IMG/VR virus record: IMGVR_UViG_3300042992_001387
Span: 1 to 45,952 of that record
DNA from: a virus
Length of the DNA stretch: 45,952 nucleotides
Direction: 5' to 3' (one strand)
Below, one piece after another: positions 1 to 45,952 of the stretch. The translations under genes and the position numbers were made by a program. Each line of letters opens with the position of its first letter. The stretch's first letter is position 1. Below the pieces are notes generated by a model. The model was given only the letters and a program-made list of their open reading frames with translations, was not told the DNA's origin and made no database searches.

Positions 1-117
1 GTAACCGGGTTGGCACGCTTCCTGCTGGTACGCAAACACGTAACCGGGTTGGCACGCTTCCTGCTGGTACGCAAACACGTAACCGGGTTGGCACGCTTCC
101 TGCTGGTACGCGTTCAC
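1..117. repeat. 39-bp tandem direct repeat, three copies, cut by the window edge
   Basis: Three head-to-tail copies of a 39-bp unit occupy 1-39, 40-78 and 79-117. The first two are identical over what is visible, and the third differs only near its right end (cgcgttcac instead of cgcaaacac). The unit is 13 codons long and is open on the minus strand, where it reads VFAYQQEACQPGY. There are no spacers, so this is not CRISPR. The array touches the first base of the window, so the true copy number is unknown and assembly may have stopped in the repeat. Confidence 0.95.
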
Positions 118-174
118 GTACTCCCTGAATCCATCGTTCAAGTACTCGTGTATTTTAACGACTGACACCACCAC
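1..174 (-). CDS. Partial ORF with 13-residue Cys/Tyr repeats (hypothetical)
   Basis: On the minus strand the 39-bp repeat is part of an open frame that continues off the left edge. From the possible GTG starts at 174, 171 or 168 it reads VVVSVVKIHEYLNDGFREY, then three copies of a 13-residue unit with one Cys and two Tyr each (consensus VFAYQQEACQPGY, first copy VNAYQQEACQPGY). No ATG or ribosome-binding site is present and the frame stays open further upstream, so the start is a guess. In-frame repeats of 13 codons argue for real coding, for example a repetitive virion or surface protein, but no family is recognised. Confidence 0.3.
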   Translation of the reverse strand, partial: MVVSVVKIHEYLNDGFREYVNAYQQEACQPGYVFAYQQEACQPGYVFAYQQEACQPGY

Positions 175-270
175 CCTTGCCGGGGGGAGGGGGGTCCGAG
201 GGGGCCGGGATAGGGTGTGTATCGGCTGTAAAATTTTCCCCCAAACCGAAGGCAACCCTTTTTTTAACGG

Positions 271-299
271 TTGACGCTACCCGAAAACAGGGGTACAGG
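271..299 (+). promoter_or_regulatory. Sigma-70-like promoter, near-leaderless, for the zinc-ribbon gene
   Basis: TTGACG (271-276), a 17-base spacer, then TACAGG (294-299), only five bases before the ATG at 305. The expected start of transcription falls on or next to the start codon, as at several other first genes in this window. Confidence 0.4.
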
Positions 300-304
300 G
301 GTGC

Positions 305-703
305 ATGGCAGAACCATCCACAAAACGACAGGCCGTCAAACGACGGGAGCAGCGTCTGGAGCGTGCCTTGGCCGCCGGACGAGAACCGGGGAGATCAGGT
401 CGCCCGGCAAAAGCGTGCCCTCACTGCGGGGAAAAAGCGCCCAAGGACAGGGGTTGGTGCACCGAATGCGGCCGACGGGTCGCCCGGAAGCACAAGGACC
501 CCCTCGCTGACCTCCACGCCGAGATAAAACAGGCCAAAATTGCATCCCTCGACACAGAGGCAGCCAGACCCCAATGCGTTGAAATCGGCACTGGGCAGGG
601 TGGAGACAGCGGACAGGGTCAGATCTGCGACGGGAACGGCTTTTACGCAACAAATGGAGGGTCTCTGCAGAATCTTCTTGACGGCGGCCCGCGGAACACG
701 TAA
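305..703 (+). CDS. Small zinc-ribbon protein (possible frameshifted C-terminus)
   Basis: A 132-residue basic protein of unknown role. Residues about 36-56 carry a four-cysteine zinc ribbon, CPHCG then CTECGRR, flanked by Arg/Lys-rich stretches, so nucleic-acid binding is likely. The C-terminal 45 residues in this frame are Gly/Gln-rich and unconvincing. A +1 shift at the CCCC run (569-572) would instead read an ordinary-looking sequence (RPNALKSALGRVETAD and onward) to a stop at 738-740, directly before the terminator at 744. The ATG at 305 is chosen because it precedes the zinc ribbon and sits just after a promoter-like sequence. Function and exact C-terminus are uncertain. Confidence 0.6.
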   Translation: MAEPSTKRQAVKRREQRLERALAAGREPGRSGRPAKACPHCGEKAPKDRGWCTECGRRVARKHKDPLADLHAEIKQAKIASLDTEAARPQCVEIGTGQGGDSGQGQICDGNGFYATNGGSLQNLLDGGPRNT

Positions 704-743
704 AACGAGCTTGCCGGGTAGCGAGGACCCAGGCACCTGAGGG

Positions 744-778
744 GCCCTGCAGTGTCGAGTGACGCTGCAGGGCTTTTT
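744..778 (+). terminator. Intrinsic terminator
   Basis: A 13-bp stem (744-756 with 761-773, one G-U pair), a GAGT loop, then five Ts at 774-778. It closes the zinc-ribbon transcript. Confidence 0.9.
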
Positions 779-901
779 CGTTCCCGGACGGTGGCGGCGG
801 TCGACAGCCAGCAGGACGGTCGGCGCGGGGGTGGATCCGTCGTCAAAAACCAGGGAAATCGAAACCCGCCCAAAAGACTTCCTGGAAAACGTAAATTTTG
901 A

Positions 902-963
902 ATGGGATATATGGGTCTTATGGGGTACCCCATACTCCTTCCCCATACTTCCCATATAACCCA
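902..963. repeat. TATGGG/CCCATA repeat cluster with inverted symmetry
   Basis: Within 62 bp the motif TATGGG(G) and its complement CCCCATA or CCCATA occur at least six times, arranged around a GGTACC centre near 926-931 (TTATGGGG before it, CCCCATAC after it). The same motif recurs in the large dyad at 1157-1301. This looks like iterons or binding sites of a replication initiator. Confidence 0.55.
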
Positions 964-1156
964 TGGACTTTTTTTTTCTGATGCTCTATGGGGGGAGATT
1001 TGAACCTGCAACCGTTTTTCGCGCAGAACGCGCCCCCAATGTCGGTTCCGCGCTCAGGGTCACAGGGTTACAGGGCTAGCCCACCCCGATCTTGCTAGGA
1101 AATCAGAAAAAATACCTCGTCTGAATTGTACAATAAACACGACGACACCCCCCATT

Positions 1157-1301
1157 CCCCATGTACCCCATAGACCCCCATAGAAAAAAATCCTAACAAA
1201 TGGCCATTTTTGCAGCACTCAAAAACCCATGCTGCATTTTGCTGCAGAAATGGCCCCAATCGGGAAAAATTTCCTATGGGGGTCTATGGGGTTCTATGGG
1301 G
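1157..1301. repeat. 145-bp nested inverted repeat, candidate origin or cruciform
   Basis: The outer arms, 1157-1183 and 1274-1301, are reverse complements over 19 consecutive bases and more beyond, and are built from CCCCATAGA / TCTATGGGG units. The inner arms, 1202-1217 and 1240-1255, pair over 16 positions with one mismatch (GGCCATTTTTGCAGCA against TGCTGCAGAAATGGCC). Both pairs share the same centre near 1229, so they form one dyad. The loop side also holds GCTGCATTTTGCTGCA, which resembles the operator at 10658-10676. Confidence 0.75.
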
Positions 1302-1439
1302 AAATCGCCGTTTTTCGCCCAAAAAATACTACCACTCTACTTTTACTACTCGTTTAACACCTCACCGACTACCTTTACGACGAAAAATCGCGTGCGACAC
1401 TTTCTGATTTGCGGCAGCTCCCGTACCAAAAGGGCCCTC

Positions 1440-1560
1440 TAAGCCCTGAATCCATGAACCCCTGCAGCCCCATCCATGAACCCCTGATCCCACCTTCCCA
1501 ATCTCCCTGATCCCACCTGCCCGATCCACTGATCCCCCTACCCGACCCCTTGTTCCCGAT
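1440..1560. repeat. Pyrimidine-rich degenerate tandem repeats
   Basis: Two copies of ATCCATGAACCCCTG are followed by three degenerate copies of (C)CCTGATCCCACC-type units about 22-25 bases apart. The top strand is almost free of G runs, which gives strong strand asymmetry next to the dyad. No ORF of plausible composition covers it. Confidence 0.6.
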
Positions 1561-1670
1561 CTCCGGAATCATGGCAACCTGGCTTCGAGGCCATCGATCC
1601 CGACCTGCAGCCCACTCCAAAAACCCGTGCCGCCAAAGTATACTCGACTCCGAAAACCCGTTGCAAGTTC

Positions 1671-1703
1671 TCAAAATTTTAGGGCACTGCGCAAAAATTT
1701 TGA
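1671..1703. repeat. AT-rich inverted repeat upstream of the RHH gene
   Basis: TCAAAATTTT (1671-1680) and AAAATTTTGA (1694-1703) are perfect reverse complements separated by 13 bases. They lie about 37 bp upstream of the -35 box of the RHH gene at 1776. It could be an operator or an AT-rich unwinding element. The direct repeat CCGTTGCAA, also present here twice, flanks the site. Confidence 0.5.
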
Positions 1704-1739
1704 AAAAAGGCCGTTAAAAGTTAAAGACGAAAAAAACCG

Positions 1740-1767
1740 TTGCAAAGCTCCACAGCCCATGTATGCT
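1740..1767 (+). promoter_or_regulatory. Promoter of the RHH/primase operon, near-leaderless
   Basis: TTGCAA (1740-1745), a 16-base spacer, then TATGCT (1762-1767), eight bases before the ATG at 1776. Transcription would start within about two bases of the start codon. Confidence 0.5.
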
Positions 1768-1775
1768 ACCCCGCC

Positions 1776-2117
1776 ATGAATTTGCACGATCTTCTACGAC
1801 CGCCGCCGCAGATCCCGGATCTGACGCCGATCAACATGTCACTCGAGGCCCGGAGGAGGGCTCTGAAGGAAAGGGGACTGCGTTCGCGGCAGCTTGTCGT
1901 GCTGCTTGACGACGACGAGATGCGGGCCCTTCGTATGTATGCAGCCGCACGTGACCTCTGTCTCCGGGACCTGATCACCCGGATGGTGCAGGAATCCATG
2001 TCGCGCCACCAGATCATCCCGAGGCCCGCTGCCGAACCTCCCGAGCCTCCTGCCGTAATTTACGGAACACACGTCCCCCCTGCAACCTCCTCAGACCCAT
2101 CATGCCCTGCCTCGTAA
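1776..2117 (+). CDS. Ribbon-helix-helix DNA-binding protein
   Basis: A 113-residue protein. Residues about 20-72 fit a ribbon-helix-helix (Arc/CopG-type) fold: a basic segment, a short beta strand (RQLVVLLDDDE), then two helices (MRALRMYAAARD and LRDLITRMVQESM). The tail is Pro-rich and probably disordered. The ATG at 1776 is preferred to the TTG at 1740 because the latter lies in the -35 box. Its end overlaps the primase-helicase start by 16 bases, so the two are translationally coupled. It may bind the adjacent repeats as an origin-binding or autoregulatory protein; this is inferred from position. Confidence 0.6.
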   Translation: MNLHDLLRPPPQIPDLTPINMSLEARRRALKERGLRSRQLVVLLDDDEMRALRMYAAARDLCLRDLITRMVQESMSRHQIIPRPAAEPPEPPAVIYGTHVPPATSSDPSCPAS

Positions 2118-4735
2118 TCCCCCGTGTCATGTCCCTCGACGGTGTGTGGGACGTGAGCCCACTCCCGTCCATCTGCCCTGCTCACCTGAAGGGCGTCCCA
2201 AAAGCGGTACGCCGTGCATGGCAGGAGTCGCCTCCCGGCTCCCAGACCCCTGATGACTGCCTCGCCGTGCCTGTCGAGGGGATGTCTCCGACCCTGCGCG
2301 TCCGCCGGGGGTCGTCGCCCGCCGACTGCAACCCTCCCGTCCGCATCCATTCCATCTTCGTCGACATCGACTCCTACGGCTGGAGGCAGGAGCAGTTCCC
2401 CGACCTGAACCCCGACTGCCGTCCCGACGAGCTCGCGCAGGCCATCTCCGACGCCTACGCCGCACGGTACCGCGAACTGTCGGCCAAGGGGCGCTTCGGT
2501 GCAGGCATCACTCCATTTGCCCCTGACTGGGTGTACCGGACCCCCGGCGACGGTGTCCGCCTCGTCTGGGAGTTCGACGTGCCTGTCGAAGTGCCTCAGG
2601 GCTTCTCACCCGACCGCGAAGCCAATCTCAAGGTCCCATTCGACTTCGTCTCCCGGTTCTGGCAGGAGTTCACAGGGATACAGGGTCTCGCCTTCGGCCG
2701 TCAGTTCCGCGCCCGCGGAGTCCACAAGCCGTGGCTGCGTCAGGCTCTGTCGAGCGGGCTGGCCGATGACCTCGCCCCCGACGAGTGCGGCATGCGGGCG
2801 ACCCAGCCCTATGCCCTTGTGACCTCCGAACGCTGGTCCCCTGTACCCAAGCCTCCAGGGACCCCGGCCATTCCCGACATTCAGATGATCGCCGACGCCG
2901 CGGCCGCCAGCGTCTTCCGGACCATGTACCGTGTCGCCGACTCTCTGGGCGACGACCGCACGTATCAGGACGTCGGGGCCATGCTCGAGAACAAGTTCGG
3001 TCACCTGCTGCCGGGTATCGGGACCATGGGTATCGGCTGCAAGATGGGCCACTTCATGGACTCGCAGTTCAACCCCCTGCCTGCCGTCAGCACGCGCAAC
3101 CCGAGAGCCTGTGAAATCCGCGACCGGGGCATCGCCGTCCACTCGACGTCGGGCACCCTTGTCAACGGGTTTTACACCTGGGTCCAGATCCTGCATGAGG
3201 AGCTCGAAGTCCGGCAGTCGCAGAGCTTCACCGAGATTGCTTCGCGGTACTGCGTCAACTTCGCGTCGGCTACTGGGTCCGTTCCCATCCGTGTACGTCC
3301 GGGGTACTTCTGGAAGCTCGACGGCGAGTGGCTGCGGGAAATCAGCGAAGACACCCTCCGGCACGAGCTGGCGACCGAGTGGAAGCTCTCGCCCAAGCGC
3401 AAGGACGGCGGGGCGTCGCAGGTCGACTGCGCCATCCACTGCATCGAGAAGACCCGGCAGGTCATCTCCGAGGTCCGTCTGCCCTTCGTCGAGTGGGATC
3501 AGGGAGCCATCCGCCCATTTGCCCGTGAAGGGGATCCCAATGCCTATCTGGAGCACAACCTTCTCTACCGCAAGTTCCGCATCGTCGACCCCCACCCTGC
3601 ACCCGTGAACCCCGATGCCGACTTTCCGACCATCGCCAACTGGCTTCGGGGATTCACAGACGGGCACGCGCTCAACTACCTACTTGCATGGCTGCGTGAG
3701 CCATACATCCTCGCATCCCGAAAGGAGACGGCACGGGGTCAGGTCGCCCTGATTCTCGGACCCAAGAACAGCGGGAAGTCCTTCCTGTTCGAGGAGATCC
3801 TCTACCCCATGTTCCACGGCGGGCGTCATCCGGCCGACAGCCCGAGCGGCGGCCCATCTGCTGACTTCCTCATCACCGGGTCGCCGTGGACCGGAGCCAT
3901 TGGCAACCACTTCGCCCTCGTCATCGATGACATCGGCGAAGCTGTCCGCGAGTCCGATCAGGCTGATGCCCGTCTGAGGTTCTCGACAGCCATCAAGACG
4001 ATCTCCGCGTCGGGTCTCGTCCAGAGCAACACAAAATACGGTGCCCAGCAGACCATCTCCTTCCAGGGGCGCATCCTGTTTCTGGGCAACGAGGAGGACT
4101 CCGCAGCCATGATCCCGGCCAGCTCCGAGTCCCTTCTGGACAAGTTCATGCTCTTCAGGGCTCATGGAATCCCGTCAGAGCGTCAGCTCTCGCCCGCCGA
4201 GGCCCGCGACCGCTTCCGCGCCGAGCTGCCGTACTTCCTGTCGTGGCTGCGTGCGTGGACTCCGCCCGCCGAGTGCATCCCTCAGACCTCGGGCACTGTC
4301 GACAAGTTCGGCGTCCGGGCGTATCAGGACCCCGAGCTCCTCGCTCACTCGCGCTCCGGCGGCCGTAACGCCTCCCTCATGGGCTGGCTCGAGGACTTCC
4401 GGGTCAACCTCCTGACCGTCAACAAGGGAAACGGCGTGCCTTCACTCTCCATGAGACTCGATTCCCTGCACACGCAGCTTCACGGCTATCTGACCACCAT
4501 CGGGGCTCTCGTCAATCCACGCGACTTTCCATCAGCGCATGGATTTTCGATCGCTCTGGGCGTCATCATGCGGCAGCAGGGAGCCGAGCTTCCGTGGCTG
4601 ACTGTCTCGACCGACGACGCTGGCCGGAGGACGGCAACCCTGAGCCTTGACCCCTCGATACCGTCGCGTGCTGCCCCGTCGGCCGCCGTCACTGCCAATG
4701 GAACCCCTGTCGCCCTGCTGCCATGTCCACTTTGA
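2102..4735 (+). CDS. Primase-helicase (AEP-like primase with superfamily 3 helicase)
   Basis: An 877-residue replication protein. The N-terminal part looks like an archaeo-eukaryotic-type primase: FVDIDS (catalytic-type D88 and D90) and, further on, YRTPGDGVRLVWEF. The C-terminal part is a D5/P4-type superfamily 3 helicase: Walker A GPKNSGKS at about 553-560, Walker B ALVIDDIGEA, and a sensor-type segment GRILFLGNEED. It would unwind and prime phage DNA. An alternative start is the ATG at 2129, but 2102 overlaps the upstream gene in the style of this operon. The last 13 bases overlap the next gene, and the C-terminus ends in PCPL. The helicase call is firm; the primase call is slightly less so. 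Confidence 0.85.
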   Translation: MPCLVIPRVMSLDGVWDVSPLPSICPAHLKGVPKAVRRAWQESPPGSQTPDDCLAVPVEGMSPTLRVRRGSSPADCNPPVRIHSIFVDIDSYGWRQEQFPDLNPDCRPDELAQAISDAYAARYRELSAKGRFGAGITPFAPDWVYRTPGDGVRLVWEFDVPVEVPQGFSPDREANLKVPFDFVSRFWQEFTGIQGLAFGRQFRARGVHKPWLRQALSSGLADDLAPDECGMRATQPYALVTSERWSPVPKPPGTPAIPDIQMIADAAAASVFRTMYRVADSLGDDRTYQDVGAMLENKFGHLLPGIGTMGIGCKMGHFMDSQFNPLPAVSTRNPRACEIRDRGIAVHSTSGTLVNGFYTWVQILHEELEVRQSQSFTEIASRYCVNFASATGSVPIRVRPGYFWKLDGEWLREISEDTLRHELATEWKLSPKRKDGGASQVDCAIHCIEKTRQVISEVRLPFVEWDQGAIRPFAREGDPNAYLEHNLLYRKFRIVDPHPAPVNPDADFPTIANWLRGFTDGHALNYLLAWLREPYILASRKETARGQVALILGPKNSGKSFLFEEILYPMFHGGRHPADSPSGGPSADFLITGSPWTGAIGNHFALVIDDIGEAVRESDQADARLRFSTAIKTISASGLVQSNTKYGAQQTISFQGRILFLGNEEDSAAMIPASSESLLDKFMLFRAHGIPSERQLSPAEARDRFRAELPYFLSWLRAWTPPAECIPQTSGTVDKFGVRAYQDPELLAHSRSGGRNASLMGWLEDFRVNLLTVNKGNGVPSLSMRLDSLHTQLHGYLTTIGALVNPRDFPSAHGFSIALGVIMRQQGAELPWLTVSTDDAGRRTATLSLDPSIPSRAAPSAAVTANGTPVALLPCPL

Positions 4736-5145
4736 ATTGCACCGAATCTGAAGTAACTCTCCCAATCGTAGAAACATCGCGTTTCACAAAGTTTCTGGAA
4801 ATCACGGAAGAAGAAAACGCAAGAACTTACTTGAATCACGTACTTCCTTACATAAGTACGGAAGAAATAAGAGATGTCGCTTTAGATTATCTTCTTTCTG
4901 GATCACTAGATCTCGAATCGTATTCAGTTGTGAATTATCAAATTTTAGATATGCTAAAAATAAATTTAGCTTTAGACAGGCAAGTTCTAAACTTTTTGCT
5001 GTTTTTACGGGCGCGAGCCACGTATGACTCTAACGAACTCAGCCAATACGGGCTGCTTATGCATATATCTGCTAGAACTGAAGATCTCGAGTTTTTCTAT
5101 GATTTTCTGCTTCAACTAAAATACCCTCTGCCATGTCCCTTGTAA
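4723..5145 (+). CDS. Tandem small-protein family, member 1 (unknown function)
   Basis: A 140-residue acidic, helix-rich protein of no recognised family. Its central motif, LPYISTEEIRDVALDYLLSG (residues about 41-60), is echoed in the six genes that follow: a hydrophobic helix ending in LP, about ten residues, then V.DYL..G. It overlaps the primase-helicase end by 13 bases. The next gene overlaps its own end in an almost identical way (CTGCCATGTCC at both junctions, both upstream proteins ending PCPL). Base composition is clearly more AT-rich than the upstream gene, which suggests a different origin. Confidence 0.75.
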   Translation: MSTLNCTESEVTLPIVETSRFTKFLEITEEENARTYLNHVLPYISTEEIRDVALDYLLSGSLDLESYSVVNYQILDMLKINLALDRQVLNFLLFLRARATYDSNELSQYGLLMHISARTEDLEFFYDFLLQLKYPLPCPL

Positions 5146-5534
5146 GCGCCATCACAGACCTCACAGACCTCTTAGCCAGAGCCCGAAGCTCCACCATCAG
5201 AAACTTCATGTATGTCACGGAGACGGAACGGCTTATTCCATATCTGGCAGACCTTCTGCCAAGCATTCAGCAGGAAAGGCTTGCAACGGCCGTTACGGAT
5301 TTCTGCATGACTGGGTGTTTTCCAGAAGGGTACTACCTTCCATTGATGGCCCCGCACACCGATGTAGACCACCTCGCCCACACTGTGCTGAATCTCGCGG
5401 CTGTACGTCAAAGAGCTGCTTTCGATAACAGAGACCCCATTGATCTCGCGTGTATGCTGTACGGAAGGCTCGAAGCGCTGGACACAATCCACAAGATGAT
5501 GAAAACCATGAAACCCGAAGAATATGAAATTTGA
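5133..5534 (+). CDS. Tandem small-protein family, member 2 (unknown function)
   Basis: A 133-residue protein. Residues about 34-60 carry the family pattern (YLADLLPSIQQERLATAVTD followed by FCMTGCFPEGYY). The rest is predicted to be helical with no membrane segment or metal motif. It overlaps member 1 by 13 bases and member 3 by 11 bases, so expression is coupled. It has no Shine-Dalgarno sequence. Function is unknown; small overlapping accessory genes like these are often host-takeover or anti-defence factors, which is only an inference. Confidence 0.75.
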   Translation: MSLVSAITDLTDLLARARSSTIRNFMYVTETERLIPYLADLLPSIQQERLATAVTDFCMTGCFPEGYYLPLMAPHTDVDHLAHTVLNLAAVRQRAAFDNRDPIDLACMLYGRLEALDTIHKMMKTMKPEEYEI

Positions 5535-5940
5535 CCCTACAATACACCATTCCGCGATCCCCACGTATACTTGTGCTGGAGGGTACACCGTGAACGGGGG
5601 AGACCCTGCAGAGGCCGACGAAATAGTCCGAATTCACAGGAAGCTCATTGATCACGAGTACATGCAACCGTTCTTCATGGCCATCCTTCCCCAGCTCACC
5701 GACGACCGTCAGATCGAAATGGTCACCGACTACCTGGCTACAGGAGGGAAGTTTTGTCCTAAACCTGGATGGCTCGTGCAATCCGACCTAGTGTCCAGAT
5801 ACGGGATAATTCAAAACATATTGGACATAATCTTCTTCAAGGACCGGAAAAACATATGGAACACACGCCCATCAGTGGTCGAAGGTTACCGTAAATGCCT
5901 TTTGTTCGTGCAACAAACCCTAAGGAATAGCCAGAAATGA
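5524..5940 (+). CDS. Tandem small-protein family, member 3 (unknown function)
   Basis: A 138-residue protein with the clearest copy of the shared motif: FFMAILPQLTDDRQIEMVTD, then YLATGGKFCPKPGWL (residues about 50-85). After this comes a hydrophobic segment (GIIQNILDIIFF) that may be part of a helical core rather than a membrane span. The start overlaps member 2 by 11 bases and the stop overlaps member 4 by ATGA. Confidence 0.75.
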   Translation: MKFDPTIHHSAIPTYTCAGGYTVNGGDPAEADEIVRIHRKLIDHEYMQPFFMAILPQLTDDRQIEMVTDYLATGGKFCPKPGWLVQSDLVSRYGIIQNILDIIFFKDRKNIWNTRPSVVEGYRKCLLFVQQTLRNSQK

Positions 5941-6353
5941 ACTTAAAAAGTGCGTACATCAGTGTACACAGGTATATGTTCTACGGACTTGCGTATGAGG
6001 AAGCCCTTGAGCTTGGGGAGACCATGGATTACATCCTCGACGAAGACAGGGCGAAAAAGTTCGTTCTTGCCATACTGTCCGAGCTTCCCGGAAACATGGC
6101 CGACCATTTTGTAGACCCCATTTTGTCCTGGGTGTGTGGATGCGAACTAACGCTGATATGGAAATATTCACTAGAAGCGTGGCTTCCGTATGATGACTTT
6201 TGCATAGAGCACCAATTATTAGCTATTTGTTTTTATTCATATTTCATTCAAGAAAATAATTTTATTCCTTTTGGTGAGTATGAAAGCCGAAAACTTCAAC
6301 GCTTTACCAGAGAAATTAAGAAAACCATGAAACGATTGATCCAAGATGACTAA
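5937..6353 (+). CDS. Tandem small-protein family, member 4 (unknown function)
   Basis: A 138-residue protein beginning in an ATGA overlap with member 3. The family pattern is weaker here (KKFVLAILSELPGNMADHFV followed by DPILSWVCGCELTL). The protein is rich in aromatic residues, and its C-terminus is basic (SRKLQRFTREIKKTMKRLI). AT content rises through this gene. No known domain is recognised. Confidence 0.7.
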   Translation: MNLKSAYISVHRYMFYGLAYEEALELGETMDYILDEDRAKKFVLAILSELPGNMADHFVDPILSWVCGCELTLIWKYSLEAWLPYDDFCIEHQLLAICFYSYFIQENNFIPFGEYESRKLQRFTREIKKTMKRLIQDD

Positions 6354-6969
6354 AAAATACGATCACAGCTTAATAAGGGTGCCAATTAGTTTTTCTTATG
6401 ACGCCAGAAGCATTATTGCTGAAGGAAGAACAATATTGAGTCGGGAATTTAGAAGTAAGATTGCTACTATATTACTTACTAAGTTGCAAGGTAAGCATTT
6501 TGACGCTCTCACGGACTCTTTGATGACTGATCCTGCCATAAAAGGTCCGCATAATGATTTTTATCCAGCCAACACTCCTTATGAACAAGTAACTAATTTT
6601 TTGTTTAATGCGGGATTTAATGAGGAAAGATATATAGAAGCAGTCGATAATTTTGAGTTCTGCATAAATGTTTATCCGCAAAATATTATTGATCATTTAA
6701 GTACTACTCGTTATAGTCTTAGCGAAGATTCAACAGTTCGTACGATACAAAGTGTTGTTTTTTTGTCTGGAATTTTGTTTTCTTTTGAGCAAAGTATTGA
6801 CTACTTTGGTGAGTGGGACATACCTGACGTACGGTTCCTAGAAAACGTCGCTGATAAATTCCGTTTAGAGTTTACAGCCAACATGCGAAATTCCTATATA
6901 CCACCCTATGATCCAGAAAAAGCAAAGAGCTTCCTGCAAAACCGTCCCGGCCGCCCCGATCATCGCTGA
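6346..6969 (+). CDS. Tandem small-protein family, member 5 (longest, AT-rich)
   Basis: A 207-residue protein, the longest of the array and the most AT-rich. Near residues 35-55 it reads SKIATILLTKLQGKHFDALT then DSLMTDPAI, a loose match to the shared helix-LP-helix pattern. It overlaps member 4 by eight bases. Base composition returns abruptly to GC-rich around 6930, inside its last codons, so the C-terminal tail (FLQNRPGRPDHR) may have been fused or shifted by recombination at that point. Function unknown. Confidence 0.65.
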   Translation: MTKKYDHSLIRVPISFSYDARSIIAEGRTILSREFRSKIATILLTKLQGKHFDALTDSLMTDPAIKGPHNDFYPANTPYEQVTNFLFNAGFNEERYIEAVDNFEFCINVYPQNIIDHLSTTRYSLSEDSTVRTIQSVVFLSGILFSFEQSIDYFGEWDIPDVRFLENVADKFRLEFTANMRNSYIPPYDPEKAKSFLQNRPGRPDHR

Positions 6970-7324
6970 CGCCCGTCAGGCCATGGCGGAGATCATCCCA
7001 TTCCTCCATGATCAAACCGTCCTTGATTTTGCCCTGCGTTTCGCCATGGGGGAGGACTTCAGTCCAGAGCACGCACGCACATACACTCGCCCTGCGACGC
7101 GCACCATCTTGAGTCTACCGAAGTTCTTCCAGTTCCGTCAGGACAAACCCCCTTGCCGAGTCCTCCGCGGCATCTACGAGTGTGGGTACGACGGCAGCCC
7201 CAACTACCAACTCCACCCAGAATCCGCAAAAGCATTATGTCGATCCATCGGGAAACTCAGGAGCGCCGCCCAAAACGAGGTCGCCCAAGCGAAAAAACTC
7301 CAGAAAAACTCTGCTTCTTCCTGA
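6908..7324 (+). CDS. Tandem small-protein family, member 6 (unknown function)
   Basis: A 138-residue protein if read from the ATG at 6908, or 113 residues from the ATG at 6983. The motif region, AEIIPFLHDQTVLDFALRFA then MGEDFSPEHA, matches the family. The longer start gives the N-terminal segment seen in the other members but a 62-base overlap with member 5. The C-terminus is Lys/Ala-rich. It is GC-rich, unlike members 1-5. The frame overlaps member 7 by 88 bases. Confidence 0.6.
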   Translation: MIQKKQRASCKTVPAAPIIADARQAMAEIIPFLHDQTVLDFALRFAMGEDFSPEHARTYTRPATRTILSLPKFFQFRQDKPPCRVLRGIYECGYDGSPNYQLHPESAKALCRSIGKLRSAAQNEVAQAKKLQKNSASS

Positions 7325-7662
7325 CAAAAGCACTGCCGTACACACGTCACCAGATGGTCAAGGCGTGGCTGAAAGAGGTACTTGCAAACCCGAACGAGTA
7401 CCCTCCTGATCCATCCACGTACTGCCCAGCGTTCGCCCGCTTCGTCGAGAATACCAACCCCCGCTGGGGTGAGCAGCTCGACAAGGCCACTGTCATGCTG
7501 GCCTACTGGTGGATCCGCGGGGATTATACCCGAGCAAACGCTGCCCTCCATACTTTCCGGCACCTGCTGTCCCTTGCCGAGGTCGGATCTGGGGTCCCCT
7601 TCGAGGAGTCCATCATCGCTTCGTCGAGGAAGCCCCGCCAGCGAGCACGGACAATGCCGTAG
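7237..7662 (+). CDS. Tandem small-protein family, member 7 (unknown function)
   Basis: A 141-residue protein from the ATG at 7237; an upstream in-frame ATG at 7153 would add an unlikely Pro/Arg-rich extension. A basic N-terminus (RRPKRGRPSEK) precedes the family motif LTKALPYTRHQMVKAWLKEV, then LANPNEYPPD. A Trp/Tyr-rich middle (AYWWIRGDYTRAN) may form the core. The 3' end overlaps the convergent resolvase gene by 50 bases. It closes the array. Confidence 0.65.
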   Translation: MSIHRETQERRPKRGRPSEKTPEKLCFFLTKALPYTRHQMVKAWLKEVLANPNEYPPDPSTYCPAFARFVENTNPRWGEQLDKATVMLAYWWIRGDYTRANAALHTFRHLLSLAEVGSGVPFEESIIASSRKPRQRARTMP

Positions 7663-8080
7663 CCGCAATTAGCACGGCGTCGCAGGTCCCGAGCGTGATC
7701 TTCGTGTCCGGGAACATCGATCGGGCTACCGCAAGAAGCGCCCTCTTGTGCTCTGCCTTCTGCTTGTGACCGGGCAGCTTAGTGCCTAGCTTCTGCTGCC
7801 ATGTACGCGGCTCGACGTAGCGAACCTTGCCACCGAACCCGCAGAGACGCCCTTCCCACCATCCAAGATTCTGGCCGAACGAAAACGCTGACACTACGCC
7901 CTGCCCAGGGAAAGCATGAACGCGCTCCATCATGATGGTGTGAATGTCGTGAGACGACCACTCGCGGAGCTTATAGTCCATGTCCTCCGGGGACCTGAAC
8001 GGATGCACGGCAATCAGGTCGCCTGAGTCTGAGACGAGAGCAGCGCCCCCGTTCTTGCCGGGATCAATTCCGAGGATCAT
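7613..8080 (-). CDS. RuvC-like Holliday junction resolvase
   Basis: A 155-residue RNase H-fold nuclease of the RuvC type, expected to cut branched DNA before packaging or during recombination. Visible signatures: GIDPGKNGG at the N-terminus (Asp6), MMERVHAFPGQGVVSAFSFG with acidic Glu52, and CDAVLIA near the C-terminus (Asp134), in the usual order and spacing. It is the last gene of a leftward three-gene operon, and its start overlaps the preceding gene by 17 bases. The 3' end overlaps the convergent rightward gene by 50 bases. Confidence 0.85.
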   Translation of the reverse strand: MILGIDPGKNGGAALVSDSGDLIAVHPFRSPEDMDYKLREWSSHDIHTIMMERVHAFPGQGVVSAFSFGQNLGWWEGRLCGFGGKVRYVEPRTWQQKLGTKLPGHKQKAEHKRALLAVARSMFPDTKITLGTCDAVLIAATALSVLAGGASSTKR

Positions 8081-8312
8081 GGAAGGGAATCACGTTGTCG
8101 ATGGCTGCGCCAGCTTCGTTGTCGCGGATGGCTCCGAGGATGGCGGAAGACACAAGAAGGGCAAGCTCTTCGGCCGACGGCTGCTCGATCTTCGCCACCC
8201 GGATGTCCGTTCCATCAGACCCCGGAAGATCTTCCCCGTGGTCGGCGACGATGGCCATGTATTTGCCCGACGGGGACTTCTGGATGGAGACAGTGACGTT
8301 GATGCGGTTCAT
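8064..8312 (-). CDS. Small hypothetical protein in the resolvase operon
   Basis: An 82-residue protein, unrecognised. It has a beta-rich N-terminus (INVTVSIQKSPSGKYMAIVA) and a helical C-terminal half. Its start overlaps the RHH gene stop by ATGA, and its end overlaps the resolvase start by 17 bases, so all three are translated together. Confidence 0.65.
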   Translation of the reverse strand: MNRINVTVSIQKSPSGKYMAIVADHGEDLPGSDGTDIRVAKIEQPSAEELALLVSSAILGAIRDNEAGAAIDNVIPFHDPRN

Positions 8313-8503
8313 TCGGTGAATTCAGGGGCCAGACCTTCGATGTCAACGAGTTTCAGGCGGTCGATGTTGGCGGCGAGAAGTTCCATGATTCCCGAATGCG
8401 TGAGCCCGAGAGCCTTCGCCCTCTTGGCGAGCTTCTCGTGACTCTCGACAGTGAGCCAGAAGGAATATCGTTCCTTCCTGGGGGCTTGCTTTTCGCCTGA
8501 CAT
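8309..8503 (-). CDS. Ribbon-helix-helix (Arc-like) regulator
   Basis: A 64-residue protein from the ATG at 8503. It has the Arc/MetJ-type layout: basic N-terminus, strand RYSFWLTVE, helix SHEKLAKRAKAL, turn GLTHS, helix GIMELLAANID. Such proteins bind DNA as dimers and often control their own operon. A longer frame would start with GTG at 8542, but the added residues lie in the likely promoter. The leftward promoter may be CTTGCG...CAAGTT, ending a few bases before the ATG; its -10 is weak. Confidence 0.7.
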   Translation of the reverse strand: MSGEKQAPRKERYSFWLTVESHEKLAKRAKALGLTHSGIMELLAANIDRLKLVDIEGLAPEFTE

Positions 8504-8559
8504 GTGGGAAACTTGGATCAGTGCCTTGAATAGCGCAAGCACGAACTCACGCGCCCACG

Positions 8560-10149
8560 ATGTCTTCCCTGCCTTCCTACACCGTCCGCACCGCGACCTC
8601 TCTGAACACCGCGCTCGCCCGGTCGACAGGCACGCGAATTGTCCTCGGAGCGTCCATTCCCGTCAGCACGGAGATCACCATCCCTGACCGCCACACCATT
8701 GTCACAGGGGGATATGGGTTCCAGAAACAAGGCTCCGGCCGGATCAATTTTCACGGGACTCTGGAGGATGAACACCGTCAGGTCTTCTTCGGGTTCAACC
8801 CCGGCGACGTCACCGGGCTGTTCCGGTCCCAGGTGGCGCGACCTGTCTGGTGGGGCGCGTATGCACGGACGGCGCATCTTCCGGCGAGCAACGCAGACAC
8901 CCGCGACGATATCGGGATCAACTGTGCCATTCAGTCGGTTCCCGTCGACAATGCCATCGGTCGCAAAGTTGTTCTTGACACAGGAGCCTACCATGTAGGT
9001 CGCCCCATCGACATCTCCGGCCGAAACATCCTGCTGGAAGGTGCGGGCCCCTCACGATCGCACATCTCCACAACCTCGTTCTGGACGACCGACTGGAAAA
9101 CAGACCCGATGTACGGGGCGAGTTCCCATGGAGCTGTGATCTGGGTGGGATCAAGCTCGGCTGCGTCCGTGTCCAGTTTCAACTCCAGTGTACGCGGGGT
9201 CCATGTCAACGGGTACTACGCCGCCACGGCCGTTGCCAACGCGTCCAAGCGAGTGAGTGGGATCTCGTCTTATGGCTGGATGGAAGAGCACACTGCCATT
9301 GAGGATGTCACCATTGAGTACTTCAGTGGGTACGGTGTCGGTTGCACTTCCAAACCGGGAATGCTCCGTGTGATGAACGGCTTTGCCCTCCGCAAGTTCT
9401 GGATCACCGGAGGATTGCGTGTCGACTGCTGCCCAATCGCCATTGGGGAACACAGTGCCGCGGCTTCTGTACGGGACGGCACCATCGACATGAATCCGGG
9501 AATCGGCGATCAGGCCCGCCCCGTCGTGCGCACGGCCATCTGGGCGCAGGGGCAGCATACAATCATCGAAAACATTCACGTTGAGTGGGTTCGGAATGCT
9601 GTTCTGGTTCGGGGTGGGGTAACCGGACTCGAGCCTCAAGGGCAGTCTGTGGAAATCCGCGGAGTCGATCTACTGTATGGAGTTGACCACGACATGGCGC
9701 AGACTGGGAGGAGTAACCCTGTTACGACCACTCAGCTCCCCGTGTATTCACCGACCTCAACAGATTATGATGACATCTTCAAATGGAGTACGGTTCTGGT
9801 AATTGCTGGAAGTTATTCTGACTTAAACCCTTACTCTCTGATTGGGCGAAACGGAACAAATACAGGAGTCGCGGAGCCGATCGCGTACCACCCTCGCGTA
9901 GTGGCGAGCTCCTTGAGCGGAAATCTGATGAAATACCTTGTCCGTGATTACGGTATGGGGCAGCACATTCAAGCGTGGAGAACGGAGCAACTGGGAGCGC
10001 ACTACGGCATGATTGCCCGCTACGTCAGGTCGAATGTCTATGCAACGGGAGCCACGGCGGTTCCGTATTGGGAACCTTCAGTTCCAGGCGGCCCTCGACC
10101 GATAGGCACCTTCCCGACCGACAAGACCTACGTGGAGAAGGTCATCTGA
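8560..10149 (+). CDS. Tailspike-like protein with pectate-lyase beta-helix
   Basis: A 529-residue protein. Residues about 95-130 match the entry motif of pectate-lyase-3 tailspikes (WWGAYARTAHLPAS, then a DTRDDIGINCAIQSV segment, the phage version of GA.gDg.tDDt.Aiq.Ai). The following 250 residues have the repeating beta-strand pattern of a right-handed beta-helix (GRNILLEGAG, VRGVHVNGYY, AIEDVTIEYFSG, ALRKFWITGG, TIIENIHVEWVRNAVLV). It probably binds or degrades a host surface polysaccharide. It lies among replication genes, far from the other virion genes, directly after the divergent RHH operon and six bases before the next gene. Confidence 0.75.
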   Translation: MSSLPSYTVRTATSLNTALARSTGTRIVLGASIPVSTEITIPDRHTIVTGGYGFQKQGSGRINFHGTLEDEHRQVFFGFNPGDVTGLFRSQVARPVWWGAYARTAHLPASNADTRDDIGINCAIQSVPVDNAIGRKVVLDTGAYHVGRPIDISGRNILLEGAGPSRSHISTTSFWTTDWKTDPMYGASSHGAVIWVGSSSAASVSSFNSSVRGVHVNGYYAATAVANASKRVSGISSYGWMEEHTAIEDVTIEYFSGYGVGCTSKPGMLRVMNGFALRKFWITGGLRVDCCPIAIGEHSAAASVRDGTIDMNPGIGDQARPVVRTAIWAQGQHTIIENIHVEWVRNAVLVRGGVTGLEPQGQSVEIRGVDLLYGVDHDMAQTGRSNPVTTTQLPVYSPTSTDYDDIFKWSTVLVIAGSYSDLNPYSLIGRNGTNTGVAEPIAYHPRVVASSLSGNLMKYLVRDYGMGQHIQAWRTEQLGAHYGMIARYVRSNVYATGATAVPYWEPSVPGGPRPIGTFPTDKTYVEKVI

Positions 10150-10155
10150 ACACCC

Positions 10156-10647
10156 ATGAACAAGTACCCGATCAACTTCCGATCCAAGGACGATGTACCC
10201 CAAGACGTGTGGGCTGCTGCCCGAGACGCTGTAGCCTGCGGAGTGCCAATCGAAACCATCGCCCGCCGGGCGGGAATCTACAAGACCTGGGTCGAGGAGC
10301 GGGCTGCGGCCGAAGACTGGCTCACGCAGGAGAAGCGAGACAGGATCCTGCAGATGTACGAGCAGGACCGCCCCGACAAAGTGACGGAGATCGTCGAGGA
10401 TCTGGCCCTTGCATCGGCCGCCGTGGGCTCAGACCGGGCCCTGATTCACCGATCCCGGATTGCCTCGCTCGCGAATCAGAAGCTCCTCGAATCCGAGCGG
10501 ATCATTCAGGCCCCCAAGACGTGGAAGGACCTGCAGATTCTCGACAACATGGCCCGGAAAGCGTTTGGTCTTGACGAGGACGCGAAGCCCGCGGCGATGA
10601 TTCAGCTCAACCTGCTGAACACCGGGGCTACTGTCGAAGATGCTTGA
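10156..10647 (+). CDS. HTH DNA-binding protein, candidate small terminase subunit
   Basis: A 163-residue protein. The N-terminal third has a helix-turn-helix (ACGVPIETIARRAGIYKTWV) followed by RAAAEDW, as in phage small terminases and transposase-like HTH proteins. The C-terminal part (APKTWKDLQILDNMARKAFG) resembles the tail of small terminase subunits. It would recognise the packaging site for the large terminase encoded at 17.3 kb. The separation from that gene and the lack of a decisive signature keep this tentative. The promoter of the next gene overlaps its stop codon. Confidence 0.5.
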   Translation: MNKYPINFRSKDDVPQDVWAAARDAVACGVPIETIARRAGIYKTWVEERAAAEDWLTQEKRDRILQMYEQDRPDKVTEIVEDLALASAAVGSDRALIHRSRIASLANQKLLESERIIQAPKTWKDLQILDNMARKAFGLDEDAKPAAMIQLNLLNTGATVEDA

Positions 10648-10672
10648 CAGCGTCATTTTGCTGCATTATGCA
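10644..10672 (+). promoter_or_regulatory. Consensus promoter producing a leaderless transcript
   Basis: A perfect TTGACA (10644-10649), 17-base spacer, TATGCA (10667-10672). The ATG at 10679 begins seven bases after the -10 box, exactly where transcription should start, so the mRNA would have no leader. The -35 box overlaps the stop codon of the upstream gene. Confidence 0.75.
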
Positions 10673-10676
10673 GCAA
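10658..10676. promoter_or_regulatory. Palindromic operator over the -10 box
   Basis: TTGCTGCAT-T-ATGCAGCAA is a perfect 9-bp inverted repeat with a one-base centre. It covers the whole -10 box and stops just before the start codon of the RHH gene, a classic autoregulatory arrangement. The half site GCTGCA also occurs as GCTGCATTTTGCTGCA inside the dyad at 1231-1246. Confidence 0.75.
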
Positions 10677-10678
10677 GT

Positions 10679-10831
10679 ATGGCACAAAAACCGTTCCCAA
10701 AACTCAAGCAGGTGCGCATCAGCGTCATGCTGACCCGTGCGCAGCACGACCGTCTCAAGGAGCTCGCGAAGCTCAACAACCGCTCTGCCACGAAGCAGGC
10801 GTCCACTCTTCTGGCACCACATCTCGTCTGA
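10679..10831 (+). CDS. Small ribbon-helix-helix regulator
   Basis: A 50-residue RHH protein: basic N-terminus, strand KQVRISVML, helix TRAQHDRLKELAKL, turn NNRSA, helix TKQASTLLAPHL. The ATG at 10679 is chosen because it starts the domain and sits at the predicted transcription start; the ATG at 10640 would lie upstream of the promoter. It is followed after seven bases by the helicase-nuclease gene, so it may repress this operon through the palindrome at 10658-10676. Confidence 0.7.
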   Translation: MAQKPFPKLKQVRISVMLTRAQHDRLKELAKLNNRSATKQASTLLAPHLV

Positions 10832-10838
10832 TCGACGA

Positions 10839-13301
10839 ATGAAGACCCTGTTTCCGATTCAGGCTACCTCGCGGGATGCCCTGCTGGCGGCCATGAAGAA
10901 GCATGGCGCGGCGCTGTGCGGCACTGACACCGGGGGCGGCAAGACACTCACGGCTGTCGAAGTGTGCCGGGCGCTTGGAGCCAAGCCGCTGGTTGTCGCT
11001 CCCAAGGCCGTGTTGACTTCCTGGCGACGCGAATTCGAGGCGCAGGGGGTACCGTTCCTCGGCATCGTCGGGTACGAGAAGCTCCGCGCCGGGAACACCG
11101 AGTGGCTGAAGAAGGACGGAGCATCATTCAAATGGAGGCTCCCGGAAGGCACTGTCGTCATCTGGGATGAGGTCCATCGGTGTAAGTCCTACAAGAGCCG
11201 CAACTCAGCAATGCTGGCGACGTGCAAGGCCCAGAAGATGAGGCCCTTCATGCTGTCTGCTACACCGTTCAACGACCCCACGGAGATGAAAGCTCTGGGG
11301 TTCTGTCTGGGCTTGCACAAGCATCACGATTTCTTCCGGTGGGCGCTCGAGAACGGTTGTCAGAGGGACAACTGGAACCGTCTGGTGTTCAACAAAGCGC
11401 ACAAGGACAAGCTCGAAGCGATCACTAAAATGATCTACCCCGACCGTGGGCACTTCCTGACCCGCGAGGACCTCGGCCCGTACTTCGCCGAGTGCGCTGT
11501 GTCGTGGGACCCTGTCGACTTCGATGAAAGCGCAATCCGCAACGCGTACGCCGAAGTGTCAGACCAGCTGGAAACGCTGGCCGAGCGAATCGCCATGGAC
11601 GGCACTGAGCCCATTGGCCTTGTAGAGCTGCTCCGTGCGCGGCAGAAAGTGGAACTCATCAAGGTGCCCATCATCTCGGACATGATTCAGGACGGACTTG
11701 ACAACGGAATGTCAGTGTTCGTGGCGCTCAACTTCGTAGGATCACTCGAAGCCCTGAAGCTCAAATACCCTGATGCCGCGGTCATCTGCGGAGGGCAGAG
11801 TGCGACTGAAAGGCAGAGGAACATCGACGCTTTTCAGGAGAACCGCACGCACGTCTGCCTTGCCAACATTGCTGCTGGCGGTGTTGGAGTAAGCCTGCAT
11901 GACGTTGATGGTAAGCATCCGCGCCTCGCTCTCATCAGCCCGTCGTTCAGCGCCATTGATCTCAAACAGGCGCTCGGACGCGTTGACCGCGTAGGGGCGA
12001 AAACACCCTCGGTTCAACGCATCCTTGTAGCCGCTGGAACCGTCGAGGAGAAAATTTGTGCGATTCTGAAGCAAAAACTTGATCTTTTCGCGTTGACAAA
12101 GCAGGAATCTGACGTAGTTGTGCAGCACCAACCGATAACGATTCAAGATTCAGTGATTTCTACTCCAGAAGCTCCAGCAGGCAATAACGGGCACGCCAAG
12201 TTCTCGCCGTCACAGCTCAAGTACTTCAAGTCGTGCCCCGGCTACGGCCCGAACAACACGACCAATGAAGCAGCAGAAGCAGGCACTCGCATCCACGAAG
12301 CTCTCGAGCTCGACGATGACTCCAAGCTGCAGAGTGAATGGGAACTCTACATGGCGGGCAAGTGCCGCGAAGTGATCCTCGCGATTATTCGCAAGCACAA
12401 GCTGCAGAACGCACAGGATCTCCGCGAAGTCCGTCTCGCCATCAACGCAGGATCCTTCTCCACGTACGGTACATGCGACCGTCTGTTCATCGACGGTGAT
12501 AGGGCGATTGCGGCTGACTACAAGACCGGGCGCGGCAAGATCGATGACGCCGAGGAAAACTGGCAGTGCTTCGCGTACACCGCCGGAGTCTTCCAGAAGT
12601 TCCCACACATTCAGACTGTCGACTTCTACTTCATCACCCCGCAGCGCGATGAAGTCAGCTATGCCAAGTTTCACCGCCTGCAGCTCTCCCGCCTTTTGCG
12701 TGACATCGACAATGTCCTTGAGGGTGCAACCAAGGCGCATGCGTACTGGCAGAACGGTAAAGCGCCTCCGATCGAGATGCTGCACCAGAACTCGGACGTT
12801 TGCCGCTACTGCCGATTCGCAGACCAGTGTCCCAAGAACAAGGTGCTGGCCATCGAAGTCGCCAAGAAGTATGCGCCCGACATCCTTCTTCCTGACGCTA
12901 TCCATGGTTCCGACAACGACGACCCGGAGCAGATTGCGGCGATGATGAAGATCATCCCGATCGTCGAAGCGTGGGCTGGCGGAGTGAAGAAGAAAGCCCG
13001 GTACATGGCCATCGAGCAGGGCATCCAGCTTCCCGGATACGAAATCACGACCCGCGCAGGCAAGCGCACAATCACCGATGCCAAGGCGGCGTTCGAGCTG
13101 GCTGTCGCGAGGGGCGTGACCCCGGAACAATTCATCTCGGCCATCAAGGCCGTGCCCGTCGGAGACTACGAGGACCTCATCTCCTCGACCGCTCCGCGTG
13201 GAACCAAGCAGACCGTCATCGAGTCCGTGATGATGGATCTGTATGCCCGAGGAGGTCTGAAGATCTCCGAGGAGTCCCAGAGTTTGACGGAGGTCAAGTG
13301 A
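10839..13301 (+). CDS. SNF2-type helicase fused to a Cas4/RecB-like Fe-S nuclease
   Basis: An 820-residue two-part protein. Residues 1-430 are a superfamily 2 helicase: GTDTGGGKT (28-36, Walker A), WDEVHRC (109-115, DEVH box), LSATPFND (motif III) and ALGRVDRVG (motif VI). Residues about 455-820 are a PD-(D/E)XK nuclease of the Cas4/AddB/DUF2800 kind: SPSQLKYFKSCPG with Cys466, AADYKTG (Asp560, Lys562), and CRYCRFADQC (Cys655, Cys658, Cys664), four cysteines that would hold an iron-sulfur cluster. In many phages these two activities are separate neighbouring genes. It probably acts in end processing, recombination or replication. The ATG at 10839 begins the helicase domain. Confidence 0.85.
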   Translation: MKTLFPIQATSRDALLAAMKKHGAALCGTDTGGGKTLTAVEVCRALGAKPLVVAPKAVLTSWRREFEAQGVPFLGIVGYEKLRAGNTEWLKKDGASFKWRLPEGTVVIWDEVHRCKSYKSRNSAMLATCKAQKMRPFMLSATPFNDPTEMKALGFCLGLHKHHDFFRWALENGCQRDNWNRLVFNKAHKDKLEAITKMIYPDRGHFLTREDLGPYFAECAVSWDPVDFDESAIRNAYAEVSDQLETLAERIAMDGTEPIGLVELLRARQKVELIKVPIISDMIQDGLDNGMSVFVALNFVGSLEALKLKYPDAAVICGGQSATERQRNIDAFQENRTHVCLANIAAGGVGVSLHDVDGKHPRLALISPSFSAIDLKQALGRVDRVGAKTPSVQRILVAAGTVEEKICAILKQKLDLFALTKQESDVVVQHQPITIQDSVISTPEAPAGNNGHAKFSPSQLKYFKSCPGYGPNNTTNEAAEAGTRIHEALELDDDSKLQSEWELYMAGKCREVILAIIRKHKLQNAQDLREVRLAINAGSFSTYGTCDRLFIDGDRAIAADYKTGRGKIDDAEENWQCFAYTAGVFQKFPHIQTVDFYFITPQRDEVSYAKFHRLQLSRLLRDIDNVLEGATKAHAYWQNGKAPPIEMLHQNSDVCRYCRFADQCPKNKVLAIEVAKKYAPDILLPDAIHGSDNDDPEQIAAMMKIIPIVEAWAGGVKKKARYMAIEQGIQLPGYEITTRAGKRTITDAKAAFELAVARGVTPEQFISAIKAVPVGDYEDLISSTAPRGTKQTVIESVMMDLYARGGLKISEESQSLTEVK

Positions 13302-13342
13302 CCATTCCGCCAATAACAAAACAACAAACCTAGCATAATACA

Positions 13343-13612
13343 ATGACAGACATCGCTCCTGCAGTTCAGGCTCATCTCGCCACCTTCAAAGTCGCCACCA
13401 ACGTGGCTCCTCCGGCCCCCCGCCGCAAGGACCCGGCTCGCGCACAGGCCATCCGCCTCGTGCTCAAGCAGAGTCAGGCTGGCACCAGCATCGAGGTTCC
13501 CGCTGACACGGCGTCGACTTGGTCGGTGATCGCCAAGAGCCTCAACCGCTCCATCGCAACGTCCAAGAAGGGCGCTTCGGAAGGTAACACGATCGTGCAC
13601 ATCCTCTCCTGA
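13343..13612 (+). CDS. Small basic hypothetical protein
   Basis: An 89-residue protein, pI probably high. It has an Ala/Pro-rich middle (VAPPAPRRKDPARAQAIR) and a C-terminal half rich in Ser/Thr (SVIAKSLNRSIATSKKG). No family is recognised. The position between a helicase-nuclease and a possible ssDNA-binding protein suggests a replication accessory factor. Confidence 0.6.
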   Translation: MTDIAPAVQAHLATFKVATNVAPPAPRRKDPARAQAIRLVLKQSQAGTSIEVPADTASTWSVIAKSLNRSIATSKKGASEGNTIVHILS

Positions 13613-13659
13613 TTCCCTCCATTTGATTCACGAATACTGAAACTCGAAATCCAGATATC

Positions 13660-14391
13660 ATGGCTACTACAGATCTGAGCTCTCTGACTGAAGAAACTGA
13701 AGATACCTCCGTCGTCCCAACCGGGGCTTCCGAAACCGCTCTTGTTGTTACACAAGGCGCGGTTCCGGGAGTCTCCGGTGCGGTGGGCAAGGAAGACATC
13801 GTCGTGCCGCGCCTCAACGTGGTGCAGAAGATGTCCGACAAGTTCATCGACCTTGGCTTCAACGCGGGTGACGTTGTCTACGCTCAGGAAGTCCTGTTCG
13901 CAAACGCATCGAAGGTCGGCAACCTCACGGTTGTCGGGGTCTTCGTGCAGTACCAGCAGGTGCTTCCGTACGGAGGGGACGTCCTTCCCAAGGTGGTGAA
14001 CACCATCGAGGAAGTCATTGCCAACGGAGGCAGCACGACCATTGGAGCGCCGAACGAGTACAGCAAGATCGCCACGATCACTGGTCTGATCGAGGCCCCG
14101 GACGACATCAGCGATGCTCACGAGAGCTTCTTCCCTCTCGAGTTCGAGGGTAAGCTCTACAGCATGGCCAAGTGGACGGTCGCCAAGACCGCTTTCCGCG
14201 ATGTCGCCAAGCCTCTGCTGACTCAGGCAATGATGTTCGCCCGCAACGGGGGAATCTTCTCGATCAAGTACCAGCTCTCGACGAAGAAGTCGACCAACGG
14301 CACCAACTCGTGGTACAGCCCCGTCCTCAAGCAGGTCGGCCGCCATACCCCCGAGTTCACAGAATTCGCAGCCCAGTTCGCTGGGCAGTGA
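13660..14391 (+). CDS. Possible ssDNA-binding or recombination accessory protein
   Basis: A 243-residue protein. A Thr/Glu-rich disordered N-terminus precedes KEDIVVPRLNVVQKMSDKFI (about residues 44-63), a segment typical of a widespread phage replication-module family whose members sit beside helicase, nuclease and PolA genes. The rest is beta-rich with many aromatic residues. The ssDNA-binding role rests on that neighbourhood and composition, not on a specific motif. A strong terminator follows at 14451. Confidence 0.4.
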   Translation: MATTDLSSLTEETEDTSVVPTGASETALVVTQGAVPGVSGAVGKEDIVVPRLNVVQKMSDKFIDLGFNAGDVVYAQEVLFANASKVGNLTVVGVFVQYQQVLPYGGDVLPKVVNTIEEVIANGGSTTIGAPNEYSKIATITGLIEAPDDISDAHESFFPLEFEGKLYSMAKWTVAKTAFRDVAKPLLTQAMMFARNGGIFSIKYQLSTKKSTNGTNSWYSPVLKQVGRHTPEFTEFAAQFAGQ

Positions 14392-14450
14392 GCCACCAGG
14401 TTCCATGAAGGGCTGAGTCTGCACATTCGGCTCGGGGAACCAAAACCAAA

Positions 14451-14493
14451 GGGCGGCAGCGTGTTCCACTGCACGCTGTCGCCCGACTCTTTT
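14451..14493 (+). terminator. Intrinsic terminator
   Basis: A 13-bp stem, 14451-14463 with 14472-14484 (one G-U pair), an 8-base loop, then TCTTTT. It ends the helicase/ssDNA-binding transcript just before the duplicated gene pair. Confidence 0.85.
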
Positions 14494-14505
14494 ACACCAA
14501 GCACC

Positions 14506-14952
14506 ATGAGCAACACGCCATCCGCATCCAATCCTTGGCTTACTGTTCGCAAAGAAGGTAGGGACATAATTGCCAACGACTTCCAAGGACGGGAAGAAAC
14601 CTTTTCAGTACAAGAAGCGCACATCAAGCTATACTTGTTCATTTTAAGTATCCCACGAGTGTCGTCTCCACGAGGGTCTGTTCAGAAGCTGGCATCCCTT
14701 TGTAGTACGGACGACGTAGCCGTCCGTGTTCTACACTTCGACACGGAGCCGACGACCAACACAAAAGCACCTTACTGGTACATACAACATAGGGATCAAT
14801 TCTGCTTTTATGCAGGAAGTTCATATACACACGCTCCGCGCAACCTAGATGTGCATAATGAGATTGGAGATTTGTCTGATCTAATATTCTACAAGCTCAA
14901 CACACACTTCCCAAAAATCACCCCCGAAGGGATCGCAGATGCTTGGGCTTAA
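14506..14952 (+). CDS. Duplicated hypothetical protein, copy 1
   Basis: A 148-residue protein, clearly paralogous to the next gene. Shared blocks include MSNTPSASNPWLTV, DFQGREETF, ARGSVQ or PRGSVQ, a DTEP...WYIQHRD block, CFYAG and EGIADAW/EEIADAW. It is probably a compact alpha/beta protein with conserved Trp, His and Arg, but no known family is recognised. The ATG at 14506 is fixed by the match to copy 2. The pair is more AT-rich than the genes on either side, and the terminator upstream isolates it, so it probably has its own promoter. Confidence 0.75.
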   Translation: MSNTPSASNPWLTVRKEGRDIIANDFQGREETFSVQEAHIKLYLFILSIPRVSSPRGSVQKLASLCSTDDVAVRVLHFDTEPTTNTKAPYWYIQHRDQFCFYAGSSYTHAPRNLDVHNEIGDLSDLIFYKLNTHFPKITPEGIADAWA

Positions 14953-14988
14953 TTTGATTTTGAATTCTTTTGCATATTAAACAATAAA

Positions 14989-15456
14989 ATGAGCAATACC
15001 CCCTCCGCATCCAATCCTTGGCTCACCGTCGTCCAAGAAGGGCAGAACATACGAGTCCGGGACTTCCAAGGCAGGGAAGAGACTTTCCACGTATGGGAAA
15101 CTTTTCAGAAACTGCATCTCTTCAACAGGGGCATACCTAGGTCCCCCGCTGCAAGAGGATCAGTCCAGCAGATGGCTCATGCGCGAAACTCGGAAGACCC
15201 AACCATCCGGATTCTATATTTCGACACAGAGCCTAGAAGTGACATTGAACATCCGCATTGGTACATTCAGCACAGAGATTGCTGCTGTTTCTACGCAGGA
15301 TGCTCTCAGAAACGCAGGGATAAAGGAGAAGCATCTGACGAATACAAAAACGCCATTGAGGATGAACTGGCTACTCTTGCGGAACTAATAACCTCACGGA
15401 TTCTAACGGACTTCTCCAAGATCAACCCTGAAGAGATCGCAGATGCTTGGGTGTGA
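14989..15456 (+). CDS. Duplicated hypothetical protein, copy 2
   Basis: A 155-residue paralogue of the preceding gene, similar from the first residue (MSNTPSASNPWLTV) to the last (EEIADAWV), with a small insertion near residues 110-125 (KRRDKGEASDEYKNA). It has a run of three Cys (RDCCCFYAGC) where copy 1 has RDQFCFYAGS. An AT-rich spacer with a possible -10 (CATATT or TATTAA) ends about ten bases before the ATG. Function unknown. Confidence 0.75.
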   Translation: MSNTPSASNPWLTVVQEGQNIRVRDFQGREETFHVWETFQKLHLFNRGIPRSPAARGSVQQMAHARNSEDPTIRILYFDTEPRSDIEHPHWYIQHRDCCCFYAGCSQKRRDKGEASDEYKNAIEDELATLAELITSRILTDFSKINPEEIADAWV

Positions 15457-15485
15457 TTCGAGTTTGAATTTTTCTACATTGAAAT

Positions 15486-17249
15486 ATGACATCTCCAAAA
15501 GTATTCGCATTCGACTTCGAGACCTACTACAGCAAGACCTGCAGCATCACCGTCGCTGGAATGGACGCGTACCTCCGGCACCCGGAGTTCGACGCATACA
15601 TGCTCACTGTCGCCGGGAGTGATGGAACCCGGTACGCCGGGCCTCCGGAAGGCTTCGACTGGACGCAGTTCAACGGAGCCGTCCTCGTCGCCCACAACAT
15701 GGCGTTCGACGGCCCCGTCGCCCGGTGGCTCTTCCAGAAGGGCAAGATCCCGGCTTTTTCTCCAGCCGCGATGCACTGTACCGCCGACATGGTCGCGTAC
15801 CTCGGAGTGCCGCGCAGCCTCAAGGACTCTTCGTCGTTCCTGCTCGGCGTCACCGTCGACAAGTCGACTCGTGACGACATGAAGAACCAGAAGTGGGAGG
15901 AGATGACCCCGGAGTTCCGGGAAGAGGTCACCCGGTACGCTGTCAAGGATGCCGAGCTCTGTCTTGAGCTCTGGCTCAAGTTCAGCGACCAGTGGCCTGA
16001 GCACGAGCGGGAGCTTTCTGCCCTCACGCGGTCTTCCGCGGACCACGGCATGTACCTCGACGCCGACGGAGTGAAGCAGGACATAGATCATCTGTCGGGG
16101 TTGCTTGCCGACATCGAGCGCCGGATCCCGTGGGCCTACGAGGGGGCACTGTTGTCATACCCGTCATTCTGCGAGCACGTCCGGGCTCTGGGTCTCGTAC
16201 CTCCGGCGAGTCTCGACAAGAAGAACAAGGAGACCGAGCAGTGGTGCGCGGAGCACCCAGACATCACGTGGGTGAGCGACATGCAGGCGTACCGATCGAT
16301 CAACGCCCTTCGCGAGAAGCTCCGTTCGCTGCTTGAACGCGTGCGCGAGGACGGAACTGTCGCAACTCCGCTGATGTACGCGGGGGCGCACACTCTGCGG
16401 GACAGCGGCACGAGTGGGGTGAACTTCCAGAACCTGCCCCGCGGCGAGATGTACGGGGTCAACCTGCGCAACCGCCTGCAGGCGCGTCCGGGGTATGTTC
16501 TTGTGGCGGCTGACCTCTCGGCCATCGAGCCCCGCGCCCTGACCTACCTCGCCCGCGACTTTGGAGTTCTCGAGGCATCACGCGGCGTGAGTGACTGGTA
16601 CGAAGCGCAGGCCCGCGCTTGGGGCATGTACGCCAAGCCCGAGCCCCTGAAGGTTGGAGACCCTGACCTGCGGACCATGTTCAAGGCGATGGCCATCGGT
16701 GTCGGGTACGGAATGTCTGCCAACAAGCTGGCGACCGTCGCCGAGATGGCGCTGGAGCGTGCCCAGCAGATCGTCGGGCTGTTCCGGTCCAAGAACGAGC
16801 GGCTGCTGAAGCTGTGGAACGCCCTAGACCGTGGCCTCCGCTCCAGCGTCGGCGAGGATTACTCGGTCACCCTTCCATCGGGGAGGTCGGTGCTGTACCG
16901 CTCCGTTGCGTACACTCCGGGCGACAAGGAGAAGAAGGGCGGCGTCTCGTGCCTGTTCGCGAAGCAGGGGTTTGTGCGGATGCGCGTGTGGTTCGGCACC
17001 ATTGTCGAGAACATCACACAGGCGTTCGCCCGTGACGTTTTCATGGAAAAGGTCATGCAGATCCACAAGGCCGGGTGGCAAGTCGTTCTGCGCGTGCACG
17101 ACGAAGTCGTATGCGAAGTGCCCGAGGACCGGGTTGACGAGGCCAAGGCGCAGATCCTTCAGATTATGAAGGCGTCGCCCACATTCGCCCCTGATCTGCC
17201 ACTTGATTCCTCTGTGAATTCTGCGAAGACTTACTACGAGGCCAAGTAG
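15486..17249 (+). CDS. DNA polymerase, family A
   Basis: A 587-residue PolA-type replicative polymerase. The N-terminal 3'-5' exonuclease has DFE (residues 10-12), AHNMAFDGPV and a later YAVKDAELCLELW. The polymerase domain shows motif A AADLSAIEPR (Asp343), motif B MFKAMAIGVGYGMS, and motif C RVHDEV (538-540 HDE). It is shorter than bacterial Pol I because the 5' nuclease is absent, as in phage enzymes. The terminase gene starts seven bases after its stop, so the two are likely co-transcribed. Confidence 0.95.
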   Translation: MTSPKVFAFDFETYYSKTCSITVAGMDAYLRHPEFDAYMLTVAGSDGTRYAGPPEGFDWTQFNGAVLVAHNMAFDGPVARWLFQKGKIPAFSPAAMHCTADMVAYLGVPRSLKDSSSFLLGVTVDKSTRDDMKNQKWEEMTPEFREEVTRYAVKDAELCLELWLKFSDQWPEHERELSALTRSSADHGMYLDADGVKQDIDHLSGLLADIERRIPWAYEGALLSYPSFCEHVRALGLVPPASLDKKNKETEQWCAEHPDITWVSDMQAYRSINALREKLRSLLERVREDGTVATPLMYAGAHTLRDSGTSGVNFQNLPRGEMYGVNLRNRLQARPGYVLVAADLSAIEPRALTYLARDFGVLEASRGVSDWYEAQARAWGMYAKPEPLKVGDPDLRTMFKAMAIGVGYGMSANKLATVAEMALERAQQIVGLFRSKNERLLKLWNALDRGLRSSVGEDYSVTLPSGRSVLYRSVAYTPGDKEKKGGVSCLFAKQGFVRMRVWFGTIVENITQAFARDVFMEKVMQIHKAGWQVVLRVHDEVVCEVPEDRVDEAKAQILQIMKASPTFAPDLPLDSSVNSAKTYYEAK

Positions 17250-17256
17250 CACCCGG

Positions 17257-19251
17257 ATGGCGAAAGCGAAACCCCTGAAGAATATTCCCCGGCTTGTTCT
17301 CTTCCAGCACAGTGAAAAGCTGCTGCTGGCGGAGAACAAGCGTTTCGTGTGGGACCCAGGGGGCCCCGCGCCGCTGCACGACCGTGTCGCTGCAGCCCTG
17401 AAGGAGGAAGCCGCGGCCGCGCCGCCCAAGGCCGTCGCAGCCCCCGCCCTTCCGCCCCCGCCACCACCTGTCCCTGTACCCCTGCCCCCAAAACCCCCGC
17501 AGGCTGCGCAGCAGAAGCCGGGCGTCCGGCGGTACGGCAAGGTCTTCCCGCCGGGAACCAACGACCTGACCATCGAGCTGCACTGCTTCCTGCACGGTCA
17601 TTCCGAGGAGAAAGGCGGGCTCGGGAAGTTTGGGCACTTCAGGAACGTCGTGAACATGCTGTGGAACCGTCCCGGCAGCCCCAAGCCGTTCGTCTGGACC
17701 GACTGGGCCGAGGAGATGTTCAGGGCGGCGTGCGAGAACCAGTACCTCGCCGTCGCCGGGTGCGCGTCGTCCGGGAAGTCCCACAACTTCGCCATCTGGG
17801 GAATTGTCAACTACCTCGCCGCGCCGCAGCAGACGCTCGTGATGGCGACATCTACGACGCTCCGGGAAGCCCGCGGCCGTATCTGGAAGTCCATCTCGGC
17901 GTACTGGACGGCAGTCCCAGGGATGCCGGGCAAGATGGTGGACTCCGTCGGACGGATCCGGGGGTTGCACGAATCCGACCCCACGGAGTTCTGGGACGGT
18001 ACCGGGATTGTCCTCATTCCGTCGGAAAAGAAGTCAGAGCGCGAAGCTGTCGGGAAGCTCGTCGGTATCAAGGCCCCACGGGTGTTCCTGATCGCGGACG
18101 AGCTGCCGGAACTCCCCGAATCGATCCTGCACGCTGCCTACTCCAACCTGAGTGCCAACCTTGGGTTTCAGCTCGTGGCACTCGGGAACCCGGCGTCTCA
18201 CTTCGACGCCTTCGGTGTTTTCTGTGAGCCGAAGGACGGATGGGGGACCATCACGGAGACTGACTACGAATGGGCGACTCGGAAGGGCAAGTGCATCCGG
18301 TTCAATGCCGAACTCGGGAAGAACTACACCACCGGGGAGCACGTGTATCCGTTCCTGCAGAGCCGCGAGGTCATCGACGGAATCCGAGAGATGTACGGGG
18401 AACGGAGTCTGCAGTACTACCGGATGGTCCGCGCCTTCTGGGCTCCTGTCGGGGTGTCCGACGGCATCTACACCGAGGCAGAGCTGATCCGCGGGATTGC
18501 TTCGCGGAAGGCAAACTTCTCCGGCCCGACGACGCGGGTGGCGGGACTCGATCCATCCTTCTCGGCGGGCGGCGACCGCACGATCTGCTACTTCGGGACT
18601 GTCGGTCCCTGCGACGGCGTCATGACGCTGCAGCTCGACGAGTGGGTCGCCATCAAGGAGGACGCCTTCTCCAAGGAGATCCCGCGGACGCAACAGATCG
18701 CCCGAGCCTTCATTGCCGAGTGCCGGAAGCGGGGCGTCATGCCACGTGCGGCAGCTATCGACTCGACGGGCGGCGGCGGGCCCTTCTGCGACATGGTCGC
18801 CGTCGAGTGGGGCACGTCGGATTTCTACCGCGTCAACTTCGGCGGGCCCGCCACCGAGCGCCGGATGTCAGCCATCGATCAGGAGCCTGCGCGGTCCCGG
18901 TACTCCAACAGGATGTCCGAAATCTGGTATGTCGGAAAAGAACTGCTCCGCTCCGGGCAGCTCAGGAACATCGGCCCGGATCTGGCGAAGGAGATGGTCG
19001 GGCGCACCTACGAGACGAAGAAGCAGGGCACGATGAAGATCAAGGTCGAAGCGAAGGCCGAGTACCGGGCGCGTACGGGCCACAGCCCCGACATCGCGGA
19101 CGCCGCCTTCGTCCTGTTCGACCTGTGCCGCGAGCGCTTCGGGTTGGCAGGGAACGAACGCTTCGAGACGAATCAGAGGGTCCAGTCTTCGTTCGCACAC
19201 AAGATGAAGCAGTGGGACGGAGTGTTCTACCACGGGAGAGAACTGCTCTGA
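17257..19251 (+). CDS. Terminase large subunit
   Basis: A 664-residue packaging motor and headful or cos nuclease. The ATPase has Walker A GCASSGKS (168-175) and Walker B VFLIADELPE (Asp281, Glu282). The RNase H-like nuclease shows AGLDPSFSAGGDR (Asp432), AAIDSTGGGG (Asp502) and SPDIADAAF (Asp612, Asp615). A Pro-rich linker (ALPPPPPPVPVPLPPKP, about residues 66-84) in the N-terminal region is unusual. The portal gene follows after 41 bases that hold a promoter. Confidence 0.95.
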   Translation: MAKAKPLKNIPRLVLFQHSEKLLLAENKRFVWDPGGPAPLHDRVAAALKEEAAAAPPKAVAAPALPPPPPPVPVPLPPKPPQAAQQKPGVRRYGKVFPPGTNDLTIELHCFLHGHSEEKGGLGKFGHFRNVVNMLWNRPGSPKPFVWTDWAEEMFRAACENQYLAVAGCASSGKSHNFAIWGIVNYLAAPQQTLVMATSTTLREARGRIWKSISAYWTAVPGMPGKMVDSVGRIRGLHESDPTEFWDGTGIVLIPSEKKSEREAVGKLVGIKAPRVFLIADELPELPESILHAAYSNLSANLGFQLVALGNPASHFDAFGVFCEPKDGWGTITETDYEWATRKGKCIRFNAELGKNYTTGEHVYPFLQSREVIDGIREMYGERSLQYYRMVRAFWAPVGVSDGIYTEAELIRGIASRKANFSGPTTRVAGLDPSFSAGGDRTICYFGTVGPCDGVMTLQLDEWVAIKEDAFSKEIPRTQQIARAFIAECRKRGVMPRAAAIDSTGGGGPFCDMVAVEWGTSDFYRVNFGGPATERRMSAIDQEPARSRYSNRMSEIWYVGKELLRSGQLRNIGPDLAKEMVGRTYETKKQGTMKIKVEAKAEYRARTGHSPDIADAAFVLFDLCRERFGLAGNERFETNQRVQSSFAHKMKQWDGVFYHGRELL

Positions 19252-19256
19252 GAGAG

Positions 19257-19284
19257 GCTTGCTAAAATCTGTCAAGCATATATT
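19257..19284 (+). promoter_or_regulatory. CTTGC-class promoter for the portal gene
   Basis: GGCTTGC directly after the terminase stop codon, then TATATT (19279-19284) about 15-17 bases on, and the ATG at 19293 eight bases after the -10 box. The layout matches the sites before 29021, 30023 and 44062. Confidence 0.5.
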
Positions 19285-19292
19285 CTTGCACC

Positions 19293-21560
19293 ATGAACGA
19301 AGCTCACGCAGCCTTCTCAGACCTCCAACTCGAGTCAATCAACGAGAAGGGCGAAATCCCGGTGTCCCGCCTGCGTGACGCCAAGACAGGCGTCGAACTG
19401 TACCGCTCTCTGCGGAAGGGCGACGAGATCAACTCCATCAACCGGGCGCGGACACAGGCGGCCATCGACGGGGCCCCACCGTTCGACGAGAACTATCTCC
19501 GGGCAAACGGGCAGGCGTTCCGGTGCAATCTGAATTTCGGTCAGGGAGAAGCGTTCCTCGAGAACGCCATGTCGGCGTACGTCGACCTGACGACGTCGGT
19601 GGAACATCTTCTGCGCGTGGAGACAACGGTGGGTGAGCTTGAGCAGCGCAACGAATGGAGCGGCATCATTTCTGAAGAGATCTCACGGGCGCTCCGGCTG
19701 TGGTCGGACTTCACTCCGCGGTTTCTGAACCTTGCACGCAACTTCGTGCTGCACGGTGTCGGGATTTCGTACTTCTCCGACGAGTGGGACTGGCGCTTCC
19801 GCACCACGGGGCTTGACGGCATCTTCGTTCCCCGGCAGTCGTCGACGTCCGAGCAGGATCTTGAAGTGGCCGCAGGCTTCAAGACCATGCCGATCCACGA
19901 GATGTTCGACTACATCCGGGATCCTGAAATTGCGACCGCCATGGGATGGAATGTCGATGAGGTCCGCAAGGCCATCATGAAGGCGAGCGCCTACAACACG
20001 AGCAACGAGCTCGACTGGGAGCGCGTGCAGGCGGAGCTCAAGAACAACGATCTCTACAGCGTGGCGAAGTCCGCTACCGTTCAGGTAGTCCATCTCTGGG
20101 TACGCGAGCTGACTGGCAGGGTCTCGCACTTCATCGTCTGCGAGGACGGCTCGGGCAGTGATTTCCTGTACAAGAGGCTCGATCGATACGACTCGATGAA
20201 TCAGGCGTTCACCTTCTTCCCGTACGGGAACGGCACGAACGGGACGCTGCATTCGATCCGCGGCCTCGGCTACAAGATCTACCCACACCTGCAACTGTCC
20301 AACCGCCTGCGCTGTCAGATGGTGGACGGGGCCATGCTCTCGTCCTCGCTGATTCTTCAGCCGGAGAGCGAGGCGGCCCTCGACTCGCTGGCGTTCAACT
20401 ACATGGGGCCCTTTGCCGTCATGTCGCCGAACGTCAAGTTCATCGACCGCCCGATACCCAACATGTCGACCGCGGCGATCCCGGTGCTCAACGATCTGAC
20501 GGATACGATGTCCAACCGCGTCGGGCAGTACAGCGCAGCGTCCGTCCTCGGCGGGCAGCAGGAGAAGACCCGGTACGAAGTTGCCGCCCGACTCGACGCC
20601 GCGGCCAAGCTCAACGTCACGTCGCTGACGCTGTTCTACGCTCCGTGGGACAGACTGCTCCGTGAAGTCGTTCGGCGCATGACGAACCAGAATCTGAGCC
20701 GCGACATGCCCGGCGGCCGGGAGGTCCAGTTCATCATCAACCGCCTCATGGAGCGCGGAGTCCCGCCCGAAGCCTTCTATGCTGTCGACTGGCTGAAGAC
20801 CCGTGCTGTGCGGGCCGTCGGCGCAGGATCGCAGGCCCAACGCTCTGTCTACCTTCAGCAGCTCACCGAGCTGTCGAGCGCGTTCGATCCGATTGGCCGC
20901 AGGCGGCTCATCCGGGATCAGGCAGCCGCTCTCGTCGGATATGAGCAGGCCGACCGCTACATCCCGGCGGACGACGTGCCTCGTCAGCCCATCGACGCCA
21001 AGCTCGCGGTGCTCGAAAACTTCCAGCTTGAGCAGGGCAAAGAAGTGGAAGTGCAGCCGGGCGAGATGCACTTCGTCCACCTCGATAACCACATCCCGCG
21101 GATGGACGCTCTCGTCGAGGCTGTCGAGAAAGGCGAGATGGCTATTGAAGAGGCCACTGTCATGATTCTGCCACTCTGGACGCACGCCACCCAGCACCTT
21201 GAAATGGTGCAGGCGGATGTCATTTCCGAGCAGCTTGTGGCCGCCTACCGGAACCGCCTCAAGTCTTTCAATGAGATCCTCACCAACGGCACCCGGAGGA
21301 TTGAAAAACTGCAGCGCGAGCAAGCGCAGGCGCAGGAGGAGCAGGCCATGCTCGATCAGCAAAATGGCCAAAATCAGCCCCAAAACACGGAAAATAGCCC
21401 AGAATTGCAGGAAAAACTTGTTGAACACAGGCTCAAACTGCAGATGATGTCCGAGGAGCACCAGCTCAAGATGGCCCAGAAGGCGGCGGAGTTCGCGCAG
21501 AAGCAGCGACTCACTGACGCCCAGACAGCCCTCAAGATGGCTGGGTCCTCATTGCAATGA
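19293..21560 (+). CDS. Portal protein
   Basis: A 755-residue portal, the dodecameric DNA gate at one capsid vertex. The call rests on length and position between large terminase and scaffold, and on composition: mixed alpha/beta with Trp/Tyr-rich segments (WDWRFRTTGLDGIFVPR, YKIYPHLQLSNRLRCQMVDG) and a long Gln/Glu-rich coiled-coil C-terminus (about residues 665-755, with KLQREQAQAQEEQAML) as in large podovirus portals. The stop overlaps the next gene by ATGA. A near-leaderless promoter precedes it. Confidence 0.8.
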   Translation: MNEAHAAFSDLQLESINEKGEIPVSRLRDAKTGVELYRSLRKGDEINSINRARTQAAIDGAPPFDENYLRANGQAFRCNLNFGQGEAFLENAMSAYVDLTTSVEHLLRVETTVGELEQRNEWSGIISEEISRALRLWSDFTPRFLNLARNFVLHGVGISYFSDEWDWRFRTTGLDGIFVPRQSSTSEQDLEVAAGFKTMPIHEMFDYIRDPEIATAMGWNVDEVRKAIMKASAYNTSNELDWERVQAELKNNDLYSVAKSATVQVVHLWVRELTGRVSHFIVCEDGSGSDFLYKRLDRYDSMNQAFTFFPYGNGTNGTLHSIRGLGYKIYPHLQLSNRLRCQMVDGAMLSSSLILQPESEAALDSLAFNYMGPFAVMSPNVKFIDRPIPNMSTAAIPVLNDLTDTMSNRVGQYSAASVLGGQQEKTRYEVAARLDAAAKLNVTSLTLFYAPWDRLLREVVRRMTNQNLSRDMPGGREVQFIINRLMERGVPPEAFYAVDWLKTRAVRAVGAGSQAQRSVYLQQLTELSSAFDPIGRRRLIRDQAAALVGYEQADRYIPADDVPRQPIDAKLAVLENFQLEQGKEVEVQPGEMHFVHLDNHIPRMDALVEAVEKGEMAIEEATVMILPLWTHATQHLEMVQADVISEQLVAAYRNRLKSFNEILTNGTRRIEKLQREQAQAQEEQAMLDQQNGQNQPQNTENSPELQEKLVEHRLKLQMMSEEHQLKMAQKAAEFAQKQRLTDAQTALKMAGSSLQ

Positions 21561-21853
21561 CCCCAACAGACTGGAAGAAAAATGGCGCACTCCGTGCCGA
21601 GTGGACAAGATTCAAAGCCAACCCTGCCTTCAAGGCGGGCATTGATCTCTGTCGCTACCTGAACCGCCCGTTCATCTCCATGCACGGAGATGCCGTGGCG
21701 ACCCTCGCCACAAGGCAGGCGTTTCAGGCGGGGTTCGAGGCTGCCCTCCGCAGCGTCGAATCTCTTGACACTCTGCAGACCAACTCGACTCAGCAGGAAG
21801 TCGGGATCCCGGAGTGGGATTACGTTCCTGCACAACAACATCCACTAGACTAA
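21557..21853 (+). CDS. Small head-module protein (hypothetical)
   Basis: A 98-residue helical protein (DWKKNGALRAEWTRFKANPA, then AFKAGIDLCRYLN) translated through an ATGA overlap with the portal gene. Proteins of this size often lie between portal and scaffold in podovirus-like phages, with unclear roles. The C-terminal third (TNSTQQEVGIPEWDYVPAQQ) is likely disordered. The scaffold gene starts three bases later. Confidence 0.7.
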   Translation: MTPTDWKKNGALRAEWTRFKANPAFKAGIDLCRYLNRPFISMHGDAVATLATRQAFQAGFEAALRSVESLDTLQTNSTQQEVGIPEWDYVPAQQHPLD

Positions 21854-21856
21854 CCA

Positions 21857-22978
21857 ATGGCAGAAGACACCAACCCTCTGATCTCGGCTTTCCAAGCCGC
21901 AGCCAACGCGACCGCGCCAGCTCCCGAGCCAGCGCCGTCGCTCGTCCCTGAAATCCCCAACGCAGCTCCTCCTTCCCCTGAGGCACCTCCGGCGCAGCCC
22001 GCGGATCCGACGGCTTTCGACAGTCCGATCGACGCGCTCTACAAGAAGTACTCGGAGCAGCCGGAAGCCGACAAGTACCCTGATCCCGATGCCCTGAAGA
22101 ACGAAACCCCTGAAGCCCGCGCCCGGTGGGGCGAGCTGCGCGGAGAGCTCAAGACGTATCAGACCAAGGCGCAGGAGCTCGAGAGCAAGGTCGCCGAGTA
22201 CGAAGCCAAACTCGCGGACACCAACAAGCTGTCGGTCACCCCCGAGCTTGAAAACAAGGTCAAGACGTACGAGCAGAAGGTCGCCGAGTACGAGCGCGAG
22301 CTGTCGATTGCCCGCGTCGAAGCCACCACGGAGTACAAGCAGGCCGTCACTGAACCGTCTGCGGAGATCTTCGAGGCGGTGTCGGCGATTGCCGGAGCCT
22401 ACCAGATCGACGAAGAGCAGCTGGCCAATGCCCTCATCGAGGGCGACGTCAAGAAGCAGAATGCCATGCTGTCGGAACTGCTGGACGGAGTAAGTGAGCG
22501 CGACCGCGCCCGCGTCTACCGTCTGGCCGACGACATGGGCATGGTGGTCGCCAAGGACCGCGAGATCCGGGAGAAGGCATCGACCGCCTGGGAAGAAGTG
22601 CAGGCCCGTGAGCAGGCGACCAAGGAATCCGCCGAGCGCCAGCGCCTGCTGTCGTTCAAGACGGAGACCGAGAGCGTCTTCGGTCTGTTCGGTGAGAAGA
22701 AGATCGACAGCCTTGGTTTTGACCTCAACGCCCTGAAGGATCAGGCGCTCAAGGTGGACCTCGACCGGGTGGACGCCAAGACCAAGGCGTACGCCGCGGC
22801 CGCGGGTACCATGCTTCCAGAAGCCATCAAGGCAATCACGTCACGCGACAGCAGGATCCGCGAACTCGAAGCCACGATTGCCCGGATGACGCGGTCGACT
22901 CCGGGGGCGGACGCGGGAGCTGCGTCGACTGCTGCCCCCGTCACAAACCCGGTCTCCAGCTTCCTGTTCGGGAGCTGA
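21857..22978 (+). CDS. Scaffolding-like protein
   Basis: A 373-residue, Ala/Glu/Lys-rich protein. A Pro/Ala-rich disordered N-terminus (residues 1-55) is followed by coiled-coil repeats (ELESKVAEYEAKLAD, then LENKVKTYEQKVAEYEREL) and a helical C-terminus ending VSSFLFGS. Composition, length and position just before the major capsid gene fit a capsid scaffold. A terminator begins 22 bases after the stop, so this gene ends the portal operon. Confidence 0.75.
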   Translation: MAEDTNPLISAFQAAANATAPAPEPAPSLVPEIPNAAPPSPEAPPAQPADPTAFDSPIDALYKKYSEQPEADKYPDPDALKNETPEARARWGELRGELKTYQTKAQELESKVAEYEAKLADTNKLSVTPELENKVKTYEQKVAEYERELSIARVEATTEYKQAVTEPSAEIFEAVSAIAGAYQIDEEQLANALIEGDVKKQNAMLSELLDGVSERDRARVYRLADDMGMVVAKDREIREKASTAWEEVQAREQATKESAERQRLLSFKTETESVFGLFGEKKIDSLGFDLNALKDQALKVDLDRVDAKTKAYAAAAGTMLPEAIKAITSRDSRIRELEATIARMTRSTPGADAGAASTAAPVTNPVSSFLFGS

Positions 22979-23000
22979 TACGCACCCCAGATTACTTGAG

Positions 23001-23040
23001 AAAGTCTGCGGAGGAAACTTCGCAGACTTTTTTCTTTTTT
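23001..23040 (+). terminator. Strong intrinsic terminator between scaffold and capsid genes
   Basis: A perfect 10-bp stem AAAGTCTGCG / CGCAGACTTT (23001-23010, 23021-23030) with a 10-base loop and a following T tract. It is followed at once by a TTGACA box, so capsid expression is set independently. Confidence 0.9.
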
Positions 23041-23067
23041 GACAGTTGCATGGTTTCCTGAATGCAG
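23039..23067 (+). promoter_or_regulatory. Candidate promoter of the major capsid gene
   Basis: A consensus TTGACA (23039-23044) overlaps the T tract of the terminator. At 16-17 bases lie AATGCA or ATGCAG (23061-23067), a weak -10. The resulting leader would be about 170 bases. Confidence 0.45.
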
Positions 23068-23210
23068 GAAGTTGTGGGCGAGTTCCAAGTGCTCCCTCAC
23101 TTGGAGAAAGCGATCAAGAGCTACATCCCTGCTTGGCTCTGGCAGGACCGTAGAAGGCACCCGTACCGGGTTGTCCTCCTTGTCGTCAAAATTTGCGCAG
23201 TCACTGCGCA
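23055..23210 (+). promoter_or_regulatory. Structured 5' leader of the capsid gene
   Basis: Three perfect inverted repeats lie in the leader: TTCCTG/CAGGAA (23055-23070, 4-base loop), TCCAAGTG/CACTTGGA (23084-23105, 6-base loop) and TGCGCAGT/ACTGCGCA (23194-23210, 1-base centre). The last is better suited to be a protein-binding site than an RNA hairpin. The frame is open through here in phase with the capsid gene, but the composition does not look like coding sequence. Confidence 0.55.
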
Positions 23211-23241
23211 CGTCCCAAACCAACACCCCCATACAAGCACC

Positions 23242-24891
23242 ATGCCTATTACTCAGACCATTGGGTCGCAGACCCTTCAAGGCTTCCTTGTCGAAGCCTC
23301 GTCCATGTTCAGCTCGGACATCTACCGTCGTACGGTGGATACTTCCGTCTGGCTGAAACTCATCCAGCAGGAAGCCTGGCCGGAAGGCATGGGCGACACG
23401 ATCTCCGTTCTCACCTACGAGCGGACTCTTCCTCGCAGCAACAATTCGTGGAACACGATTTCCGTGGATGCTGCAAGTTCTGCCAGCACAGGCTCTCCGT
23501 ACGTGCCTTCCGCCTCGGTGATTGACGTCGCCCAGACCATCCGAACCTACGGTATCCAGCACACCGCCGTCGAGTCTCAGAACATTCTGATGCACGATGC
23601 ACTGTTCAGCTTCCGTATGCAGGAGCAGCTCCGCGCCGTCTACGACAACCTCGTCGACAACGTGGCGTATCTCTGGCAGAAGCGATACCGCGACGAGTAC
23701 CGTCGTCTGTGCGGCCACAAAGTTGTGGCGGCCAGAAACAGCGCCCTTCAGCTGTGGGACACTTCGGGTGACGACTATCCCGTCAATGTGGACTCGGCGA
23801 ACTTCGGGTCAGCTACGACGGGCGTAAGTACGCTCACCCAAGGGCTTTTGAATCTCATCTATCTCCAGCTCATCCGAGAAGGTGGCGGGAACAAGCCAAT
23901 GGGCCGGGAGAACGGTCGCCCGATCTTCACCCTCGTGTGCAGCCCGGAAATCAGTGACGCGCTGATCCGTCTCAATGCAGCCACTCGGGATGACTTCCGG
24001 TACAGCCCACAGGTCAGTGAGCTCCTGAAGCCTCTCGGAGTCGAGCGGTCGTATCGCGGGTTCTACCACCTGATCGATGTGCAGATTCCGAGGTACAACT
24101 ACGTCCCCGGCTCCGCTGGTATCACGGCGCTGACGGTTACTGGATGGGACCCCGTGTCCCGTACGGGAACTGTCAACATCACCGCGAGTACTGTTGGACT
24201 GGCCAACATTGTGCTGGGCCAACGGTTTAGCTGTCAGTCCGCTACCGCCGGAAACGTCGTGAACGGAACCGTGATCGCGAAATCTGCGGCCACTGGCACA
24301 ACCGGGTCGTTTACGTTCTTCGCGGACAGCGCACAAACCTCGGGGACTGGATCGTTCTCGTTCACCACGCTCGGCCGGAATTTTTCTGGCACGATCACGG
24401 AAGGGTTTACTGAAGTCCCGTTCTACATCCCTGACGTCAGCCACACTCCGGGACCGTTCGTCCCGAGCGCGGCCCCTGCAGGTGGTCAGGGTGGTTCCAC
24501 AGCCAAACGGTGGATTGTGAATCCTGCCTACGAAACGGCCCAGTTCGAGGAAGCCTTCGTCCTGCATCCGGAAGTGATGAAGAGCCTTATCCCACGGCCT
24601 CTGTCCAGCCCAGGTGGAAACACGAAGTTCGAGCCGATCTCGTATCGTGGGGACTTCCGATTCCTGAACATCCCTGACCGTGTGCTCAACCCGGACGGCA
24701 ACTATGGCTACTTCCGCGGCGTTCTCGCCAGCGGTTCCAAGCCCTGCCGCCCTGAGTTCGGGTACGCGATCATGTTCCAGCGTCAGCCTGTGACCGGAGT
24801 CTACCACCTGCCGACCTCCGATCTGGTGGCTGCCTCCGGTGCGCTCATCGATACTCTCGGTGCAGCCATCACTGGAGAAGCTCAGGACTAA
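23242..24891 (+). CDS. Major capsid protein with an inserted beta domain
   Basis: A 549-residue HK97-fold-type major capsid protein, identified from its place after the scaffold, its own strong expression signals, and features such as the N-terminal GSQTLQGFLVEASSMFSSD, central helices (DNVAYLWQKRYRDEYRRLC) and C-terminal FRGVLASGSKPCRPEFGYA. Residues about 293-390 form a Thr/Gly/Ser-rich beta insertion (TVTGWDPVSRTGTVNITAST and TGTTGSFTFFADSAQTSGTG) that resembles a surface-exposed Ig-like or decoration domain. The ATG at 23242 is used; an in-frame ATG at 23062 would add 60 residues across the leader repeats and is rejected. Confidence 0.8.
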   Translation: MPITQTIGSQTLQGFLVEASSMFSSDIYRRTVDTSVWLKLIQQEAWPEGMGDTISVLTYERTLPRSNNSWNTISVDAASSASTGSPYVPSASVIDVAQTIRTYGIQHTAVESQNILMHDALFSFRMQEQLRAVYDNLVDNVAYLWQKRYRDEYRRLCGHKVVAARNSALQLWDTSGDDYPVNVDSANFGSATTGVSTLTQGLLNLIYLQLIREGGGNKPMGRENGRPIFTLVCSPEISDALIRLNAATRDDFRYSPQVSELLKPLGVERSYRGFYHLIDVQIPRYNYVPGSAGITALTVTGWDPVSRTGTVNITASTVGLANIVLGQRFSCQSATAGNVVNGTVIAKSAATGTTGSFTFFADSAQTSGTGSFSFTTLGRNFSGTITEGFTEVPFYIPDVSHTPGPFVPSAAPAGGQGGSTAKRWIVNPAYETAQFEEAFVLHPEVMKSLIPRPLSSPGGNTKFEPISYRGDFRFLNIPDRVLNPDGNYGYFRGVLASGSKPCRPEFGYAIMFQRQPVTGVYHLPTSDLVAASGALIDTLGAAITGEAQD

Positions 24892-24911
24892 TCCTGATCC
24901 TCATCAAACGG

Positions 24912-24945
24912 AGAACCCCGAGGGAAACCTCGGGGTTCTTTTTTT
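24912..24945 (+). terminator. Strong intrinsic terminator after the capsid gene
   Basis: A perfect 12-bp stem AGAACCCCGAGG / CCTCGGGGTTCT (24912-24923, 24928-24939), GAAA tetraloop, then a T tract to 24945. It also lies just downstream of the leftward operon and may help there on the other strand. Confidence 0.95.
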
Positions 24946-24948
24946 GTC

Positions 24949-25740
24949 TCACTGAGCAGGCTTCTTCCTCTTCCGGGCCTGCTTTGCTTCGCTGAACTCA
25001 GCGAGCATCTCGTAGTCCCGCGGGCATTTGAGCATTGACAGGGACTTCAGGAAAGCCAGCAGGTGCTCGAATTTGTCCTTGTTCTTGACAGCCGAGTGCC
25101 CCCGATCCTCGAGCACAAAGCCATCTTTCCCATGGACGTGAATCAGTTGCGGATGGCCCCATGCTGTCAGGCGTCTTCCGATCCGGTACACGTCAAGGTA
25201 GAAATTTTTCCTCGTTCCCCCACACTCCTCTGCCACCGAAGACATGACCGGGAACCCAGGATTCCGTGCAGCCACTTCGAGAAGAGCCCACATCGACGAC
25301 ATCATGGGGACCTGATACCCGTCCACGAACACACGCCGGAGTCCGATGTCGAGCGTCAGGTACGAGTACGTCAGGATCCTTCGGCTGCGCTCGCGCCACT
25401 TTCCGGCACACGAGCGGCACCGGACGAGGATCTCTCGGATCGAGTACGGTGGCGACATGGCGTCGTCGTACCCGTTCTGCAGCATGGCGATCCTGTCGGC
25501 CACTTCCGGCCCCGCGAGACCAAGAAGCCCTGATTCCCTGATCCCGAGAATCCTGTCGCTGATGCGCCGTTCCGAGTCGATGGTGTCACGGATTATGGCG
25601 GCCATGTACCGATTGGTATCCAGAGCCTCCATGGCCCCGGCGACCGTGCTGGCCCAGTCCATGACCAGACCTTCATTTACCGCAGCCTGAGTGATCGCGT
25701 GACCGATGTCGAGACGGTCCTCAACCAGCAGAGCTCTCAT
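24949..25740 (-). CDS. OmpR/CtrA-like response regulator with degenerate receiver domain
   Basis: A 263-residue protein with the plan of a two-component response regulator. The receiver domain begins MRALLVEDRL (acidic pair Glu7, Asp8) and ends NGYDDAMSPPYSIREI, the equivalent of GADDYLxKPFSxxEL, but the conserved Lys is replaced by Pro97. The phosphoacceptor region YMAAIIRDTID has Arg at the expected position, with Asp52 one residue later. A winged-helix output domain follows (LDIGLRRVFVDGYQVPM, LLEVAARNPGFPV, FYLDVYRIGRRL, IHVHGKDGFVLE). A Lys-rich tail of about 50 residues is extra. It is probably a DNA-binding regulator acting without phosphorylation. It overlaps the DUF3310 gene start region by 20 bases in one leftward operon. 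CtrA-like versus other OmpR members cannot be settled by eye. Confidence 0.75.
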   Translation of the reverse strand: MRALLVEDRLDIGHAITQAAVNEGLVMDWASTVAGAMEALDTNRYMAAIIRDTIDSERRISDRILGIRESGLLGLAGPEVADRIAMLQNGYDDAMSPPYSIREILVRCRSCAGKWRERSRRILTYSYLTLDIGLRRVFVDGYQVPMMSSMWALLEVAARNPGFPVMSSVAEECGGTRKNFYLDVYRIGRRLTAWGHPQLIHVHGKDGFVLEDRGHSAVKNKDKFEHLLAFLKSLSMLKCPRDYEMLAEFSEAKQARKRKKPAQ

Positions 25741-25963
25741 CTGTATTCTCGGCGGCGGGGTACTCCCATTCGAGGAGCAGGTTGAGGTAGTGCAGGGCCT
25801 TGAGGAGGTCTTCCTTTCCGTTCTTGGCCCGGTGCCGGGACACGTACTTGATGACGTTGCCCTCGCACCATCCGAGGCGGTTGCGGTGAATGAATTCCGA
25901 TGGCTGGATGGCCAGATCCCTGTAATGGGATCCGCCGACTTGGATGTCCGACGATTGCAGCAT
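25721..25963 (-). CDS. DUF3310 protein
   Basis: An 80-residue protein with the hallmark blocks of this phage family: VGGSHYRDLAIQPSEFI, CEGNVIKYVSRHRAKNG and EDLLKALHYLNLLLE. The family is sometimes annotated as nucleotide kinase-like, but its biochemical role is not established. The ATG at 25963 starts directly before the conserved block. Its own divergent promoter lies at 25973-26001, and the response regulator gene follows with a 20-base overlap. Confidence 0.9.
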   Translation of the reverse strand: MLQSSDIQVGGSHYRDLAIQPSEFIHRNRLGWCEGNVIKYVSRHRAKNGKEDLLKALHYLNLLLEWEYPAAENTDESSAG

Positions 25964-25972
25964 AGTGGCAGG

Positions 25973-26001
25973 ACCATGGCCAGCGCAAATGCGGTTGTCA
26001 A
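25973..26001 (-). promoter_or_regulatory. Leftward near-leaderless promoter for DUF3310 and the response regulator
   Basis: On the minus strand TTGACA (25996-26001), 17 bases, CATGGT (25973-25978), then nine bases to the ATG at 25963. The -35 box overlaps the -35-like TTGTCA of the rightward promoter, so the two promoters are back to back and mutually exclusive in part. Confidence 0.5.
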
Positions 26002-26022
26002 TCACCGTGCTGAGTATATTCT
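25995..26022 (+). promoter_or_regulatory. Rightward promoter for the HNH gene
   Basis: TTGTCA (25995-26000) with TATTCT (26017-26022) at 16 bases, or TATATT (26015-26020) at 14. The ATG at 26030 follows 7-9 bases later, again near-leaderless. Confidence 0.45.
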
Positions 26023-26029
26023 GCCGTCC

Positions 26030-26263
26030 ATGTCCCGCGACTACCGGAAGGAGTACGATTCCTATCATGCTTCGCCTGAACAGGTTGCCCGCCGTTCCGC
26101 CCGGAACAAGGCGCGTCGCCTCATGCAGAAGAGGTACGGCAAGGAGGCTCTGCGCGGTAAGGATGTCGACCACAAGAATTTCAACGCCAGCGACAACGGG
26201 AACGGGAATCTGAGGCTCATGGACTGGCGCAAGAACCGGAGCAGGCAGCCCAAACGCTCGTAA
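26030..26263 (+). CDS. Small HNH-type nuclease-like protein
   Basis: A 77-residue basic protein of a common podovirus family: RDYRKEYDSYHASPEQVARR, a run of Arg/Lys-rich helix, then GKDVDHKNFNASDNGNGNLR and KNRSRQ. The DVDHKN...N...NLR pattern is the HNH metal finger core, though the family may not be an active nuclease. The ATG at 26030 matches the usual start (M-S/A-RDYKKEY); an upstream in-frame ATG at 25976 is in the promoter. The next gene begins three bases after its stop. Confidence 0.75.
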   Translation: MSRDYRKEYDSYHASPEQVARRSARNKARRLMQKRYGKEALRGKDVDHKNFNASDNGNGNLRLMDWRKNRSRQPKRS

Positions 26264-26266
26264 CCG

Positions 26267-27958
26267 ATGCCCATCAATCCCGCACCGTCGCTCGTTCAGA
26301 GCAAGATCCGGCCTACCGCAAAGGTCTCGGACCTTCTGTTCTTCGAGCTGCGGAACGCGGACCTTCCCTCGTACAATCGCCCGCCTGAGTATGGTACTCC
26401 CCACCCCGACAGAGGGAAATTTCCTCACCACAATCTCGTGTTCGTCGAGGCGTCGGACAAGGAAGGGTTCGAGCGCTGGTGGTACGCGGCCGACCGTGCT
26501 GATCAGGACGACTACAACTTCTCGGTGTCCTACCCGTACGGAGGGGACGAAGCCTTTCCGCGGTACACGCGATCGTACATCATCCGGCGTGATCAGTACG
26601 TGCCCCTGATAATGGGAAGCGCAGACCCTGTGTACGGGGACGCGTCTCTGGTCGCTCAGAAGATGGAACCGATGGAGGGGCAGATCGGCTCGCTCTATGT
26701 TCAGGTCACTCGCGTCTACGACGTGATCCCAGGGTTTGATGACTCGGCGGGCATCGGTGTGTCGCAGACGAGTGGAGGGTATGTCGTTGAGCGCCCTCTC
26801 GGCACTCTGGGATTTCTGAAAGTTACATGGACGCTGACTCTGCCCAAGGAATTTGCAGAGGACATCGGCGCGGACGGCCGGGAAGATTACCGTCAGTGCC
26901 CCATCGACGGGTACACCGACCTCAAGCTCGTCGACGAGACCATCTCGTCCCCCGATGATCAGGAGGTCACCCGGACGATCCGCCGGGTGTACCTAAAGCA
27001 GCAGGTCACTCCGAAGATCGACCGCCAGCGCTTCACCCAGCACCTCGAACCCCCAGACCAGTTCACCGACTTCATCCAGCGCGAGACGCAGGATCTCATT
27101 GTCGTGGCGGATGTTGCCGACGTCCCCGATGCTTGGGACACTGTGATTCCTACGGGAGGGACCAAGCAGATCCAGAGTCAGGTCGAGATGCGCACGCTTC
27201 TTGATGGCCGCAAGGTCACTGTCAACTCTCAGTTCGAGTACGGATCCCTGATGTCAAAAGTCTGGGATGACAATCTCGGGAAGCACCTGATCGCAGAAAG
27301 ATTCCCGCTTCCCGCCAACACCGATCTTGACGCATGGGTCGAAGATTTCGTGTCTGCCAACCAGTTCTACGAGACGCAGGCCGTGAATCGTGGATGGATG
27401 ATCCTGACACGGATCGACATGGGGACTCCAGGGTCGATCACGCAGCTCGGTGGGATTGTCACGGTCACAAATCCTGCCAGAGACTACTTCACCACAAAAG
27501 TGTTCTCTTGGCCCGCCGTTTTGCAGGACCTCAACCTGTTCAACCTGACAGCCACTGACGGGTCTGTCCAGACTTTCTCGGCCCCAGTGTACAAGGAAGC
27601 GTGGTCCGGTATCTGCAAAGCCCGAGTCCGCCGATGGTGGCAGGCGCAGAGTCCTACGTCCATTGCTCCGATTCAGACCCTGACTCCCACGTCCATGTTG
27701 GTTGATTGGCCCATTGCACAAGTGGCGGTCAAGGAATGCTTGCATCCTGCTTACTCTTTTGAGGGCAACACGGCGTCAGACTCCGAATACGGGTTGATTG
27801 AGTTCGGGCCTCTGGTGTTCCCTGCCACTAACATGGTCATCAATGGAGGAGTCACTGCAGCCGTTGATTGGCCTGCTTCGCTCACCATCGATTTCGACGT
27901 CGTGCCATACCGTCACGGATACCTCTGTACCCTAGTTGATGTCTACAAGCCCTACTAA
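26267..27958 (+). CDS. Virion structural protein (unknown)
   Basis: A 563-residue, beta-rich and Pro/Asp/Thr-rich protein with no signal peptide. Blocks such as FERWWYAADRADQDDYNFSV and ARVRRWWQAQSP are unusual, but no domain is recognised. Position after the capsid gene and before other virion genes suggests a neck, tail or capsid-associated protein. It overlaps the start of the glycine-rich gene by 20 bases. Confidence 0.6.
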   Translation: MPINPAPSLVQSKIRPTAKVSDLLFFELRNADLPSYNRPPEYGTPHPDRGKFPHHNLVFVEASDKEGFERWWYAADRADQDDYNFSVSYPYGGDEAFPRYTRSYIIRRDQYVPLIMGSADPVYGDASLVAQKMEPMEGQIGSLYVQVTRVYDVIPGFDDSAGIGVSQTSGGYVVERPLGTLGFLKVTWTLTLPKEFAEDIGADGREDYRQCPIDGYTDLKLVDETISSPDDQEVTRTIRRVYLKQQVTPKIDRQRFTQHLEPPDQFTDFIQRETQDLIVVADVADVPDAWDTVIPTGGTKQIQSQVEMRTLLDGRKVTVNSQFEYGSLMSKVWDDNLGKHLIAERFPLPANTDLDAWVEDFVSANQFYETQAVNRGWMILTRIDMGTPGSITQLGGIVTVTNPARDYFTTKVFSWPAVLQDLNLFNLTATDGSVQTFSAPVYKEAWSGICKARVRRWWQAQSPTSIAPIQTLTPTSMLVDWPIAQVAVKECLHPAYSFEGNTASDSEYGLIEFGPLVFPATNMVINGGVTAAVDWPASLTIDFDVVPYRHGYLCTLVDVYKPY

Positions 27959-28976
27959 GATCGAGCTCGATCAGATCGAGTCCCCCGACCTTGTTCCAAT
28001 AGGCAACGATGTTGTCGTTGGTCCGGGATTGGGATCCATGTCTGCGGGAGGGCAGACGCTCATCTTCAGCAGGGGCGGAGGAATTGGAGATGCTGTAGTT
28101 TCCAAAAGGCGCAGTAAGAAGGAGACCACGACGTCGGAGAACCTGTGGTTCAATGTGCAGAGCGCGGGGACAGGAAAGGTCAAAGTCAAATCGGGAAAAG
28201 TTGTATCCTGCTCCTTCCAAGGTGTCTTATCTTCGGATCCGACACCTACTAAAGTGGTCAATATGCTCGACGCCAATCCTTCGGCGGCTGAGTATACGGT
28301 CACGCAATCGTCAAAGATCTACTTGAAGCTGACCTACTCGGACATCACTTTCACCAGAGCGCAGACGTTGTCTGGGGGCACTACGTATACAGTGACGGGT
28401 GGAAAAGGCGGGCGCGGGGGAAAAGGTGGGCAGGGTGGGTCCGGCGGGCACGGTGGTGGGGGTGGCGGCGGGGGTCAAGGCGGCGGTGGTGGTGGCGGTG
28501 GTGGCGGAGACGGAGCGGGGTATGCGGGCAGCGACGGAACGGATGGGGGAGACGGGTCCACGTATGGATTCGGCGCTCCCGGAACAGGTACAGGAGCAGG
28601 AGGTGCCGGAGGTCCCGGCGGTACTTCTCCAAATGACGCGTACCCTGGCGGTGCGGGAGGTGCGGGCGCTCCTGGGGGTGCAGGTGGTGTGGGAGCGGAG
28701 GGCGAAGCCGGGGATTACGGACTCGATGGAGACTACGGCGAGGATGGCACGTCTGCCACGTTCTCTGTCTACACTACCTTCAACATCAAGATGCGTTTCC
28801 GGTACTGCACTTCTGCGGCAGTCGAGATACACACGGACGCCGCTCCTCCTACAGATACGGACCTCATTGGCTTCGTGCCCATTGCGGCTGTCGTTGTGAG
28901 CGGAACAGCCATTACCATCGAGCAGTACTGGAAGGGGACCTACACCGCGCATCCGTTCCTGTTCACCTACTCCTGA
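27939..28976 (+). CDS. Glycine-rich virion protein, possible polyglycine adhesin
   Basis: A 345-residue protein. Residues 1-150 are mixed beta structure. Residues about 153-268 are over half Gly, with GGKGGRGGKGGQGGSGGHGG and long Gly runs, then GAPGTGTGAGGAGGPGG and GGAGGAGAPGGAGGVGAEG. The last 75 residues are again ordinary (TTFNIKMRFRYCTSAAVEI). The pattern resembles the polyglycine type II core of T-even-like adhesins (gp38 type), or collagen-like phage repeats. The ATG at 27939 is preferred to the TTG three bases earlier. The nucleotide tract is very G-rich on the plus strand. Confidence 0.6.
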   Translation: MSTSPTKIELDQIESPDLVPIGNDVVVGPGLGSMSAGGQTLIFSRGGGIGDAVVSKRRSKKETTTSENLWFNVQSAGTGKVKVKSGKVVSCSFQGVLSSDPTPTKVVNMLDANPSAAEYTVTQSSKIYLKLTYSDITFTRAQTLSGGTTYTVTGGKGGRGGKGGQGGSGGHGGGGGGGGQGGGGGGGGGGDGAGYAGSDGTDGGDGSTYGFGAPGTGTGAGGAGGPGGTSPNDAYPGGAGGAGAPGGAGGVGAEGEAGDYGLDGDYGEDGTSATFSVYTTFNIKMRFRYCTSAAVEIHTDAAPPTDTDLIGFVPIAAVVVSGTAITIEQYWKGTYTAHPFLFTYS

Positions 28977-28981
28977 CGCCT

Positions 28982-29011
28982 CTTGCAATCATCCCGGATC
29001 CCCTGTATCCC
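28982..29011 (+). promoter_or_regulatory. CTTGC-class promoter before 29021
   Basis: CTTGCA (28982-28987), 18 bases, TATCCC (29006-29011), nine bases, ATG at 29021. The -35-like box lies six bases after the preceding stop codon. The -10 is weak. Confidence 0.4.
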
Positions 29012-29020
29012 TGAACCCCA

Positions 29021-29692
29021 ATGTCAAACGAACGACCGCTCACTCTGGCTGATTGCCGTCGGATGCTGGCAGACTATGCGCTGCCCGACAAGTTCGACAC
29101 GGCCCTCAATCAGTGTCTGGAACGGATTCACTCTGAAGGGCAGTGGCCGGGCGGCAAGGTCACCATGGATGTCAGCGCGTATGTCGAGGACGGCATCCTG
29201 ACGCTTCCCTACGAGTACGAAACCATGATCGGTCTGAGCTGGCAGGGTTCTGCCCGGCTCATTGTCGATGCGAACGCCGAGTTCATCCCGGCGGGCGCGG
29301 GTATTCAGACGGCGCTCGAAGGCAACGGGACCATCATCGACTTGGGCATGGTGCCTGTCGGCGATGAGGGCGACTACCAGCAGTTTCTTCACCAGTACAA
29401 GATGACCTTCCAGTACGCGGCCGGACAGGAGCTCACGGCGATGCTCCGGCGCAGGTTCGTCTACCTCCGCGACGAGAACGACTACGTCTACCCGGCGCAT
29501 CTCGGGGCGCTCAAGAACGGTCTTCTGGCTGTCCGGTTCGAGGACGAGGGCGACCTTGAGCGGGCCTCCGGATACTGGACCCGGTGCTTCGATTTCCTCA
29601 ACAGCGCGTCTGCCCAGACACGCGTCGGCTCCCGTCAGGTTCTCGGCGGGCAGTTCAACTTCGGCGCGGCGGGCGGCAAATCCTTCTACTGA
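29021..29692 (+). CDS. Putative head-tail connector/adaptor protein
   Basis: A 223-residue protein. The N-terminal 40 residues (LADCRRMLADYALPDKFDTA, then LNQCLERIHSEGQWPG) resemble the helical start of podovirus head-tail adaptors. The middle is beta-rich (ILTLPYEYETMIGLS), followed by helical YLRDENDYVYPAHLGALKNG segments. Ends with FNFGAAGGKSFY. Size and position fit a gp11/gp4-like connector, but similarity by eye is modest. The next gene begins one base after its stop. Confidence 0.45.
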   Translation: MSNERPLTLADCRRMLADYALPDKFDTALNQCLERIHSEGQWPGGKVTMDVSAYVEDGILTLPYEYETMIGLSWQGSARLIVDANAEFIPAGAGIQTALEGNGTIIDLGMVPVGDEGDYQQFLHQYKMTFQYAAGQELTAMLRRRFVYLRDENDYVYPAHLGALKNGLLAVRFEDEGDLERASGYWTRCFDFLNSASAQTRVGSRQVLGGQFNFGAAGGKSFY

Positions 29693-29693
29693 C

Positions 29694-29981
29694 ATGCCTC
29701 CCAGTGTAAAACGAGTCAACGGTCGTCTTGTCTACCGCGGCGAATCCTTTCCCGGCTTCAACAAGCCCAAGAAGGCCCCCGCGGGCGATGAGAAGAAGAT
29801 GGTCGTGCTGGCCAAGGAAGGCAGCACGATCAAGAAGGTGAAGTTCGGGCAGCGCGGGTATCAGGACTTCACGCAGCACAAGGACCCGAAGCGCCGGAAG
29901 AATTTCCACTCCCGCATGAACTGCGATACCGCCAACAGCAAGCTCACGCCCCGTTACTGGGCGTGCAAGAAGCTGTGGTGA
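29694..29981 (+). CDS. Small basic protein of the KFG.RGY.DFT.HKD type
   Basis: A 95-residue, Lys/Arg-rich protein. The block KKVKFGQRGYQDFTQHKDPK followed by RRKNFHSRMN and TPRYWACKKLW matches a small family found in phages and large DNA viruses (DUF5754-like), with unknown function. The ATG at 29694 gives the whole protein. Located between connector and internal virion protein genes. Confidence 0.65.
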   Translation: MPPSVKRVNGRLVYRGESFPGFNKPKKAPAGDEKKMVVLAKEGSTIKKVKFGQRGYQDFTQHKDPKRRKNFHSRMNCDTANSKLTPRYWACKKLW

Positions 29982-29983
29982 GG

Positions 29984-30012
29984 CTTGCATGAACGCGGAC
30001 TACACATATACT
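29984..30012 (+). promoter_or_regulatory. CTTGC-class promoter before 30023
   Basis: GGCTTGCA directly after the preceding stop, 17 bases, TATACT (30007-30012), ten bases, ATG at 30023. Closest copy to the portal promoter (shared GAGGCTTGC). Confidence 0.6.
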
Positions 30013-30022
30013 CCCCACCATC

Positions 30023-31354
30023 ATGGCACTTGACTCTGGACCACTCGGCGCAGTTCGCGGCCCCGACCGCACGCGCTCGGCACTCCGCCGAATGTACCTT
30101 GAAGCCCGCCGCCGCAAGGATGGAGCTGGGATGCTCAAGGCCCTCGACGAGGCTGAAGCCCGCGGGTCGACGGTGTCCGGTTCTGTGACGCAGGACGAGG
30201 ATGTCGCCATGCGCGGTGCGGCCGAGGCGTCAGCCCGCCAGAGCGCAGCGATTCAGAGCATGGCCGACAGGGCTTTGCGTGAGCGTCTCGAAGGGGGCAA
30301 GGAGCGTCTCAAACCCAAGCCGACTGCCACCACAGCGTTTCCCCCGAACAGCGCCGTCGATCCTAAGACGGGAACCGTGACGGCCAATCTGTCTGGAGGA
30401 GATTCCGGATTTACTGGGGCTACGGGAGCGGGGGGCACTGCGGGAGATGCAGAGGCAACTCCGGGCAAGTACAAATACGGGTACAAATACAAGTACGATT
30501 ACGGGTACAAGTATTCCTTTCCGGATGAATCGGCAGCCCCTGGGACGCCGCAAACTCCCCCAAACCCTCCGCCAGTGTCTCCCCCACCCGCGCCTGCTGC
30601 GCCACCCGCGCCTGCTGCGCCACCCGCGCCTGCTGCGCCGCCCGCGCCTGCCAGAAAGTCCGCAAGGGCTGGTGGTTCCGCGGGAGCGTCAAGAGTCCCA
30701 GGGGCTACGATGACTCCAGAGGAAGCTGCTGCTGACATGAAGCGGACGGCTGCTTCTGTGCTGGATGAGCAAGCTGCCGAGGAAGAACGGAAGAAAGCCA
30801 GGGAAGCCCTAGTACGAACTGCGCCAGCGCCATCAACCGCTGCACCAGCCCCCGCCGCGCCTGCCCAGGCTCAAGAAAGCACCTATTTTGATGCAGACGC
30901 AGGCAAGCTGGTTAAAGGAGCCATTCCAGAAGACATGGAGGAGGTTGGAATCCGTGGAAGCGGAGAGAACGCGATGCCCATCTACGCGAGGAAGACGGTC
31001 GATTATACGATTCCGCGCAGGAACGCCATTGCCCGGAACATGGAGCGGCAGCGTTTCCTTGAGCGTGCCCGCCGGACTCCCGGCGGCGCTGACATGGTCC
31101 GCAGGCAGGATCGCCAGCAGACGGCCCAGCAGGCCGCCGAAGCCCGTGCCACGCCGGAAGCTGTCGAGAAGGAACTCTACGGAGGAGCCGACGCCAACTA
31201 CGCTGCCATGGGCCGCGGGGCGTCCGCGGACGAGCGCCGCACGCTGACCACCATGCAGATGCGCGACCGTCTCCGCCGCCAGAAAGCCATCCGTGACGAA
31301 GTAGCCCGGCGCAGAACCCGCGCCCGGCTGATCGGAGAAATCGGACCCGAGTAA
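30023..31354 (+). CDS. Low-complexity virion protein with Tyr/Lys and Pro/Ala repeats
   Basis: A 443-residue protein in three parts: a helical basic N-terminus (RTRSALRRMYLEARRRKDG), a low-complexity centre with KYKYGYKYKYDYGYKY (near residues 150-165), then PAPAAP repeats (about residues 190-212), and a helical C-terminus rich in Arg/Glu. No catalytic motif. Together with the following gene and the giant gene it forms one block with gaps of 3-36 bases, so internal or ejected virion protein is likely. The Pro/Ala repeats are also tandem at the DNA level (cctgctgcgccacccgcg units). Confidence 0.55.
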   Translation: MALDSGPLGAVRGPDRTRSALRRMYLEARRRKDGAGMLKALDEAEARGSTVSGSVTQDEDVAMRGAAEASARQSAAIQSMADRALRERLEGGKERLKPKPTATTAFPPNSAVDPKTGTVTANLSGGDSGFTGATGAGGTAGDAEATPGKYKYGYKYKYDYGYKYSFPDESAAPGTPQTPPNPPPVSPPPAPAAPPAPAAPPAPAAPPAPARKSARAGGSAGASRVPGATMTPEEAAADMKRTAASVLDEQAAEEERKKAREALVRTAPAPSTAAPAPAAPAQAQESTYFDADAGKLVKGAIPEDMEEVGIRGSGENAMPIYARKTVDYTIPRRNAIARNMERQRFLERARRTPGGADMVRRQDRQQTAQQAAEARATPEAVEKELYGGADANYAAMGRGASADERRTLTTMQMRDRLRRQKAIRDEVARRRTRARLIGEIGPE

Positions 31355-31357
31355 CCA

Positions 31358-32554
31358 ATGGCTGAACCCCTGTCATCTGCCGCCTCTTCCCTGTTCGGTG
31401 AATCCCGGTTCCCGTCACAGCGGAGCATTTTCTCGCCGCAGGCATTCGGCCGTGCTGTCGACATCCGGCAGCGGGCGGCTCTGTCGCGCCGGGGAATGGG
31501 CTCCACTCTTGGAGCACTGGAGGCAGTGTCGGCCATCGACAAGTTTCGCGAGGACACAGAGCTCAATCCCCTGCGCCGCGAGACCGCTGCGCTTGAGATG
31601 CAGGCGCAGAAGGGTCAGTACGAGCGCCTCCTGTCCCCCGAAGGACAAGACCTCCTTGCACTTGCCGAGAAGACGAAGAAGGCAGAGCAGGAAGACGCGC
31701 TCAGGTCGTACGAGCTCAAGCGCAGGGTGCAGGACACCAAGCCGCAGATCCTGCAGCAGCTCGACCAGTTTGACGTTTTCTCTGCCGGGGCCAAATCGAG
31801 TCTGGAAGCCATCTCGAAGAATTCCCTGTTCATGGATGACCCGGACATCGCTTCGCGTGTGGCGGAGACGGCGTCCGAAGTCGACCGCCTCAACACGGAG
31901 CGAGGGATCGTCGCTGCAGGAATGCGTGAGCGCGAACTGTCCCCCGGAGAGTTCGCCAGCATCATGTCGGAAGTCGAGGAGCGTTACCGCCGGGGCGAAC
32001 CGCAGCCAGCGTACTCCGTCCTCTCCCGCCAGAAGAGCCTCAACGCAATCACGTCCGAGCAGGCGCAGCGTGTCAGGGATGAAGCAGAGCTCCGGAGGAT
32101 TGCAGCCGAAGTTCCACAGAAGACCATCGAGGAAGTCAAGGCAGAGGCGGAGAAGGCGATCAAGGGTCTGACTGGAGCCAAACAGGTAAACATGGCCAGT
32201 TTCCTCAGGGACCCTGACGCCGAAATCAAAAGACTTGAAGCGAAGTCGCAAGACATAGAATCGCAGACTGCCGAAGGAGATGCGGGGGCAATCACCAAAG
32301 GCATCTCGACGGCTTTGGCTCCCTTTGCAGACCGGATCAAAGCGCTCCGCCGAAAGGCACAGATCCCGAATCCCGCGATGGTCGACTATGCGCGGCAGCT
32401 CAGGGGAGACAGCGCGAAGGATCTCGAGGCCATGACCGATGCTCTCGGGAATTCCAGAAGTTCCGTGAATCCTCCAGTTGCAACTGGGGGCAGAAGGATC
32501 AACAATGAGGCGGTCCTGGAGCTTCTGAACAAGGGCAAGCCGACTGCCCGGTGA
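31358..32554 (+). CDS. Coiled-coil internal virion protein
   Basis: A 398-residue, Glu/Arg/Ala-rich, mostly helical protein. The N-terminus (AEPLSSAASSLFGESRFPSQ, then RSIFSPQAFGRAVD) is unlike the rest; long helices follow (ETAALEMQAQKGQYERLL, AEKTKKAEQEDALRSYELKR, KTIEEVKAEAEKAIKGL). No enzyme motif. Predicted to be an internal virion or ejection protein because of its place just before the giant gene. It starts three bases after the previous stop. Confidence 0.55.
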   Translation: MAEPLSSAASSLFGESRFPSQRSIFSPQAFGRAVDIRQRAALSRRGMGSTLGALEAVSAIDKFREDTELNPLRRETAALEMQAQKGQYERLLSPEGQDLLALAEKTKKAEQEDALRSYELKRRVQDTKPQILQQLDQFDVFSAGAKSSLEAISKNSLFMDDPDIASRVAETASEVDRLNTERGIVAAGMRERELSPGEFASIMSEVEERYRRGEPQPAYSVLSRQKSLNAITSEQAQRVRDEAELRRIAAEVPQKTIEEVKAEAEKAIKGLTGAKQVNMASFLRDPDAEIKRLEAKSQDIESQTAEGDAGAITKGISTALAPFADRIKALRRKAQIPNPAMVDYARQLRGDSAKDLEAMTDALGNSRSSVNPPVATGGRRINNEAVLELLNKGKPTAR

Positions 32555-32560
32555 TGCTGC

Positions 32561-32577
32561 TTCGGGGTAACCCCGAA
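32561..32577 (+). promoter_or_regulatory. Hairpin just upstream of the giant gene start
   Basis: TTCGGGG-TAA-CCCCGAA, a perfect 7-bp stem with a 3-base loop, ending 13 bases before the ATG at 32591. No T tract follows, so it is not a terminator. It may influence translation or be a protein-binding site. Confidence 0.6.
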
Positions 32578-32590
32578 CCACCGTCACATC

Positions 32591-35500
32591 ATGTCGCTAT
32601 TTCAGGAGCTTGAGCAAATCGAGGCAACAGACGCCTACCGCAATCTGACTCCTGCGGAGCGGCAGACGGTACTCGACAACTGGTCGGCTCAGTCCACCGG
32701 AGATCCTGAAAAAGACGAAGTCCGCAAGAACGTCGCTGAGGAAGCTCTCAGCCAGTCCAACGCACGCATGCGTGCCCGGATGCCCGTCGACCCTGTGTCC
32801 GGGCAGCTCAAGCAGCCGCCACTGTCGCTCGCGAACATCGCGTCCTCTGAAGTGTGGACGGCGGTGCTCGACGATCCGGAGGCAAAGCGCACCATCCTGT
32901 CCAACTGGCGCAACAGTCTCGACACCGAGCTCGAAGGAGCTGACCTCGACAGGAAAACTTCCGAGCGAATCACGGCAGAAGCCGAGCTCGCCCGCATTGC
33001 GGCCGACGAGACTGAAGGAGATCTCGACTCTGCACAGCAGAAAGTTGGGGATTTCAGCAGGGCGTACACGGCACGGCTTCAAGCCATCGCCGCGAACCCC
33101 GGCATGAAGCAGGGCCGCGGAGTGTTCAAGGACGGCAAGTTTGTCGAAGATCCTGACGGGGAATTCGAGGTCAACCCGGCCATGGCGCTGCTTCCCGAAG
33201 ATCAGTACTCCGCCTATGTCGATCAGATCCCGGACCTCAAGCCGCTCGAACGCGCACGGCTCAAGGGCACGTACGGTGCCCGTCAGCAGGTAGCCTACGG
33301 CAGGTACTACCAACAGCTCTCCGCAGCCAAGCAGCAGAAGGTCGCCGAGGCCGAAGTTGTCCGAGGGCTTGGTGGAATGGTCCTGCCGGGGCAAGCACCC
33401 GTCGGGAAAAAGGAAGAAGTGACCATCGCAGGAAAAGCGTACGATTTCGACGAAGTCTCGGAGATTGCCATCACCCCGCAGCGCGAAGTCCAGTACGGCG
33501 AGAAGGGGGGATCTCAGGAAGCTCTCTTCTCTCCAGACGAGGGAGTGCGCAAGGAAGCCCGTAAGCGCACGGCTCTGCAGTTTGCCAACGCCGTTCTGCC
33601 TGCCTCCGGTGACATGGAGCTTGCCGACATCATCCGCAAGAACCCGGAAGGCCCTGAAGCCGCAGCCCTTGTCGACCGTCACGTAGACGCCCTGAAGAGC
33701 ACGCTCTGGGTCCCCGCGTCCCGCATCAAGGACAACCTGTGGGAGAAGGCCCGCGTCATGAAGAACGGCGAGGTTGTCGTCAACCCGGAGTGGGCGCGGA
33801 CGGCACCCACGGACATCGACAAAGTGGCGGAGCAGCTCGGGGTGCCGGAGAAGGCCGATGACATCAGGGAGCAGGTCGAAGCCACGCATCAGGCGTACGC
33901 CGCGAGGATTGTCGCCAACGCCGACTCCGGAGTACTTCCGTGGCGCTTCCAGTCGTTCGTTGCCGAGCAGCGGGCCAAAGGCGTCACCGATCCCGTCGAA
34001 ATCCTTGCGGCCCACGACAAGGAGTACGGGTACACGGATGACATCATGATGGGACTGCGAGCCGCCGGGCGGCAGGCCGCGGACATCGGGACATTTGCAC
34101 TTGGTGTCGTTTCTACACTGGCTCCAGACAGCAAGGGGCTGCAGCAGCTTGTTGCTGACCGCGCCGCTGCGTCCGCCGAGGAAGAGGCGGCCTACGCGGA
34201 GCTGTCCGGCAAGAACAAGAGTGAGATCGTTCAGGGGATTGCGTCGGAATTGCCGTGGCTTGTCATGGGCCTTGGAGCATCTGTCGGAGCTTCCGCCGCC
34301 CGCCGCGCTGCCATGGCATCTGCTGCACGTAACCCGGCAAGGCTGGCTGCCGCGAACGCGGCGCTGCAGGAGTCCATCCGCACGGCTTCTGCTGCCCCGC
34401 TTCTGGCCAGCAGCCCTGTTCAGGCCGTCCTCGAATCCGGGCGCACGGCGATGCGCACGTACTTCGGAGTGCAGGCCGGGCGCTCGGCAGGCGGGATGTA
34501 CACCAACGCCTACAACCAGCTGCTCCAGAAGAGCCTCGACGCGGGGATGAACATGGATCAGGCGCAGCGATCGGCTACGGTCAACGCCGTCGTGCCTGCG
34601 GCCGCTGCCGGGCTCACCACGGCAGTCCTGATGAAGCTCATGCCGGGAGGCACTGAGACAGCACTCGAGAAGCTCGCCGCCAGCACAACCATCGGGTCGA
34701 TCCGCAAGAAGTTCGGCGAGAAGGCTCTGTCCAACGCGTTTTCCAGCGGAGGCTTTGCGAAGAAGGCTTTCGATGCTCTGTCGACTGCAATCCCTGTCAA
34801 GTCCCTGACGAACGGGCTGAAGAATTTTGTTGGTGCGGCTGCCACTGGAGGCGCAAAAGAAGCTGTCGAAGAAGCAGCCGACGAGGCTTTTCAGGCAGCC
34901 CTCATGTCGCAGTTTGATGACCGCATGACGCTGCAGTCCGCGATGGAGCAGGTCGTGAAGGCTGGCTTCCTCGGGGGCATCATCGGTGGAGGCATGTCGG
35001 CTCTGAGCACGCTTTCAACCAACAGGAAGATTGCGCAGGAGATCCGTGCGGCCAAGGAGGGCAAGTCGCCGCTGGCGGAGAAAGCGGACAATCTCGATCA
35101 GGAAGGAGACACCGCGACGGCTGAAGCGCTCCGCAATGCTGCGGGCGGCTCGCCCCTTGTCGATCTGCTCAACAGCACCATTGGAACTACGTTCCGCAGC
35201 GAGACGATCCCCGGCACCGACGAGGTCAACGAGGATGCTGTGCTCTCGGAGTCTCTCGACAAGGCCAAGGCCGACGCGCTCGAGAAGGAGATCAACGAGA
35301 AGTACAAGAACGTCAGCGTCATGCAGGAACCCATCCTCGATCCCAAAGGCGCGGAAACCGGGAAGTTCCGTCTCCGTGTCGCCATGGAGGCGGCTCCGGA
35401 AGAAGAGGAAGAGGCTGCCCCGACACCGGAAGAGGATGCAGGGGTTCAGCGGGCTGCGCAGATGGGTGCGCTCAAACCAAAGCTCGAAGGCTTTTTCGAC

Positions 35501-38500
35501 TTTTCCAAGGGGACCGTGATCGCCGAAAAAGTCAAGGATCTCACACCCGAACAGACGGCGGAGATCACGAAAAACGCCGACGAGTACGTCCAGCTCTCAC
35601 AAGCGCAGAAAGCCGCGAACGAGACGACTCGGAAAGCGACGCAGTTCCCTGACTTGGATCTGACCGAAGCCCGGACGGAAGCACTTGCTGCCGTAGAGGG
35701 GGACAATGCGCAGTTCCCAGAGCTCACTACAGAAGTCACCACAGCAGAGCAGGGTAAACGCACTGTCCGTGAGGTGGCGACGGAGCGCATTGGGGCGTTC
35801 TACGACCGCGTGCAGGAAGCTGTCCGTGTATCCAAGGCGCTGCTCGAAGCTCTGGAGGAATCGTATACGGCTGAAGGGGCTCAACTCGGCCGCAACATCA
35901 AAACCAACACAGCTCTTTATACAAATCTTGTAGAAGCAGTAAATAAAAAAGACTGGAAGGCAGTTTCAGCTGCTCTTGGCAAGATTCGGGACAAGTTCCG
36001 TGCGGGTCTAAGCCCCCGAGGAGGGTGGGTGGACTCAACTACGGAAGCGTTTTTTGAGCTAGTCCAAGAAAAGTTGAATTTGGACCGTGCGCAAGTCGCG
36101 GCCCTATTCAATCCTGACAGCAAAGTCGACACTCTCAGGATTGGAAATATCTACAGCACGGACTCCGGGATCAGCCAAACACTCGTCGACGCCATCATGA
36201 AAGGCGACGTCCGCAAGACGCGGACGGCGGAAGACGAGGCTGCCGACGCACGCGAGCAGAACCTGAAGGAAATCGAGGAGCTCGGCGGCCTTGAAGCCCT
36301 GCAGCAGGGAATCAATGAAGCCCTGAACAGGATCATCTACAACAACGGCCTGCTGGCTCCGATTGTCCGCGCCCTGCGCCCGGCAGGACCCCTCAATGTC
36401 GAGGTCGAGATTGTAGACAATCCGAAGATGCCTCCCGGATGGTACTCCAACGGCCGCATCACAATCAACATCGCCCGGCGCTCTGTCCGCGGCGTGGACG
36501 ACACGATCGTCCACGAAGCCGTTCACGCAGTCGTCGATTCACTGCTGGAGAAGAAGTGGCCTGCTGGCTCTCCGCAGGCGCAGGCCGTCGCCGAACTCAA
36601 AGAACTCCAGAGTCAGTACCAGCTCCGTCTCATGGATGTGTTCGCGTCATGGGACTCGATTGTGAGCCCTTCCGGTCGTGACTTCATGACGATGATGGCG
36701 ACGTACTACGTACAGAGCCGGGATCACACGACACGGCTGAAGGATCTCCGGGCTCGGGGCGTCATCAAGGAGGATCAGGACCTCACCGAAGAGGCGTCCT
36801 ACGAAGAGTACATGACCATGTACCTGTCGGACATCGGGTACTTCACGACGCAGGACATGATCAAGGATCAGCTCTACGCCCTCGGGTTCACGCTCGACGG
36901 AACGGGGGCAGTCGACACATCCCGGTTCTACGGTCGGGGCACGGAAGCCGCTGGACTGTCGAAAGAGTTTGTCACACACCTGATGACCGATCCCGTGTTC
37001 CAGTCGGCCGCCGCCAGCGTCCGCCGAGGCACGGAGCAGACGTCCGGGTTCCGCAGGTTCGTCAGCAGCATCCGTACGCTCATCACCGGGAAGACCGAAG
37101 AGCAGCCGTATGAAGACCCCAGCGCTTTCGCCGTCGACATTCTCGAGCGCCTCATGAGCGTCGAGGAGTCGCCGCTTCCACCAGCACCCGCAGCGGCTGT
37201 TGTGACTCCTGCTCCTGCAGAGGTCCCGGCAGCTGTTGTGACACCTGCTTCTGCAGCGGCACCAGCACCAGCACCAGCACCAGCACCAGCACCAGCACCA
37301 GCACCAACCCCCACACAAAATGCCACTGAAGAAAGGATCCAGCCAGAAGACCGTGTCGAGCAACGTCAGGAAACTGATGCAGGAAGGGAGACCCCAGAAG
37401 CAGGCGGTAGCGATCTCACTGCGACAAGCGGGGCTTTCCAAGCGGAAAGGTTAGAGCTGCCCGGCACCAACGGCGTCCTCCTGCCGCCCGGAGCCGACGC
37501 GCAGGCGCTGACTCCTATCATCCAGTCGGCTGTTTCGGAAGTCGCCACAGAAACGGGCTTCGGCCGCGAGTTCCCTGTCCTCCGCTTCGAGGTCCCAACT
37601 GTCTACATGCCCGGCCCCGACGGCAATCCTGTCGAGGTTCCGGGTATCAGGAACGAGGCTGAAGCAGAGCCAGAAGGCTTCCCGGTCCCGATGTTCCCGT
37701 CCGAGTTCGCCAATCTCGAGGAGACGAAGGACGCCGTCATGGACGGCCTTGAAGAGGCTGTCGAAGTCGAGGTCGCCAAGTTCTTCGGTGACACTCCTGA
37801 GATCGTTGCGGAGGAGGAAGCCGTGGCCGAGGAGGAAGCAGCTCCGAGACCCGCGAAGGCCATGCGGGCAGCGAGGACGACGAAAGCCCCGAAGGTCCGC
37901 AAGCAGACCAAGACAGTTGTCCAGAAGCGCCGCGCCCGGCAAGCCAGCAAGGATGTCGTGTGGAGGTCGCAGCAGATGCTCGATCCCGAAGAAGTGGCTG
38001 ATCTGAAGAAGCAGATGAAGGGGCAGGCCCCCCAGTTCACCCGTGCAGCCTCGAGCCGTGTTACACCAGAAATGGATTCCGAGTACATGGCTGCCGTCGA
38101 GCGGGGCGACCGGGCGAAAGCGCAGGAACTTGTTGACGCGGCGGCGGCTACTGCGTCTCCGCTGATTTTTGACCCCGAGTCCGGCTTCGAGGCCGTGCCG
38201 AACAATGCGTCGATCGGGTACCGCGGGTTCGTGAAATGGATGACCCCAGACGAGTTCCGCAGTCTGGTCCCGAAAGGCGTGTCGGGCGCACGCACGAAAG
38301 CCTACGTGGAATCCAAGTTGCGTGAAGGCGGTTTCCGTCTTGGTAACCCATTCCTCACGGCCACTTGGAATCAGGAGGCCGGGCAATGGAACGTGGACGG
38401 TCACGAAGGCAGGTCGCGGATGGACGCGATCAAGGCGGTGTACGGCAACGTCCCAGTGCCCGTGCACATCTTCCCAAATGGGTATCTTCGGGCCCGTCAC

Positions 38501-41500
38501 ATGGATGCCGAGAAGCGCTCCGCCCGGTTCGTCCCAGAGAGCGGAGGCAACCCCGTCGTAGTGGAGACGTCTTCCATCGACGTCCTTGACGATCAGGGAA
38601 ATCCTGTTCCTCTCAGCCAGCGGTTCAACGATGCGCGGTTCACCCGTGCAGCTTCCAGTCGGGTTACGCCAGAGATGGACTCCGAGTACATGGCGGCAGT
38701 CGAAAGTGGTGATACAGAGACTGCCAGAAAGCTGCTTGATTTGGCTGCGGAGCGGGCTGGATTTGGTGAAAGACTTTGGCACTTCACAAAGAGTGTGGAT
38801 AGGTTCAATATTTTTGATTTGTCTCGGGCTGTACATATTGGGCATCATCTTGGAGGGCGCGATCAGTCGGAAGACATAATGCAGAAATTTTGGAGAAAAG
38901 AAGATAACCAAGGAAAAGGGTTTCTTGATGAATACTATACTTCATTCAAAGGAAAAGGATTAAGAGTTATGGACGGAGGAAGTTACATGGTTGAGGAACA
39001 GTTCGCCGATATTCGAGGATGGGCTTCTTACGTAGCAGATGCACTTAATCGGGCTGGAAATACCAAAAGTTATACACTACTTATTAAAAAAATAAAAAAA
39101 CAGCGGGAGGATTATTTTAATCATTATCCGGAAAAACAGATACAATTTTCTTCTGAAATCAGAGAACTTTTGAAAAAATTAGGATATTCTTACTTGGTTT
39201 ATGAGAATAGAGCAGAAGGTTCGTTTTCTGCTGGAGATTTTTTTGAGGTAAAAAACGTAAAAGGCATGAAGCGAAAATTCAGCCTTACAGGAGTACTTCC
39301 AGACGGATATTCACTAAAACAGAATCCGTCAGGCGGTTGGACTGCTGTAGGCCCGGACGGTCAGGTACTGTACGAGGACGACAAAAACAGGACAGAAGCG
39401 GAGACAGTTCGTATGGTCGAATTGGATACTGCTGAAAATAGAGGATTTTCGTTGGCATCCGATTCTGTTATCATACTGGATTCTTCGCAGATCAAGTCTG
39501 CAGAGTTAGTTACTTACGACGACAAAGGTAACATTGTTCCATTGTCTAAGAGATTTAATGTTAAATCTCCTGACATCAGGTTCACCCGTGCAGCCTCATC
39601 CCGGCTGCCCGAGAACATCCGTGCCCAGCTCACTCCCGAGGCGCTCGCGGAGGTCGATGGCTTCTTCGCAGGAGCCCTCGACGTCGATGACACCCTCGAC
39701 GCAGAGCCGGGAGTCCGCGAAGCCGTCGTCCGCATTCTCAATGAGGATCTGCGCCGGATGATTGCCTCCGGGACGACAGATGAGACGACCTACCTCGACA
39801 CCGTCGCCCGGCTGTCCCGTGTGGCGCAGGATGGTGACCGTACGTCATCTGTCTATCTCTCCGGCCACACGCTGCCGAACCGGGCGTCCGGTGAGACCCT
39901 CAAGGCGCTCTCCAGTGTCGCGGGCACGCGCATCCGCAGCCGTGTAGCCTCGTCCGTGGGGCCATTTACCGCTGGCTCCCTGTCGAGCCCCAAGAGGGCC
40001 CTTGCCATCGCCCGCGAAATCGGCCGCGCCGTCACAGCGTCGCCGGGCATCACCGACGCCGACATCGTCCGCCTGACCGTCGAAGACACGGAAGCGACTG
40101 GAGTCCTCGCTGACGTCCGCGAGAAGCTGCGCAGCATGTTCACGATCCTCCCGGCACGCACGGGAGCCAAGCTCCGTGAGTCCCTGCAGCCAACTGACTC
40201 TGCGAACGTGTACATCGATCCTGAACAGGGCATCGAGTACCGCTTCGTCGCCGGGGCCAATGAACCCACGGTTCCCGGTCTGTCCGATCTGTGGAACACG
40301 CTGGCGGAGCTTCCGTCAGCGGTCGCAGGGATTCCGGATTCGGAAGTGGCTGGGATCACCAAGGACGGCGAGATTGTCCTCGTTCGCCCCCGCGTCGAAA
40401 TGGACGAGCAGGAATGGATGGAGTTCACCGGGGCCACGCTTACACCCTCCGGGTACGTCGTCCGCGATGCTCTTGGGTTCGACCGTACAGTGTCACAGGG
40501 AGACATGGTCGTTGGTGCTCCTGCGCTCCGTTACACAAACAGGAACGCCGAGGAGGCAGCAGGCACTTTCAGCGAGGGCAGCAGCAAAGTGTTCACCCGC
40601 CCCCGCGGCCGCGTCTACGCGCCGATCTTCAAGACTGTCGGGCCCAAGAGCCGGACGTCGGAGACGATCCGCGAGCTCAAGATCCGCAACCTTACAGGAG
40701 CACGTACGTTCCGCACGAACGCTCTGGCCGGGTTCTACTCGATCGGCTACTGGGTCGGTGACAAGGGCAAGTGGGGCGATCTGGCCCCCATCTACCGGAA
40801 GATGCTCGCCGAGACCGACGAGGCCATCCAGTCTGCTGAGTTCCTGAGCAATCAGATCATGAGGCTGCGCGAGGGAGAGCCCGCCAACATCATCGCCGAC
40901 GTCAACACTGTGCTCGGTTATCAGGATGACGTGTACGATCCAACCATGGAGAAGAACGCCCGCGCTGCCTACCGCAAGGCCCGCCGGAAGGCCGTGATGG
41001 CGTACAACGCACAGATCAGGGCTGTCGCCAATCTGTCGTCGGCTGCCCGGCAGAAGCAGACGCTTGACGCCTCGAACGATTTCACTGCCGCAATGGTCAC
41101 CATCAAGACGACCCTGTCGGCAGACCTCATTGCCGCCGCAGCCGTCGGGCGCAATCAGGCCATCACGGCGCAGAACGATGCGCGGAACCGTCTGCTCGCC
41201 GCAGGCAAGAACGAACTCGTCGCAGCCGCCGACCGCATGCGCAGCCGACTCGACGATCTCGCTGTCCAGATCAGGAACATCTCCGGGCACGACCCGCAGC
41301 TCGTCGCCATGTTCGACGCCCGAGCCGGAATTCACCTGAGCCGTTACTACCAAGTCCACGACGATGCGTCGTGGGTAGACTGGGTGACTTCGTCCGACCC
41401 TGAAGCCATGAAGCGCAGAACCGCTGCGCTCCAGTACATCAAGAGCCAGCGCCTCACGAACATGGCTGCGGGATACATGACTTCCAACAAGGGAGCCACC

Positions 41501-44020
41501 CAGCAGCAGGCTCTCGCCTTTGCCAACGCCTACTTCGCCACGACGGGCGATGCTCCTATCATCAAGGAGCTTGACGACTTCATGGCCCGACAGCAGCGCG
41601 GCGGCGGTACCACCGCGATCGGTCTGCCCAACGCTTCGATCCTCATGGAGCGGGCGTCGGTTCCACAGGAGCTGCGTGACTACCTCGGGCAGTACACGGA
41701 CAACACGGCCGTGGCTGCGCGGACGGCCATGGAGATGGGGCTCTACCATGCCAACCACGTGTTCCTGACTTCCGTTCGGGAGCAACTCACCAAGCTCGAG
41801 GATGACCGTGTCCAGCGTGTCAATGATCTCAAGCTCAAAGCGACGCTCAACACCGAAGAGAAGGAAGAGCTGGCGTACATCGAGGACATCATGTTTATCA
41901 CAACCGACCGCGAGGAGGCGGCGGCAAAGGGCCTGACGCAGTTCGAGCCCAAGCTCAACGCCATCAGCCACAGGGCGCTAGGACCCCTGCAGCAGTACTA
42001 TGGACCGCGCAACGTCGTCGAGGCAATTCAGGATCTCACTCCAGATGTCCGTGGGCAGATGATGCAGTGGTACGCCAAGGCCGTCGGGATGTCTCTCGCC
42101 GGAGCCACTGCGTACAACCTCCGCGGGCAGATGCGGAATTTCATCACCAACATCGCGTTCATCCCCGGCTCAGGTCACCTTCCTCTCGCCACGTCCCTGC
42201 TCGACAAAGTCAACCCGCTTCCGGGCGGCGACCTCCGAAACCGTCACAAGGCGCGGATGCAGGCTCTCATCGCTTCCGGTGTCAGCGAGAAGGAAGCAAA
42301 GGATCAGGTCGATTACGAGTTCGCATCCTTCTATGCAAAGGCCGGGATCACGACAGGCTCCGACCGCGACGCAGTCCTCAAGGATGTCGCCGACATCTCT
42401 GGCGTCGGTATTGAAGAAGCGTACAAGAAGAGCATGGTTGCTCAGGGGCGAAAGGTCGCTGGACTCGCTGTCGGGGGTGCAGGGGCTGCTGTCGAAGCGG
42501 TCAAGAAAGTGGCGAAATTCGCTGAGACCAAGTACAGGAAGACGGACGACTTCTTCAAGGTCGCCATCTTCGAGCGGGAGTACCGGAGCTATGTCACGGC
42601 CTTCGGAGGCAAGTTCGTGGGCGGCGAGGCCGTCATCACGGCGGCGCAGGCCGACAAGATCATCGACGCCTACGAGACTGGAGACATGGACGCGAAGTTC
42701 CTGACGGCTCTTGAGAAGCAGCAGCTCGCGAGCGACAAGATCGAGCGGGCGAAGCTGCTGCTGGTCCGTGCGGCCGCGCAGGGAACCCGCGCATCCATCC
42801 CATACTACGACCAGCTTCCGGAAATCATCAACGGGATGAAGCGCAGCCAGCTCACGCTCTTCGCGGGCACATTTGCTTCATGGCCTGCTGCCATTCCGCA
42901 GATCATGTACCGCGGGGTCAAGAATGTGTACTTCGACTCGAAGCGTCCGGAGACCCGAGGTAAGGCCAAGGCCCGCATGGTTGGATTCCTCGGCACCATG
43001 TTCATGTGGAAGTACTTCGTGACGGCCATGCTCAAGGGGCTGGCTCTCAGCGCCGCGTACCTATTCGGGGACGATGACGACGAGCTGAACAAGAAGCTCC
43101 GGGTCGAGCCGTTCAACCCTGCGTCCCGAGAAATCGAAAACGCTGTCCGTGAGCTGCTGCCTCCGCTGTACACCTTCAAGAGCATCACTGTCCTTGGTAC
43201 GCTCGAAGGCGAGCCCATCTGGTCCGACCTGTCGTGGCTCGACCCATACTCGTCGACGCTGGACCTCTTCCGTCCGTTCTTCCATCCACGTACATGGGAT
43301 TCCAAGTACAACGCTTCGGATGCCTTCGGGGAATCGGTCGGACGTCTCACGGGGATTGTCCTCAACCCGCAGATTCCGCTGGCTGCCGCGTACAAGGTGC
43401 TGACGTCCGAGGACTACGACATTCAGAACGCCAGCATGCCTACCCGATACCTCAAAGCCATCGAAGGGGCTGCCGGAACTCTGGTGCCTACCACGGCCAA
43501 GGACATTGCAAAACTGTGGTCTCTGCGCAAGGCCGAGCCTCTCAAGCTCGGGGCCGAAGCGGTCTCTGTCGTGGCTGGGTTCAAGATCAACTTCCTTGAC
43601 ACCAAAGAGGCGTTCGCTGGTAGCATCCGCCGAGCTGATGCGATGGAGCCCGAGACCACGAAGAAGCTGCGCAACACACTCAAGTACGGTGGCACTGAGA
43701 AGATCGATGACCTGCCCGACATTTTTGAGGATGCCATGGATAAACGGCGCGAGGTTTTCTTGAAGCTGCGTCAGGATCTTGAGGCCGCACGGGTGCTCAT
43801 GGGATCGCGTGCTGACAGGATCTTCCTGAGCGAAGGCAAACGCCTCGGACAGGAGACGGTCAGGTCGATCCGCAGCAACATCATGCCCGTCTGGCAGATG
43901 AGCGACTACGCGCTCGATTCCGCCCGCGAGAAGGGCCGGAAGGAAGGCGATGACCGTGCCCGGCAGATCAAAGCTCTCGAGCGCAAGCAGCGCAGGACGC
44001 CGCTTACAGAAAAGAAATGA
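32591..44020 (+). CDS. Giant polyvalent-type internal virion protein (3,809 residues)
   Basis: Recognisable parts in order. N-terminus FQELEQIEATDAYRNLTPAE, like other huge phage virion proteins. Hydrophobic segments near 500-570 and 650-680, perhaps membrane-active. A zincin metalloprotease, VHEAVHAVVD, with His1308, Glu1309 and His1312 and a candidate third-ligand Glu near 1400-1406. An Ala/Pro linker (1528-1577). FTRAASSR at 1816, 2017 and 2331, separating modules. Module 1 (1816-2016) has VDGHEGRSRMDAIKAV, like ParB-superfamily parts of polyvalent proteins. Module 2 (2017-2330) has LWHFTKSVDRFNIFD and ends DDKGNIVPLSKRFN...DIRF, as in polyvalent ADP-ribosyltransferases. Near 3179-3435, GQMRNFITNIAFIPG and MKRSQLTLFAGTFASWP fit LPD38. 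The family is thought to be ejected with DNA and to act in the host early. Module 2 is AT-rich. Confidence 0.8.
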   Translation: MSLFQELEQIEATDAYRNLTPAERQTVLDNWSAQSTGDPEKDEVRKNVAEEALSQSNARMRARMPVDPVSGQLKQPPLSLANIASSEVWTAVLDDPEAKRTILSNWRNSLDTELEGADLDRKTSERITAEAELARIAADETEGDLDSAQQKVGDFSRAYTARLQAIAANPGMKQGRGVFKDGKFVEDPDGEFEVNPAMALLPEDQYSAYVDQIPDLKPLERARLKGTYGARQQVAYGRYYQQLSAAKQQKVAEAEVVRGLGGMVLPGQAPVGKKEEVTIAGKAYDFDEVSEIAITPQREVQYGEKGGSQEALFSPDEGVRKEARKRTALQFANAVLPASGDMELADIIRKNPEGPEAAALVDRHVDALKSTLWVPASRIKDNLWEKARVMKNGEVVVNPEWARTAPTDIDKVAEQLGVPEKADDIREQVEATHQAYAARIVANADSGVLPWRFQSFVAEQRAKGVTDPVEILAAHDKEYGYTDDIMMGLRAAGRQAADIGTFALGVVSTLAPDSKGLQQLVADRAAASAEEEAAYAELSGKNKSEIVQGIASELPWLVMGLGASVGASAARRAAMASAARNPARLAAANAALQESIRTASAAPLLASSPVQAVLESGRTAMRTYFGVQAGRSAGGMYTNAYNQLLQKSLDAGMNMDQAQRSATVNAVVPAAAAGLTTAVLMKLMPGGTETALEKLAASTTIGSIRKKFGEKALSNAFSSGGFAKKAFDALSTAIPVKSLTNGLKNFVGAAATGGAKEAVEEAADEAFQAALMSQFDDRMTLQSAMEQVVKAGFLGGIIGGGMSALSTLSTNRKIAQEIRAAKEGKSPLAEKADNLDQEGDTATAEALRNAAGGSPLVDLLNSTIGTTFRSETIPGTDEVNEDAVLSESLDKAKADALEKEINEKYKNVSVMQEPILDPKGAETGKFRLRVAMEAAPEEEEEAAPTPEEDAGVQRAAQMGALKPKLEGFFDFSKGTVIAEKVKDLTPEQTAEITKNADEYVQLSQAQKAANETTRKATQFPDLDLTEARTEALAAVEGDNAQFPELTTEVTTAEQGKRTVREVATERIGAFYDRVQEAVRVSKALLEALEESYTAEGAQLGRNIKTNTALYTNLVEAVNKKDWKAVSAALGKIRDKFRAGLSPRGGWVDSTTEAFFELVQEKLNLDRAQVAALFNPDSKVDTLRIGNIYSTDSGISQTLVDAIMKGDVRKTRTAEDEAADAREQNLKEIEELGGLEALQQGINEALNRIIYNNGLLAPIVRALRPAGPLNVEVEIVDNPKMPPGWYSNGRITINIARRSVRGVDDTIVHEAVHAVVDSLLEKKWPAGSPQAQAVAELKELQSQYQLRLMDVFASWDSIVSPSGRDFMTMMATYYVQSRDHTTRLKDLRARGVIKEDQDLTEEASYEEYMTMYLSDIGYFTTQDMIKDQLYALGFTLDGTGAVDTSRFYGRGTEAAGLSKEFVTHLMTDPVFQSAAASVRRGTEQTSGFRRFVSSIRTLITGKTEEQPYEDPSAFAVDILERLMSVEESPLPPAPAAAVVTPAPAEVPAAVVTPASAAAPAPAPAPAPAPAPAPTPTQNATEERIQPEDRVEQRQETDAGRETPEAGGSDLTATSGAFQAERLELPGTNGVLLPPGADAQALTPIIQSAVSEVATETGFGREFPVLRFEVPTVYMPGPDGNPVEVPGIRNEAEAEPEGFPVPMFPSEFANLEETKDAVMDGLEEAVEVEVAKFFGDTPEIVAEEEAVAEEEAAPRPAKAMRAARTTKAPKVRKQTKTVVQKRRARQASKDVVWRSQQMLDPEEVADLKKQMKGQAPQFTRAASSRVTPEMDSEYMAAVERGDRAKAQELVDAAAATASPLIFDPESGFEAVPNNASIGYRGFVKWMTPDEFRSLVPKGVSGARTKAYVESKLREGGFRLGNPFLTATWNQEAGQWNVDGHEGRSRMDAIKAVYGNVPVPVHIFPNGYLRARHMDAEKRSARFVPESGGNPVVVETSSIDVLDDQGNPVPLSQRFNDARFTRAASSRVTPEMDSEYMAAVESGDTETARKLLDLAAERAGFGERLWHFTKSVDRFNIFDLSRAVHIGHHLGGRDQSEDIMQKFWRKEDNQGKGFLDEYYTSFKGKGLRVMDGGSYMVEEQFADIRGWASYVADALNRAGNTKSYTLLIKKIKKQREDYFNHYPEKQIQFSSEIRELLKKLGYSYLVYENRAEGSFSAGDFFEVKNVKGMKRKFSLTGVLPDGYSLKQNPSGGWTAVGPDGQVLYEDDKNRTEAETVRMVELDTAENRGFSLASDSVIILDSSQIKSAELVTYDDKGNIVPLSKRFNVKSPDIRFTRAASSRLPENIRAQLTPEALAEVDGFFAGALDVDDTLDAEPGVREAVVRILNEDLRRMIASGTTDETTYLDTVARLSRVAQDGDRTSSVYLSGHTLPNRASGETLKALSSVAGTRIRSRVASSVGPFTAGSLSSPKRALAIAREIGRAVTASPGITDADIVRLTVEDTEATGVLADVREKLRSMFTILPARTGAKLRESLQPTDSANVYIDPEQGIEYRFVAGANEPTVPGLSDLWNTLAELPSAVAGIPDSEVAGITKDGEIVLVRPRVEMDEQEWMEFTGATLTPSGYVVRDALGFDRTVSQGDMVVGAPALRYTNRNAEEAAGTFSEGSSKVFTRPRGRVYAPIFKTVGPKSRTSETIRELKIRNLTGARTFRTNALAGFYSIGYWVGDKGKWGDLAPIYRKMLAETDEAIQSAEFLSNQIMRLREGEPANIIADVNTVLGYQDDVYDPTMEKNARAAYRKARRKAVMAYNAQIRAVANLSSAARQKQTLDASNDFTAAMVTIKTTLSADLIAAAAVGRNQAITAQNDARNRLLAAGKNELVAAADRMRSRLDDLAVQIRNISGHDPQLVAMFDARAGIHLSRYYQVHDDASWVDWVTSSDPEAMKRRTAALQYIKSQRLTNMAAGYMTSNKGATQQQALAFANAYFATTGDAPIIKELDDFMARQQRGGGTTAIGLPNASILMERASVPQELRDYLGQYTDNTAVAARTAMEMGLYHANHVFLTSVREQLTKLEDDRVQRVNDLKLKATLNTEEKEELAYIEDIMFITTDREEAAAKGLTQFEPKLNAISHRALGPLQQYYGPRNVVEAIQDLTPDVRGQMMQWYAKAVGMSLAGATAYNLRGQMRNFITNIAFIPGSGHLPLATSLLDKVNPLPGGDLRNRHKARMQALIASGVSEKEAKDQVDYEFASFYAKAGITTGSDRDAVLKDVADISGVGIEEAYKKSMVAQGRKVAGLAVGGAGAAVEAVKKVAKFAETKYRKTDDFFKVAIFEREYRSYVTAFGGKFVGGEAVITAAQADKIIDAYETGDMDAKFLTALEKQQLASDKIERAKLLLVRAAAQGTRASIPYYDQLPEIINGMKRSQLTLFAGTFASWPAAIPQIMYRGVKNVYFDSKRPETRGKAKARMVGFLGTMFMWKYFVTAMLKGLALSAAYLFGDDDDELNKKLRVEPFNPASREIENAVRELLPPLYTFKSITVLGTLEGEPIWSDLSWLDPYSSTLDLFRPFFHPRTWDSKYNASDAFGESVGRLTGIVLNPQIPLAAAYKVLTSEDYDIQNASMPTRYLKAIEGAAGTLVPTTAKDIAKLWSLRKAEPLKLGAEAVSVVAGFKINFLDTKEAFAGSIRRADAMEPETTKKLRNTLKYGGTEKIDDLPDIFEDAMDKRREVFLKLRQDLEAARVLMGSRADRIFLSEGKRLGQETVRSIRSNIMPVWQMSDYALDSAREKGRKEGDDRARQIKALERKQRRTPLTEKK
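38036..39604 (+). repeat. Three linker repeats (FTRAASSR) bounding exchangeable modules
   Basis: Near-identical DNA at 38036, 38639 and 39581 (ttcacccgtgcag followed by cctcg/cttcc/cctca) encodes FTRAASSR. The first two copies stay similar for about 75 bases (VTPEMDSEYMAAVE.GD). The preceding codons are also shared (GNPVPLSQRFN and GNIVPLSKRFN). The repeats flank modules 1 and 2 of the giant protein and could let modules be exchanged by recombination. Confidence 0.85.
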
Positions 44021-44022
44021 GC

Positions 44023-44052
44023 CTTGCATCCCTGTACCCCTGAGTCTAAGAT
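44023..44052 (+). promoter_or_regulatory. CTTGC-class promoter for the tail fibre gene
   Basis: CTTGCA (44023-44028) two bases after the giant gene's stop, 18 bases, TAAGAT (44047-44052), nine bases, ATG at 44062. Confidence 0.5.
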
Positions 44053-44061
44053 CCGCCACCG

Positions 44062-45952
44062 ATGACGCCCAACGTACTGCGCCTGGTTTCAAGGGGGAAA
44101 GATTATCCCGGAGCGCTGCTTCCGCATCTGCCGAAGCAGTGGCTCCGGGCCCCTCTGCGGGTCGAGATCACCTGCGCGGCCGACGACGACACACAGGCGT
44201 CGCTTGCGGACGTCAGTCAGTTCAGCCTGATCATCCGGGAGATCAACGCAGACAGGCAGCCGCTTGACACGCCGGAGTCGATCATCTGGTTTGACACCAC
44301 GGCTCCCGTCACTGCAAACCTCGGCAAGACCCGAGGCCCGCACGGTGTTTTCGAGATGTCCGTGGCGGACGCAGCGAACATCACCGAGGCCAAGGAGTAC
44401 TGGATTGCGGTTCACGCCGACACGGGTTCAGGGCTCATTCTCAGGGCTGCAGGGTATCTCACGTTCGCGGATGACGGCATGCCGACAGAGCCGCCGGAGC
44501 CCACGCCGCCGGGCACAGTGTACATGACTCAGGGTCAGGCGGATGCGAGGTATCTTCGGCTTACTGGAGGCGTGGTTACAGGGCAGGTGACTTTCACTGC
44601 GTCTCAGTTCATCCAGTTCGAGTCCGACGGATTCTACACAACACTCACGTCGGTTCCTGGAACAGACTACAATGTCCTGTCGTTCCCTGACGAGACAGGC
44701 ATTCTGGCTACTCGGGAGTGGGTGCAGGCCAATGGGGCTGGAGCCACGAATCTGGCGATCGGAACCCCCGCGAACGTCAACACGGTCACCATCACCAGTG
44801 ACACGGGAACCGACGCGGTCATTCCGGCTGCCACGACGACTGCCGCAGGCGTGATGACTACGGCTCAAGTGACAGCGCTTGCTGGTAAGGTGAATAAGGT
44901 TGGCGATACAATGACCGGGACACTCACGTTCTCCGGGACTTCGCTGGATGCAGTCAGGTTCCGCGTGCTGTCGAACACGACTCCCGGAGTATACACGGAG
45001 ATCTACGGCGCATCGGTGGCGGTGCAATCTCAACTGTACCTGCCCACTACCGATGGAGTGTTCGCGGTCACAGGGATCACTGACGGGGTTCCCGACAAGC
45101 TCGGAACGTCGGCAAAGTGCGGAGTTGCGTCAGCTTCCAAGGGGGCCGTCGTCTACATTACTGGAGCGACGGGCAGCAATCCCATTTTCGGTCTAGCTGA
45201 CGCGGACACAGAGGCTACGTCATCGAAGACCTACGGGCTCATCGACCGGGCTTGTGTACTCAACGATCATGCGATCATCATCACCAACGGGATCCTCGAT
45301 GGTCTTTCGCTTGCAGTTCCAAACACACAGGAAGGTGCGGCTCTTTGGCTATCGACCACGGCAGGTGGCGTTGTTTCAGGATCTCCCCCAGCAAAGCCAG
45401 CACACAGTGTCTACCTCGGAGTCGCAACAAAGGTTGCAAACGCCGGGGCAGCAGGCGCAACGATCCAGACAATTGAGGTCAATGTTCAGAACGGCTACGA
45501 GATTGGAGAGCTTCACGATGTTGCTGACAACACTGCAACAACCATTGGATTCCTCGTAAAGAACACAGGAACGTCGGATGGATTCTGGAGAACGCGAACC
45601 GCATCCCAGGCTAGAGGTGATCTTAGTCTGGGATCAATCGCCACACAAGCCGCAGACAACGTCAGCATCACGGGCGGCACCATCTCAGGACTGACTTCCA
45701 TTTCATCGGTTACTGGCGCGATCACAGGCAGTACGGCATCAAACGGCACGACATCCGGCGCACTGGTCGTCACTGGCGGCGTTGGCATTGGTGGAGCGCT
45801 ATATGCGGGCGCGGATTCGTTTATTAATGGTGTGCGTGTTGGACGGGGGAATGATCCAATCAATTCAAGCACAGCAGTGGGTGCATCTGCTCTTGCTGTT
45901 TCTACGCGAGGCGCGTCAACGATAGCAATCACCACAGCAGGCAGCGGTGGAG
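44062..45952 (+). CDS. Tail fibre protein (3' end missing)
   Basis: At least 630 residues, open at the right edge. Residues 1-145 look like an N-terminal beta-sandwich anchor domain (LRVEITCAADDDTQASLADV, then FSLIIREINADRQPLD) ending in a Pro-rich hinge (EPPEPTPPGTVYM). After this come fibre repeats: ADARYLRLTGGVVTGQVTF, VGDTMTGTLTFSGTSLDA, LGSIATQAADNVSITGG and SGALVVTGGVGIGGALYAG, motifs common in environmental phage fibres. The stretch TTAGGVVSGSPPAKPAHSVY is typical of fibre shafts too. It should bind the host surface together with the tailspike at 8.6 kb. The end, and any chaperone or lysis gene, lie outside the window. Confidence 0.85.
   Translation, partial: MTPNVLRLVSRGKDYPGALLPHLPKQWLRAPLRVEITCAADDDTQASLADVSQFSLIIREINADRQPLDTPESIIWFDTTAPVTANLGKTRGPHGVFEMSVADAANITEAKEYWIAVHADTGSGLILRAAGYLTFADDGMPTEPPEPTPPGTVYMTQGQADARYLRLTGGVVTGQVTFTASQFIQFESDGFYTTLTSVPGTDYNVLSFPDETGILATREWVQANGAGATNLAIGTPANVNTVTITSDTGTDAVIPAATTTAAGVMTTAQVTALAGKVNKVGDTMTGTLTFSGTSLDAVRFRVLSNTTPGVYTEIYGASVAVQSQLYLPTTDGVFAVTGITDGVPDKLGTSAKCGVASASKGAVVYITGATGSNPIFGLADADTEATSSKTYGLIDRACVLNDHAIIITNGILDGLSLAVPNTQEGAALWLSTTAGGVVSGSPPAKPAHSVYLGVATKVANAGAAGATIQTIEVNVQNGYEIGELHDVADNTATTIGFLVKNTGTSDGFWRTRTASQARGDLSLGSIATQAADNVSITGGTISGLTSISSVTGAITGSTASNGTTSGALVVTGGVGIGGALYAGADSFINGVRVGRGNDPINSSTAVGASALAVSTRGASTIAITTAGSGG

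Follow-up and report, generated by a model that had tools for sequence, protein, structure and literature searches.

Organization of the locus

What are the small genes that follow the primase gene of this phage, and do they form a single family? The window analyzed here is the whole of IMG/VR virus record IMGVR_UViG_3300042992_001387 (45,952 bases, from an uncultured tailed phage), and a preliminary description of it had proposed, at positions 4723–7662, seven overlapping small genes constituting one tandem family that arose by repeated duplication and fast divergence. The seven open reading frames are present as described, all on the + strand: g1 (4723–5145, 140 AAs, core ARTYLNHVLPYISTEEIRDVALDYLLSG), g2 (5133–5534, 133 AAs, core LIPYLADLLPSIQQERLATAVTDFCMTG), g3 (5524–5940, 138 AAs, core MQPFFMAILPQLTDDRQIEMVTDYLATG), g4 (5937–6353, 138 AAs, ILSELPGNMADHFVDPILSWVCG), g5 (6346–6969, 207 AAs, RSKIATILLTKLQGKHFDALTDSLMTD), g6 (6908–7324, 138 AAs, ARQAMAEIIPFLHDQTVLDFALRFAMG) and g7 (7237–7662, 141 AAs). 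Their successive overlaps are 13, 11, 4, 8, 62 and 88 bases, the last of these with g7 beginning at the ATG at 7237, which was adopted as its start (the frame is open further back, to a TTG at 7153).

The array is preceded by the first large gene of the operon (2102–4735, + strand, 877 AAs), whose stop overlaps the g1 start by 13 bases. We regard this gene as likely, but not more than likely, to encode a primase-helicase because its match to Pfam family DUF5906 is weak (E=7e-5, under the curated cut-off); its relatives in related phages are 23–25% identical to it. The DUF5906/D5-like primase-helicases thus enter here through a weak match of the array's neighbor and serve as a marker of the operon, and the array proteins themselves have no link to DUF5906. 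On the other side a RuvC-like Holliday junction resolvase gene (7613–8080, − strand; PHROG 1770, E=1e-21) converges with the array and forms its right syntenic border. The array genes would be translated successively from the primase message by way of their overlapping starts and stops; given that a Shine-Dalgarno-like sequence precedes few genes of this phage, such translational coupling is an inference.

Family membership of the seven genes

Each of the seven genes had been thought to carry a loose LP...V.DYL..G pattern. Within the window set blastp connects g1 with g2 (E=6e-6) and g2 with g3 (E=1e-3), with a weak link between g1 and g3, and leaves g4 through g7 unlinked. An independent profile was built solely from the 11 paralogs of a related phage, G001 (below), and its scores were judged against 1000 shuffles and against windows of other phage proteins. 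With this profile g1, g2 and g3 score 24.0, 14.5 and 12.8 bits, respectively, and none of the 1000 shuffles and no control window scores as high. The value for g7 is 7.5 bits, again reached by none of 1000 shuffles, and that for g6 is 4.9 bits, reached by 2 of 1000 shuffles; g6 also has a score of 9.7 bits, with none of 1000 shuffles as high and one of 138 control segments equalling it. An ungapped position-specific score over the 30-residue core (core PSSM) gives p=0.001 for g6 and p=0.004 for g7, and hhalign, taken as supporting evidence only, scores them 13.2 and 12.7, respectively, versus a maximum of 6.2 across 73 control segments from the same phage. By these sequence comparisons g1, g2 and g3 are clearly paralogs, and g6 and g7, the latter the terminal member, very probably belong to the same family.

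The remaining two genes are at background with the G001-only profile. The core PSSM finds no signal in g4, which fits the motif when a one-residue gap is allowed, and the DNA offers a different kind of evidence. A 14-nt repeat, GAAAACCATGAAAC, lies close to the 3' ends of g2 (5501–5514, + strand) and g4 (6320–6333, + strand), at an identical distance from the two stop codons, so that its spacing of 819 is also the stop-to-stop distance; 3 of 200 shuffles had a longest repeat of this length, a figure in which the register is not yet counted. Being in register, the repeat connects g4 with g2 through a duplication. A second repeat, CTGCCATGTCC, marks the junction of the primase gene with the g1 start (4718–4728, + strand) and of g1 with the g2 start (5128–5138, + strand), and the spacing of its copies (410) equals the distance between those two starts. 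In addition, a model of the g4 protein (pLDDT 65; not independent of the family, whose rows were included in its alignment) has helices at residues 36–48, 55–66, 90–106 and 117–137, arranged around LP (49–50) and CG in a family-like order. From the DNA repeat and this low-confidence model, g4 is a probable, highly diverged family member.

In g5 the LP and the final G of the motif are missing, the core PSSM gives p of about 0.03–0.05, and the segment FDALTDSLMTD resembles RDAVTDFLVTG of the G001 protein r4; these sequence features are suggestive only of membership, and g5 is best called a possible member. The shared pattern is therefore above chance in g1–g3 and, more weakly, in g6 and g7, and does not extend to every gene as first proposed; profile comparison links the same five genes and does not detect g4 or g5. 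The family has five supported members in the window and probably six, and the original count of seven is too strong.

A larger array in a related phage

The window's terminase identified a related contig, IMGVR_UViG_3300034357_000735 (G001, 24,581 bases; terminase 74% identical); from the resolvase on, the two are collinear. The first 5.6 kb of G001 contains, in order, the end of a primase gene (33% identical to that of the window over 131 residues), 11 overlapping ORFs, two terminal ORFs and a resolvase gene whose product is 51% identical to the window resolvase. The array thus occupies the primase-to-resolvase interval (902–5064) with 11 members and two larger, degenerate terminal ORFs. The 11 ORFs are 90–130 codons long and all encode some form of LLARxLPhI-x6-hDxVTxFLVTG, and 11 sites are hit by the family profile with E values of 2e-20 or lower (a profile built partly from these very sequences). 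Direct matches between the two phages are found by blastp for g2 with r4 (E=1e-5) and for g7 with r12 (E=2e-4). In the paralog tree g7 and r12 pair with support of 96/88, on long branches; this is the sole supported pair, and most forks are unresolved. Since these two near-terminal genes pair with one another and appear orthologous, the common ancestor of the window phage and G001 probably already had an array of two or more members, which expanded later in one or both lineages.

Whether copy number varies among related phages had been put forward as a check, and it does vary, with seven genes here and 11+2 in G001, which alone among the relatives spans the locus. This difference, the in-register repeats and the low identity among paralogs all support the proposed history of repeated duplication and fast divergence. 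The array consists of head-to-tail copies with short direct repeats (CTGCCATGTCC, GAAAACCATGAAAC) at their boundaries, and the copies are ancient rather than recent.

The window copies also differ in base composition: g1, g4 and g5 are markedly AT-rich (38–41% GC), and g6 and g7 are 57–59% GC. No such contrast is present in the G001 array.

Distribution of the family

The preliminary description had recognized no known family in these proteins, and the library searches agree with it: no member has a match below an E of about 0.01 in Pfam, PHROGs, NCBIfam or PADLOC (for g5 and g7 the scans covered Pfam and PHROGs). Searches of GenBank phages returned no family member, only nothing or chance matches, and PLSDB plasmids gave chance matches, near E=0.4 or above. 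None of 50 pattern matches in GTDB genome contigs was related, at the sensitivity that such patterns afford; in IMG/VR peptide patterns recovered G001 alone, and five DNA-pattern matches were due to chance. A profile scan of 81 phage records related through their terminase or polymerase found the family in G001 and not in the other 80. Many of these records are fragments, and several closer relatives (L049, L059 and L068) end short of the locus; the searches may accordingly understate how common the family is. When related loci were scanned for small paralogs in tandem, nothing comparable to this array turned up (repeats in L077 and L130 aside), and a terminase search of genome contigs for the host gave no match. 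The array proteins are a previously undescribed family of a recognizable kind, namely diverged paralogs lying in tandem within a phage early operon.

Predicted fold and pattern of divergence

An AlphaFold2 model of the G001 protein r5, made with a 14-member alignment, is confident (mean pLDDT 91.3, pTM 0.82) and contains four helices (residues 3–17, 21–33, 49–70 and 73–99). Helix 1 ends in LP and helix 2 in VTG, which explains the motif. The confident model is that of r5; the g4 model shows the same helix order at a pLDDT of only 65. A Foldseek search with the r5 model found nothing significant (best E 0.59 in PDB and 0.49 in BFVD), and sequence searches for a solved relative found none. Among the Foldseek matches NRG1 CC-R, endophilin BAR and ferritins were rejected as generic helical similarities (E>0.4, rmsd mostly >10 Å).

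The two halves of these proteins have diverged very differently. Among the G001 paralogs the 28-residue core has a mean identity of 38%, reaching 71%, and the remainder (the C-terminal half) is 30% identical versus 26% for shuffled sequences. The N-terminal hairpin (helices 1 and 2) is conserved, and the C-terminal half (helices 3 and 4) is poorly conserved, near background. Over 91 pairs the similarities of core and C-terminal half are uncorrelated (rho 0.04): r4 and r5 have 20 of 28 core residues in common and C-terminal halves that are not above chance, and r4 and r8 have their C-terminal half in common. This pattern fits either swapping of C-terminal halves or far faster change within them. 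Predicted pI ranges from 4.4 to 10.9 across the copies. All copies, 7 in the window and 13 in G001, are intact ORFs, and their retention of reading frames despite a mean core identity of 38% indicates that they are not decaying.

Possible functions of the array

We consider it about an even chance that the array encodes a tandem, fast-diverging family of small early four-helix proteins that bind host or defence targets. New copies would arise by unequal recombination between neighboring genes; the N-terminal hairpin would maintain the fold (or contact with a shared partner), and divergence of the C-terminal half would allow separate copies to bind separate host proteins, most likely in host takeover or anti-defence. 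Such an arms-race or host-takeover function, which the preliminary description had also suggested, is plausible from the location and small size of the genes, their intact copies and their fast divergence, and the wide spread in pI counts in its favor, being expected if the partners differ. Against it, no member matches a characterized protein or fold, so that no target is indicated, and a position in the primase operon suits a replication accessory role equally well. The array proteins are small (90–207 AAs), lie in the primase operon and are present in two of the examined related records, features that are not specific to anti-defence. The comparison, moreover, draws on a single relative, and the low conservation of the C-terminal halves may be ordinary fast drift of weakly constrained helices. 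A more elaborate version, in which a constant N-terminal hairpin carries swappable, hypervariable C-terminal halves that recombination reshuffles into lineage-specific sets of binders directed at host defence proteins, seems to us rather doubtful.

The anti-defence reading of the array is drawn by analogy with two established cases of gene amplification in phages. Phages are known to respond by amplifying a segment that carries a small anti-defence gene, as with tifA in T4 (PMC9391042), and in T6 amplification of anti-defence loci is promoted by SegB (PMC13096335). As in T4 under toxIN selection, a small phage gene appears to have been multiplied by recombination; there the copies pay off by inhibiting a host defence protein, and they are recent and arose in the laboratory (PMC9391042). 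The array copies, on the other hand, are old, deeply diverged and overlapping and are found in two related natural phages. The T6 system similarly exemplifies locus amplification as a way past immunity (PMC13096335), but no homing endonuclease is seen inside the array, and an HNH-like gene of the window is distant from it (25706–26263).

The main rival, by virtue of the operon context, is a replication accessory role, with the proteins as paralogous subunits assembling with one another or with the primase-helicase in the manner of a hetero-oligomeric clamp or loader. In the window the array directly follows the primase gene and overlaps it, and in G001 too it comes after the primase; resolvase, helicase-nuclease and polymerase genes are nearby, and helical bundles frequently oligomerize. 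However, in copy number and sequence the arrays of the window and G001 differ much more than do the polymerases (57% identical) or the helicase-nucleases (60% identical), a core subunit should remain one-to-one where g7/r12 is the only ortholog pair, and the family is missing from related phages that have this polymerase and terminase. Its variability and its absence from related phages make a replication role less likely than the context alone would suggest, and we think it unlikely.

Less probable still is a dosage effect or neutral expansion, in which tandem duplicates made by recombination drift without separate functions. Short repeats in register with the gene boundaries do reveal a duplication process, and C-terminal halves near background similarity are what such drift could leave, but neutral copies so distant from one another would be expected to carry stop codons or to be lost from a phage genome, and here all copies, deeply diverged as they are, retain an intact ORF, and 14 copies keep the core motif.

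Superinfection exclusion can be served by small, variable, multi-copy phage proteins, so the array might encode exclusion or immunity proteins aimed at related phages and not at the host. We think this quite improbable: hydropathy (GRAVY −0.7 to 0.05) gives no expectation of membrane segments, the surrounding operon is one of replication genes, and neither an integrase nor a repressor gene is seen. Finally, that these are seven unrelated genes whose LP...DYL..G likeness is coincidental, as the background profile scores of g4 and g5 and the lack of a family assignment for any member might hint, is very improbable: for g1–g3 it is contradicted by an independent profile that picks them out above all shuffles, and G001 has the array at the corresponding locus.

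Binding of host or defence targets by a diverging set of proteins thus remains our preferred reading. None of the libraries searched contains the family, whose confident predicted fold has no significant structural match. With up to 13 diverged paralogs in a single operon, these phage arrays preserve in nature the history of genes duplicated again and again under selection. Should individual copies have different targets, this one locus would be a source of a whole set of new inhibitors of bacterial proteins, and comparison of such arrays across related phages would show how these repertoires grow.

Base composition of the array and the interval beyond it

Three of the seven overlapping small ORFs of the tandem array, g1, g4 and g5 (within window positions 4723-6969, + strand), have GC contents of 38-41%, compared to about 59% for the phage, whereas the GC content of the array in the relative IMGVR_UViG_3300034357_000735 is uniform at 52-62%. 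Past the array, a 529-amino-acid ORF (8560-10149, +) that has no match in Pfam or PHROGs lies between the minus-strand resolvase cluster and a 163-amino-acid gene at position 10156. The counterpart interval in the relative is only about 20 bases long (L037 3643-3664), so the ORF is either an insertion or a loss in the relative.

Other features of the window and of related phages

An SNF2-type helicase and a PHROG 69 exonuclease are fused in a single 854-amino-acid protein (10737-13301, +). These likewise appear to be one ORF in the related phages L029 and L033; L004 and L008 have two shorter neighbouring ORFs at this position. One quarter of the window is a single 3809-residue ORF (32591-44020, +), for which Pfam and PHROGs gave no match. 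The contig starts with about three tandem copies of the 39-base unit GTAACCGGGTTGGCACGCTTCCTGCTGGTACGCAAACAC (1-120, +), possibly the repeat at which the assembly broke. In two related phage contigs, L077 (18913-20592, -) and L130 (6564-7867), neighbouring ORFs are 58-67% identical to each other, and these are probably repeats within one longer gene.
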